Source: Leptobrachium leishanense (lineage: Eukaryota; Chordata; Amphibia; Anura; Megophryidae). Taken from it: a stretch of 64,000 bases of DNA. The notes below the pieces were generated by a model. The model was not told where the DNA came from and did not search any database. It saw only the letters and a list, made by a program, of their open reading frames with translations. Every line of letters starts with the position of its first letter. Position 1 is the first letter of the stretch. The stretch spans positions 357,898,113 through 357,962,112 of the forward strand of contig CM019063.1 of the NCBI GenBank assembly GCA_009667805.1. The letters run 5' to 3'. Shown here one piece after another: positions 1-64,000 of the stretch. Made by a program: the position numbers and the translations under genes.

Positions 1-223
1 TCCTGTCCCGCAAGGTCGGGTCAGGAGAGGAGGGAGAATGGTTGTAGATGGATTTGAAAAATTGGGTGAAAGCATCTCGAACCTTATTTGGCGAAGTCAG
101 TGGGTCGCCAGTGTCGTCCAGTATTGGAGGCATTGTCAGCCCGCGCGGTCGGGGTCTAAGTAAGCGCGCCAAAGGGGTGTCAGATTTATTCGATCGTTCG
201 TAGTATCTCTGCTTAGACCAAAG
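1..223 (-). pseudogene. L1-type LINE ORF2 fragment (linker before RT)
   Basis: Read on the minus strand, one frame is open throughout and looks like the spacer between endonuclease and reverse transcriptase of L1-clade ORF2: it begins LWSKQRYYERSNKSD, has a proline/arginine stretch, then a 'DDTGDPLTSP' turn and FTQFFKSIYN. Such proteins copy their own RNA at nicked DNA in the nucleus. Only about 74 codons are inside the window. The fragment runs off the left edge and ends where a piggyBac-type repeat begins. It differs from the L1 copy at 5.5-11.8 kb, so it is a separate insertion. Family recognition is from sequence feel, not a search. Confidence 0.6.
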
Positions 224-237
224 AAGTGACCTCCCCA

Positions 238-440
238 AACGGTGCCTGTATTAACCCCCTGCCCCCTGGCGATCGGGAGGGAGGAATGACATCTAATTGC
301 TCCACCGGGGTCCCGAGTGCTGGGCTGACATCCAAGATGTCAGCCCGCACCGGGGGGGCGCAGCAATCCGCCGGAATCCGGAATATCACAGGAGAACCAC
401 TTGGCTGGACGCGCTGAGCGCGTCCATAGCAGCCAAGTGG
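238..440. mobile_element. 3' end of a piggyBac-type non-autonomous element
   Basis: This segment matches the right part of the element at 57441-58663: the CCCCTGCCCCC/GGCGATCGGGAGGGAG block, the mirrored GACATCCAAGATGTC motif, and the terminal inverted GGACGCGCTGAGCGCGTCC. It ends in CCAAGTGG followed directly by TTAA (441-444), exactly as the longer copy does. The left part is missing. The TTAA lies at the start of the YR pseudogene, consistent with insertion into that older element. Confidence 0.7.
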
Positions 441-444
441 TTAA

Positions 445-1382
445 ACATTGTATTGCATCTTTGGGTCATGACCCGAAGCAGTTCGCTCCACATTCTTTTC
501 GAATTAGCGCAGCGACGATGGCGGCGGAAGCTGGCGCGTCGGACGACATGATTCGGCGCTTGGGTAGGTGGCTATCGGATCGTTTTCGTAATTATGTGCG
601 CCCTAACCTCTTGTAATTGCAGGTTCTCCCCCGCGGACTGTTTGGATCCTCGGCCACTCGTACATACACTGGGCTGCACAACGGCTGCTTGGCAGGAACC
701 TGGGTTTCCCCACGGACATGGCTAGGGTTCGATGGATTGGTATTAGGGGTTTACGTTGGGCCCAGGTCATCGGGGAGTGCGAGTTGTTGGCTGGTCGAGT
801 GGCTAAGGATGTAGTGTTAGTGGTGCATGCGGGGGGAACGAATTGGGGGCTGTTCGTTCTGTAGACTTGATTAGGGATATGAAGTGCGATCTAGCCAGCT
901 GCTTCGCCATATTCAGGGGTTTATCGTTAGTTTTTTCGGAAATAGTTTCTCATCCCCGATGGGAGGATTTTGGGGCCCCAGGGGCCCTGGACAGGGCTCA
1001 AAAAAGGGTTAACAGAGAGATCTCGAGATTTGTTGGTAATCTGGGTGGGGTGTCGGTTAGACATACGGAGCTGGAGGGCGACAATCGGAATGTCGTTAGG
1101 AAGGATGGGGTCCATCTCACGGAGATTGGGTTGGATATTTTTCTGGTGGGTTTGATGTCTGGCGTGGAGGAGGCACTGTCTGCAGGTGGGGGCGCAAGGG
1201 CAGCCGCTAGGGCGGCCCCTGGCGTTGGCGGGTTTCCCTGGACAGCAGTGCTTAAAGGACGGATAAGCTGCCTTCGGGTGAGGCTATGGGGAGACGAACC
1301 TCGCTTGCGGGGGGACGAGCTCATGGTTTTGGTACAATGGTGGAACTGCCTATTGCATTGGGGCAATAGGGCAGAATGGTGA
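445..1382 (+). pseudogene. Tyrosine recombinase - SGNH hydrolase remnant (Ngaro/DIRS-type retroelement)
   Basis: The first part (to about 616) encodes the C-terminal catalytic half of a tyrosine recombinase: HSFRISAATMAAEAG, then IRRLGRWLSD and a YVRPNLL tail, matching the HxxR...LGRW...Y pattern of YR retroelements. The upstream half is absent. A second frame from about 629 gives an SGNH hydrolase: block I WILGHSYIHW (catalytic Ser in GHS), block III VVHAGGTNWG, then after a frameshift near 860 the block V motif KDGVHLTEIG with catalytic Asp and His. Vertebrate Ngaro-type elements are known to carry such a hydrolase. The junction TTGTAATTGCAG|GT resembles a splice acceptor, so the hydrolase may be a separate exon. 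An AATAAA sits at 1418. The copy is frameshifted and dead. Confidence 0.72.
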
Positions 1383-1504
1383 TTAAGCACTGCGAGTTAT
1401 TGTGTTGTATATAGTTAAATAAAGCTGTGGCCCATGCACATTCCAACTTATATATGTGTTTGTGTCTTATTCATATTTGGGTTATTGGGGTATGGGCCAG
1501 GAAG

Positions 1505-2057
1505 GTCTCAGGCCTAATCAGTCAGGTCCAAGTAGGCAAAGAGCGAGACGCCCAGCGAAGGCAAGTGCTCACAAAGTACCCTGGCATAAATGAGAAACTC
1601 CTGCAACCAGTTGCCAAATGTGTTCAGCAACTGCTTGTCAGTCTTGTCCTTGTCCCTATCCCTATCAGAGCCATCGGCATCCTATGCGGTTTGATCACCG
1701 ACTCACGATCCTGCGGAACCAAAGACAATAAATCAACAAATTCTCGTTTAATGAGCTTCTCTCTAATCTCAACTGAAATTAGCATAGCCAGTGTAGGCTG
1801 CGTGACTACCACTGGCAGAACCAGAGGAGCGGGCAAAGCCCCGCCCCAAGCGCCCCCTGTTCAGTGACAGGCAAAACCACAGTGCCGGCAACAGGCCCTA
1901 TGGACACCGGAGCGGCCCCCGCTGAATGCCCAGGAAAAACATCACCACCTGACAAAGCACAGCGAGCATCAAACCCCGCTAAGTCTGCCGAAGGCCCACC
2001 AATGCCCAAACCAAGCACTACTGCAGCAGCAGAAGATCCTGCAACCACCCCCAACAC
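1505..2057 (-). pseudogene. DIRS/Ngaro-type ORF1 (gag-like) remnant
   Basis: On the minus strand three overlapping frames give pieces of a protein typical of YR-retroelement ORF1. There is an alanine/glycine/proline-rich N-terminal part (to about 1806), a helix-rich segment containing SVEIREKLIKREFVDLLSL, and then NWLQEFLIYARVLCEHLP followed by SLFAYLDL. These W..(F/Y)xxY and L.(A/S)Y patterns recur in vertebrate DIRS/Ngaro ORF1 proteins. At least two frameshifts and a stop break it. It points opposite to the YR-SGNH remnant next to it, so the two come from different or rearranged copies. Assignment is by motif memory only. Confidence 0.5.
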
Positions 2058-2106
2058 ATTAGAAAAAACACAGGCCCATCTCCCATTCCATGAACTACAG
2101 CAGCCA

Positions 2107-2600
2107 CAAATTATACCGCAGAGAGGCGCTTCCCAGCAGTGTGCGAATTCATATGCTGCATTAATTATACCGCAGAGAGGCGCTTCCCAGCAGTGTGTGG
2201 ATTCCTATGCTGCATTAATTCTCCCGCAGAGAGGCGCTTCCCAGCAGTGTGTGGATTCATATGCTGCATTAATTATACCGCAGAGAGGCGCTTCCCCGCA
2301 GTGTGCGGATTCATATGCTGCATTAATTATACCGCAGAGAGGTGCTTCCCCGCAGTGTGTGGATTCATATGCTGCAATAATTATACCACAGAGAGGCGCT
2401 TGTTCCCAGCAGTGTGTGGATTCCTGTGCTGCATTAATTATACCGCAGAGAGGCGCTTCCCAGCAGTGTGTGGATTCATATGCTGCATTAATTATACCGC
2501 AGAGAGGTGCTTCCCCGCAGTGTGCGGATTCATATGCTGCATTAATTATACCGCAGAGAGGCGCTTCCCCGCAGTGTGCGGATTCAGATGCTGCATTCAT
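2107..2600. repeat. 54-bp minisatellite, about nine copies
   Basis: A unit of 54 bp (ATTATACCGCAGAGAGGCGC, then TTCCCAGCAGTGTG, GATTCATATG, CTGCATTA) is repeated about nine times with few substitutions. One copy carries a 3-bp insertion near 2400. Because 54 is a multiple of three and the unit has no stop in several frames, it is open in two forward frames and one reverse frame. The resulting 18-residue cysteine-containing repeats are therefore not evidence of a gene. Confidence 0.95.
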
Positions 2601-3110
2601 TTTTATTTTATTTTTTCGTTTTGAATCATTTTTATTTGTTCTGTTTTTTTTTTTTTTCGTTTCAGATAATTTTGTTCAGCTTTTTTCCGTTTTTAAAACC
2701 TTTTATTCTGGTTTTTATTTTTAAAGTCAGACCATTTGCGTCAGTTTTGGGTTTTTTAAATCGTTTTGTTCATTTTTGTTCCTTTCATACCATTTTAATA
2801 TGATTAAATAAAGTTGTGCAATGCATATTCATAAGAAAATACGGAATCAGCAATGGAACCGAAAAATACGATGTTCGAAATTACCGAAATGGAACCGAAA
2901 TCACGAATGGAACGAAAATGACATGCGATTTTACAAATTTCACGTCCATACGAAATAACAAAATTATTTTGTTTCGGATCGGAAATCGTTTAGTTTTGGC
3001 CATTTTCGGATCCGATCCGATTCGGAAAATCGTCCGAATCCGAGGCACCGAATCGGCCGATTCATTAAAAAACGAATCGGTCCGAAATGAAACACACATC
3101 CCTGATTTTT
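2601..3110. repeat. AT-rich interspersed repeat with CGAA/TTCG-rich terminal part
   Basis: 2605-2850 is closely similar to 29465-29685: the same run of CGTTTCAGATAATTTTG, TTCTGGTTTTTATTTTTAAA and GATTAAATAAAGTTGTG occurs in the same order. The right half (2850-3110) is filled with CCGAAAT, ACGAAA and CGGATCCGATCC motifs and ends near CACACATCCCTGA. Similar sequence appears at 42010-42240 and 43390-43540. It looks like one arm of a DNA transposon family related to the inverted repeat at 27205-30095. There is no coding potential. Confidence 0.6.
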
Positions 3111-3435
3111 CCCGTTTTTAGCGAGAGGCAAACGATCTGTTGGTCAGGCGCTAGACTGAATTAACCTGACGCTAACGTTGAAACATACCAAAGCTAACTT
3201 TCGCTCACATCAGGTAATAGTGCCTGGAGAGTGTGCTGGTGTAAGGGCGGTTACTATTTCACATAATTCAATGGTTACTCATCACAGGCAAGGGGAAATG
3301 ATAATTTTGAGCTCTGATTGATCTTATAGGTTGCCTATTTGAAGGGAAATTCAAAAAATTCTAATATTTTAAAATGAATATTATTCCATGAAGTCAAAGA
3401 GGTATTGAAAAACAAACAAACAACTTTTCTTGCAG

Positions 3436-3562
3436 ATAATGGTGAGAGAAGACCTTTCTGGTATTCGTTATAAATTCAACACTCCAGTCCGGGAAAACTC
3501 ACAAAATGGATATACCTGGTATCTATCACCTTGGACTAATTGCTCTGCCATTTGTGCTGGAG
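3436..3562 (+). CDS. ADAMTS6/ADAMTS10-type metalloprotease, exon covering start of a thrombospondin repeat
   Basis: A polypyrimidine tract ending TTTTCTTGCAG precedes an open 127-nt exon that ends at a consensus donor GGAG|GTGAGA. The exon gives 42 codons plus one base (phase 1 out). The peptide has GIRYKFNTPV, then WYLSPWTNCSAICAGG, the first strand of a thrombospondin type-1 repeat (W..W..C...C.GG). ADAMTS6 and ADAMTS10 have the same arrangement, with an RY(K/R)FN(A/V)P spacer followed by W...PW..CSA.CAGG. These are secreted matrix metalloproteases whose C-terminal TSRs bind matrix. The next exon completes the same repeat in the right phase, which makes this a real host gene. Protease-domain and other exons were not found in the window. 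Confidence 0.85.
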
Positions 3563-3656
3563 GTGAGATCATACACAGGTGCTAATAACTCTATTATATA
3601 ATTTACTGTCTATCACCTCCCAAAACTATCTAAGAATTGTCAATTTCTGCTATCAG

Positions 3657-3786
3657 GGGTACAGTTGCAGCGTGTTGTATGTAAGAGACTAGTGGATGGA
3701 TCTGTTGTTTCTGATGATATGTGCGGTGCAAATAACAGGACTGAAGACAAGCAGCGCCCATGTAACACTGAGCCATGCCCTCCAGA
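3657..3786 (+). CDS. ADAMTS6/ADAMTS10-type metalloprotease, exon completing the thrombospondin repeat
   Basis: This 130-nt exon starts after CTGCTATCAG and ends before GTGAGT. Its first two bases complete the glycine codon split by the previous intron (94 bp), so the phases agree. It reads GVQLQRVVCKR, a variable loop with a cysteine, and then RPCNTEPCPPE. The CNTEPCPP ending is highly characteristic of TSRs in the ADAMTS6/ADAMTS10 branch. With the preceding exon it supplies the six cysteines expected of a TSR. It leaves in phase 2, splitting a Glu/Asp codon; the next exon should begin with the W of another TSR but was not found here. No disabling change is visible. Confidence 0.85.
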
Positions 3787-3964
3787 GTGAGTCAATTTGT
3801 TTTCTTGGAAGAACTAGCATCACAATATTTCAGATTTACTTTATATGCATATAGTGAAAGATACCGATATATGTATTGATACTGAAACGTATTAATCAAA
3901 TTCTTGACACCATGTTATAATTTTAAACAATGTCTTATGATTACCAATCTATAATATAATTGAG
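3787..3964. other. Intronic sequence, nothing else recognised
   Basis: AT-rich DNA follows the ADAMTS donor site with no repeats or motifs I recognise. It ends at the start of the GC-rich foldback block. Confidence 0.5.
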
Positions 3965-4450
3965 TAAGGCTTGGCGTGCCCGTCGCCAAGCTTTACTCTG
4001 CGCATGCGCGCGCAACCAGCGGCGGTTGGTTGCGCGCGCATGCAACCGCCGCGGCACGAGCCGGCTGTGCGCTCGCCGCGGCTGTTACAAGATGCACACA
4101 GCAGCCGGGTAGAGGCTGCGCTCGCAGCCTCTACCCGGCTGCCGCACGCATCCAACCCCCGAGCGGCGAAGGGAAAGTTCCCTCCGCCGCTCGGGGGTTG
4201 GATGCGCGCGGCAGCCGGGTAGAGGCTGCGCTCGCAGCCTCTACCCGGCTGCCACGCGCATTCATCCCCGAGCGGCGAAGGGAAAGTTCCCTCGCTTCCG
4301 CTCTTTGAAGGACCCAAGCCGCGGTCACGTGACCGCGGCTTGGGTCCTTCAACGACCGGAAGCGGGGAAACTTTCACTTCGCCGCTCGGGAAGGTCATGA
4401 GCTCATGGGGCGGCTGTCCGAATGCCGATAGAGCATTCGAACAGCCGCCC
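3965..4450. repeat. GC-rich foldback block made of several near-perfect palindromes
   Basis: The block is a chain of self-complementary segments. GCTTGGCG...CGCCAAGC opens it at 3969. A TGCGCGCGCA/GCGGCGGTTGG mirror follows at about 4000-4040. GCAGCCGGGTAGAGGCTGCG with its complement occurs twice (about 4099-4145 and 4210-4252), and the CCGCTCGGGGTTGGATGCG blocks between them are themselves inverted. The last pair is CATGGGGCGGCTGTCCGAATGC and its complement (about 4405-4452). The composition differs sharply from the AT-rich flanks. It looks like a foldback/MITE-type element inside the ADAMTS intron. Confidence 0.75.
4305..4352. repeat. 48-bp perfect palindrome with CACGTG centre
   Basis: The sequence from TTGAAGGACC to GGTCCTTCAA reads identically on both strands with no spacer. 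The centre between 4328 and 4329 is GGTCACGTGACC, which contains a CACGTG E-box core. The symmetry breaks at 4304/4353. Confidence 0.97.
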
Positions 4451-4479
4451 CATGTCTGGCCTGGGGTCTGAGCTGGGGG

Positions 4480-5165
4480 GCATATAGCCATGAGAGGTGG
4501 GGGGCAAATATCCGAGAGGTGGGGGCAAATATCCGAGAGGTGGGGTCAAATATCCATGAGTTGGGGCATATATCCATGAGAGGTGGGGGCCAAATATCCA
4601 TGAGCTGGGGCAGGATCCACGTGCTTGGGGCAGTATCCACGAGCTGGGGCAGTATCCACGTGCTGGGGCAGTATCCACGAGCTGAGGCAGTATCCACGTG
4701 CTGGGGCAGTATCCACGTGCTGGGGCAGTATCCACGAGCTGGGGCAGTATCCACGAGCTGGGGCAGTATCCACGAGCTGGGGCAGTATCCACGTGCTGGG
4801 GCAGTATCCACGAGCTGGGGCAGTATTCACGAGCTGGGACAGTATCCAGGAGCTGGGGCAGTATCCATGAGCTGGGGCAGTATCCACGAGCTGGGGCAGT
4901 ATCCACGTGCTGGGGCAGTATCCACGAGCTGGGGCAGTATCCACGTGCTGGGGAAATATCCACGAGCTGGGGCAGTATCCACGTGCTGGGGCAATATCCA
5001 CGAGCTGGGGCAGTATATCCACGTGCTGGGGCAGTATCCACGTGCTGGGGCAGTATCCACATGCTGGGGCAGTATATCCACGAGCTGGGGCAGTATATCC
5101 ACGTGCTGGGGCAGTATATCCACGTGCTGGGGCATATATCCACGTGCTGGGGCAGTATATCCACA
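4480..5165. repeat. 19-bp minisatellite alternating CACGAG and CACGTG
   Basis: About thirty copies of a 19-bp unit (CAGTATCCACGAGCTGGGG) stand head to tail. Many carry CACGTG instead of CACGAG, giving about a dozen E-box hexamers at multiples of 19-21 bp. The left end (4480-4610) is a more divergent version with GAGAGGTGGGGG, and the right end has a 2-bp longer unit (CAGTATATCC). Since 19 is not a multiple of three, all frames stay open, so the many overlapping ORFs are artefacts. Confidence 0.93.
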
Positions 5166-5271
5166 ATAGACTGCCCTCTGGGCAGGCTTTCCACCTTGTA
5201 TTTAATAAATTAACAGATGTAACAGAATAAAAATTAATATAATCCACCATTCTGACTGCATTATCGTCTGA

Positions 5272-5480
5272 CAGGCAGTTGCAGGATTATTCAGAGAGCA
5301 CCGAAATGTTCCTGACATTTCAGTGCTTTCTCGTTCCCCGCTCAGCATTCACCGCAGGGTCCCCGAAGTACAGGGAAAATCCACTGGTCAGATTTGAAAA
5401 TTCGCCCCAATCCCAACGTACGCGTCCGAAAAAAGCCGACGAACACCGCACAGACAAGTCGACGAATGGGGTAAAAAAAA
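5272..5480. repeat. Interspersed repeat beginning ATTATTCAGAGAGCACCGAAAT
   Basis: This segment shares its start (TTATTCAGAGAGCACCGAAA) and a later block (CAGCATTCACCGCAGGGTCC, then CGAAG, ATCCACTG) with 60343-60620. It abuts the poly-A tail of the L1 copy. It is non-coding and of unassigned class. Confidence 0.55.
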
Positions 5481-5704
5481 AGATTAAAAGTTTCAAACTT
5501 TTACAAACTGTTTGCAAAAAAATACTGGACAAAAATATCCTTTTTTTTTTTTTTAAATATAAATTTTTTATTTTTCAGAAACAGATAATGTACAATATAA
5601 ACATGAAAGGAAAGAGATACAGAAAGAAAAATGGGGGAGGGGGAATGGGGAAACAGTGCCACCAAGCCTGGAACATCGTCATGTTACAATGTACATACAA
5701 AACT

Positions 5705-6588
5705 TTATTTCACCAATTCAACAGTGTAATTATCCAAAATAGACCAGTGGTCTTTCTTAGATTGAGGTATCCCAGTTAAGTCCCTAGCCATGCCATCTAA
5801 GAGCCTCAAAGTGTGTAAACAGTCTGTAATATCCTTATTTGAGGGAACGTTGGAAGATTTCCATCTCGCAGCGACCAGCGTCATCGCGACTGATAAAAGA
5901 TGAGCTAGAAGTTGTTTTTGTAAGTGGGATAAAGAGTCTGGCATGATCTGAAGAAGGAGATTTTCAGGGAGGGCTTGAACATCGGAACCCACAATCTCTG
6001 AACTCAAGCGAGCCACAGAAACCCAAAACAGAGAAATCAACAGGCAGGACCACCAGATTTGAAAAAATGTGCCCGTTTCTTCCCCGCAACGCCAACATGT
6101 TGCCGTAACCTTTGGATTAAAATGGTGTTTCCTATCTGGGGTAATATACCATCTATATAGCACTTTTTTCCTGGCCTCTGTTAAAGATATGCATCGAAAT
6201 TTAGATACATCGAGAAGGAAACCGTCCTCCCAAGCGGATTCTGGTATCTGAGCTCCCAGATCCCTCCACCAATTCAACTTGAGACGCCATGTAGAGGATT
6301 GCATCTTGGCTACTAAGAGATATATTAAAGAAAGGTGACGGACATCGGAGGAGGGAGATACACAATACTGTTCAAAAGGGGATAACAAAATAATTGGATC
6401 ATTGAACTTCAGCATGGAGTACGAAGAGAGACAGGATCTGATTTGTATAAAAGTGTAATGGAAGGCTGGCCCTAATGAAAACTTTTGACTAAGGGTGGCG
6501 AAGGACAGAAGTCCATAAGGGCCATACAAATCACTGAAGTATGCGATACCTTTCAGGAGCCAGATGCGGTGGTTAAAGTTAGGGATTA
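5705..6588 (-). pseudogene. L1 ORF2 C-terminal region
   Basis: An open frame continues for about 290 codons from the LTR boundary to the stop at 5705. It contains the aromatic-rich thumb/connection region and the L1 C-terminal cysteine cluster CWRCGEETGTFFQIWWSC, a C..C...(H)....C variant in which a histidine appears to be replaced. It ends shortly before the poly-A tail, so this is the natural C-terminus. The frame upstream of 6588 is foreign solo-LTR sequence; the LINE resumes at 7521. Confidence 0.8.
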
Positions 6589-7515
6589 TGTCATACCCCG
6601 CGGTGCCGTGCCCGCAAGAAGGGCAAAAAGACTGCAAAGAGTTAACATTAACCCTGTCAATACCTTTCTTGTTCCGTCCTGCTCAGTCTAATTCATTATA
6701 ATGTTCAGCAGTTAACTCAGGTGTGCTTAATTATCATCCTTGCACTTCTCTACAAAACACCAAAAGACCCATAATGCAATGCTTCTGCATCGTCGTGCAC
6801 ATTCCAGTGTAAGCCTGCTGTTGAAGCCTGATCTGCTCCTCTGGTTTCCTGAACCCTTTTGGACCTGTTTATACGGATTGTACCTGTCTTCTAAAGCCCC
6901 TTGACCTATGGATATGGACCTGAACTCTCTTATGGAATAACCCCTTGGATACCACGTATAGTACTTCGCTTTATTTCAAGAACTTTACTTTTGCTCCCAC
7001 ACTTTTATTTCTGTTGCTGGACTGCACTCATTATTACTTGGATCATTGCCCCCAATATCTCTGGACTTATTATTTTTCTGGATTGCAACTCCCAATACCT
7101 CCTGGATCCCCACCATACCCAGTTATATCATTGCTTTTTATTTAAACTCCGTTTGTTCTCAGTCTGTTGTGAATGTGCTTAGTTAACCCTTTCTATTCCT
7201 CAGTATCTATAACCTGTTCTCTGTAATCCTTATTGTCATACTTATTCTCCTCCTTTTCTTCAGTAATATATATTCATATTCTGCCCTATTTCTCATTACT
7301 TAGCTCCTTTTCTTAACCCTGACTCTGTATTTTTCAATATCCAGTGTCTCCGTTTTCCTTCCCCACCTTTCTGCTTATTCATTCCTATCAGCATTGCTTT
7401 CTGTTTAACTCTCTCCTGTGTTATAGTGAATAAAACCCATATTTCTATCTTATTTGCCTGTTCCACTCTTGTGTTACTGCAGATTAAGCTCAAACCCCAT
7501 AAACTGGATATGACA
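6589..7515 (+). mobile_element. Solo LTR (927 bp) with GATTA target duplication
   Basis: The segment begins TGTCATACCCCGCGGTGCCG and ends CTGGATATGACA (TG...CA). It is flanked on both sides by the 5-bp direct repeat GATTA (6584-6588 and 7516-7520). No internal retroviral genes remain, so it is an LTR left by recombination between the two ends. It shares its first 60 bases, with substitutions, with the solo LTR in the FoxD-type gene. Its pyrimidine-rich middle has no coding content. Confidence 0.92.
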
Positions 7516-7520
7516 GATTA

Positions 7521-9488
7521 TGTGGGAAAAAACTGAGATAGGAGATGCCAGAGCTAGTGGATGGATCGCCGCCAATATAGAACAGGTTTTATCCCAAACG
7601 TCCAAGATCAGTCTAGGGAACATCGGGAGGGGATCTATGCGCGGACGCCTCAGTTTGGGAGTCCAAGCCAGAGTAACTAAATCATACGGAAGGGAGAGGG
7701 GAAACATTAATTTCAACCATTGAGGAGAGTGAACAGGAGAACTCAGATGGCCCAAATTTAGCAGTACTGCCGCTCTGTAATAAAGTAAAATATTGGGAAG
7801 GCATAGTCCACCAAGTTCAACTGGAGCATGCATTATCTCAGTCTTGATACGTGGGCGTCATCCACGCCATATAAAATTGGGGAGAGAGAGGAGAGCAGTG
7901 ACTTAAAAAATGTTAACGGGTCGGCAAGGGAAGGGCTCTAAAGATATATAGTAATTTTGGTAGCAACATCATTTTGATAGCATGTATCCTACCCACCCAG
8001 GAAAGTTCAACTTTGGACCATTTGTGGCATATTGATTTAGTCAATGATAAAAGAGGTTTATTATTAAGGTCAAAGAGGGAGAGCTTGGAGAAGGACAATT
8101 TAATTCCCAAATAAGTCAAGGAGTTTGACATCCAATCAAAAGGGTATTGACGTTTCAATCCAGTAACCTCCAGACTAGAAAGCACATACGGAAGGGCTTG
8201 AGTCTTTGCTATATTAAGTTTGTGATAAGATAGTCTACTATAAGCATCTAAAATCATCTGTGGGGCCGGAAGGGAAGAGAACGGGTTTGTTAGGGTCACT
8301 AATATGTCATCTGCAAACAAACTAAGCTTACAGGAGGATGGACCTACCGGAATGCCCTCCACCTTGTCAGCTTGCCGAATCACCTGCGCCAAAGGTTCTA
8401 GTGTCAACGCGTAAAGTAATGGGGGAAAGGGGGCAGCCTTGTCTAGTGCCATTGGTTATAAACATGGGTTTAGAGAGAAAACCTGCGTTCAAAACAGATG
8501 CGGACGGGTATGAATTGGAGTATAGGGACATGATGGCCATAATTAATGCACGGGAAAAATTACATTTCAGCAAAGTATGTTCCAGGAAGAGCCAATGCAA
8601 ACGATCAAACGCCTTTTCGGCATCTAGAGACAGCAGTAGAGTCGGGGCATTCATTCGGACAGTCATATCCATTAGGGCAGTAACTTTAATGGTATTGTCA
8701 GGGCCCTGTTAATAAAACCCACTTGATCATCCGCAATAAGGGAGGGCAGCAAATCCACTATCCTATTCGCTAAAAGTTTTGCATATAATTTGGTGTCTGT
8801 GTTAAGTAATGAATGGCCCTATATTTAGAGCATAACTGGGCAGGTGGAGAGGTTTTAGGGAGAGTAACAATGGTTGCCGATAACAATCAGAGGTAGCGTG
8901 ACCGGATTGAAAAATATGGAGGAATGCCGATAAAAGAAATGGAGATAACGGGGCTTGAAATGTCTTATAATACAGTGCCGAAAACCCGTCAGGCCCTGGG
9001 GCCTTTCGGGATTTAAGGGAAGCGATGGAGGAGTTTAATTCTAATTGGGAAATTGGGGCTTCTAAGGATTGGTGTTGATCATCTGTTAAGGACGGGAGAT
9101 GTAGGCTCTGCAAAAGGGAACAATAACAATCAGGGAAGGTTGGGGAACAGAGCTATTATCCCGAAAATTATATAAATCAGAGTAGTACTCCACAAAGCAA
9201 TCCGCAATTTGCTTGGGGTGGAAGCAGGTCTCCCCCGTTTTAGTAGTCATTTTCTCTATTTTAGATTTAGCTGCCCTTTGATGAAGTTTGTTGGCCATCA
9301 ACCTGCTGGATTTGTTGCCATGAAGGTAATGTTTAGCCTGAAGCCATCTAGCCGCCCATAAATAATCTTTTATATCTAAATCAGTGAGTTGAGTCTGGAG
9401 GTCACATAGTAGGGCCTGTGAGGACGCGTCATTATGCCGTTTGTGTTGTAACGCAGCATCATGAATGTGATGTAGGAGGTCTAATCTA
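7521..9488 (-). pseudogene. L1 ORF2 reverse transcriptase region, frameshifted
   Basis: In minus-strand order one sees a helical linker (LLHHIHDAALQHKRHNDASS, then EKMTTKTGETCF), RKAPGPDGFSALYY (RT motif 1), DAEKAFDRLHWLFLE (catalytic Asp), NGTRQGCPLSP, and LSLFADDILVTL (the F-A-D-D catalytic box). The thumb follows with LTYLGIKLS and VGRIHAIKMMLLPKLLYIF. These belong to at least three frames (9511-9086, 9113-8802, 8672-8367, 8452-7913, 7833-7521), so several indels break the protein. The order and spacing match L1 ORF2. Confidence 0.82.
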
Positions 9489-11072
<1,584 letters not shown>

Positions 11073-11777
11073 GATGTCTGTAGAGTCATTTTCGACAAAA
11101 TAGTGTGTCATGGTCTGAGTCAATTCTTCCACAACTTCTGGCCGGGATAAAAGAGATTAATTTAGTCGCCACGGGGCACATCCCCGAGCAGCCGAGTCAC
11201 CCGATAGGGTCAAGGTAATAGGGGCATGGTCTGACCATGAGATAGAGCCCAAGTCGCAACTGGCTACATTCAATAACGAATCACGTTTGAGGAAAAAGTG
11301 GTCTATTCTAGAATACGTCTTATGTGCCCCCAGAGTAAAAGGAGTAGTCAACCTCAGTCGGATGGAAAATGCACCATGTATCAAACAGTTGGAATTCTGC
11401 CAAAAGGGCGGTAAATCTCTGCACCGGAGCCCGCTGAGATCGAGTCGGGTGAAGTGGCAAGTCCAATGACTGGTTAAAATCGCCACATAACACAAGTCTG
11501 CCCACACTAACCCGCATTAATTTCAAAAGAGCATTTTTGAAAAAGGTCAATTGATCCACATTAGGACAGTAAAAGTTCACGATCGTATAAGTGCTGTGTT
11601 CAATGTCGCAAACCAGGAACAGAAAACGGCTATGCGGATCAATTATCGATCTATGTAAAGTGAAAGAAACATTGCGGTGTATTAGGATAGAGACTACTCT
11701 CGCTTTAACCGGAGCGGCCGTATGGAAGTGGTGGGGATAGTTAGGGAAATTGTACAGATAAGGAGGTTTACCTAGAA
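11073..11777 (-). pseudogene. L1 ORF2 endonuclease domain, N-terminus replaced by a hAT element
   Basis: Minus-strand frames encode the C-terminal two thirds of an apurinic-like endonuclease: RVVSILIHRNVSF, TIVNFYCPN, RLVLCGDFNQSL (catalytic Asp/Asn), YSRIDHFFL and ISWSDHAPITL (catalytic Asp/His). These motifs nick target DNA to prime reverse transcription. A frameshift lies between 11320 and 11507 and a TAA follows APWRLN. The N-terminal NxxG and QETH motifs are missing because the hAT terminus starts at 11778. Confidence 0.85.
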
Positions 11778-13126
11778 CTAGGGATGAGCCGAACACCCCT
11801 ATGTTCGGTTCGCATTCGAACTCGAACAATTTCAAAAGTTCGAGTTCGAACACGAACCGAACTCCATGCAAGTCAATGGGACTCAAAAGTTTGATTTTTA
11901 GAGTGCTCTGCAAGAGGGCATGTATGCAAGATATTTGCCATAAAAGGTGTATGGGGGTCCGGGTAGTGCCCTGGGGGACAGGAAACGAGGAAAAAAGTTT
12001 TAACAAAAAGTTTTTAAAGGAACAGTGAGTTTTCCATGAAGTAAGGGCTAAAAATAAAAATGAAAAATTCCTTCAAATATCGTGCCTAGGAGGTCCCCAT
12101 AACCTGCCCGTGAAGTGGCGGATTTGTAGGATGTATAGAAACATTTAAAAACAAAATAATAACGTTTCAAATGACGGTAAACGGTTTTCCTTTAATCTAT
12201 TCATAAACAACTGCTTGGGGCGGCAGTCTGTATTAAAAGAGGAGACCTTTTAGGACACGCAGAACAAGTTTAGTGATTTTTTGGCTAAATTATTGTGAAA
12301 CTTATGCAGGCTTTGGATGAAAGTAACAATAGGTGCTTTAAGATTGGGCCTTTAGTGTCGGCAACAGTGCCGTCACACCGTAACCCCTCTGTGGTATTGT
12401 TGTGGAAGAGTGCAGGGTTGGACCCTGCGGTCCAATATTAAAATTATATGAATCTGGTACAGGCGTCAGTGCACCCAACTCATGGTGTCACCCCCCCCCC
12501 GAGTTTTACGTTTATTTTTTTAATTACTCTTACTCATAAAGCAGTACTTCCATATAATACTGAATGCTCATAATACACGGCGCACATTACTGTGAGGTTT
12601 TAAAAAATCTAGAAATAAAGAGACTCTTTACTACAGAATATAATAATAATAACCCCTCTGTGGTATTGTGGAAAAGTGCAGGGTTGGACCCTGCGGTCCA
12701 AAAAATTAAAATGATATAAGTCTGGTAATATAGGCGTCAGTGTCAGTGCAGCCAAATATTGTGCCTTTGGTGGCAGCAAGTGCCTTCACACCGTAACCCT
12801 TTTGTGGTATTGTGGAAGAGTGCAGTGGTGGAGGTTTTGTGAATGCAGAAGAGATCCCCGATCTATTCCGTTACGTCAGCATCAGGGGATTGATGGCTGC
12901 TGATCGAGGACTGATTCATTTTTATAAATGTCAGCCAGTCTACAGAGTCGGTGGACAGACGCACTCTTTTGTCTGTGACAAAACCTCCAGGGGCACTGAA
13001 CGTCCTTTCAAAAAGCACGCTGGATGAAGGACAACCTAGTAGCTGCATAGCATATTGGCTAAATTCTTGCCGGTGATCCAATCTCAACACCCAGTAAGCC
13101 AGTGGATCATCTACTGGAAAGGTATC
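11778..13126 (-). mobile_element. hAT-superfamily transposon, 3' part
   Basis: The boundary TAGGGATGAGCCGAACAC, followed by mirrored GTTCGAGTTCGAACACGAAC motifs, is a typical hAT-type terminus. The C-terminal dimerisation region of a hAT transposase lies inward at 12830-13126. The middle (12100-12830) is non-coding and contains three related copies of GTAACCCCTCTGTGGTATTG...GGACCCTGCGGTCC (about 12376, 12650, 12795). The element is cut at 13126 by a chromovirus LTR. Its other half is not found in the window. Confidence 0.75.
12830..13126 (-). pseudogene. hAT transposase C-terminal dimerisation domain
   Basis: On the minus strand the frame reads DDPLAYW, then FSQYAMQLLGCPSSSVLFER, TFSAPGGFVTDKRVRLS and a WLTFIKMN helix. 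This is the hAT C-terminal signature (S..(S/V)ER.FS..G....(K/D)R..L). It would pair transposase monomers. The frame is cut upstream by the chromovirus LTR in the middle of the domain and has no catalytic part here. Confidence 0.85.
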
Positions 13127-13561
13127 TGTAAGGATATAGAGTCACCCAGCACGCAGACAAAACCCAGAAAGGCAAGAAAAAACCCTAAACTGAGAAGCTG
13201 GTCCTTAGAATGGCCAGGTACTAATCTAAAATACATAGAAGTACAGATCAGGGACAGGAGAGATATCGTAGTAATAACAAGCCAGAGGTCGGTACACGAG
13301 ATAAACATAAGCCAAGGGATAATCACAGAAAACACAGTCAAATATACAAGCCAGAAGTCAAACCAGAAAACCAATATGCAGAAGCTAAAGACACGCGCTG
13401 AGGGCTAGAATAAACCATGTCCGGGCTCAGAGCACAGTCAGTGACTGATATTTAAAGGCCTAGATCCCTGACCAGGTGCGGCATTCCAAGTGGCCTGATT
13501 CAGAGACTGGCGCCCTCTCTGTTGGGAAGGCCGCACTGCAGGAGCAGCAGCAGGCATGACA
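13127..13561 (-). repeat. Chromovirus 3' LTR (435 bp)
   Basis: On the minus strand it begins TGTCATGCCTGCTGCTGCTC and ends ATATCCTTACA. A purine-rich GGACGGGGGGTAC primer tract lies just before its start (13562 onward). The 5 bases after its end are GTATC (13122-13126, + strand); the matching duplication cannot be checked because the 5' LTR is missing. Confidence 0.85.
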
Positions 13562-15943
13562 GTACCCCCCGTCCATGAGCGCCCTCCGGGCGCCGAGATC
13601 CCGGGCAGTGGGATGAGAGCGGTGAAAGGCACGGACCAGACGGGGGGCATGGAGATCAGAAATCGGAACCCATGAGCGTTCCTCCGGGCCATACCCTCTC
13701 CAGTGCACCAAATATTGAAGACCACCAGGGGAATGACGGGAATCAACAATGGACTGAACCTCAAATTCTTCTTGTCCCTGGACCAGTACAGGATGAGGTC
13801 GAGGAATGACAGTGGTGAACCGATTGCACAGAAGGGGCTTCAACAAGGAGGTGGGAAAGGTATTCAGTATACGGAGGGTACGAGGTAGGTCCAGCGCATA
13901 CCTGACTTCGTTGATAAGTCTTAGGACCTTGAATGGACCAATATAACGCGGAGCAAATTTCATCTATGGCACACGTAACTTAATGTTACGGGTAGACAAC
14001 CAGACTCTCTGGCCTGGAACATAGGAAGGACCCATCCGCCTATGCCTATCTGCATAGGTCTTCTGTTGGACTGCAGCGTGACAGAGGTTGGAACGTACCA
14101 AAGTCCACACTTTATGAAGAGACTGAACATAGGAGTCCAAGTCAGGAAGACCAGTGTCAGCACTAGGGATGGCAAAAAGGTAGGCTGGAAACCATGGGCA
14201 ACATAAAACGGGGAGTGACCAGACGAGGCATTAACATTACTGTTCAGAGCAAATTCAGCCCAAGGAAGTAAAGATACCCAATCATCCTGCCCTTGAGAAG
14301 AGAAGCTACGAATGTAGTTCTCACTAGACTGATTAGCACGTTCGGCAGCTCCATTGGACTGTGGGTGATAAGCAGAAGAAAATGATACTTTAATGCCCAA
14401 CTGTGAACAGAAATTTCTCCAAAATCTAGAAATGAACTGGGGACCCCGATCAGAGACAATTTCATGAGGCAAACCATGCAATCTGAATACCTCTTTGGCA
14501 AATATGTTGGCTAGACCTTTAGATGTTGGCAATTTCTTGAGAGGAACCAGATGAACCATTTTAGTAAAGCGATCAACAATGGTCAAAATCACTGTATGCC
14601 CTTCAGAAGGTGGCAAATCTACTATGAAATCCATAGAAATATGTGACCACGGTTTGTCAGGGATGGCTAGTGGTTGCAATAGCCCTGCAGGACATTGAGT
14701 AGAGGCTTTGGATTGTGCACATACCACACATGCCTGTACATATTCCCTCACATCCTTGGCAATGTCTGGCCACCAGTACATCGGTGTAAGGGCTGACAAT
14801 GTCCTTTTTATACCAGGATGACCGGCTGGCCTGGAGGCATGATAACATGAGAGTAGTTCCTTTCTTTCTGCGTCAGGAACAAACAACTTGTCAGAAGGAG
14901 TCTCAGGGGGAGCTGTACTTTGCATAGCTTGGATACGAGTAAGGAGTGTAGAAGTAAGGGTGAGATGAGTAGCTGCCACTACTCTCTCCAGAGGAACAAT
15001 CGACTCAACTGGTCTATCTTGCTGTTCTGTGACCTCAAACTGCCTGGAAAGCGCGTCTGCCTTAGCATTTCTGTTACCGGGCCTATAGGTGATTATGTAA
15101 TTGAAGTGAGTCAAAAACATAGACCACCGGGCTTGACGGGATGACAGTCTTTTGGCATCGGCAATAAAGGTCAGGTTTTTATGGTCAGTCAGAATCATAG
15201 TGGGAGTAGGAGCTCCTTCAAGTAGGTGTCTCCACTCCTTCAAAGCAGAAATGATAGCCAGGAGTTCTCGGTTACCGATATCATAGTTCCTTTCAGCACT
15301 AGATAATTTCTTGGAAAAGAAGCCACAAGGCTTGAGTGGTTGGTCAGGGGATTCTCTTTGGGAGAGAACAGCTCCTACTCCTGTCTCAGAGGCATCAACC
15401 TCTAGGATGAAAGGCTTCCTTGGATCAGGGTGGACAAGTATAGGGGCCGTAGAAAAAAGCCTCTTTAAGAGTCTCAAAGGCTTTAACGGCTTCAGGGGAC
15501 CAAATACGGGTATTAGCTCCCTTCTTGGTCATATTGGTAATGGGTGCCAGTATTGTGGAGAAATTGAGTATGAATCTGCGGTAATAGTTGGCGAACCCTA
15601 TGAATCTCTGAATAGCTTTTAGCCCTATAGGACATTGCCAGTCAGTAACAGCAGTAAGTTTAGCCGGGTCCATGGAAAATCCTTCTTGGAAATGACATAA
15701 CCTAGAAATGCTAACTTAGGTTGGTCAAAGAGACACTTCTCCAATTTACAGTAAAGGCCATTGTTCAACAACGTCTGAAGAACCTTTTTACCTGCAAGTG
15801 GTGAGTAGCGAGATCAGGTGAGTAAATAAGTATATCATCCAAATACACGATGACACAGTCGTGTATGAAATCACGCAAAACATCATTTATAAAATCCTGG
15901 AACACAGCTGGAGCGTTACATAGCCCAAAGGGCATCACAAGGT
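13562..15943 (-). pseudogene. Gypsy pol: RT end, RNase H, integrase and chromodomain
   Basis: From the LINE insertion point the minus strand encodes the end of RT (MPFGLCNAPAVFQ, then a YLDD-type box in a broken frame near 15840), the RT-RNase H connection (IQRFIGFANYYRRFI) and RNase H (EVDASETGVGAVLSQR, GNRELLAI, TDHKNLTF). Integrase follows with an HHCC zinc finger (GHPGIKRTL...CVVCAQSK), SMDFIVDLP, VSDRGPQFISRFW and QSNGAAERANQ (the D,D35E triad). The chromodomain is EFEVQSIVDSRHS...YLVHWRGYGPEERSW. Chromodomains can direct integration to heterochromatin. Breaks near 15480, 15680 and 13965 inactivate it. Confidence 0.88.
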
Positions 15944-16130
15944 GCTTTGTGTTTGTTGATTGCTGGAGGGAGGAGCCTGGATCTTTCTGGAACTCTGCTG
16001 CCTGGGAGGAGGTTGTCTGAGGCCTCTGCTCCCTGTACCCTGCCTGAGCCTCCCCTGGCTGGGGGAAGGCTGGGGCTGACCCTGCCTGGATTTTTACCTT
16101 CTTGCCTTCCCTGTTTCCCCCTCTGCTACC

Positions 16131-19100
16131 ATGGCTTCCAGTGCGGGAACCCCTGATGTTCCTACTTTGCCGCCGAATTGGAAGGACATCCTGAACCAGT
16201 TAAGTACCTCTGTGGTCTTTTCTACCAGCCTCACGACCCCCCCTGGTTCGTGGCCGGAAATTGAGCGTGTTCGCCGGCTTGCCCAGGCCCAGTTAGAAGA
16301 TGTGCAGGCTTTGGCTCTCGGCTTGGAGGCCAGGCTGCGCCACTGTAAATCCGCCAGGGGCAAGCCCCACGGATCGTCAAAGGAGGACGTGAGGACCCTG
16401 TCTGGGGCTCTGCTTACATGCCAGCAGATGGTCCACACTGGGCGCCTATATTTAGAAGACCTCCCGATGCGGGACCACAGTAGCGCTGGCACCCCGGCCT
16501 CAAGTGCCCTTACCGCGGCAGACTCTGACGCCAGCACATCTGGGTTGTCGACTGCCGGGTCTGTGAAGACGAGGCCGGGGCCAGGAACTGCAAGATCCAG
16601 TACGGCGCCAGTGGGTCCCTCGTACGCAGCGGTGACTGCGGGGAAGGTGGACCCTCGGTGCCCACGTAGTATGAGGACTCACCTAAACAACTTGCAGTCC
16701 CGATACGATGCTGCGGAAGCCCAGCTGCACGCCATAAAGAAGGAACTTCGGGAGCAGAGGGTGGCGAGGAACAAGGTGGGCACTGCGAAGAGGGTCCCCA
16801 TCCGTGCCAGGATCCAAGAACTGACAACAGAAGAAGAACAATTACAGGATTACCTATTGGCGACTGCCGAGGATTTAGATTCACTAAAAGCACATCTCCT
16901 GCAGTCCATTAAACGTCAAAATGACACAGTGCAAGCTGCGTCCCCGCGGCCTTCCGCCTCCCTGGGTGCAGCGCCATCGACCCCCCCCCAGGCCCTGCAG
17001 GACAGCATGGCCGGAGCAGAGGATGTCATGGAGACGGATTCCCAGAGTATCTCTGACCCCCCCATACCAGATTCCCCCATGGCTAAACCCCAGAAGATTG
17101 ATCCAGGTGCTACTACACCGAGGCGCAGTACACCTACCGCACCATCTGAAGACTGGACTGCTGCAGGAGATCAACAGGCCTGGATCCTGAAAGTCCCACA
17201 GGAGCCCCGCGGTAACATCACCAGGGATCTATTTTTTGCTGAATCGGAGTGCCCAGATGATACCAGCAAACAGCGTAAGCGCAGAAAACGAAAATCGCGA
17301 GATTCCAGGCATCCTCCAGACCACGAGACAGATGGGGACTCCTCAGCTTCCGCTTCCGGGTTGGAGGCTGTGCGCGTCTGCAGAGGGAGAGCCGCTGCGC
17401 CTGGAGGAGGACATGCTTCAGCTGGCTCCACGCTTCAGGGCTCGGATGCCCTAACGATCGAAGGTGCCAGGACAGCATGCGGTGGACACACGGCGGACCC
17501 GGTGAGTGCTTTGCCACACTTGATTGCCGTGCCCAGAGAGGAGGTGCTTGGACAGGCGGCCGCCCAGACTGCCGGGGGGTCCTCCGCTGAGCGTGCATGT
17601 GTGGCCAGTGCTGTAACAGGGAGCGAGCTGGTCTCCGAGCTTGCGGGGGCGGCTGCTTCCCATGCTGGGGGCTCACCAGTGACTGCCCATGATTCCGGTG
17701 CGGGAGGTCCCTCCACCAACCCCAGACATACAAACAAGGCTGCTATGGTCCCAGGAGCTACTACGGCATCCGGACCCTCGGAAGGGGCGCCTGGCCCATG
17801 CGATGCCCCAGTGGCCCCTATGCCTCCCTCGAGGGCGAGCAGACCACCTGATCCCACCAGAGATGCAAGTAACCAAGAGGTGGCTCTCACTGATGGCAAG
17901 TCCCCTGCTGGTCCAGACCACTCGGCCATCGCTGGAGCGGGGGTCCCACTGCCCACATGCCCTGCAGAGGTGGACGCTCCCCATGCAGGAGGACCCTTTG
18001 ATGACACAGCTGCAGAGAACTCTCCTCTAGACCCTGTAGCTGTGGAGGCTCCCACCCACCAACCCGAACAGAGGGAGCAGGCAGGCATGGATCTCGAATC
18101 ACCTGGGGACTCAGGTATGACGGCTGGCAAGGTAGGACCCACGGGGGTCATGCTAGGGAGGCTTAATGTAAATAGCAATGCAAATGTGGCACATGTTACA
18201 GTTTCAACTGTTGTGGTTAAGGGGAAGGGGGCTATTGAGCAAGGTACGGCTGAGGTGGCCTCCGAGCCACACACGCTTGAAGTACCTGGGGAGAGGGGTG
18301 GGTTGGCTGCTACTAGGGAAGATGCTGAATTTGTTTCTGTTGTGGGTGGGGGGGTTGCCCCTGGGTCCCTAAGGCCCATCACCGGTTGGCCACCTACCGC
18401 CGTTCCTGCACCTCCAGGTGCCAGGTCTGTTGCCTCGGACGGGTCCGCTGAGACCATGATTGTCACTACCTCGGCACAGCCTGTTGCCCCCTCTGGTACC
18501 CCTGCCGTTGTCCCCTCTGGTACCCCCGCTGTTGCCCCCTCTGTTGCCCTTGGGTCCTCTGGGACCACTGTTTCCCATAGTATAAATGTAGTGGGACCTG
18601 TTGCCCCTGGGGCCTCTGGGCCTGGCATTGCCGCTCAGACCGGCGGTGCGGGGTCTGGCGCCCCTGGGGCTGCAGGAACCAATATTGCTGCTGTGAACAA
18701 CCTCTCGGTGGTTTCTGGGCCCCATGTTCCTAGGCCCATGGTTGCAAATATTGTGACATCAGACAGAGCTGATAGTTCTGGACCAACTACAAGGTCTGCT
18801 GTTGCTTCAAACAATTCTAAGGTTACCAAAGGGACCGCCGTTGTCCCACGCCCACTGGTGTGGAAGTGTTGCTTCCAGGCCCACTGGTGTGGGAAGTGTT
18901 GCTTCCTGCACCCTCTGGTGTTGGGGGAAGTGTTTCTTCCTGCACCCACTGGTGTGGGAAGTGTTGCTTCCAGGCCCACTGGTGTGGGAAGTGTTGCTTC
19001 CAGGCCCACTGGTGTGGGAAGTGTTGCTTCCAGGCCCACTGGTGTGGGAAGTGTTGCTTCCAGGCCCACTGGTGTGGGAAGTGTTGCTTCCGGGCCCACT

Positions 19101-20522
19101 GGTGTGGGAAGTGTTGCTTCCAGGCCCACTGGTGTGGGAAGTGTTGCTTCCAGGCCCACTGGTGTGGGAAGTGTTGCTTCCAGGCCCACTGGTGTGGGAA
19201 GTGTTTCTCCCGCACCCTCTGGTGTGGGAAGTGTTGCTCCCGCACCCTCTGGTGTGGGAAGTGTTGTTCCCCAGCCCACTGCTGTGGGTACCTTTGCTCC
19301 TGAGTCCCGTGGAACCATTGCTGCCTTGACACCTGCAGGTGAGGGTGATGCCACCCCTGGGTCCGCTGCACCCACCGTTGAGGACATGAACGATTTCGAC
19401 TCCCAGGGCAGCGATGCATTGCTGGCGGAGGCGGCCGAGCAGGCGGAGGGTTTTCGTCCCGCAGCAGCCTTGCTGTCTGGGACGCCCTCAGTTCGTTCTG
19501 ACCCTCCGTCTCGGGCCCCTCCGCGGGCTGGTCCTTCGGGCATCTCTGGTCCTGGGAGGGCGCCCCCCCTGGCTGGTCCCACCGATAGTGGTGTCCCAGC
19601 TTCGTCGGCTGGCCCGTCTTCGGGGCCGGGGACCCTGGCCGGTGCATGGGCTCGGGGGCCGCCTCCCCGTGGCCGTCCGAACCGGCCGCCTACGGGACCT
19701 TTCTCGTCCCCAGTGCAAGGGGGTAGGAGGAGGAACGTGGTGCGGCTGGTGAAGGAGGACGAGGGGATGGTCCCGGAGCGCAGGTCGGTGGTCTCCTGGT
19801 TGAAGGAGATGGGGTTTGCCCCGGCTGACCTCTACGCCCTCATCCATCTCAGCGGCTCCAGGATGTTCGACGTTAGTTTTCTGACGTCGCAGCACCTGGA
19901 TCGCTTCTGGGCTGGGTGGGACGCGGTGAGGATGGTAAAGGACACTCACTGGGAGGGATTCACCGCGATCCCCGTGTCGCGGCAGGGGGTCAAACGGGTG
20001 ACCTTCCTCACCGCGAACGAATCCATCCCGATCGCGGACATCCTGGTGTGGGTCAGGAGGTTTGGGGAGGTGAAATCCTCCCCGCAGAAGATGTTAGACG
20101 AGGATGGGATCTGGACAGGCGGCTGGACGCTCGCCCTCCAGCTGCGCGAGATCCGGGAGGTCGTACAGCACCTGCCAACGTCCTTTTTCATAGGGGCTGA
20201 CAGGGTGTCATGCTTTTACGCAGGTCAGCCCCGAGCGTGTTTTAAGTGTGGTTCCCACACACATTTTAGTAGTGGATGTGCGGTTCTCCGCTGCACGCTC
20301 TGCGGTGATGTAGGCCACCTGAGGGACGGATGTGACCAGATTCGGTGCAACCTCTGTGGGGAGCTGGGGCACGCCTACCGCTCCTGCCCGTTCGCCGAGC
20401 ATAACCTGGAGGAGATCTGGCGGGACGAGCCGCAGGACATGCCTCCTCCGGGGGCAAGCAGGCAGTGCGGGAGGTGGGGCGGGGGGCGCACGACCCTCCT
20501 CAGGAGGCACTGCGCCGGCTAG
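16131..20522 (+). CDS. Tx1-type LINE ORF1 protein with triple zinc knuckle and decapeptide repeats
   Basis: The ATG lies in a good context (CTACCATGG). The frame is 1463 codons, very long for a LINE ORF1. The first 250 residues include a coiled-coil-like helical stretch (LQSRYDAAEAQLHAIKKELR, residues about 187-206). Residues about 400-1150 are low-complexity Ala/Gly/Pro/Ser/Val. A ten-residue repeat (GVGSVASRPT) occurs about ten times around residues 930-1040. Near the C-terminus three CCHC knuckles follow each other (CFKCGSHTHFSSGC, CTLCGDVGHLRDGC, CNLCGELGHAYRSC; about residues 1370-1421), a hallmark of Tx1/L1-Tx1 ORF1. These proteins bind the element RNA. The frame ends early after the knuckles, and related sequence continues in other frames to 21235. 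Confidence 0.88.
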   Translation: MASSAGTPDVPTLPPNWKDILNQLSTSVVFSTSLTTPPGSWPEIERVRRLAQAQLEDVQALALGLEARLRHCKSARGKPHGSSKEDVRTLSGALLTCQQMVHTGRLYLEDLPMRDHSSAGTPASSALTAADSDASTSGLSTAGSVKTRPGPGTARSSTAPVGPSYAAVTAGKVDPRCPRSMRTHLNNLQSRYDAAEAQLHAIKKELREQRVARNKVGTAKRVPIRARIQELTTEEEQLQDYLLATAEDLDSLKAHLLQSIKRQNDTVQAASPRPSASLGAAPSTPPQALQDSMAGAEDVMETDSQSISDPPIPDSPMAKPQKIDPGATTPRRSTPTAPSEDWTAAGDQQAWILKVPQEPRGNITRDLFFAESECPDDTSKQRKRRKRKSRDSRHPPDHETDGDSSASASGLEAVRVCRGRAAAPGGGHASAGSTLQGSDALTIEGARTACGGHTADPVSALPHLIAVPREEVLGQAAAQTAGGSSAERACVASAVTGSELVSELAGAAASHAGGSPVTAHDSGAGGPSTNPRHTNKAAMVPGATTASGPSEGAPGPCDAPVAPMPPSRASRPPDPTRDASNQEVALTDGKSPAGPDHSAIAGAGVPLPTCPAEVDAPHAGGPFDDTAAENSPLDPVAVEAPTHQPEQREQAGMDLESPGDSGMTAGKVGPTGVMLGRLNVNSNANVAHVTVSTVVVKGKGAIEQGTAEVASEPHTLEVPGERGGLAATREDAEFVSVVGGGVAPGSLRPITGWPPTAVPAPPGARSVASDGSAETMIVTTSAQPVAPSGTPAVVPSGTPAVAPSVALGSSGTTVSHSINVVGPVAPGASGPGIAAQTGGAGSGAPGAAGTNIAAVNNLSVVSGPHVPRPMVANIVTSDRADSSGPTTRSAVASNNSKVTKGTAVVPRPLVWKCCFQAHWCGKCCFLHPLVLGEVFLPAPTGVGSVASRPTGVGSVASRPTGVGSVASRPTGVGSVASRPTGVGSVASGPTGVGSVASRPTGVGSVASRPTGVGSVASRPTGVGSVSPAPSGVGSVAPAPSGVGSVVPQPTAVGTFAPESRGTIAALTPAGEGDATPGSAAPTVEDMNDFDSQGSDALLAEAAEQAEGFRPAAALLSGTPSVRSDPPSRAPPRAGPSGISGPGRAPPLAGPTDSGVPASSAGPSSGPGTLAGAWARGPPPRGRPNRPPTGPFSSPVQGGRRRNVVRLVKEDEGMVPERRSVVSWLKEMGFAPADLYALIHLSGSRMFDVSFLTSQHLDRFWAGWDAVRMVKDTHWEGFTAIPVSRQGVKRVTFLTANESIPIADILVWVRRFGEVKSSPQKMLDEDGIWTGGWTLALQLREIREVVQHLPTSFFIGADRVSCFYAGQPRACFKCGSHTHFSSGCAVLRCTLCGDVGHLRDGCDQIRCNLCGELGHAYRSCPFAEHNLEEIWRDEPQDMPPPGASRQCGRWGGGRTTLLRRHCAG
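18850..19300 (+). repeat. 30-bp in-frame minisatellite inside LINE ORF1
   Basis: The unit GTGTTGCTTCCAGGCCCACT plus GGTGTGGGAA (30 bp) is repeated about twelve to fourteen times, eight of them nearly identical. Its length is a multiple of three, so it adds the decapeptide GVGSVASRPT without breaking ORF1. Edge copies are diverged (CCTGCACCCTCTGG, CTCCCGCACC). Confidence 0.95.
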
Positions 20523-21235
20523 AAGGCCAAGCGATCCTGGACGCGCAGATACGGGGGCGGGATCCACTCCCGCTGACGGTCCCATCTCTCGACCCCCGGC
20601 TCACACCCCAGCTATCCGGCACCCCATCGCCGGACGGGGGGAAGGGGGAGGGGTGTTCCTGCGGCAGGAGCGACGCCCCGGGGTGGGAGGCCACAATCCG
20701 GTGGCAGGGGCCATCAGCAGCCCGAACCTGACGCTGATGGGTGGCAGGTGGTAGGGGGAAAGGGCAAAGGCCCTGCAAAGCGTACAGGAGATTCGGGGAC
20801 TACAAAGAAGGTGGTACAGGGGGAGACTGTGGTACAGGGGGAGACAGTGAAAGGGGTTTCCACACCCGCACCACCGACGTTCTCCTCCTCGGGGGTCAAT
20901 CCCCGGGCTGTGGCACCTCAACACCCCACAGCTGGGGGGACTGGTCCTCCCATTGTTGCGGAGGGATCCTCGAAGCCGCCTTCCACCGAAGGGCCGGTAA
21001 CGACGTCCAACCGCTTTTCCGCCCTGTCGGAGGATTCGTGGGCGGACTTGGTGGAAGCCGCGGAGCTCGAGGGTCCCGTCAGGTCTGGGGACGGGCCTTC
21101 CGAGGAGTACGAGGTGGTCCTCTTGGGGACGATGAGACGGTTCCCGCTGGTACGTCTGTCAAGAGGTACCCCTCTGAGGACGAAGGTGAGGATCGTAGGA
21201 AACGGGGGAAGCCTCTTCGTGCTAACCACCCATGA
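20523..21235 (+). pseudogene. Broken C-terminal part of LINE ORF1
   Basis: After the ORF1 stop, two other frames continue a plausible tail: an RRLEGQAILDAQIRG-like helix, then a segment containing SNRFSALSEDSWADL, a motif recurring at the end of Tx1-type ORF1, and finally a charged EDEGEDRRKRGKP ending. The last frame stops at TGA (21233-21235), overlapping the ORF2 ATG. I infer at least two or three indels between 20460 and 21150; the intact protein would have been near 1700 residues. Confidence 0.6.
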
Positions 21236-24200
21236 TGGCTTCCCACCACGTTCTTTCCGTGGCCACACACAACGTGGCAAGCCTGAAGTCAGCGAAGGCT
21301 ACCTTCGCCGCGTTTGACCACTTTCGCAGGGCCCGCCAGCAAGTCATCTTCATCCAGGAAACCCACCTGGATACGCTGGCGGACCTGCATCGTGTGAAGA
21401 GAGAGTGGAGATGGGGGCCCTCCTTCTTCTCTCTGGCCACGGAGAGATACGAGGGGGTGGCTATCCTCTTCCAAGATGTGGAAGTGACTTTCCAACGGGT
21501 GGTCGAGCTAAGGAAGGGTAGATGCGTGGTCCTCGATGTCTCGCTGGCCGGGCAGCCTCTCCGGCTGATTAACATCTATGGCCCCCAGTCGAAATGGGAG
21601 AGGAAGTGCCTGTTCAGCGAGATAGAGCCTTTCCTCTATACATCTAAGGCGATCCTCTTTGGTGGTGACTTTAACACCGTCACTAGGCCCAAGGACAGGG
21701 GGGGTGCCAAAGGGCGCCTTAGATACGATTCTCTTTTTCTAAATAAGATGGTTAGTCAGGCTGGTCTGGTAGATGTGCACATTCAGCACGTCCCAGGCCT
21801 CACCGGGTTCACCTTTCACCGAGGTCAGAGCAGCAGTAGGATAGATAGGTTTTTTGTTAAGGAGGGCTTCCCGGCGACAGCCCCGGTGCTGACGCCGGTG
21901 GAGTTTTCCGACCACCTTGTTTTATCCTGCGAGTTGAACGTCACGAAGTCCCCTGAGAGAGGCAGAGGGATTTGGCGGCTCAATTCAGACCTCCTTACGG
22001 ATGCGAGGGTTAAGCAGACCTTCGAGACATTCCTAGCAGACCAGATGACCTTAGAGGACGTATGTTCCTCGAAGTCAGAGTGGTGGGAGATAGTCAAGGC
22101 GCGAGCGCGTACCCTTTTTCGCTCTCTTGCCGTGAACGCCCAGAACAGCAAGTATAAGATCTACCTCGGCCTTATGCGAAAGCTCGACCGCCTGGTCTCG
22201 CAAGGAGGTGATTCCGGGGAGATCTCCGAGGTCCGCTCCTTGATGAAGGAATTCCAGTACGATCGGTACGCCTCGCTTGTAAGGGAGAGAGATCACGGGT
22301 CTTACCACTCGCCCGACCCCTTTCTCAGTTGCAAGCGCAAGGAAGGTACCAAGGTCATCTCTGGGCTACGTGACACCTCTGGGGTCTTGCGGGATTCGTC
22401 CCGCGGGATTCAAGATGTAGTCAGATCGTACTACTTGGAACTCCTCGGAAAGCAGCGGGCTCGGCCAGACCAGGTGGAGAGCTTCCTTAGCGACATCGAC
22501 CCTCACCCTGATCTCGAGGCTTCCCTCAGTGAGGAGTTGATCGGCCCTATCACCGTGGCCGAGGTGGAAGGTGCCATAGCGAGCCAGAACAAGTGTAAAG
22601 CGCCTGGGCCCGATGGACTCACGGCGGAGTTTTATCAGTGTTTCAGTGCTCTCTTGGCACCCCATCTCGCTGAGGTCTTCAACGAGTCCCTTAACGGGGG
22701 CCTTTTGCCCCCCACGTTTAGGACCTCGGCTGTGATACTGCTGACCAAGCCGGGGGTGGTCGACACGGCAGACGTGGGGAACTGGCGTCCCATCTCGCTG
22801 CTGAACGTCGACAGGAAGATTTTGGCAAGAGTCTTATTCCTGCGATTGCAAGTTTTGTCTGAGGGTCTTCTGTCCGACTCGCAGTTCTGTACAGTTCGCG
22901 GCCGTAACGTCTTCGACGCCGTTCTCGAGGTACGGGAGGCTGTCGACAGGTGCAGGGCTGGGGATTGGACGGGATACATCTTGGCACTTGACCAGTCCAA
23001 GGCCTTTGATCGGGTGGACCACCACTATCTGTGGGCAGTATTGAGACGCTATGGCCTTCCAGCAAAATTTATCAATTGGCTTATCACCCTTTATCGGGGG
23101 GCAGAGAGCTTCGCTCTTGTGAACGGTTGGAAGGGACGGCCATTTCGGGTCCTAGCCGGGGTCCGACAGGGCTGTCCCCTTAGCCCCCTCCTGTACGCCT
23201 TTGCGATCGATCCCTTCCTTCGAAGGCTCGGGGCTGGGCGTTTCAGGGGGGTCGACAGGGGCCCGGCGACAGCACCCCTTCGGGTGGTGGCGTACGCAGA
23301 CGACGTCTCCATCGTGGTCTCCGATCCGTCGGAGGCCGCGCTAGTGGTGGACTTAGTCTCGCGCTATTCCTCTGCCTCGTCGTCCCAGATAAACAGGATC
23401 AAGAGCGGAGTTTTCTGGTGCGGGAAGGAAGGGGAAGAGTTTCCTCTCCCGGACGGTTTCCCGCCGCCCCAGTCCGAGATTAAGATCCTAGGGATTCGGT
23501 TCAGCCGGGGGGACAATGCTCTCCGCAACTGGACCGAAAGGTTGGCCATAGCTTCCGGTAAGATCACTGAGGCTCACCGGTGGAAGCTGTCTCAGACGGA
23601 GAGGGTCCGCCTGATCAAAACCTATATACTGCCTATCTTCGGATATGTCAGTGTGGTGTTCCTCTTGCCGAAGAGTCTTCACACCCGGTTGTTGGGCATG
23701 TTTTTCCTCATGCTGTGGGGGAACAGGCTCAACCTCATCCGGAGGGAGATCACGTACCTGTCCAGAAAAGACGGCGGGCTGGCCATGGTCAACCCCGTCG
23801 TATTCTTTACCATCGCTTTCCTGAAAAGGAATTTTGGGGGTCTCCTGATGGACGACCCGCCTGGATGGGTACACGGGTTCAGGGTCTGGGTGTCGCCTTT
23901 TTTGGCTGAATGGTTTCACGGGGGGATAGTGAAAAGTACGAGAGTCCGTCACTCTGCCTATCTCCCGACTTCAGTCCTCGAGGCCGTAGGGATGATGCGA
24001 CGGTGGGGCATCACTGTGGAGGAGGTCAGAGATACACCCAGGAAGGTCGTGGAGTCTCGGGTGTTGGCCTCCAACTACAGCGCCTCCCTCGTCTTGAAGG
24101 ACTGCCCGCCGCGTACTCTCTCCTCGGGGTTGCGCAATCTGAACTCCAGGAGAATTCCACCCAAGTTCCGAGACGTGGCGTTCCTCTCCTTCCACGGCAG

Positions 24201-24642
24201 GCTGTACGTACGGGGGAACCTCAAGCACATGAACATCGCGGACCGCGTTTGTCCCCGAGCGGAATGTTCAGAGACTGTGGAGTCCATGGACCACTTTCTC
24301 CTTGAGTGCCCATTCAATCTGACAGTCTGTCGCGAGGTCTCCGCCGCCCTAGGTATCCCATGCCTCTCCCGCCAGACTTACGCGGAGTGGGTCTACGGGA
24401 CGTCCAACTCTGGGGGGCAGCGATTTCATTTGGGCACGTTATTCCTAGTCAGCGCCGTCACTAGGTATTACACTTGGAACGCACGGTGTCAGGTTTCCCT
24501 CCGTCAAAAGGTCCTCCCCTGTCAGGTGGTGGTGCACAACATTCTGGCGGCGGTGGCGGGTCTCTGTGCCTCTGAGAGGGCATCCCTGGACGCGTCTTAT
24601 TGGCAGAAGTTTTGGCGCAACGTCAAGGTCCGCCCGCCTTGA
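21232..24642 (+). CDS. Tx1-type LINE ORF2: APE endonuclease and reverse transcriptase, intact
   Basis: A 1136-residue protein. The AP-type endonuclease occupies about residues 5-235, with THNVASLK, FIQETHLD, LFGGDFNTV, SRIDRFFV and FSDHLVLS carrying the expected Asn, Glu, Asp and His residues. Reverse transcriptase spans about residues 440-740: KAPGPDGLTAEFY, NWRPISLLNVDRK, ALDQSKAFDRVDH, GVRQGCPLSPLLYAF and VVAYADDVSIVV (the YADD active site). The C-terminal part has a CPRAECSETVESMDHFLLEC zinc-binding cluster at about 1012-1031. The protein nicks target DNA and reverse transcribes its RNA there. ATG overlaps the upstream stop (ATGATGG). No stop or frameshift is visible, so the copy is recent. 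Confidence 0.93.
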   Translation: MMASHHVLSVATHNVASLKSAKATFAAFDHFRRARQQVIFIQETHLDTLADLHRVKREWRWGPSFFSLATERYEGVAILFQDVEVTFQRVVELRKGRCVVLDVSLAGQPLRLINIYGPQSKWERKCLFSEIEPFLYTSKAILFGGDFNTVTRPKDRGGAKGRLRYDSLFLNKMVSQAGLVDVHIQHVPGLTGFTFHRGQSSSRIDRFFVKEGFPATAPVLTPVEFSDHLVLSCELNVTKSPERGRGIWRLNSDLLTDARVKQTFETFLADQMTLEDVCSSKSEWWEIVKARARTLFRSLAVNAQNSKYKIYLGLMRKLDRLVSQGGDSGEISEVRSLMKEFQYDRYASLVRERDHGSYHSPDPFLSCKRKEGTKVISGLRDTSGVLRDSSRGIQDVVRSYYLELLGKQRARPDQVESFLSDIDPHPDLEASLSEELIGPITVAEVEGAIASQNKCKAPGPDGLTAEFYQCFSALLAPHLAEVFNESLNGGLLPPTFRTSAVILLTKPGVVDTADVGNWRPISLLNVDRKILARVLFLRLQVLSEGLLSDSQFCTVRGRNVFDAVLEVREAVDRCRAGDWTGYILALDQSKAFDRVDHHYLWAVLRRYGLPAKFINWLITLYRGAESFALVNGWKGRPFRVLAGVRQGCPLSPLLYAFAIDPFLRRLGAGRFRGVDRGPATAPLRVVAYADDVSIVVSDPSEAALVVDLVSRYSSASSSQINRIKSGVFWCGKEGEEFPLPDGFPPPQSEIKILGIRFSRGDNALRNWTERLAIASGKITEAHRWKLSQTERVRLIKTYILPIFGYVSVVFLLPKSLHTRLLGMFFLMLWGNRLNLIRREITYLSRKDGGLAMVNPVVFFTIAFLKRNFGGLLMDDPPGWVHGFRVWVSPFLAEWFHGGIVKSTRVRHSAYLPTSVLEAVGMMRRWGITVEEVRDTPRKVVESRVLASNYSASLVLKDCPPRTLSSGLRNLNSRRIPPKFRDVAFLSFHGRLYVRGNLKHMNIADRVCPRAECSETVESMDHFLLECPFNLTVCREVSAALGIPCLSRQTYAEWVYGTSNSGGQRFHLGTLFLVSAVTRYYTWNARCQVSLRQKVLPCQVVVHNILAAVAGLCASERASLDASYWQKFWRNVKVRPP

Positions 24643-25760
24643 GCTCCAGGGACGTTAACGGTACGCTCTGATTTTTCACACCTCTCATACGGTGGTTTTA
24701 CGCATGCGCTGTCCTTACACCCTTTCCCCCGTAGATTTTTGATCGGTTTTTGATTTTTATGAAAGGCTCCCACGTGAGGGTAGGTGAGTACCCGTTTCCA
24801 CGATAGGTAACATCTAGAGCGGGTGTGGACGCTGAGGGAGGAGGGTTATTTCCTATGTCTGGTCCAGACAGTTCCGTTTTCTCATGGTTTTGGGGATTTG
24901 GTTTTGTTTGGGTGGGATTTGGGGGGGAGGGGGTTTATTCCGTAAAGGGTTTTTTTTGGGGAGAAGGTTTCCCGAGTTGGGATATTTATTTTCACATGTA
25001 ATTCTTTTGATTATGGTTTTTCTTATGTTCTGTATATATGGTTTGTTTCTATGATTTTCTATGCTTCAGTTATATGTATATATGTAACATTATGGTTTCA
25101 AGGGGAGGGTTGTATATTAGGGTGGGTTGTACATTCGGGTGGGCTATGTATTAGGGTGGGCTGTGTATTCAGGTGGGTTGTATATAGGGGTGGGGGTGGG
25201 TGGACCTTGACGAGACCGGACTTACACGTGCAAAGGACTATGCGAGGGTCTCGCAGGTTCTTGGGATGGGTGTGTGAGGGTTCATGAGGACTTTGGTTGG
25301 GGTTGCACGGATTGAGGATTTATTTTTGTGTTTTCCAAGAGGACATTGGATTTTCTTTTTCATTTGACGGTTCGTCCATTTTTGTTCATGTGCCACATTT
25401 TAGGTAGTTAGTTATTTAATGCCAGCCGTCTGTCTCATTTTACAGATTTTCTTTATTCATTTTCCAATTTTATGGATTTTCTTTTGATTCTCACTTCATA
25501 TTGTGTATGTCATTTTTCCCTGAGGACTTTTGTTTTTCATTCCACAGTTCATTTTCCGTTTCCCATTCTACAGTTCATTTTCTGTTTTCCCAGTGAACTT
25601 CAGTTCCTGCCATTTTCCATGTCATTCTGTGTTTCCCCCATGATTACGTTACCCCCTGTGTTCATTGTCCCCGATGTCTTTGTTGTCCCCCGTTGCATTT
25701 TGTTTGATGTGTGTATTTCGTGTATGACGTTTTCTTTGTGGCGCATTTCATTAAACAAAT
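24643..25760 (+). other. LINE 3' untranslated region
   Basis: 1.1 kb of T/G-rich non-coding DNA follows ORF2. It has five or six copies of a short GGGTGGGTTGTATATTAGGG-type repeat (about 25100-25200), then pyrimidine-rich CATTTTCC blocks. It ends in TTCATTAAACAAAT directly at the target duplication. There is no poly-A tail, so 3' recognition is probably by a specific terminal structure. Confidence 0.75.
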
Positions 25761-27204
25761 ATCACAAGGTACTCGTAGTGACCAGATCTGGTATTGAAAG
25801 CGGTTTTCCATTCATCACCATCTTTAATACGCACTAAGTTATACGCACTTCTTAGACCAAGCTTTGTAAAGATCTGGGAACCTTTTAACCTGTCAAAGAG
25901 TTCAGCAATCAATGGAATGGGATAGGCATTTTTCACAGTTATTTTATTTAATCCCCTATAGTCTATGCAAGGTCTTAAGTCCCCTTCTTTCTTAGAGACA
26001 AAAAAGAACCCAGCACCAGCAGGAGATGTGGATTTCCTTATGAAGCCCTTAGCAAGGGAATCCTTTATGTACTCCTCCAATATGAGGTTCTCATGTTGAG
26101 ACAGAGGATACACTCGTCCCTTGGGAGGAAAAGTGCCAGGAAGAGGATTAATAGCACAATTATAGGGTCTATGATCAGGTAAAGTCTCAGCCCCTCCTTT
26201 GTTGAAAACCTCCCTGACCTCCTCATACTGTATAGGAATCAATACAGATAAAGGAGCAGCAGTGGGTACATTTATGGTGTGCACAGACTTGACAGGAATC
26301 ATGCATGAATCAAAACAAGACTTGCTCCATGACAGAACAGTGTTTCTTCTCCAATCTATGACTGGATTGTGTCTTTGTAACCAAGGATACCCCAAAACAA
26401 CAGGACATGAAGGAGATGATAGGAGGAGTTGGCATACCACAGTCTCTTTATGGAGAACTCCAACAGACATGGAAATAGGACTGGTCTCCTTAGAAATATA
26501 TGGGTTGGAAAGGGGTCTGCCATCTATAGCACGAATAGCTATAGGTGGGTTTTTTTCCACACAGGGAATCCCTTTCTCCAATGCAAAAGTGGTGTCCATA
26601 AAATTGTCCTCTGCCCCTGAATCAAGAAGTGCATCTACCTGAATAATGGAGGAACGCACCTCAATCATAATAGTAAAGAAACAAAGCTTTTTATAGACAG
26701 AAGGAGACAATGTCATAACCTCTGATACCAGTCCCCTCTCCTCTGACGGTTTAATCTCACCAGACTGTATTGGTTGAGGTACAGGGTTGTCAGATGCAGC
26801 AGGGTTAAACTCTGGAGACACACACGGCATTAACCTATTAGGTTGCCCTTTTGTTTTACACATTGTCCCTGATTTGGTCTTCCGTCTCCATACAGAAGCG
26901 AATTAGATCATTCAGATTCCCAGGAAGATCTCTTGCTGTAATAGCAAGGGTTAACGAGTCAGATAAACCTGCCAGAAAACAGGACACCAGAGTTTCATTA
27001 TCCCAATTAACCTCAGCAGCAAGTGTCTGAAAATCAACAGCGTATTCCAACACAGTTCTGTTTCCCTGACTTAACCTCCTTAACCGTTTAATAGCAGAAT
27101 TTGTTTTTCTGGAAGGGTTAAACACACTTTTTAAGGTGGTAACAAATTCCTCGTAGTTATTTATTATGGGATTTTCAGACTCCCATAATGCAGTAGCCCA
27201 GTAG
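25761..27204 (-). pseudogene. Chromovirus 5' half: gag C-terminal part, protease and start of RT
   Basis: This is the upstream half of the Gypsy element at 13127-15943. Minus-strand gag (27204-26863) has the matrix/capsid fold region (WATALWESENPIINNYEEFV, VLEYAVDFQTLAAEVNWDNE, LPGNLNDLIRFC). The CCHC nucleocapsid knuckle normally present is absent: gag passes directly into a proline-rich linker. The protease shows ALLDSGAEDNFMD. RT begins with GFIRKSTSPAGAGFFFV and LRPCIDYRGLNKITVKNAYP and stops at the Tx1 insertion in GHYEYLV. The gag N-terminus and 5' LTR are lost at 27205. Confidence 0.87.
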
Positions 27205-27708
27205 GCTTGTGCACCGATTTTTGATTCGGTTCGATTTTTCGGATGTTTAAAATTTTTGATTCGGCTCATTTCGACCGATTTCTGTTTCGATTCGGTTCGG
27301 TTCGACTCGTTTTTCGGGTACATTTTTTTCAGAATATCGACCATTTTTTGTATTTTCGTGTCACTTTACTCGTTTTTTGTATCGACTTTTCGTGATTTTG
27401 GAAATTTTTGTTTTTCGGAATTGTACATGTTTTCGGAATATCGACCATTCTTCGTATTCTCGTGTCACATTGCTCGTTTTTTGTATCGACTTTTCGTGAT
27501 TTCGGAAATTTTCGTTTTTTTCAGAACGTCTGTTCTCCTCGTTTCAAAGCTGTCTAACTCTATTCGTTTTGATGTAAACTACTATGCTTTACTTTTTTAT
27601 ACTTTATATTTTTTTTTATAATAAATTTTTGCTTTGTTTTTCGTATCCGATAATTCATTCTGTCGATACGATAATTCTGGCGATTCTATCGCGTTTTTTT
27701 TTAATTAA

Positions 27709-29455
27709 CCCTTTCGCTGCTGAGGCTTTTCCCGCCTCTGTGCTGAGGTCATTTTTACCAGTTTCGCTCATCATGTTTAAACGTGTTTTGAAGGCTTATT
27801 TTAGTATATGACCCAGACATATTATATATCGTTCTTTCCGTCAGACTCGGCAGATTCATAATATTTCATTATTATATGTATATGTCATGTCCTGTCTGTA
27901 TATTATAACAAAAAATGCAATAAATATGATTTTTCAATAATTTACAATGTGTAAAGTGTTTTTTTTTCACATTTTAACATGCGAGCAATTGCGGTTGTAT
28001 TTTGTATGGGGTGCACTTGTTAAAAAAATTAGAGATGGGTCTCATTACATTTTTTTTGGGGAAAATTACACGATTTTTAACAAACGCACCGCATACAAAA
28101 ATCGTTAGTGCAGCATCATTGTTCACATTATAATTGAAATGGGANNNNNNNNNNNNNNNNNNNNNNNNNNNNNNNNNNNNNNNNNNNNNNNNNNNNNNNN
28201 NNNNNNNNNNNNNNNNNNNNNNNNNNNNNNNNNNNNNNNNNNNNTTGGTTTCCACACTGTTAAAATTATATGTACATAAATGTATTGACATTTCTATGGA
28301 CCCTTTGTCATAAATTTGTCAACATATTTGTGGCCATGAATGTGACTGTGCACATTCTACACTGCCTGCCTGGCCAAAAAATGTCACACACTAACACAGC
28401 CTTGTTGTACTGCCTTGAGATTTGATTACCGTGGCATGGTTTTGTTAAGCTTAGGCGATGTCACAACAACATCGATTTTTGTCCACAGTCACATTCTTTG
28501 TATAACCAAGAATTTATCAAAAAATATTGATGGCAGCACTGCTGAAGTCTTCTCCGACACAACCCAAAGATTCTCAGTGCAGCTCAGGTCTAGTTTATTT
28601 GTCCCTGTTCGCAGCTTCACGCAACACCTCCTCCCAGCTATGAGCTCTCTCTCTCCCACCGCTGCCCGCTAAGACGCTGCCCGCCAACATGGTCACGTCT
28701 TTGCAGGAAGACAACAGCATGGGGGAACGGCAGCTGCCGACAGTCCCAAGACCTCGTCACAATGATGTCAGTTCTGGAGTTAACCCCTAACTGCGACCAA
28801 TGGTGGAGATAGGGGGTTCCAATGAACCCCCTATCTCCCGATCCGCGGCAGCTATCGGTTAATGTTTGGTATTGTTGGATCGACCAGAGCATGGCCTTTC
28901 CAACGATACCAAACATGACAATGTTAAAAATTATAAAAAATAAAAATATAATATAAATATTTTAAAAAATAAACAGGTTTTTTGTTTTGTTTTGTTAATG
29001 CAGCAATATTGTTGCCATTTCAATTATAATGTGAACAATGATGCTGCACTAAGGATTTTTGTATGGGGTGCGTTTGTTAAAAATAGTGTAATTTTCACCC
29101 AAAAAATGAAACAAGTCCCCATTTAAAATTTTTTTAACAAGCGCAACTCATAAAATATAACCGCAAACACTCGCATGTTAAAATGGGAAAAAAACCACTA
29201 TACACCTTGTAAAACATTGAAAATTCTAATTTTATTGCATTTTTTGTTATAATATACAGACAGGACATGACGCATACATATAATAATGATATATTATGAA
29301 TCTGCCGGAAAGAACGATATATAACATGTCTGGGTCATATTATAAAATAAGGCTTCAAAACGCGTTTAAACATGATGAGCGAAACTGTTAAAAATTAGCT
29401 CAGCAGCAGACAGCACACAGGCGTGAAGTCGTGAAATGCCTCAGCAGCGAAAGGG
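27709..29455. mobile_element. piggyBac-type non-autonomous element, mirror-image form, at TTAA
   Basis: The element is bounded by TTAA on both sides (27705-27708, 29456-29459) with ends CCCTTTCGCTGCTGAGGC and GCCTCAGCAGCGAAAGGG. The left 430 bases and the right 560 bases are inverted copies of each other, with blocks such as CAGACAGGACATGA, TGGGTCATAT and the AACAATGATGCTGCAC region. Other copies (53072, 57441) are not mirror-image overall. The centre holds a 100-N gap and a unique stretch (28245-28900) ending in the TTTGGTATTG family block. Confidence 0.82.
28145..28244. other. Assembly gap of 100 N
   Basis: Exactly 100 undetermined bases, the usual placeholder for a gap of unknown size. 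It falls within the mirror-image repeat, so the true internal structure is uncertain. Confidence 0.99.
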
Positions 29456-30095
29456 TTAATTTTTTTTGTCTGTTTTAAATCAGTTTATTTGTTGTTTTTT
29501 TTTCGTTTCAGATAATTTTGATCAACTATTTTTCCGTTTTAAAACCTTTTGTTCTGGTTTTTATTTTTAAAGTCAGACCATTTGGGTTGGGTCAGTTTTG
29601 CGTTTTTTAAATCGTTTTGTTCCTTTCATACCATTTTAATATGATTAAATAAAGTTGTGAAATGTATATTCATAAGAAAAAAAGGATCTTTATTTAATTT
29701 AAAAAAAAATGATAGAATCGCCAGAATTATCGTATCGGCAGAATTATCGGATTCGAAAAACAAACCAATAATTAATAATAAAAAAATATATAAAGTATAA
29801 AAAAAGTAAACCATAGTAGTTTACGTCAAAATGAATAGAGTTAGACACTTTGAAACGAGGAGAACAGACGTTCCGAAAAACACGAAAATTTCCGAAATCA
29901 CGAAAAAAAGTCGATACGAAAAACGAGCAGAGCCGAAAACACAAAAATGCCCGATATTCCGAAAAATAGTCTATACGAAAAACGAGCCGAAAAGAACCGA
30001 ACCAGAAATCGGCCGAAACGAGTTGATACGAAAATTTTAAACATCTGAACGAACCGAACCGAATCGAAAAAAAAAATCAGTGCACAAGTCTCTAT

Positions 30096-30362
30096 GTCAT
30101 AAGATGGGTCCATTATTCATTTATTTTTTATGCACAAGAGTGGGAAAAAAAAGCTTATACAATTCATTGTCTGGGTCTCCTGAAGCAAAGTACAGCAGAT
30201 CTTAATTTACAGTAGGGAGGCTCTGTGTCCAAGCCACAAACTCAGCTTGGGGCAAGGTAAGAATAGCAACTCCAGACATCAGGATATCGTCTTTAGCTGA
30301 TTTATAAATGGGCACGAGCAGTTATCTTACAGTCAAGAGGGAAATAGGGCCCATTTTCTTTG
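30096..30362. other. Unassigned single-copy-looking DNA
   Basis: I see no gene, repeat or motif here. The last five bases (CTTTG) are the left target duplication of the Gypsy element. Confidence 0.5.
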
Positions 30363-31094
30363 TGTCATGCCTCACCGCCGCTGGCCGGCCCGGCGCTCCC
30401 CCTTGCGGCTCCGGGGTCGGCGTCTCCTTCACCTCCGTCTCTGCGCTGTATGCGCGCGCCGCCGGCGTTCCCTAGTTACCTCTCCCGGCGGCGCGACGTC
30501 ACAGCTCCCCATGTGACCTCCATGAACCAATCAGCAAGCAGGGCGCTAGATTTAAACCTGCTTTCCCCATTTCTCAGTGCCCTTTCGTGGTTTTAGCTTG
30601 CTAGACCGTTTGGTGCTATTTTCTGTGATTCCTATTTGACTTTCTGTGCATGACCTGGCTTTTGGCGACCGACTCTGAGTATCTCCGTATCCCTCTGACC
30701 CGGCTATTGTGTTTGACGCTGCATTTGGTTTTTCCCTGTGAACTGATCTGGTTTACTACCCACTATCACTTAACCCAGCCACTTTAAGGACTGGTATTGT
30801 GATTAGTGTTCGGGGTTTTCCTGGTTACCTGTGTATCTACCTTGCTTATTATTTGACTTACGCGTACAAGCTTGACGTACACTCTCTGGTGCTGCTTACT
30901 GTCCTGTTTATATACCAGCCACCCTAAGGACTGGTTTCTATCCTCCTGGCTTACGTCCCTGCCTTATAGGTTCACTCCTAGCTACTGCGTAACCCAGCCA
31001 AGATTAAGGACTGGTATCGCATTTAGGGTTCCTACCTCCTGTTCCGCCTTAGGGCTGACCATAGCTACCTACGGGTACGTGTGTCCGCCTGACA
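30363..31094 (+). repeat. Gypsy 5' LTR
   Basis: 732 bp, TG...CA. The interior has three related blocks (TTTAAGGACTGGTATTGTGA, CTAAGGACTGG, ATTAAGGACTGGTATCGC), each after AACCCAGCC or ACCAGCC. Compared with the 3' LTR, differences include GCCGGCG/GCTGGCG, TGAGTATC/TGAATATC and TATCGCA/TATCGTA. Confidence 0.95.
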
Positions 31095-31107
31095 TCACGA
31101 AAGGGCC

Positions 31108-31878
31108 ATGGACCTTGCAGGGACCGCTCAGCAATTATCTGGTCTTGAAAGTTGTTTGGAGGACCAAGATCATCGCCTTGATCAGTTCGCCCAGGCCCTC
31201 CAAACCCTGCTCAACCGTACTGCCCCTACCCAGGTAGAGGTTTCCCCTCCAGTGAATCCTCCCCCTTTTGAGCCAGTCTCTGTGCCTACTTCTTATCCTA
31301 ACTTACTACCTCCGGTACGTTACGGAGGCGATCCTACCGCCTGTAGAGGTTTTCTGAATCAGATTTCCATCCACTTTGAATTAACCCCGTGGTCTTACCC
31401 TACAGATCGTGCCAAAATCGCCTTTGTCATAAACCATCTTACCGACAAAGCGTTATGTTGGGCTAACCCTCTTTGGGATACCGATAAACCTATTGTCTAT
31501 AATTACCGTGAATTTATGTCTGCCTTTCGTAGAGTGTTTGATCCCCCGGGGTGTAAAACCAATGCTGTCAAATCGTTGCTACGCTTGCGCCAGGGTACGA
31601 AATCTCTGGGTGACTATGCTCTGGAGTTCAGATCCTTGGCTTCTGAATTAAATTGGAATAATGAGGCTTTGGTAGCCGTGTTTTCTGAGGGTTTAAACGA
31701 TGAGTTGCAGGATGAAATAGCGGCCAGAGATCTTCCAGAGGAGCTAGAGGATTTAATAACCTACTTGTCTTTTATCGATGAACGCCTTCGCCATCGTAGA
31801 AACACTAAAGAGAGGGCTAAAAAACCACTGGTTAGGCAGCTTCCCCGGTTTTCTGTACCTTTGCTCCCCGAGTCTTAG
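31108..31878 (+). pseudogene. Gypsy gag (matrix/capsid), premature stop
   Basis: ATG 14 bases after the LTR. 256 codons include PPVRYGGDPTACRGFLNQIS, the capsid helices WANPLWDTDKPIVYNYREFM and LRLRQGTKSLGDYALEFRSL, and a LPEELEDLITYL stretch, all typical of chromoviral gag that packages element RNA. A TAG at 31876 interrupts. The same frame continues (PEPMQLD) until a frameshift. The CCHC knuckle CLYCGLGGHLLKGC then sits in another frame at 31956-31997. The defects could be mutations or sequencing errors. Confidence 0.9.
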
Positions 31879-32049
31879 CCTCCCCCCGAACCCATGCAAT
31901 TGGACAGTACTAAGCTCCCGACAGTGAAAAACAATGCCGACGACGTGAGGGTTTATGTTTGTACTGCGGATTAGGGGGTCACTTACTTAAGGGCTGTCCC
32001 AAACGCCCCCTGGGCCCGCTGGGAAACTCTCGTGCCTAAGTGCCTTTAG

Positions 32050-33982
32050 GGGACAGCTCTTGGGCACTTTTCCTTCATCCCCCAAACTAGAAAACAGACT
32101 CTGGGTTACGGTTACTCTGTCCTGGGAGAATTCCCGTAACCCGGTACAGCTCTATGCCTTAGTCGACTCTGGTGCTGCCGATAACTTTATCGACTTAGGC
32201 TTCGCTCGTAAACATGCTATACCCCTTGTTGAAAAGAGGACACCGCTACTCGTACAAGCCATTGATGGTAGACCCCTCGAAACCCCTTTTGTTTTGTTTG
32301 AAACTCAGAACATTTCTGTTGGGATAGGATTGTGTCATAAAGAGAACATGTTCTTCCATGCTATTACTTCCCCTTCCTATCCTATCGTACTCGGTTACCC
32401 CTGGTTAACCCGTCATAATCCTGTCATTGATTGGCGGGCCCGTCAGATAGCGAGGTGGGGCAAGGATTGTATGACTTCCTGCATTGAGATTCCCCTATCC
32501 GTCAATGTCTTGAATATACCTACAGCTCCTCCTCTGACCACTACCATTCCTACCCCATACTCTGACTTGGCACCTGTATTCGACAAAAGAGAGGCCGATA
32601 GGCTACCCCCACATCGTTCTTACGATTGCGCCATCGACCTTCTTCCTGGTACTACGCCTCCTAAAGGGGTTGTCTACCCTTTGTCTGTTAAAGAGCATAA
32701 GGTTTTGGAGGAATACATCACTGATTCTTTGAACAAAGGGTTTATTCGTCCTTCCTCCTCTCCCGCTGGGGCAGGATTTTTCTTTGTTCAGAAAAAGGAG
32801 GGTGATCTCAGGCCCTGCATTGACTATCGAGGGTTGAACAAGATCACCGTTAAAAACGCCTACCCCATTCCACTCATCCCCGAGCTCTTTGACCGTCTGA
32901 AACACTCCAAGATCTTTTCCAAATTGGATCTCAGAGGAGCGTACAACTTGATTAGAATCAAACACGGGGATGAGTGGAAAACCGCGTTCAACACCAGGTT
33001 AGGGCATTACGAATATCTGGTCATGCCCTTCGGTTTATGCAACGCTCCAGCAGTGTTCCAGGCATTCATTAATGATGTATTACGAGAATATACTCCCTGT
33101 TTTGTCGTGGTTTACCTTGATGATGTATTAATACATTCCCCTGATTTGAAAACCCACCCCGTACATGTACGACTCGTCTTATCCAAACTTTTGGCCAACG
33201 GTCTTTACTGTAAGCTAGAAAAGTGCTTATTTGATGTCCAACAGGTACAGTTTTTGGGTTATGTAATTTCTTCTTCCGGTTTCATGATGGACCCCAAAAA
33301 ACTGGAAGCCATTGTTCATTGGCCTCTTCCCAAGGGACTCAAGGCCATTCAAAGATTTATCGGCTTCGCTAATTATTATAGAAGGTTCATTAAGGGTTTC
33401 TCCTCCATTTTAGCACCCATTACAGCATTAACTAGAAAGGGAGGCGATACTCACAATTGGCCCTCCATTGCCCTGGAGGCTTTCGAAAGGTTGAAAACGG
33501 CTTTTTCCACTGCTCCTATACTCCACCACCCTGATCCTAATAGACCCTTCGTATTGGAGGTTGACGCCTCAGAAACTGGGGTTGGAGCTGTATTGTCCCA
33601 ACGTCCAGCTGACGATAAGCCTATGCAACCATGTGGGTTTTTCTCTAGAAAACTGTCCTCCACAGAGACCCGTTACGACATTGGGGACAGAGAACTGTTA
33701 GCTATTATATTGGCCTTAAAAGAATGGCGCCACCTCTTGGAGGGATCTACCTGTCCGTTTTCTATTATTACGGACCATAAGAATCTGATATACCTGTCCG
33801 AAGCCAAACGGTTGAATCCTAGACAAGCCCGATGGGCTCTTTTCCTTACCCGGTTTGATTTCATCATTTCTTACAGACCCGGGTCTAAAAATATTAAGGC
33901 TGATGCACTCTCTAGACAACACGAACCCTTATCCTCTCAAACATCAGCGCCCGTTCCCATAATTCCCGAAAAAAAATCCTAG
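32050..33982 (+). pseudogene. Gypsy pol part 1: protease, RT, RNase H
   Basis: The frame is open from about 32050 without a usable ATG, as expected for a gag-pol continuation. The protease is ALVDSGAADNFIDLG. RT carries GFIRPSSSPAGAGFFFVQKK, LRPCIDYRGLNKITVKNAYP, LVMPFGLCNAPAVFQ and VVYLDDVLIHS (YLDD active site). RNase H has VLEVDASETGVGAVLSQR, DRELLAIILALKEW and ITDHKNLIYL. It stops at TAG 33980 just after a run of eight A in CCCGAAAAAAAATCC. A one-base change there would restore the frame to the integrase part. Confidence 0.93.
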
Positions 33983-33987
33983 CCTCC

Positions 33988-35553
33988 TTGAGCACACAAA
34001 TTGAATCTCCATTTTGGAATCTCTTATTGTCCAAGCAGTCTCTAGCACCTCCATCCACACCTCCTAACAGACTATTTGTTCCCCCCTCTGAGGTACCTAC
34101 AGTATTACGTTTCTTTCATGAGTCTAAATTTGCGGGGCATTTCGGAGTCAAAAAGACCCTAGACTTGATTAAAAGAGACCTTTGGTGGCCTACCCTTCCT
34201 AAGGATGTAAAGGATTATGTGACCACCTGTTTGGTTTGTACCCATTGTAAATCCTCTCGTCTTAGCCCTACTGGCCTTCTCCAGCCTCTGCCTGTTCCTG
34301 AGTGTCCGTGGTCCCATGTTGCTATGGATTTCCTGGTAGAGTTAACCCCTTCTCTTGGCCATACAGTGATTTTTGTGGTTGTGGATCGCTTCTCTAAAAT
34401 GGCACACTTTATTCCCTTAAAGAAACTCCCCTCCTCAAGTGAACTGGCACTAATCTTCACTAAAGAAATATTTAGACTGCATGGTATTCCGAAAGTCCTT
34501 GTTTCTGACCGCGGCTCTCAGTTTATCTCGAAGTTTTGGAGAGGGTTCTGTCACCAGTTGGGTGTGAAACTGTCCTTTTCCTCCGCGTACCACCCACAGA
34601 CGAACGGACTAGCCGAAAGAACCAATCAAGCACTTGAGACTTATTTGAGATGCTTTATTGCAGACACACAGGACGATTGGGTTACTTTATTACCATGGGC
34701 GGAGTTTGCGTATAACAATGCTACATCACAATCGACCAAGTATTCTCCCTTTGAAATAGTTACTGGCAGGCATCCCACCATTTTTCCATCCTCGTTCTCG
34801 CCCCAGAATATTCCTGCCCTGGAGGAACATCTAGCCAATCTCCGTGTTATATGGGAGAGAACTAAGGTGAATCTTGAGTCCGCTTCTTTGATTCAGAAAC
34901 GATCGGCTGATCGCAAGCGCAGACCCCCGCCGGTTTACCATGTAGGTGACAGGGTCTGGCTCAGCACACGCCACATCCGATTAAAGGTTCCGTCCATGAA
35001 ATTTGCACCTCGATTTATTGGTCCTTATACAATACTTCGACGTATCAATCCGGTGTCTTACGCACTGCGGTTGCCCATCTCCTTGCGTATTCCCAACTCC
35101 TTTCATGTTTCTTTGTTGAAGCCACTCTCGTGCAACCGTTTTACTCGCCCTGACTCTCCTCCTCCTCCCGTGGTGGTGGACGGGACTCCCGAGTATGAAA
35201 TCGAATCCATCCTGGATTCTCGTCGTCTTCGTCGACATTTACAGTACCTGGTTCATTGGTCTGGTTATGGCCCCGCGGATCGCACATGGGTTGCTTCACG
35301 TGACGTTCATGCTCCACGATTGGTCGCCGCCTTTCATCGTCGGTTCCCCGATCGACCGGCTCCTGGCCGCCCGGTGGGCGTCCCTCACGGTGGGGGTGCT
35401 GTCATGCCTCACCGCCGCTGGCCGGCCCGGCGCTCCCCCTTGCGGCTCCGGGGTCGGCGTCTCCTTCACCTCCGTCTCTGCGCTGTATGCGCGCGCCGCT
35501 GGCGTTCCCTAGTTACCTCTCCCGGCGGCGCGACGTCACAGCTCCCCATGTGA
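33988..35553 (+). pseudogene. Gypsy pol part 2: integrase with chromodomain
   Basis: A frame of about 520 codons encodes the integrase zinc finger (HESKFAGHFGVKKTL...CLVCTHCK), the catalytic core (MDFLVELTPSLGHT, VSDRGSQFISKFW, QTNGLAERTNQ: D,D,E) and a C-terminal DNA-binding region (HVGDRVWLSTRHI-like, KFAPRFIGPYTILRRI). The chromodomain is YEIESILDSRRL...YLVHWSGYGPADRTWV. The frame runs about 150 bases into the 3' LTR. No internal stop is seen, so this half looks functional apart from being out of frame with part 1. Confidence 0.93.
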
Positions 35554-36131
35554 CCTCCATGAACCAATCAGCAAGCAGGGCGCTAGATTTAAACCTGCTT
35601 TCCCCATTTCTCAGTGCCCTTTCGTGGTTTTAGCTTCCTAGACCGTTTGGTGCTATTTTCTGTGATTCCTATTTGACTTTCTGTGCATGACCTGGCTTTT
35701 GGCGACCGACTCTGAATATCTCCGTATCCCACTGACCCGGCTATTGTGTTTGATGCTGCATTTGGTTTTTCCCTGTGAACTGATCTGGTTTACTACCCAC
35801 TATCACTTAACCCAGCCACTTTAAGGACTGGTATTGTGATTAGTGTTCGGGGTTTTCCTGGTTACCTGTGTATCTACCTTGCTTATTATTTGACTTACGC
35901 GTACAAGCTTGACGTACACTCTCTGGTGCTGCTTACTGTCCTGTTTATATACCAGCCACCCTAAGGACTGGTTTCTATCCTCCTGGCTTACGTCCCTGCC
36001 TTATAGGTTCACTCCTAGCTACTGCGTAACCCAGCCAAGATTAAGGACTGGTATCGTATTTAGGGTTCCTACCTCCTGTTCCGCCTTAGGGCTGACCATA
36101 GCTACCTACGGGTACGTGTGTCCGCCTGACA
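35400..36131 (+). repeat. Gypsy 3' LTR
   Basis: 732 bp, same length and ends as the 5' LTR, preceded by a G-rich tract GGTGGGGGTGC acting as polypurine tract. It is followed by the CTTTG duplication at 36132-36136. Confidence 0.95.
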
Positions 36132-36289
36132 CTTTGGCAGTGGATACTTAGGTCATTAGCATCAGCTAAGACTGTGTTGGCATTCATGAACGCTGGTCAT
36201 TATGTTGGGACGTGACCAATGCTACAGTGGTGATATTTCTTTCAGTGGGGGCTAATTTTCCACAGGGTGGGGTGTTATATGTCATAACA

Positions 36290-36545
36290 GCAGGACATAC
36301 TAGAAAACTAGAGAAATCTCAATGTATCCTTGCTGGTAAAATACTATATAAATAAATAATATTAACATCACTGCTCTGCTGTGGAGGCATGGGTTCGATC
36401 CCAGCAAGAGCACCTCTCCAGTAAGTGTCCTTAGGCAAGACACCTAACAGTACATACTCTCCACCCAGGACATACTTGAAAACTAGAGAAATCTCAATGT
36501 ATTCTTCCTGGTAAAATCCTTTCTCAAAAAAAATAAATATATATA
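36290..36545. repeat. tRNA-derived SINE (V-SINE-like) plus a second 3' tail copy
   Basis: 36361-36540 contains GGGTTCGATCCCAG, a pol III B-box as in tRNA-derived SINEs. It is followed by AGTGTCCTTAGGCAAGACAC, which resembles the conserved core of vertebrate V-SINEs. The 3' tail GAGAAATCTCAATGTAT(C/T)CTT, CCTGGTAAAAT is also found just upstream at 36300-36350, so two tails lie in tandem. The A-box end is degenerate. Confidence 0.7.
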
Positions 36546-37764
36546 TATAAGGTTAATTTTCATATTTGTAGATTGGGTGTCAAAAACATAAATGACCACT
36601 TGGGGGCACACTTTGCTTTCAATTTACCTTGTCTTCAAAGAAACTTCATAGGACATAATACTTTTCAGACTAGAGATTTTTATACTTGTACATAATACCA
36701 ACAAAACAAAACAGCAAATACCAACACCATGTACCTAATGTGTGCAAAACATAGAAGGATTGCACTTTGAAGTGATTAAAAAGCATAATGTTGCTAGCAA
36801 CTACACTGATGATTATTCGTATAATTGTACAATCTATCCTATAGTGGTAACCAAAACCTCTAGAACAGGTACCTCAACCCCCCTCAGATATTTCTGAACT
36901 ACATCTTTCATGATTCTTACCCATCTATTGCATTGAAAGAATTCTGTGAATTGTAGCTAATCAACATCCGGGAGGTCAGATTTGGAGATCTGCTCTAGAA
37001 TCTGATAATCCTAAATATAATATACACTGAAAATAAAAAAGTTTATGGTTTTCTTATTTATGTTGGGGCAAATTTTTTTATATGGTTTTGGATCTGTTAT
37101 AAAGATATTTTTATTACTTTAACACATGGTGGGTTTCAGCTGTTAGATTTTATTACATCTAATTATAGGACTTTTGAATTTAATTATGTATTTAAATATA
37201 CAACTAATATAAATTGCTGCGTTCGGCAAAGAAAAAAGCTTTGTTGTTTTAAAATAAATTAGGAATCTAAAGATTTCACCAAAACAATCCTAAAACAAAA
37301 ATTAGAATAACTGTTGAATAAATATTTAATTAAAACAGGTAATATGTTTTACATTGAAACCTATGGGATTTGCCTGTTTAAACCTGTTGAACTGAACCAA
37401 CGAAAATCAGGCCATTTCACTGACATTTCGGTGGTGTTTGGCGTTCTCTTAACCATTACTTCTCTATGGAAAATTTTACTGCCACCGAACTGCACCATGG
37501 CGAACTGAACCACTAAAAATCAGGGCATTTCACTGAGATTTCAGTGGTGTTTGGCGATCTCTGAATAGATTATTTTGTATGGCTGGTATTTTTATTTTAG
37601 TACTGGCTGTATTTTATTTTAGTGCCAGCTGGTATTTTAATTGTAGTACTGGCTGTAATTTATTTTGGTACGGGCTGTATTTTATTTTAGTATGACTGGT
37701 AATTTCATTTTATTATAGTACCAGCTGGTATTTTTATTGTAGCACGACTGATAATATATATATA
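36546..37764. other. Non-coding DNA with old repeat fragments
   Basis: No gene seen. 36890-37010 (GAACTACATCTTTCATGATTC...GAATTGTAGCTAATCAACAT) resembles a common vertebrate MITE whose ends are mirrored ACTACA/TGTAG motifs. 37280-37560 is similar to 41800-41980 (TTTACATTGAAACCTATGGGATT, then ATTTCACTGACATTTC). 37570-37740 has a loose repeat of TACTGGCTGTATTTTATTTT. Confidence 0.5.
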
Positions 37765-38514
37765 CCGTATATACTCGCATATAAGCCGAGTTTTTTTACT
37801 CCGATTTTGAGTAAAAAAACCGCGATTCGGCTTATACGCGAGTCAAGGTATCCCGGTAGGCTGTGCTCCAATTTAGAAAGCCTGCTGCTACAGCGTGCCT
37901 CCCAGCTACTTATCACGAGGCTGGAAACGGCCGCGGCTGTGTGCGACGCACGATGATGTCATCATGCTGGAGGGGGTGGCGCCAGTGCAGCGTGCCGTTC
38001 CCGGCCTCGAGATATGTAGCTGGGAGGCATGCTACAGCAGCAGGCTGGACCTTCGTAATGGAGGCTGGACCTTCGTACGACGTCCCCGCGGGACTGAAAG
38101 AACAGAAGAGGCCAATGCCCTGGAGCAAGCTAGATGCAGTCGCAGGCCAGGGCAGCTGTAAAAAAAAATTCTATTCCGGTGACTCGTTTTTCAATATCAT
38201 ATCGGAGGACAGGCAAGAGGCAGGATGACAGAGAGCACTCTCCGAGTGCCGAGTTGATGGTGAGTAACAGTTGCACTGTGATACACTCATACACACCGCA
38301 TATTACTGTGAGTTTTATTGCTATGGAGCTCTGTGATACGCTCATACACACCGCACAATCTTGTGAGTTTTATTGCTGTGGATTTCTCTTTGCCAGTGGC
38401 TGCTGCATTTCCCACTTAGGTTTATACGCGAGTCAATAAGTTTTCACAGGTTTTTTGGGAAAAAGTAGGGGGGTCGGCTTATACACGGGTCGGCTTATAC
38501 CCGAGTATATACGG
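37765..38514. mobile_element. 750-bp TIR element with CCGTATATACTCG ends and TA duplication
   Basis: The ends CCGTATATACTCGCATATAA and TTATACCCGAGTATATACGG are inverted copies. TA flanks both sides (37763-37764, 38515-38516), as in Tc1/mariner-type insertions. Sub-terminal inverted motifs GGCTTATACGCGAGTCAA and TTATACGCGAGTCAATAA lie inward. The interior (37860-38400) contains mirrored AGCTGGGAGGC and CCTCCCAGCTAC blocks and no transposase. It is non-autonomous. Confidence 0.85.
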
Positions 38515-38849
38515 TATATATAAATATATATATATATATTATCCAAAAGTCCAGCAATACCTTTCAAAATAAAACAGCAAAAGGAGAGGTGCTAGGCCTG
38601 TATGCAATATAGAAAATTCAACAGATGGCCACACTCAATCAAAAAATTAAATAATTAAAGCATATTTTAAAAAAAGCCGACGATTCGGCTCTTAGGAGCC
38701 ATTATCAAGCTTGAACCTTGATAATGGCTCCTAAGAGAACCGAAACGTCAGGACTTGCTATTTAAATATGCTTTATTCAATTTTGTTATTTTATTTTATT
38801 TTTGATTGAATGTGGCCATCTGTTGGATGTCATATATATATAAAATCGG

Positions 38850-39560
38850 CCCTGAAAACACCGCGCGAACAGCTGTTGCGCTACAAAGAAAAGAAAAACA
38901 CCACACGGATCCCTCTAGTTGTTTCCTACAACCCAACTCTAGAGAGAATTCGCAAAATCAAAGATCTGCAGCCACTGGTCACAGAGGACCCTGCGCTCAA
39001 AGAAATATTCCCACAGCCCCCCTTACTGGCATTCAAGCAACACCTGAGGCAAAAACTGGTCCGCAGCAAACTCGGTCAGGAACAGGACGTCATACAGAAT
39101 GGGACCAAACGCTGTAACAAACCCCGCTGCAAACTGTGCCAACATATATGTGACAGCAGCACTGCGTGGCACAATAATGCCACTCACAACATCAAGGGCT
39201 CCTACCTTTGCACATCGGCAAATGTGGTATATATGATCCAGTGCATGGCGTGTGAAGGGCTGCTATATTGGTGAAACCAGCCTTAAACTAAATCTCAGGA
39301 TGAACCAGCACAGACACTCCATCAGGAACCACCAGGAAAATACATATTGTACCCCAGTGGGGCATCACTTCAATCTAGCAGGCCACTCCATCCAAAACCT
39401 CAAAATTAAAATCCTCAAAAGGCCATTTTAAAGATCACCGGGAACGCAAAACATGAAATGAAAATGATCACATATTTCAACAGTATAAAACAAGGATTTA
39501 ATGTACATTCGGGTTTTTAACCCACTATAATAACGTCACATAATATTCATAATTCTGGTT
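38850..39560 (+). pseudogene. Penelope-like protein C-terminus: zinc linker and GIY-YIG endonuclease
   Basis: The frame starts in PREQLLRYKEKKNTTRIPLV, passes VVSYNPTLERIRKI, and has the linker cysteines CNKPRCKLCQHIC. The endonuclease follows: VVYMIQCMACEG, then, after a one-base frameshift at about 39270, CYIGETSLKLNLRMNQHRHS, which is the GIY-YIG/R-loop signature. A further frameshift near 39450 precedes EMKMITYFNSIKQGFNVHSG. The YIGE motif and Arg residues would nick DNA to start insertion. The RT core is absent, so the copy is dead. Confidence 0.8.
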
Positions 39561-39840
39561 GGGGCTTGGTATTCTCTCTTTTTTTTATTATTTTATTATT
39601 TTTCTGTGTCTTCTCCATACCCACTGTTATGTGTTTTTTGGGTTTTTTTTGTTAGTTTTGTTCCCTTTGAAGTGGACATGATTTCATCACTGTTGTCTTA
39701 TGTGCCTGAGACAATTAAATGCTGTTTTTTCAGTCCCCCCCTCTGACCATGCCATTTGGCGATGTACAGCATCTAACACCCCCAACTGTGCGCCCTATGA
39801 ATGTCCCAATGTTTAATTCTACCATCCTGATCAGTAAGCT

Positions 39841-39917
39841 TCTATACCTGACGAAGGGAGGATCACTCTCGAAAGCTTGTACTTTAAATGTAACGTTAGT
39901 CCAATAAAAAAGGTATC
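39841..39917 (+). ncRNA. Hammerhead-ribozyme-like motif at the Penelope-like element end
   Basis: CTGACGA (39848-39854) fits the CUGANGA core. GGGAG and CTCTC then pair around a GATCA loop (stem II), followed immediately by GAAA (39871-39874) and a GTC (39899-39901) that could be the cleavage triplet. Penelope-like elements are known to carry hammerhead motifs in their terminal repeats. Stem III is poor and stem I (TATACC with GGTATC) is displaced by several bases, so activity is uncertain. Confidence 0.4.
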
Positions 39918-39956
39918 ACTACAGACTGCTATACTCGTGATATATATATATATATA

Positions 39957-41783
39957 CCGTGTTTCCCTGAAAATAAGACACTGTCTTATATTTTTTTGGA
40001 CCCCAAAAATCACACTAGGTCTTATTTTCGGGGGTAGGTCTTATATTTAAATTTTTTTAATGCACAACATACATTTACTCAATTACAATCATGTCATCTT
40101 CTTCTGGAACATCGTCATAACTCTCCAAATCCTGAATTCTGGCCTTATTTTCTTGTAACTCCATTTCCTTTAGAACCATTGACCCCAATCTTTCATGCCT
40201 AGCAATAGAGCTCTCTTTAAATGAACAGTTCTTGTCCAAGTAGCCTGCTTGTAGTGCATTGGCAACACAGGTGTCAGTGATTTTATCCCAGGAATTCTTC
40301 ACCCAAGTCACAACCTCTTGAAGGCCAGGCTTCACAAAGTTTCCACGCTGATTTCTCTCCATATTCTATGTTCAATGAAATCATTGATTTCCACGTGCAA
40401 GTGATCCTTGAATGGCTTGTTTATTGCAATATCCAGAGTCTGGAGATAGGCAGTCATTCCTGCAGGAATCATTATTTGATCTATTCTTCTCTCTGCAAGG
40501 AAGTTCTTCATGTCTTTAGCGCGGTGAGTGCTGGCTGAATCCCAGACTAGCAGGCCTCTTTGACCACCTCGCAAAATAAGTGGCAGCATTAAATCGACCC
40601 ACTTCCTTATAACTGCTTGTGTGCACCAGGCTTTTTCTGTTTCAAGAACATAAATCCCTGAAACACGTTCTATCTTATCTTTTTTGCCCTTATTGATGAT
40701 TAGTGGTGTGACTTCCTGTCCATCCAGACGAATTGCCAAAATACAGGTAACGCGTGCACTTTCGTAACCAGTGGAGGGAATGTAGATTGACGAGGCACCC
40801 ATCTGGTTTATTGTTGTTTGAGATCCTTGGCCCAGAAACACTGCAGTTTCATCCATGGCAATCATGTTGGAGAGTTGGTATTTAGAAAAGTCGATGCCAT
40901 CAACAAAGGACTTGAATGCAAGTGCACGTTTAACAATTTCAGCATCTTCCAGCTTGAACAGTGTTGTCGATCTTCTTAGAGACAGTTCATAATGCTGGAG
41001 GAAGTTATCCAGCCAATGTTGTGATGCTTTGAAATCTTCTGGGGATATATCTAACTTTGGTGCCATTTCAAGGGCAAATGCTTGAATATCAGCCCTGCGC
41101 ACAACCAAAGCATTTGCTCTCCTCTCAGCAATCCATTCACAGGTGATGTCTTCCAAATCTGTAAATAATGTTGACCGGCCTGATCCACACTTGCGCTTCT
41201 TAGCATTTCCCACATCCACCTGTTGACTGAGGTTACTGTAATGTGGTCGCCATTTTCGCACCAATCGGAGATCCAGCATCTTCTCTTTGCAGTAAGCTGT
41301 AAGATTCTTGCCAATCGAGTCCTCTACAATTCCTTTCTTCTACTCGACGGAATAGCTCTTTCTTTTTGCACTCATCTTCTCTGGGGGTCAAAATACCGGT
41401 ATGTTTCACTAGCGATTCCTCACAGGCGGTGTGTATCTGGTATCACTCCGCCTGTGACAGAAGCCGGCGCTAGAGGAAGCAGCTCTGCTTCCTCCACTGC
41501 CTCCTCACTTTCTCTGGCGCCGGTATTGCTCCCCTGCACAGCCATGCAATCCATCCTGCTGCACATAACCCGCAAAATACGAGCTTTGCCATGAAGGGAA
41601 TCGCAATCCTACGCAGCATACATACGGTAATGCAGCCTCTGGCGCCGGAAAATCTCCCCCGCGGCTCCGCAACTTGGTCTCGACTAGGTCTTATTTTCGG
41701 GGGTAGGTCTTATATTTTGCGTAGATATGAAAAACCCACTAGGTCCTATTTTCGGGGTAGGTCCTATTTTCGGGGAAACACGG
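39957..41783 (-). mobile_element. pogo/Tigger-type transposon with CCGTGTTTCC ends
   Basis: The termini CCGTGTTTCCCTGAAAATAA and TTTTCGGGGAAACACGG are inverted copies and are flanked by TA (39955-39956, 41784-41785). The sub-terminal motif TAGGTCTTATTTTCGGGG(G)TAGG appears once near the left end and three times near the right end (41685-41775), perhaps transposase-binding sites. The interior encodes a pogo-type transposase on the minus strand. Confidence 0.9.
40075..41375 (-). pseudogene. pogo-type DDE transposase with one nonsense and one frameshift
   Basis: An ATG at 41375 starts MSAKRKSYSVE, followed by an in-frame TAG (41340-41342). The frame continues through a helix-turn-helix region into LVRKWRPHYSNL. 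A CENP-B-type second HTH follows (ITCEWIAERRANALVVRRAD, ASQHWLDNFLQHYELSLRR). The catalytic core has MIAMDETAVFLGQ (Asp), LLVWDSASTHRAKDM (Asp) and AYLQTLDIAINKPFKDHL (third Asp, pogo DDxD style). At about 40360 the frame shifts and continues as GNFVKPGLQEVVTWVKNSWD to an acidic tail ending at 40075. Only these two lesions are visible, so inactivation is fairly recent. Confidence 0.87.
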
Positions 41784-41799
41784 TATCTTAGACTTTTTG

Positions 41800-42240
41800 C
41801 TGCAAATGAAAACAATGAACGTAAACAGTTGCTAAAACATTTACTAAAAACTGGGAATATTTTTTACATTGAAACCTATGGGATTCACCTGTTTAAAGCT
41901 GTTGAACGAACCACCGAAAATATGGGCGTTTCACTGACATTTCAGTGCTGTTCTGCATTCTCTGAATAGATTACTCATAGACAGGTAGTGGTTAGTTAAA
42001 CAAGTGTAAGTGAAACGGTATAATGAATTGATCTGGATAAACAAAATCAATTTTATACCGTTTCGTTTCATTCTGAATCCATTCATTTTTCGGACAATTT
42101 CAGACCAATCAATTTGTTTTCCGGACCGTTTCAGACAGTTTCGGATGGAGTCGATTTGGTTTTACGGAAGCACTTCCGAAGAACGAAACAGTAAATTTTG
42201 TCTCAATTTTTTAATAAAAACTAAATAAAACACACATGTC
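41800..42240. repeat. Two interspersed repeat fragments
   Basis: 41800-41980 matches 37280-37560 (GTTGCTAAAACATTTACTAA, TTTACATTGAAACCTATGGG, CTGACATTTCAGTG). 42010-42240 has TTCGGA/CCGTTTC-rich DNA like the end of 2601-3110, finishing in AATAAAACACACATGTCTAA. No coding content. Confidence 0.55.
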
Positions 42241-43554
42241 TAATGCCAATATGCCCTCATTTAAATATCCGATCAGAAAAATGGCCAAATTATGGTCGAA
42301 AAAGCTGCAGATTTTGGCAGTGGAGCTAAATTACATGTTTACTTTTGCATACTTAAATTCAAGGCTTTTCATGGGATTGCCTACAGTAAATAGGTGCTTT
42401 TAGAATATTGTATACCTCTACACACCCTGACCACTTGTATATTTTGAAGTGATCAGTTTATGTGGATTGCCCCTCTCTCCCTTCCAGGACCATCTGGCTA
42501 GAAATGTTGTGTGAAGCGGTGGAGTTTCCATCACCTCACACAAGTGTCCCCAGGTAGTTGGAATTTCTAATTTTCCAGCTGCTGGTAACCAATTCAGGTC
42601 ACCAATGATGTCAGCATGCCATACGTACTGACATTGTTCTTTCTCAGGCCCCCCACAATAGCAAGTTTCCTGGGGGAAACGGCCATTGGAGTGTTGCTGC
42701 ATGTGCATGCTGCTCCAATTCATCATTCTATGCAGGTGTTACAGAATTTGTGTAAATCTGAGCGATGCGCAATTTGAATATCCTATGCATATGGCCTTCT
42801 ACACCTCTTGTTTCCATCCTATGTCCATTTATCTGTATCTCGTTCCCTTTCGTTATTATAAATGCACGACAGGAAAATCTATGACACAGTACTTTACATT
42901 TTAATTTGGGGTGTAACTCCATTAACTTTGTTTAGGCAGCACCTTCCTCAATAGTTTTTTCCAAGGGGCCCTTTAAGATAATGAAACAAAATGTCTTTGT
43001 AGCCAATATTTGTCCTCACACAACAGAACATTGTTTTACTAAAAGAAATGAATAATGTTTATAATTTCTTGGTAGATATTGTAAGTTATAACTTGGCTGA
43101 GCTGAAATCCGAGGCTCTCTCATAACAGATCTTCATTCTTTGGAAACCATGAGATGATTCAGCTGTTTGGGATACACATTAATTCCAAGAGCAGTGGTAT
43201 AGTAGTCCATAATACTTGTTTATAAGAAGATGACTGTGATGGTTGCCAGACATACCCTCAATCCTTTTGTCTGAGTTTTTTTTATCCTACTTAGTTGGAC
43301 TAGAGCCGCCAACCCCATGTGCCTCAGTTCCCAGACTTTTCTGTATCTTAGAAGGATTCAGCTTAGACTAGAACTAATAAGGTGTGCAATTAGTTTCGCT
43401 CCAAATACAAATTCGGATGAAATTCACCATTCTCGTATTTCGGGAGCATTTCCAAAAACAAAATATCGTACATCTGAAAAATTCTGGATCGATCCAAAAT
43501 TTCGGTGCGATTCAGATCGATTCGCAATATGAATGATTCGGATCTGATACAGGG
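42241..43554. other. Intergenic DNA downstream of the FoxD-type gene
   Basis: No convincing gene. 43390-43540 has the CGAATTC/TTCGGA-rich repeat character seen elsewhere (TTCGGATGAAATTCACC, GATTCGGATC). The rest looks single copy. A 102-codon open frame on the minus strand at 42418-42726 has no recognisable domain and I do not call it. Confidence 0.45.
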
Positions 43555-43852
43555 TTATTCAAAGAGAGTCGATGTGGCCCAAATTGTAACCGAACGCTGA
43601 ATTTCAGCGAACAGTGCCATTTCGGGGCCATTTGACTGTTCAGAGAGCAGGCAATTCGTCAAATTGTGGAAGGTTTGGCAGTGCTGCCTAGCATTGTGTT
43701 GGATATCCAGGGACTCTGTACACACAGTCCTCAGTTCTGAGTGGAGAATATTGGGGGCTGATACCTGAAATAGTGCTCTATAGGTCCAGGGCTGGAAGTA
43801 TGCTTGAGGGTTTGGAGGAGGACTCACCTCTGGCTCCTTTGGTTTGCCTATG
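43555..43852 (-). pseudogene. Displaced C-terminal coding end of the FoxD-type gene
   Basis: On the minus strand, immediately beyond the solo LTR and its CTATG duplication, the FoxD-type reading frame continues open for about 97 codons to a TAA at 43555. It begins GKPKEPEVSPPPNPQ, then a PWTYRALFQ stretch. With the duplication counted once, the codon at the break becomes ATA-GGC, so frame and sense agree. Proline-rich K(P/H).(E/D)P tails follow the conserved hydrophobic motif in FoxD4/FoxD5-type proteins, as far as I recall. The last third enters a repeat-like sequence, so the original stop may have been earlier. Confidence 0.6.
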
Positions 43853-44788
43853 TGTTATATAACTGATTCAGCGTTCAGGGTTCAGGGTTCAGAGGTTCGA
43901 GCTAGTGTGCGGTAACACAAGAGTAGAGCAGACACATATATACTGAGGGATTTATTAAATAAAAAGAGACAATAGTGATAAGCAGGTGACTCAGAATGAA
44001 GTAATATACTAAGCAATGAAAGAGCAAATACTAGATAGATAATAACTAAACAACAAGGAGGAAAAATAACAGGGATAACTAAGAGCAGAATTAAGCAGAG
44101 GGAAAAAGAGGTTGACTGAAGTACATGTAATAATGGGACAGAAGCAGAGGGACGCTACAGGAATAGGCTGTTTAGATAGTATCCGAGAAAAAGACAAGAA
44201 AGGGTTAATTTAAAGAGGACGCATAGAACATTGAAGATGACAAAGCAGGTATAGTAATTAATTCAGAACCATTGGTATAGACAGAAGCAATGAAGGTACT
44301 GGGAGTTGAAGTCCAGGATGTAATATGGCTGTAGGTACCAGGGAGTGATGTAAAGTCCAGAGAAATAATAGAATACTTGCAGCAAAATAAAGTCCTTGGG
44401 AAATCAGAAACAAGATGCTCAAGCGTGGTATCAAAAGGGCAAATCCATAGGCATATCCAAGTCAAAGTCCAATAGATCAAAGGGTCACAGGCTAGCAGGC
44501 AAAGTCCATTTATTTTCCAAGTAATAGATCCGGTACACAGGTATACTTAGCGGACAGCAGGAACACACTGAACCAGCAATGTCCAAACGATGCAGAAGCA
44601 CTGCATGATGGGTCTTTACCCCTTTAGTAGGGAGAGCTAGGTGATCAGTGAAAACACCTGAAGCAATAGCAGAACCATAGATGGGATCAGGTGTTTTGGT
44701 AGAATAGATCAGGCAGGAATTGTAAGGATTAATGTGTTTTCTTAGGCTTTTTGCCTTTCTTACGGGCACGGCGTCTTGGGGTATGACA
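43853..44788 (-). mobile_element. Solo LTR (936 bp) inserted in the FoxD-type gene, CTATG duplication
   Basis: On the minus strand it begins TGTCATACCCCAAGACGCCG and ends CAGTTATATAACA. The 5-bp direct repeat CTATG stands on both sides (43848-43852, 44789-44793). It is the same family as the solo LTR at 6589-7515 by its first 60 bases and length. It lies in sense orientation to the gene and supplies the gene's present last nine or so codons and stop. Confidence 0.93.
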
Positions 44789-45653
44789 CTATGATACTGT
44801 CTATGGTGAAGGAGCTCTTGGGTCTGATAGAGGCATTAGAGATGGCAGGTCTGATTGGTATGGGTGCTACATGGACCCCCAGAGGTGACCTGAGCCCCCT
44901 GTTGATTGGGATCTCTGGGGGCATATATGCATGTCCTGGAACCATGAGACGTTCAGTTGGTGTCCAGCAAGATAGAGGGTTTGGGTGGTTGAAGGTGTGG
45001 GAATGTATGGTTCCACGTGTGAGTCCATAAGGATGGAAATAGGGGAAGTGCGGGTGGAACAAAATAACTCCATCCTTTGGGAAATCCGGGGTTTGCCTCT
45101 TGAACCTCGATTTTCTTCCCAGGAGACTACCGCTGTCAAACATGTGTTTGGATTCTGGGTGCAAGGTCCAGTAATTTCCCTTTCCTGGGTCACCAGGTTC
45201 CCTGGGGATCTTGATAAAGCAGTCATTGAGGGATAGGTTGTGTCTGATGGAGTTCTGCCAAGCTGGAAACTTGTCCTTGTAGTAGGGAAATTTTTTCCTG
45301 ATGAAGTCACAGATGCCACTGAGGGTAAGTTTCCCCTTTGGGCACCTCGTGATGGCCATTGAGATCAGAGCAATGTAGGAATAAGGTGATTTGACACAGC
45401 TCTTCTGGTTCTCTCCTGGAGCTGAAGAGGTCTCATGGGGTGGTCCACTCTCCCTCTCCTCGAAGTCACTCTCGCTCTGGGATGTAGAATCCATGCCTCC
45501 GACGTCTGAATCTGAATAATTTGAGTGGAGATCAAGCTGCTTGTGGCCATGGTCCAGATGGTCCACATCCTCAGGAAGCCTTACATGGAGCTGCTCCTGT
45601 GTTCTGGTCATAGTGGTGACAGATAGCGATGTATAGTTGTCTCCAGGTATCAT
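44760..45653 (-). CDS. FoxD-type forkhead transcription factor, C-terminus replaced by an LTR
   Basis: A 297-residue frame starting at ATG 45653; an in-frame GTG two codons upstream is not needed. The acidic N-terminus has [20 protein letters not shown]. The forkhead DNA-binding domain (about residues 85-185) reads [54 protein letters not shown] (recognition helix) and [49 protein letters not shown] is the FoxD class pattern. Wing 2 ([20 protein letters not shown]) has drifted from the usual DP.SEDMFDNGSFLRRRKRF, suggesting a fast-evolving FoxD4/FoxD5-like gene. A C-terminal motif SSFTIDSII leads straight into solo-LTR sequence. A polypyrimidine-AG (TCCTTTATTGCAG) precedes the ATG by about 10 bases, so a 5' non-coding exon is possible. 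Confidence 0.88.
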
Positions 45654-46618
45654 TCGCACAGCTGCAATAAAGGATCACACCCGACAGAGCAGTGACTTTC
45701 TGATGCCCTGTATCAGTCCCTGGTCCTGTTTGTAACCGAGCTTCTCTGGGACTGAGTGTGAAGAGATATGAGCAGTGAGCACCTACATTAGAATAGGAGC
45801 TAAGACAAGCACAGGACTCACATTCTGATAGGATCTTGCACCTGAAGGGTGGTCCTGATCACTATTAAACAATGACAAATAACACCCCCTATCCTACCCC
45901 CCCCCCCCCGGCCAACCACCCAGGCTGTCTAATGAGTTTCAGCATTGTTTTCTATTCTGTAAGCAATCTGCCCCCATCCTCACCCTCCTCCAACCTCCAG
46001 GGGGTATGCACCCTGTGATTTACAGCTCATTCACAGTTAGATCTAAGCCTCCACAGACAGTAAAACAATACACACTTGGATTTAAGGCCAATCTGATAAA
46101 ACGATACTGTGATGTTTGTCTTCTCGCCCGTCTGGCACCTAAAGGGTTACATGGTTTGGCTATTTGAAGCCTCTGTGGACATGACCACATTATATGTGAC
46201 AATTATCTGGCATGACATAAATTGGAGGGGCATTTAAGACGTTTCCACGGTGGCACTGGGCTCCTGTCCTGTGTGCTGCTGGACCTGAAATTCTGTTATC
46301 CTTAAGGAATGACTGAGATGGGCTGCCATAAAAACAATGCATGGGATGAGCCAGTCTGACAGTACAGATCATTCATACTAACATCGGGTTTTAGAGTTAA
46401 AAGAAAATAGGATTACTTTTCTAGATACCGCATGTAATTTAAACATTTTCTGTGAGGTTGAGAAGATGCAATTAATGTATGTATTTTTACATTTTCAACA
46501 TCCTCATACACTGACTGTGATTTGGAGTCATCCATCCATAGTTTTATTCAAAAATACATATTTTATATTTAGAACTAAAGTATAAATACTTTATAGATCA
46601 CACACTCATATATATATA
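45654..46618. other. 5' flank of the FoxD-type gene
   Basis: About 1 kb upstream of the gene (on its minus strand) without recognisable genes or transposons. A 14-C run lies at about 45898-45910. No clear TATA box was identified. It probably holds promoter or 5' UTR sequence, but nothing specific can be assigned. Confidence 0.4.
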
Positions 46619-48501
46619 TGTCGGGTATATTACACACAAAAGAGAATTTTAAAATGGACGCCTGTAGCCATTTTGTTTTAAAGACAGTTTTTCTTTCAAA
46701 ATATTCTCTAGGTTTAGAAATGAACAAGATTTTTTTTTACAAAGTTCATTCCTGGGTTAAGAAGTCCCAGACATGAAGGAACCTAGAATGAATGAATGTG
46801 AGATAATGTTAAGACATGTTATAAGTAAATTTATTGGTTTGTCTGAAGTTCTAAAACAAAAGAGATTTTGTCTTTTGGGTATAGGAATAAGAGAAAATAT
46901 TCTGTAATATAGAATTATATTCACAAAATATATGTTTATAATCAAGGTATATTTTATTATAATTACAGTATGAAATATATACTCCAAAATATTGTAGAAA
47001 GTATATAATTGGTAAATAATAAAATTACTAAAGAATAGATTCTGTGAGTTAACCAGGAAGAATTTAGCTGATAAGGCTCTAAGCAACCAAAAGGGAGGAG
47101 AGCTATAAATCAGGTATGACAGATGGAGACAGAGACAGTCTAGTTAAAAGACAAGGCTCTTTGTTAAGTTAGTCTGACCTTTTGACCCGAGATAGGACTA
47201 TTAAAAAGAAATGGTGGAATTAATATAAGAAGTGCAATACTGCCCTCTAGAGGATAGTAAAAATAATTAACCATGACGTCAAATTGGCTATAATAGGCGG
47301 CAAAGATTCTTTTGTAAAGTCAGTCAGAGATGTCAGCAGACAGACTCACACCGCAATGCATTCGGATGTCCCGTACATATGACACTCTGAGAAGTCAGGA
47401 GATTCCAGCGGAGAGGCTCACATCGCCATGCACTCAGACATTCATTATACATGACACTCTGAGGAGTCGGGAAATTGCAGCATTCAGACTCACATCAGAC
47501 TCACATCACGATGCAGGCAGATCCTAAGACATGAGGCAATCAATATTCTCACCAAATCTCTAACTCACATGCATTGATTATCTCATATCGATAATTTTCA
47601 CATATTCCAAAACAAAGCATCACATAGAAAATTCCAAGGCAGACTCATCAACATCCAAATTGGACAGGTAATGTATGAAATAAGGAATTAATGTAAAAAT
47701 ATATTTGTAGAGATTTTGCAACGTAGACTGAGACTTCTCGGATACGGTTAAAATCCAAATTCTAAGTAATTCTATTCTGCAGATAGAAATATGAAGAAGT
47801 GGATATAAGGATTTATTCCTAAAGAAATGTTGCAAGATTGATACCAATATATATATTGAATTTGGAAATTACTGTGATTAAAATTAATAAGCAAGGAATT
47901 ACATAACTACAAAATAAAAAGCAGAAGATTAGAAGTTTAATTCTCGAGATTAGGGGAGGATTCACTAAATAAGTTTTTATTACTTATTATTAAATTAGCT
48001 CATCTTTTGTTGATCCATGTAGCAGAGATATATATATATCTATAAGAGCTGGCTGGTTAAACATTGTTTGCTGGGAAATGTATGTTGTATTAAGCAGAAA
48101 TATTTATTGACCATTTGTGTATTAGTTACTAACTGATAAGGTAAATGATATTAATCATATATGCAGTTACTAACCGGAGATACATATATTGTGAAGCTAG
48201 TTTTTATATGCTGATGGGTTGTGGTTTGTAAATTTTTGTTCATGATATGAGATTCGAAACTTTTTTGTATACGTAATAAATATATATATATTTTTATCCG
48301 ATTATTGATTATTGTATTTTTTAAAGCAAAACACAGACAATTAAAAGAATTCAGGATAATTTCTAAGAGATATAGACGATTGATATTTGTGTCTCGTATA
48401 AGTTTCTTATGAAATAATAATCCCTGATATATTGGAGGCTTGGCTGATAAATCCAATATATACAAACGTGTTGTATTCACGTGCAGAGATTATATCCGAC
48501 A
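46619..48501. repeat. 1.9-kb non-coding element, TGTCGGGTATA ends, copy 1
   Basis: It begins TGTCGGGTATATTACACAC and ends TTATATCCGACA, so the outer 11 bases are inverted copies within TG...CA ends. The first 80 bases include AAAATGGACGCCTGTAGCCATTTTG. Most of its length is collinear with 56821-59850. It has no protein frame. It may be a long solo LTR or a non-autonomous TIR element; the AT-repeat flanks make a target duplication unreadable. Confidence 0.7.
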
Positions 48502-48664
48502 TATATATATATATATGGTCTTATATTAAATGTTATTATCTACTAAACAAATAAAATTTATTTATGGTGTATTGTATATATGTGTGTATATATAAATAAT
48601 TTATAATATATACAATTCATATAAATACAAAATGTATATTGATAAATAGAATTTATATTACATA

Positions 48665-48838
48665 CAGGGTTATTCAGAGAAAGGGGAAACTCAGGAGAAT
48701 GACTGGAGAAGTGAAAATTTTAGGTCAAAATAGCCAAACCAGAAAAATTCTCCCATTTATCTCACTTTCCAAAATGGCTATTTTGACCTACAATTTTAAA
48801 TTCTCCAAAGGTTCTCCAGAGTTTCACCTTTCTCTGAA

Positions 48839-48844
<6 letters not shown>
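48665..48844. mobile_element. 180-bp palindromic MITE, copy 1
   Basis: CAGGGTTATTCAGAGAAAGG at the left is mirrored by CCTTTCTCTGAATAAC at the right, and the interior AGGTCAAAATAGCC/GGCTATTTTGACCT is also inverted. TA precedes the left end. Related copies lie at 52881 and 56191. A (TA)n run follows. Confidence 0.85.
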
Positions 48845-48883
<39 letters not shown>

Positions 48884-48953
48884 GTCTCCAATAGTCCTGC
48901 AACACCTTTCAATATCTACATAGAGTCAAATGTGGGTGCTCCGCCATAGATAA

Positions 48954-50976
48954 TATAGACAAAGAGAGACTGGCGGCACTCGATAAGAAATTAAAAACAA
49001 AAAAGTTTAATTAAGTAATTTAAAATAGGTCCGACGTTTCGGCCCACACAGGGGCCATTCTCAAGGTGATACAAACGTTACATGCAGGTGTTTAAATGAA
49101 CAACAATCTTAATTGGAATACCAATCGGAGAGGTCTCATTAGGTACTAGCCACAGGTGTCATGGTGCGTAACTCACAAAGCAGTGTACGTCTCAAAAAAA
49201 TGGCGTCGCGTGTTTACCAACGCAGTCCTGTCACAAAGGCAACTAAAAACAATGCAACACAACATTGCAAAAAGGAAGAGAAGAGAGAACCATGAAAGAG
49301 AGAGAAGGAGCGATATATCGATCAAGGAGTACAAAAATCAAAGAAGTGAACACTGCCACCAGGGATCCAAGGAAAACTCCTAAGCGAATAATCGTAGATG
49401 CATATAAACAACAAACATATTAACAAGTAAGCAATTGCTGCAGATCACAATATAACCCGCTAGTCATAGGTAATGAGCTATTTCATGTGTCATACCACCC
49501 CTATATCAAGTCCCAGGTGCCAATTATGTGGAATTATGTGAAAAACAAATTCTGGAGATGTACCAGCGCTTTCGGGCTATGGGTTATTCCATCAACACCC
49601 TTGACAATGCTCTAATGAAGGTGATAAATCGCACACAAGATCACAAATTATCCCAACCAGTGCAGGCAGCGAGAATTTTTCTCCCTTTAAAATTTAATAC
49701 TCATAGTGCCAAGATAGCTAACACTATTAAAAAACAATGGAACAACTTCTCTTTCGATCGGTCATTGCCTATGTCATTTAAAACTCAACCACTTATTAGC
49801 TACTCCAGGGGGCATAATTTACGTGATTTGCTTGTACACACAGATGCTGTTAAATCATATGCCACTAAGATCCCTTTGCAAAAAATGGGATGCTTTAGAT
49901 GCACTGGATGCGTTACATGCAATCACATGAATTCATCAACTACCTTTGTACACCCACATACAGGTCGTATTTATAAAATTAAACATCGTATCACCTGTTT
50001 GACAGACTTTGTAATCTACATGATTACCTGCCCATGTGGATTAGTTTATGCTGGAAAGACTGATCGTACACTTAGAGACCGCATTCGAGGCCCTCGTTCA
50101 TCTATCAATACGGCCTATAGGGATGGCCATACTGATAAGCCAGTGGCTAAACATTTCCTGGCATTGCAACATAGACTACCTACACTCCGTCTTGTGGCTA
50201 TTGATCATGTGCCTCCACTCCCTAGGGGTGGTAACCGCTCTCAGCGGTTGCTACAGAGGGAGACATTTTGGATCAGGACCCTCGATACTGTGGCGCCTAG
50301 AGGGCTGAATGAGTATGTCTCCTTCTCTAGCTTCCTATACGATCGTTGAGCTGGATGCCCCCTCTGCCTCTTCTACCTCTTTTTCATCAGATATATTTAT
50401 ATTATATATATTATATTATATGCATGATATGTGGCCCTGTGACACATGAAATAGCTCATTACCTATGACTAGCGGGTTATATTGTGATCTGCAGCAATTG
50501 CTTACTTGTTAATATGTTTGTTGTTTATATGCATCTACGATTATTCGCTTAGGAGTTTTCCTTGGATCCCTGGTGGTAGTGTTCACTTCTTTGATTTTTG
50601 TACTCCTTGATCGATATATCGCTCCTTCTCTCTCTTTCATGGCTCTCTCTTCTCTTCCTTTTTGCAATGTTGTGTTGCATTGTTTTTAGTTGCCTTGGTG
50701 ACAGGACTGCGTTGGTAAACACGCGACGCCATTTTTATGAGACGTACACTGCTTTGTGAGTTACGCACCATGACACCTGTGGCTAGTACCTAATGAGACC
50801 TCTCCGATTGGTATTCCAATTAAGATTGTTGTTCATTTAAACATGCATGTAACGTTTGTATCACCTTGAGAATGGCTCCTGTGTGGGCCGAAACGTCGGA
50901 CCTATTTTAAATGACTTAATTAAACTTTTTTGTTTTTAATTTCTTATCGAGTGCCGCCAGTCTCTCTTTGTCTATA
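48954..50976 (+). mobile_element. Penelope-like retroelement copy 2 between 540-bp inverted arms
   Basis: The arms 48954-49492 and 50440-50976 are inverted repeats of each other, nearly identical over about 538 bases (for example CAATTGCTGCAGATCACAAT, GACTAGCGGG and CGAAACGTCGGACC). Between them lies one open frame for a Penelope-like linker and endonuclease. 48884-48953 has an extra terminal fragment (CCTGCAACACCTTTCAA) similar to copy 1. Penelope-like elements often carry terminal repeats in inverted orientation after self-priming. Confidence 0.85.
49528..50349 (+). CDS. Penelope-like protein C-terminal half: linker and GIY-YIG endonuclease
   Basis: An open frame of 273 codons, first ATG at 49558; the beginning lies in truncated sequence, so it lacks the reverse transcriptase core. 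Helical segments (ARIFLPLKFNTHSAKIANTI) precede the cysteine linker MGCFRCTGCVTCNHM. The GIY-YIG nuclease reads FVIYMITCPCGLVYAGKTDR, TLRDRIRGPRSSINT and HFLALQHRLPTL, and ends RETFWIRTLDTVAPRGLNE. The YIG has become YAG while the Arg and Glu of the fold are present. In an intact element this domain makes the first nick at the target. Confidence 0.82.
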   Translation: MELCEKQILEMYQRFRAMGYSINTLDNALMKVINRTQDHKLSQPVQAARIFLPLKFNTHSAKIANTIKKQWNNFSFDRSLPMSFKTQPLISYSRGHNLRDLLVHTDAVKSYATKIPLQKMGCFRCTGCVTCNHMNSSTTFVHPHTGRIYKIKHRITCLTDFVIYMITCPCGLVYAGKTDRTLRDRIRGPRSSINTAYRDGHTDKPVAKHFLALQHRLPTLRLVAIDHVPPLPRGGNRSQRLLQRETFWIRTLDTVAPRGLNEYVSFSSFLYDR

Positions 50977-50992
50977 TATATATATATATATA

Positions 50993-52612
<1,620 letters not shown>

Positions 52613-52737
52613 TATATATTGTTGTATATGTCTGTATATCTATATATATTCTTTATTAACATATGGGTGAATTCAGTAAAACGCATTCTCTCTGTTATTT
52701 GTTAATCATATTATTTTTACACTTTATTCCTATAGCA

Positions 52738-52855
52738 GCAAACTGGTTACAATTCGGTGGTAGAGACTGCAGTACAAACAGTGGTGATTTAGTTTCTACA
52801 CATGGTTGCATTGATAGCTGTATCGGTTTATTTCCAGTTGAGGGAAGGTGCAGTT
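52738..52855 (+). other. Candidate orphan exon, cysteine-rich
   Basis: A polypyrimidine tract ending TTTATTCCTATAG precedes an open stretch reading NWLQFGGRDCSTNSGD, VSTHGCIDSCIGLF and VEGRCSC, then a GTAAGG that would be a good donor. Five cysteines in 40 residues and flanking splice signals suggest an extracellular-domain exon on the + strand. I do not recognise the family. Tc1 and MITE insertions lie immediately on either side. It could be chance. Confidence 0.25.
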
Positions 52856-52880
52856 GTAAGGATGTTAATTTTATTTCTAT

Positions 52881-53060
52881 CAGGTCTATTCAAAAGAAAG
52901 GTGAAAAACAGGAGAATGACTGGAGAAGTGAAAATTCTAGGTCAAAATAGCCAAACCAGAAAAATTCTCCCATTTATCTCACTTTCCAAATCGGCTTTAT
53001 GGCCTAGATTGTCCTCTTCTGCCAATTTTCCTGATTTTCACCTTTTTTTGAATAGACCTG
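52881..53060. mobile_element. 180-bp palindromic MITE, copy 2 (variant ends)
   Basis: The ends CAGGTCTATTCAAAAGAAAG and TTTTTTGAATAGACCTG are inverted. TAT is present on both outer sides. The interior shares CAGGAGAATGACTGGAGAAG and AAACCAGAAAAATTCTCCC with the copies at 48665 and 56191. Confidence 0.85.
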
Positions 53061-53071
53061 TATATCATTAA

Positions 53072-54187
53072 CCCTTTCGCTACTGAGCCTTTTCACACCT
53101 CTGTGCTGAGCTCCTTTTTACTGGTTTCGCTCATCATGTTTAACCGCGTTTTGAAGACATATTATATATCGTTCTTTCCGACAGACTTGGCAGATTCATA
53201 ATATATCATTATTATATGTATACGTTATGTCCTGTCTGTATATTATAACAAAAACTGCAATAAAATTAGAATTTTCAATAATTTACAACGTGTAAAGTGT
53301 TTTTTTAACATTTTAACATGCAAGCGTTTGCGGTTATATTTTCTATGGGTTGCGCTTATTAAAAAAATTAGAAAAGGGGAATCGTTACTTTTTTTGGGAA
53401 AATTATGTGTTTTTTAGCAAACGCCCCCCATTAGAAAAAATCGTTAGTGCAGCATCATTGTTCACATTATAATTGAAATGGGAACAATATTGCTGCACTA
53501 ATAATACAAAACAAACAAAAACAATTTTTTATAATTTTTAATTATTTTGTTTACATTGTACATGATCATGTTTGGTATCATTGGAAAGGCCATGCTCTGG
53601 CCATTAACCCCTAGCTGTCACGGATCGGGAGATAGGGGGTTCCAATGAACCCCCTATCTCCACCATAGGTGGCTGCAAGGGGTTAATTGCAAAACTGGCG
53701 CCATTGCACTATGCGCGATGACGCCAGTCGCTAGGGGGATATCCCGGAACCTTGGCCGACATCCAAGATGTCGGCCAGCTCCAGGAGGGGACCGCGATTC
53801 GGCGCATGTTAGCACCATATCGCGATCCAGCCCCCCAGGGGTTAAAGACAGGCGCCGCTTGGAAGGGCAGGCTGTGCCCTTCCAAGCGGTACCTGTCTTT
53901 ACCCGATGGTCCACACGGATGGGGAGGGGGGAGAGGTCCGAAGGCACCTTCAGGCACCTTCCCCGCAGTGGCGGGGGGGTGCATGAAATAGACCTCATCG
54001 CGCAGGCGCGAAGACGTCTATCGTGCCCGCCAGGGTCCGGGAGGCTGGGGTGACATCGGGGGGCCGCCGCGATCGTCCGGAATCCCGGCCGATCGCCGCT
54101 GCAAAAGGAGGACGCACTCAACGCGTCCTCCGCTGCGAAGTGGCCATGCGGCAGGACGCGCTGAGCGCGTCCTCCGCATGGAAAGGG
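53072..54187. mobile_element. piggyBac-type non-autonomous element at TTAA
   Basis: CCCTTTCGCTACTGAGCC at the left and GCATGGAAAGGG at the right, with TTAA on both sides (53068-53071, 54188-54191). Internal inverted blocks include GAGATAGGGGGTTCC/GGAACCCCCTATCTC, GACATCCAAGATGTC and GGACGCGTTGAG/CTCAGCGCGTCC. There is no transposase. Confidence 0.85.
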
Positions 54188-54224
54188 TTAATAGCCATAT
54201 ACAGTACATACTGATCGTTTAGCT

Positions 54225-54410
54225 GACAGTGTTTCCCAACCCTGGTCCTCAGGACCCACTAACAGGTCAGGTTTGCCAAATATGTGATGCACAGCACAGG
54301 TGATATGATTTTCTGCCCAGTGATTGCAGGATTCAGTCTGCATTTCCCCAAGGTGATCTCCAAAATCTGGCCTGGTTGAGGTTCCCGAGGACAGGAGTTG
54401 AGAAACCATG
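54225..54410. mobile_element. hAT-type MITE (CAGTGTTTCCCAAC family)
   Basis: GACAGTGTTTCCCAACCCTGGTCCTC is mirrored by GAGGACAGGAGTTGAGAAACC. The outer 8 bases are GTTTAGCT on the left and GTTTAGCG on the right, a 7/8 match to a hAT-style 8-bp duplication. This repeat type, which ends in a 'GGTCCTCAGGAC' inverted arm, is common in amphibian and fish genomes. Confidence 0.75.
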
Positions 54411-54439
54411 GTTTAGCGGGTTCCATTGCTGGATAGGTA

Positions 54440-56048
<1,609 letters not shown>

Positions 56049-56190
56049 TATATGGTTATGCACATCAGCAATTATAACACATGCAAATGTGCAATGTTTG
56101 TATTGCATTTATAAAGTAATGTTAGATTAATACTAAATAAATATTTTCATTTGAGTATTGTCAGAAAAGGATGTGCAAAATGTAGATATG

Positions 56191-56372
56191 CAGGGTTATT
56201 CAGGGAGAGATGAAAAGCAGGAGAATGACTGGAGAATGGAAAAATCTAGGTCAAAATAGCCTATTTGGAAAATGAGATAAATGGGAGAATTTTTCCGGTT
56301 TGGCTATTTTGGCCTAGAATTTTCCATTCTCCAGCCATTCTCCTGCTTTTCACCTCTCTCTCAATAACCCTA
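56191..56372. mobile_element. 180-bp palindromic MITE, copy 3
   Basis: CAGGGTTATTCAGGGAGAGA mirrored by TCTCTCTCAATAACCCT. The halves AGGAGAATGACTGGAGAATG and CATTCTCCAGCCATTCTCCT are inverted copies, giving a hairpin of about 180 bases. Confidence 0.87.
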
Positions 56373-56820
56373 ATAGTGAAAGCTGTGCATCCTTAACCCC
56401 TTCACTATTAGGCAATTTTTGTTGGAAAAAATGCTATCTTAACCTTTTTTTTAAAAAAACTTGGGATGTGAAGCTAACAATTAAATAACAGGTAAAATAT
56501 AAGTTTTGCACAGAAATTGGTATTCTGTGATGGTTAAAAAATTAAAACAATGTTAATTTGCTCATTTGTTAATTTTTCATGTACTCATTTATCCTTTACA
56601 GAAATTGTTTAAATATAAGATTCTGAGCTCTAGATGGTGTCCTTTATCTTACACAATTTCAAACGGGGTCTGCACTATCATCATTCAGGCAGAAAGGAGC
56701 TTTGTGTTTAGATACAGTAAGTCTGATAGAGATAATTAATAAAACAACTGGTCAGATATCCTGTTTACAGGGATTTGTAGTCATCATAATGAGATTATTA
56801 GCAATGCAGCTTCCAAGACA
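56373..56820. other. Non-coding DNA, nothing recognised
   Basis: AT-rich sequence between a MITE and the second TGTCGGGTATA element. I see no gene or repeat. Confidence 0.4.
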
Positions 56821-59800
56821 TGTCGGGTATATTGTAATGGAAAAATTAAAATGGATGCCTGTAGCCATCTTGTTTTAATGTAAAGTTTTTCTTTTTCAAT
56901 TTTCCCTAGTTTTAGAAATGGACAGAGCTTTTTTTTTAAAATAGTTCATGGCTGGGTGAACCAGAGAGTTATGAGGGTTTCTATAAATGCCAGACATGAT
57001 GTTATAGACGATAAAATGTCTCTATTTGATATAATGCTGAGCTAAGTGCCAGACATGTCATATTTAAATTTATTGGTTTGTTTTAACAAGTTTTTTTTAA
57101 AAAAAAGATATTTGCTTTTTGGGTATAGGAACAAATTTAAAATCTCTTTGCAATTGTATAATTATATTCACAAAATATATTTTTATAATCAATATATTTT
57201 ATTATATTTACAGTAGGAAATAGATGTTCCAAATATTTGTAGAGTATAATTGGTAAACAGTATAATTACTGAAGAATAGAATTTCTGTTGATTTTAACTA
57301 GAAAGGAATTTACTTAGTAGATACTTTGAGAGGAGTGGAGATATTAATTTAATTTTGACAGGAGAGACCAAAAGTCTAGGATTGAATATAGGGTCTTTGT
57401 TAAGACAGATTAATCTTTGACCTGAAATAAGATATATTAACCCTTTCGCTGCTGAGGCGTTTCACGCCTCTGTGCTGAGGTCATATTTACCGGTTTTGCT
57501 CATCATGTTTAAATGCGTTTTGAAGGCTTATTTTAGTATATGACCCAGACATATTATATATCGTTCTTTCCGTCAGACTCGGCAGATTAATAATATGTCA
57601 TTATTATATGTATACGTCATGACCTGTCTGTATATTATAACAAAAAATGCAATAAAATATGAATTTTCAATAATTTACAACATGTAAAGTGTATTTTTTT
57701 CACATTTTAACATGCGAGCAATTGCGGTTATATTTTGTATGGGGTGCGCTTGTTAAAAAAATTAGAGATGGGGTCTCGTTACATTTTTTTTGGGGGGAAA
57801 TTACGCGATTTTTAACAAACGCATCGCATACAAAAATCGTTAGTGCAGCATCATTGTTCACATTATAATTGAAATGGGAACAATATTGCTGCATTAACAA
57901 ACCAAAAAAAAAAAACTTGTTTATTTTTTTTTTTATATTTTTTTTTAAATATTTTTTTTTTTATTTTATTTTATTTTTTTAAAAACTTTTTTCACTGTGG
58001 TGTTTGGTATCGTTGGAACGGCCATGCTCTGGCCGATCCAACAGTACCAAACATTAACCCCTAGCTGCCACGGATCGGGAGATAGGGGATTCATTGGAAT
58101 CCCCTATCTCCACCGTTGGTGGCAGCTAGGGGTTAACTCCAGGACTGGCGTCATCGTGCTATGCACGATGACGCCAGTCCTCAGGGGGAGTTCCTGGAGG
58201 CTTGGCCGACATCCAAGATGTCGGCCAGCTCCGGGAAAGGATCACGAACCGGCGCTTTTCAGCGCCGATTCGTGATCCGGTTCCCCAGGGGTTAATGAGA
58301 GCCACCGTTTGGAAGGGCAGGCTGTGCCCTTCCAAGCGGTGCCTGTCTTAACCCCCTGCTCCCCGGCGATCGGGAGGGAGAGAGGTCCGAAGGACCTCCC
58401 CCCTCCCTTTCAGGCGCCTCCTCCACACATGCGGGGGGCGCCTGAAATAGATGTCATCGCGTAGCCGCGATGACATCTAATGTCCCCGCCGGGCTCCCGA
58501 GTGCTGGGCTGACATCCAAGATGTCAGCCCGCACCGGGGGGCGCAGCAATCCGCCGGAATCCGGCGGATTGCTGCCTCCTGTGCTCGGACGCGCTGAGCG
58601 CGTCCGTAGCACAGGAGAACCACTTGGCTGGACGCACTGAGCACGTCCATAGCAGCCAAGTGGTTAAAATTTAATTGTGGAATTAATTTGAAGAGCAACA
58701 CTGCCCTCTTGAGGCATAGTAAATATTATATTAATACAGAGAATGTAATATTTAAATGAAAGGGGTAGAGTGTCAGTGACGTCAAATTGACTATAATTGG
58801 AGCTGTACTGTTCGTTGCAGGGCATTCAGACCATCCCAGGACAATGCACTTCATATCATCCCAAGACACGATCATGCATTGATTCAGAGATTCAGATCAT
58901 TCCAACACACAATGCATTCAAGATATTACATATCACTTAATCAGGTCCACACCTCTAACTCACATGCACTGAATATCTGACTTTGATAATTTTCACATAT
59001 TCCAAAAACAATATATTACATAAAGAATATTCAAAGACTGTAACTCATTGAATCCAGATTGGAGAGGTAATGTATGAAAGCTATTTAAGGAATTAATGTA
59101 ATTATATATATATCTGGAGTATTTCTTGCAACAGATAGATCCAGAGTCTTCAAAATATTTCTAAATCTGCAGATAGAGATATGAAGAAGAATCGGATATA
59201 AGGATTTTATCCTGAAGAAATTGTTGCAAAGTGAAATACAAATATATATATATATATTGAATTTGGAAATGACTGTGATTGAAATTAATAAGCAAGGAAT
59301 TATATAACTACAATATAAAAAGCAGAAGAATAGACGCTTAATTCTCGATATTAGGGGAGGATTCACTAAATAAGTTTTTATTACTTATCATTCTAGAAAT
59401 AGAATAAGTGATAGCTCATCTTTTATTGATCCACGTAGTATAGAGAGATACATATATCTCTACAAGATCTAGCGTGTTAAACATTGGTTTGCTGGGAAAT
59501 ACAGGTTAATTGTTTCCGTTAAGCAGAAATGTTTATTAACCATTTGTGTATAGTTACTAACTGATAAAGTAAATGATATTAATCATATATGCAGTTACTA
59601 ACAGGAGATACATATATTGGGAAGCTAGTAATCTATGTGCTGATGGATGGATATGTTGTTTATAAATCTTTGTTTATGATATGAGATTTGAAACTTTTTT
59701 GTAAACGTAATAATACGTTTTTATCCGATTATTGATTAGTGTGTTCTTCAAAGCAAAACACAGACAATTAAAAGAATTTAGGAGAATTTCTAGGAAATAT

Positions 59801-59850
59801 AAACGATTGATATTTGTATCTTGTATAAGTTTCTTATTGAATATAAATCT
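56821..59850. repeat. TGTCGGGTATA element copy 2, split by a piggyBac-type insertion
   Basis: It begins TGTCGGGTATATTGTAATGG and follows copy 1 (46619-48501) block by block: AAAATGGATGCCTGTAGCCAT, TTTATTGGTTTGT, GTGGAATTAAT, GACGTCAAATTG, AGATAGAGATATGAAGAAG, GATAAATTCACTAAATAAG-like, ACACAGACAATTAAAAGAAT. The collinearity is interrupted only by 57441-58663. The right end is degraded; similarity fades near 59850. Confidence 0.7.
57441..58663. mobile_element. piggyBac-type non-autonomous element, best complete copy
   Basis: CCCTTTCGCTGCTGAGGCGT at the left, CAGCCAAGTGG at the right, TTAA on both sides (57437-57440, 58664-58667). 1223 bp. Internal mirrored blocks: GGAGATAGGGGATTCATTGG/CCCCTATCTCC, CTGGCGTCATCGTGC/GCACGATGACGCCAG, GACATCCAAGATGTC (twice), CCGCCGGAATCCGGCGG. 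The filled site in copy 2 of the TGTCGGG element corresponds to an empty region in copy 1. Confidence 0.88.
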
Positions 59851-60342
59851 CGACAGACAATACCAATAGAATATAAACATAATATCTGCATTTGACATAA
59901 TGCCTGTGTATGGAAATTGTAGTAACATCTTGTATCCGTACTGTATAGGGATTTCCAGTCATTATAATTTTCTGAATCTTATCCCTGCAGCAGTAAGTGA
60001 CCCCAGAGCTCTCGCTGTATTCTGCCCAGTCCTTTACTTTTGTAATACAGCAGTAATCTATTGTAAAAAACGTTGTTACAGTGAGGATTGGGGTTGCTTT
60101 TTGCAGCTGGTTTTATATCTCTCCGGGGTACATGGAGAGACATAAAACAAAGGATTTTGCTTCTCCACAGGGAACATACTAATCCTGCTAAAATAAAGCG
60201 TGAAACTGGTCTTTTGATATGCTAATTAGTGCTTTTGTTTATTTATATTTTATTTATTTATTTTTTCAGAGCAAGACAGTTCAGTGTGTGCAGAGTGATA
60301 ATGTGTGAGCCTTCTGGCACAGTAGGTGAGGTAAATTCAGAT
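59851..60342. other. Unassigned DNA
   Basis: No repeat recognised. A polypyrimidine-AG at 60250-60269 is followed by a short cysteine-containing frame that hits a stop after 12 codons; I do not call an exon. Confidence 0.4.
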
Positions 60343-60720
60343 TATAGGAGTTATTCAGAGAGCACCGAAATTTCAGCGAGATTTTGGTGCTCTCTCCTTT
60401 GGCGCCCTTCGATGACCTCAATTCGCTGACTCTGCGGTAAATTCAGCATTCACAGCAGGGTCCTCGAAGCGTGCTGAATGGATCCACTGAACGCCGTCGA
60501 TAAACTTGCCGAACGCAGCCGCAAACCGGTGATAAACCACCATATGAATTGAAAAAACACTAAAAAATCAAACACATCCGACAAACCGACAAAAAATTCA
60601 CAGAATCGATCAGATAAACAGCTAAATGCAGTCGACAACCCAATGGAGTAAAAAAAAACAAAAAAAAATAAATGCAACTTTTAAAATGTGTTTTTTTTTT
60701 TAAAAAAAAAAAAATGCATG
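60343..60720. repeat. Interspersed repeat TTATTCAGAGAGCACCGAAA, copy 2
   Basis: Shares GTTATTCAGAGAGCACCGAA, the CAGCATTCACAGCAGGGTCC block and CGAAG...GATCCACTG with 5272-5480, including the following region of short A/C-rich CGACAA-type motifs and poly-A runs. Confidence 0.6.
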
Positions 60721-60865
60721 GAAACAATGTACAAGGTCCTGCATATCTGGTGAACGGATGGAAGTTCCATTGCTCTGCTTTCCACTTGGTAAATTTAGTC
60801 CCACATTTGTGGTTAATCCCATCTCACTGCCCACTTGAGCTTAACTCTTCCCTTCATTGACTCCC

Positions 60866-61412
60866 TGTCAGGACCGTACTACGGGTTGTGTAGCAGGTTG
60901 AGGTTGTGAGCCCAGGATGCAGTGATGAGGCAGGTTTCAGAATAAACAAAGAGTGTTTATTATAAATAAACAGTGGCAAGGGATCAGACAAGGTAATAGC
61001 AATAGAGACGTCAGGGTTCAGCAAGGGGTCTGGTACACGGGGAGTCTTAGATTGGGGGGGGGCAGAGGAGGAGCAGGATGGAAGGGTACCGGTGTATGAA
61101 GTAACGAATGTCCAGAATAAAGCAGATGGTCCTTGGAGTCTTTGGTAGAGTTTCAGGAGGTTTCAGGGAGCTTTGGCAGATTGGTCTAGCAGTCAGGAAC
61201 TTCATGGAATGTGGAAGTGAAGGGTTGAGGGTGGGGACTCCCTTATATGAAGGGCTAATCAAGGAGGATAAAGGGCAGGTTTGGATCCAGGGCCAGGACG
61301 TCAAAATGAGGAAGGTGCATTGTTCATACCAGAGCCTTGAAATCTGCAGGGGACATGCAGGATGTGAAACCAAAAGGGGGCGCCAGGGGGTGAGGGCCTC
61401 CAGGACCTTACA
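60866..61412 (-). repeat. LTR-like repeat A
   Basis: 547 bp, TG...CA. Contains GTTTATTATAAATAAAC and the AT-poor region GGGGGCGCCAGGGGGTGAGG. Differs from repeat B by a few one-base indels (AGGGAGC/AGGAGC, GGTCTAG/GGTTCTAG). Confidence 0.85.
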
Positions 61413-61537
61413 GAGCCCCCCTCTAAGGGCCGGACTCCGAACGGCCCAGGGCGAGGTCAGGGTCTTCACTGACGGCAGTCAACGAGCTCGGCAGAAGTGG
61501 ATCATCCGGCTGCCTGTATACTGATGGCACACGGGCG

Positions 61538-63178
61538 TCAAAAACCAGGGCCTGTAGTATCAGCTGGTTCTCCTGGACGTCCCGTACATGTTGGGACAGG
61601 GTGGCTATCTGGCCCACGAAGCCTGTCAGTGTACCCACCATCCAAGCAATCTCGGACTGGCCGGACTTGGAGGTGACTTCGGAGAGAACCGGCGGGGCAG
61701 CGCCCTTGGTGAGAACCGGCGGGGCAGCGCCCATGGAAAGGACCGGCGGGGCAGCGCCCATGGAAAGGACCGGCGGGGCAGCGCCCATGGAAAGGACCGG
61801 CGGGGCAGCGCCCATGGAAAGGACGCGGGGGCAGCGCCCATGGAAAGGACCGGCGGGGCAGCGCCCATGGAAAGGACCGGCGGGGCAGCGCCCTTGGAGG
61901 GGACCTCCTTGGCACTGCACGGCTCTGCGGCGGCGACCTCCTTGGCACTGCACGGCTCTGCGGCGGCGTTGAGCGACGTGGCCTTACGGCGACGACGACG
62001 GCCCCGTGGCGATGACAGCTCATGAGGATGTGCAGGGCAGCAGCGGCTGGAGAATCTGCGATGTGCAGGGCAGCAGCGGCTGGAGAATCTGCGATGTGCA
62101 GGGCAGCAGCGGCTGGAGAATCTGCGATGTGCAGGCAGCAGCGGCTGGAGAATCTGCGATGTGCAGGGCAGCAGCGGCTGGAGAATCTGCGATGTGCAGG
62201 GCAGCAGCGGCTGGAGAATCTGCGATGTGCAGGGCAGCAGCGGCTGGAGAATCTGCGATGTGCAGGCAGCAGCGGCTGGAGAATCTGCGATGTGCAGGGC
62301 AGCAGCGGCTGGAGAATCTGCGATGTGCAGGGCAGCAGCGGCTGGAGAATCTGCGATGTGCAGGGCAGCAGCGGCTGGAGAATCTGCGATGTGCAGCAGC
62401 AGCGGCTGGAGAATCTGCGATGTGCAGGGCAGCAGCGGCTGGAGAATCTGCGATGTGCAGGCAGCAACTTTTGACTTTTGTTCAACCTCCAATTCCAGGA
62501 GGCATGGGTGCGTCTCCAGCTCTTGGGTTTTGGTTTCACAGACAACCGAACGGTGGGTGTCATGGAGAAGAGGGCACCAATGAAGGCAGATCCCTGGCAT
62601 GGTGCACTCGAGATGGTCTTAGTAGCTCTTGGCCCAGGTTTCCTGGGAGCAGGGACACGCTTTGGTGCAGGAGGTTTAATTACCAGGCTTCTTCTGGGAG
62701 TTGGCTGGGACACAGGTTTTTCTTTGGGTGCAGATTTTTTATACCTAACATTTGATGAATTTATTTCCTGCAGGGCAGGCACAGTCTTTTTGGCCGGGTA
62801 GGTACCGGTTTCTCCAACAATGTCTTGCTGGCTCGACAGGTGCAGGCTTGATCTGAACAGGCTTTGCAATAACAGGTTTAGAAAAACTTTTTGTACCTGG
62901 CTTAGGTGGGCGTAGCGGCAGGCCGAGATCTGATGCAAGGGACCCCCACAGTAGAAACAGAGGTCTAGCGCCCTCCTTCTTGCCTTTTCTTTTGGGGTCA
63001 GCGGTCCTCTGGCTCCCTCCGTAGCTGGAACGCGCACCTTAGATGAGGTGCCCCTTGGGTCTTTCTGCACATAATCCAGCAGGGAGTTTAGATACTGCTG
63101 GATCTTCAGGAAGGCATCTTTTAAGTTTTCCACCATGGTGTATATCACTGCGGGCTCACAGGTTGTTGACTTCCACAT
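61538..63178 (-). CDS. Gag-like protein with CCHC knuckle and minisatellite-encoded repeats
   Basis: An ATG just three bases inside the LTR boundary opens 546 codons. The N-terminal part has VENLKDAFLKIQQYLNSLLD, then basic PKEKARRRALDLCFYCGG leading into a CCHC knuckle CFYCGGPLHQISAC, the layout of Gypsy-type nucleocapsid. A basic proline-rich stretch follows. Residues from about 230 are products of two minisatellites (RRFSSRCCPAH-type and PRRSFPWAL-type repeats) and are probably meaningless. A segment resembling a gag N-terminus (MVGTLTGFVGQIATLSQHV) lies at the far end in another frame. No protease or RT is present. Confidence 0.55.
   Translation of the reverse strand: MWKSTTCEPAVIYTMVENLKDAFLKIQQYLNSLLDYVQKDPRGTSSKVRVPATEGARGPLTPKEKARRRALDLCFYCGGPLHQISACRYAHLSQVQKVFLNLLLQSLFRSSLHLSSQQDIVGETGTYPAKKTVPALQEINSSNVRYKKSAPKEKPVSQPTPRRSLVIKPPAPKRVPAPRKPGPRATKTISSAPCQGSAFIGALFSMTPTVRLSVKPKPKSWRRTHASWNWRLNKSQKLLPAHRRFSSRCCPAHRRFSSRCCCTSQILQPLLPCTSQILQPLLPCTSQILQPLLPCTSQILQPLLPAHRRFSSRCCPAHRRFSSRCCPAHRRFSSRCCPAHRRFSSRCCLHIADSPAAAALHIADSPAAAALHIADSPAAAALHILMSCHRHGAVVVAVRPRRSTPPQSRAVPRRSPPQSRAVPRRSPPRALPRRSFPWALPRRSFPWALPPRPFHGRCPAGPFHGRCPAGPFHGRCPAGPFHGRCPAGSHQGRCPAGSLRSHLQVRPVRDCLDGGYTDRLRGPDSHPVPTCTGRPGEPADTTGPGF
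61690..61905. repeat. 27-bp minisatellite in the gag-like region
   Basis: About eight copies of GGACCGGCGGGGCAGCGCCC + ATGGAAA; one copy has lost two bases (GGACGCGGGGGC near 61823), which shifts frame. A following 36-bp unit (CCTCCTTGGCACTGCACGGC, TCTGCGGCGGCGA) is repeated twice. Confidence 0.93.
62026..62465. repeat. 33-bp minisatellite in the gag-like region
   Basis: Thirteen or so copies of GCAGGGCAGCAGCGGCTGGA + GAATCTGCGATGT. Three or four copies lack 2-3 bases (GCAGGCAGC or GCAGCAGC), so the encoded peptide alternates frames. This generates long open frames on both strands that are not genes. Confidence 0.95.
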
Positions 63179-63180
63179 TC

Positions 63181-63725
63181 TGTCAGGACCGTACTACGGG
63201 TTGTGTAGCAGGTTGAGGTTGTGAGCCCAGGATGCAGTGATGAGGCAGGTTTCAGAATAAACAAAGAGTGTTTATTATAAATAAACAGTGGCAAGGGATC
63301 AGACAAGGTAATAGCAATAGAGACGTCAGGGTTCAGCAAGGGGTCTGGTACACGGGGAGTCTTAGATTGGGGGGGGCAGAGGAGGAGCAGGATGGAAGGG
63401 TACCGGTGTATGAAGTAACGAATGTCCAGAATAAAGCAGATGGTCCTTGGAGTCTTTGGTAGAGTTTCAGGAGGTTTCAGGAGCTTTGGCAGATTGGTTC
63501 TAGCAGTCAGGAACTTCATGGAATGTGGAAGTGAAGGGTTGAGGGTGGGGACTCCCTTATATGAAGGGCTAATCAAGGAGGATAAAGGGCAGTTTGGATC
63601 CAGGGCCAGGACGTCAAAATGAGGAAGGTGCATTGTTCATACCAGAGCCTTGAAATCTGCAGGGGACATGCAGGATGTGAAACCAAAAGGGGGCGCCAGG
63701 GGGTGAGGGCCTCCAGGACCTTACA
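63181..63725 (-). repeat. LTR-like repeat B
   Basis: 545 bp, about 99% identical by eye to repeat A, same TG...CA ends. Confidence 0.85.
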
Positions 63726-64000
63726 GAGCCCCCTCTAAGGGCCGGACTCCGAACGGCCCAGGCGAGGTCAGGGTCTTCACTGACGGCAGTCAACGAGCTC
63801 GGCAGAAGTGGATCATCCGGCTGCCTGTATACTGATGGCACACGGGCGTCAAAAACCAGGGCCTGTAGTATCAGCTGGTTCTCCTGGACGTCCCGTACAT
63901 GTTGGGACAGGGTGGCTATCTGGCCCACGAAGCCTGTCTCGTGTACCCACCATCCAAGCAATCTCGGACTGGCCGGACTTGGAGGTGACTTCGGAGAGAA
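63726..64000 (-). mobile_element. Start of a second copy of the LTR-element interior
   Basis: Continues the match to 61413-61690 (GGCCGGACTCCGAACGGCCC to GGAGGTGACTTCGGAGAGAA) to the window end, with small indels (CTGTCTCGTG for CTGTCAGTG). It shows that the repeat unit extends beyond the LTR and is tandem with a period of 2315 bp. Confidence 0.85.

Follow-up and report, generated by a model that had tools for sequence, protein, structure and literature searches.

The window, i.e., the whole 64-kb stretch of Leptobrachium leishanense DNA analysed here, contains a FoxD-type forkhead gene on the reverse strand whose coding sequence is divided by a solo LTR. Past the LTR the gene continues for 62 codons and is then replaced by unrelated sequence. 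The features are listed below in the direction of the gene, with positions given as those of the window.

44760..45653 (-), truncated FoxD5 (FoxD4L1-type) open reading frame (ORF); first ATG at 45653-45651, 297 aa up to the TAA at 44762-44760
45138..45392 (-), forkhead DNA-binding domain, open (Pfam PF00250, E 1.9e-35)
44790..44810 (-), Eh-1 motif FTIDSII (Groucho/Grg4-binding type), kept in the truncated ORF; its X. laevis counterpart in the alignment is FSIENIM
44789..44793 (no strand), target-site duplication CTATG, gene-proximal copy
43853..44788 (-), solo LTR, 936 bp, Ty3/Gypsy-type, in gene-sense orientation, ends TG...CA
43848..43852 (no strand), target-site duplication CTATG, distal copy; present once in the LTR-free contig C3213 (10263-10267)
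43663..43848 (-), severed FoxD5 tail, 62 codons GKPKEPEV...ARQHCQTFHN; 43663-43852 is identical to the intact gene at 190 of 190 positions
43765..43788 (-), FH2-like segment WTYRALFQ, left outside the truncated ORF; its W is aligned with W308 of X. laevis
43663..43692 (-), Motif 6-like segment ARQHCQTFHN, no longer part of the ORF, with the sequence beyond it replaced
43555..43662 (-), unrelated sequence that substitutes for the final 11 codons and natural stop; the frame is open by chance

From stop to stop, the truncated frame extends over 45674..44760 (-) and comprises 304 aa, in which the forkhead is the sole Pfam domain. The best match of this domain among solved structures is 2hfh, listed as GENESIS (E 2.4e-51), and its recognition-helix segment (18 residues) is intact in the LTR copy. 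The ORF ends with SSFTIDSII followed by VSYPKTPCP and TAA. Herein, the last nine codons, which the first-pass annotation had described as LTR, are indeed read from the LTR except for their first base. The Eh-1 motif is whole; the codon that closes it is contained in the duplicated CTATG.

The same assembly contains the gene without the LTR on two small contigs, C3213 (48,712 bp) and C4555 (46,371 bp). On the gene-proximal side, window 44789-46619 aligns with C3213 10267-8436 at 99.0% identity, and on the distal side window 43663-43852 corresponds to C3213 10452-10263 without a single difference. The two alignments overlap only in C3213 10263-10267, which is one CTATG. C3213 is thus the empty site; hence, the insertion is real, and the state that preceded it is known. 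The chance probability of one 5-bp match is ~1/1000; it is the single CTATG of the LTR-free contig that settles the insertion. The perfect duplication around a 936-bp LTR, which had been read from the window alone, therefore holds with both copies and all coordinates, and so does the insertion in sense orientation into coding sequence, on which the empty site and the strand of the LTR agree.

The intact frame occupies C3213 9382-10488 including the stop, with 368 aa from stop to stop and 361 aa from the first ATG, and ends with ARQHCQTFHNPLHSRMNMGAF before its stop codon. C4555 carries the same open frame with one synonymous coding difference. The statement that an LTR has simply replaced the C terminus of the gene is, thus, corrected by intact LTR-free copies in the same assembly. 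The GKPKEPE tail, for which frog proteins had been proposed as a search target, is present as SIIGKPKEPE both on the intact contigs and in protein P0001. This protein, L. leishanense by its source, equals the intact ORF over a run of 324 residues that includes SIIGKPKEPE. Both of its ends differ from the intact frame, which is probably due to the gene model. As the best protein match (96%), P0001 was also considered as the orthologue of a relative, e.g., L. ailaonicum, and this was rejected in view of its identity to C3213 of its own genome over the 324 residues.

Past the insertion, the frame resumes as GKPKEPEVSPPPNPQ..., beginning with GKPKEPE, and is open for 99 aa over 43854..43555 (-). 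The nearly 100 open codons noted before are hence present, but only 62 of them are FoxD5. Homology with the intact gene ends at 43663; the window copy has neither the final 11 codons and their stop nor the natural 3' flank. The first 114-115 bp beyond this break match two other places in the genome at 77-79%, and a Tc5-type transposase frame is located to the left of it (40332-41339). Terminal repeats of an element bordering the break at 43662 were not found within 41500-43700. With the natural 3' flank as the query (C3213 10470-14470), the 40 of 1193 candidates that were scored include full-length matches on C3213 and C4555 only; further matches are short repeats, and none of these 40 places the flank on a chromosome scaffold.

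The LTR belongs to a dispersed family with at least 41 matches in the genome, at least 30 of them spanning LTR positions 1-936; these counts include the query and its copy on chromosome scaffold C4 and come from the 40 of 440 candidates that were scored. Among the matches listed, the closest relative outside C1/C4 (C1 being the scaffold of the window) is 98% identical. A relative on C1959 possesses an LTR pair ~10 kb apart, and pieces of a long frame in its internal stretch match reverse transcriptase, RNaseH, and then integrase, on the strand that equals the gene-sense orientation here. It is this order that identifies the element as Ty3/Gypsy-type. The insertion shares with Ty3/Gypsy solo LTRs the TG...CA ends, the 5-bp duplication, the dispersed family, and a two-LTR relative with reverse transcriptase, RNaseH, and integrase. 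What sets it apart is its position in the reading frame of one copy of a developmental regulator; it is otherwise ordinary. Solo LTRs usually originate from recombination between the two LTRs of an element. On its sense strand, the 936-bp LTR has AATAAA twice, at positions 275 and 833, with TG-rich sequence 3' of the latter; the antisense strand also contains AATAAA twice. A sense AATAAA may be usable as a poly(A) site. The suggestion that the LTR supplies the stop and possibly polyadenylation is, thus, borne out by the TAA for the former and compatible with the sense AATAAA for the latter.

The assignment to the FoxD type agrees with the Pfam match of the forkhead (E 1.9e-35) and with a tree of 24 rows, which is without the Hyla isoform. 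Here, the Leptobrachium pair of intact and LTR copy falls on the FoxD5 side, separated from Leptobrachium FoxD1-3 (100/99), and adjoins the FoxD5 of Spea and Pelodytes (90/84); Leptobrachium L004, L005, and L006 were named FoxD1, FoxD2, and FoxD3 by eye. Scanning the genome with the Pfam forkhead model yielded 70 matches. The 29 best of these 70 were covered, namely the window copy and 28 other loci, and no second conserved FoxD5 was found among them. Because these 29 were covered, the FoxD5 (FoxD4L1 group) on the window, C4, C3213, and C4555 looks like the only one in the assembly. Queried against the 28 loci, Spea FoxD5 scores highest on C3213, C4555, and C4 (241, 240, and 223 bits), followed by L006, L005, and L004 (200, 189, and 188 bits). 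The order by identity is the reverse—47% over ~305 residues for the FoxD5 copies versus 61-79% over 114-188 residues for FoxD1-3—because the forkhead domain of Leptobrachium FoxD5 has drifted. One cobW match is located on C1, ~124 Mb from the window copy; cobW/CBWD adjoins FOXD4 in mammals.

Like FoxD5/FoxD4L1 of other frogs (Xenopus foxd4l1; XFD-12'), the Leptobrachium gene is a forkhead gene with one open frame and an Eh-1 motif at the matching place. Its stem branch measures 1.05 changes per column as opposed to 0.17 and 0.25 for the tips of Spea and Pelodytes, and 22 of 103 forkhead columns deviate from the frog majority, compared with 0-5 in 18 other frog sequences. The acidic-blob core EIDILG is not recognisable: where the N-terminal acidic blob (IDIL/IDVL plus glycine) would be aligned, both the intact and the LTR copies have VDHLD followed by a gap. 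The intact Leptobrachium FoxD5 is itself, thus, very diverged. Since the 22 deviant columns are common to the intact and LTR copies, most of the forkhead drift is older than the LTR. Drift in wing 2 had been said to fit relaxed selection or fast evolution; two extra changes in invariant columns are seen in the LTR copy only.

PMC3627651 describes the effector regions of Xenopus FoxD4L1: activation proceeds through the N-terminal acidic blob, Grg4 is bound by Eh-1, a C-terminal helix/Motif 6 adds repression, and a conserved motif with a tryptophan, FH2, lies between Eh-1 and Motif 6. The numbering therein matches X. laevis P0038, in which FSIENIM starts at aa 285 and the tryptophan is aa 308. 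FH2 and Motif 6 are recognisable in the intact copies and absent from the protein of the LTR copy, which sets the latter further apart from frog FoxD5. The predicted loss of the repression motif is therefore true in part: it is wrong for Eh-1, which is kept directly upstream of the insertion, and right for the second, additive repression region, with FH2 cut off too.

Between the LTR copy and C3213, 357 codons contain 8 nonsynonymous and 3 synonymous changes. For the LTR copy versus intact, dN is 0.0099 and dS 0.0130 over 350 codons, which gives a dN/dS of ~0.76, and the forkhead domain alone yields 0.52 (4 nonsynonymous, 2 synonymous); these estimates rest on 11 coding changes in total. Neutrality is not rejected, and neither is an omega of 0.4 (P 0.11-0.23); 0.25 is a borderline case (P 0.02-0.06), and 0.1 is rejected (P 0.0002-0.0012). 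Two substitutions, P97S (KPPYSY to KSPYSY) and R187G in wing 2, both in Spea numbering, occur in the LTR copy only, in columns that are invariant in the other FoxD5 rows and in Leptobrachium FoxD1-3. The tree tip of the LTR copy is 0.039 long versus 0.0045 for the intact copy; codons 61, 128, and 232, judged by eye from the alignment, look like changes on the intact branch. Transitions and transversions among the changes of the LTR copy number 40 and 39, and this ratio of ~1 hints at some consensus error. Counter to such error, gene and LTR show no mismatch between C1 and C4 in 2081 bp. The pattern points weakly to relaxed constraint on the truncated frame.

Window 28245-57300 recurs on another chromosome scaffold (G000 C4:188191485-188220532), with 29,058 bp at 99.92% identity. 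The differences amount to 11 mismatches and 6 indels, with 7 of the 11 mismatches at 36346-38226. A 100-N gap marks the start of each copy, and the two form a dovetail, i.e., an end-to-end overlap. A 29-kb interchromosomal duplication with two broken loci was considered and rejected, as both copies end exactly at these gaps. The repeat is probably one sequence that was assembled twice and scaffolded to two chromosomes and, read in this way, lends no independent support to two broken loci. A region so demonstrably troubled raises the thought that the LTR junctions or the break at 43663 are themselves artefacts of long-read assembly. We regard this as very improbable, given that a random chimera would not be expected to show a flawless 5-bp duplication together with precise TG/CA ends and a target that is single-copy in the empty site, although this argument from the junctions protects the break at 43663 less.

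The relation of the LTR copy to the intact copies was assessed in five shared blocks of 9128 columns. Unique changes number 79 in the LTR copy, 12 in C3213, and 35 in C4555; by block, the LTR copy has as few as 0 (185 columns) and as many as 27 (1085 columns). Overall, the LTR copy differs from the intact copies by ~1%. Over 16.3 kb, 77 mismatches and 45 indels (≤26 bp), several of which fall in complex sequence, separate C3213 from C4555, and these two look like haplotypes of one another. The genomic DNA of the assembly is described as coming from one male. Three distinct sequences from a single male, albeit in an assembly with known errors, would suggest at least two loci. In addition, six more insertion-type stretches of 1.1-5.2 kb are found upstream on the side of the LTR copy, and none on the side of C3213 over C3213 3-10267. 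We infer from this that a duplicate is to be favoured over an allele.

The competing account assumes one heterozygous FoxD5 locus, with an LTR haplotype on C1/C4 and the intact haplotype or haplotypes retained as the extra contigs C3213 and C4555. It would require three haplotypes from the described single male and would have to place all six large upstream differences on one side. It nevertheless fits a difference of ~1%, which allelic diversity could reach, and the most upstream block (3883 columns), where the LTR copy and C3213 are as close (16 differences) as C4555 and C3213 (25). C3213 and C4555 moreover start <1 kb apart in sequence common to C1 upstream, as haplotype branches might, and no chromosome scaffold carries the natural 3' flank among the 40 of 1193 candidates scored. 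The closeness of the upstream block and the troubled assembly keep a single heterozygous locus alive as the main, though less probable, alternative.

The reading toward which we lean, by a modest degree, is that the LTR copy represents a recent, decaying duplicate of FoxD5 with intact copies in the same assembly. Herein, a Ty3/Gypsy element inserted between Eh-1 and FH2 of one FoxD5 copy, creating the 5-bp duplication, and its interior would later have been lost by recombination between its LTRs. If transcribed, the copy would encode 297 residues with the forkhead and Eh-1, nine LTR codons, and the LTR stop, and the LTR could offer a poly(A) signal to this truncated transcript. The open frame suggests a gene of one exon, in which case no exon junction would follow the stop to trigger nonsense-mediated decay. 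The LTR copy would then decay while the intact copies carry any function that is needed. Of the two options raised in the first-pass annotation, a tolerated truncation or a dying duplicate, the latter is the better one, with both the duplication and the decay inferred. Decay rather than use of the copy is suggested by the second break in the tail, the near-neutral coding change, the two hits in invariant columns, and the many insertions nearby.

A working truncated repressor would instead retain the forkhead and Eh-1 without FH2 and Motif 6, be weakened yet Groucho-dependent, and take its stop and poly(A) signal from the LTR. The intact Eh-1 motif and recognition-helix segment, as well as the sense AATAAA, are consistent with such a protein, and in Xenopus the contributions of Eh-1 and Motif 6 are additive according to PMC3627651, so that the loss of one would leave partial activity. 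Nevertheless, KSPYSY and the wing-2 glycine sit at invariant FoxD columns, the dN/dS is not far from 1, transposase and retrotransposon frames lie all around the LTR copy, and intact copies are present; hence, we consider a functional repressor decidedly unlikely. Improbable, too, is a wider proposal in which FoxD5 has been freed from its neural-plate role in moustache toads and, in addition, an LTR-terminated repressor with Eh-1 only is expressed, either from a duplicate copy or from a segregating haplotype. It would draw on the only FoxD5 found being without the activation motif and on a fifth of the DNA-binding domain being changed.

With a recent, decaying duplicate as the preferred reading, the locus offers a clean case of natural truncation in a neural transcription factor that has been dissected in detail, since the assembly also contains the precise empty site. 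The LTR splits the Groucho-binding Eh-1 from the second repression region, which had been defined through Xenopus mutants. It also serves as a warning that a chromosome scaffold may show a broken developmental gene while the intact version resides on small contigs. The truncation is an ordinary event in an unusual gene, and the fast evolution of the intact FoxD5 may matter more, as it raises the question of whether a central neural-ectoderm gene can be relaxed in a frog. In primates, genes of the FoxD4 group multiplied by segmental duplication, and some FOXD4-like copies decayed; the Leptobrachium event is independent of these. Among the literature matches listed, nothing on FoxD4L1 duplication or loss or on solo LTRs in coding sequence was found for FoxD5/FoxD4L1/FoxD4 in Leptobrachium.

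Several further elements are located in the window. A Gypsy element with a chromodomain integrase spans 30363-36131; its LTRs (30363-31094 and 35400-36131) are 99.2% identical, and therefore it is probably a young insertion. A GC-rich LINE-like element at 16080-24642 contains a 1480-aa frame with two ZCCHC3-type RNA-binding domains, followed by a 1138-aa endonuclease-reverse transcriptase frame. Two stop-free transposase frames of Tc1/Sleeping Beauty type, 347 and 355 aa long, are found at 51218-52261 and 54791-55858, and their elements are ~98% alike within the window. Relative to C3213, the stretch 57441-58663 is an insertion with TTAA on both borders, presumably as in piggyBac-type elements, and 54137-56376 is an inverted block compared with C3213 7198-7825, with a Tc1-type element inside.
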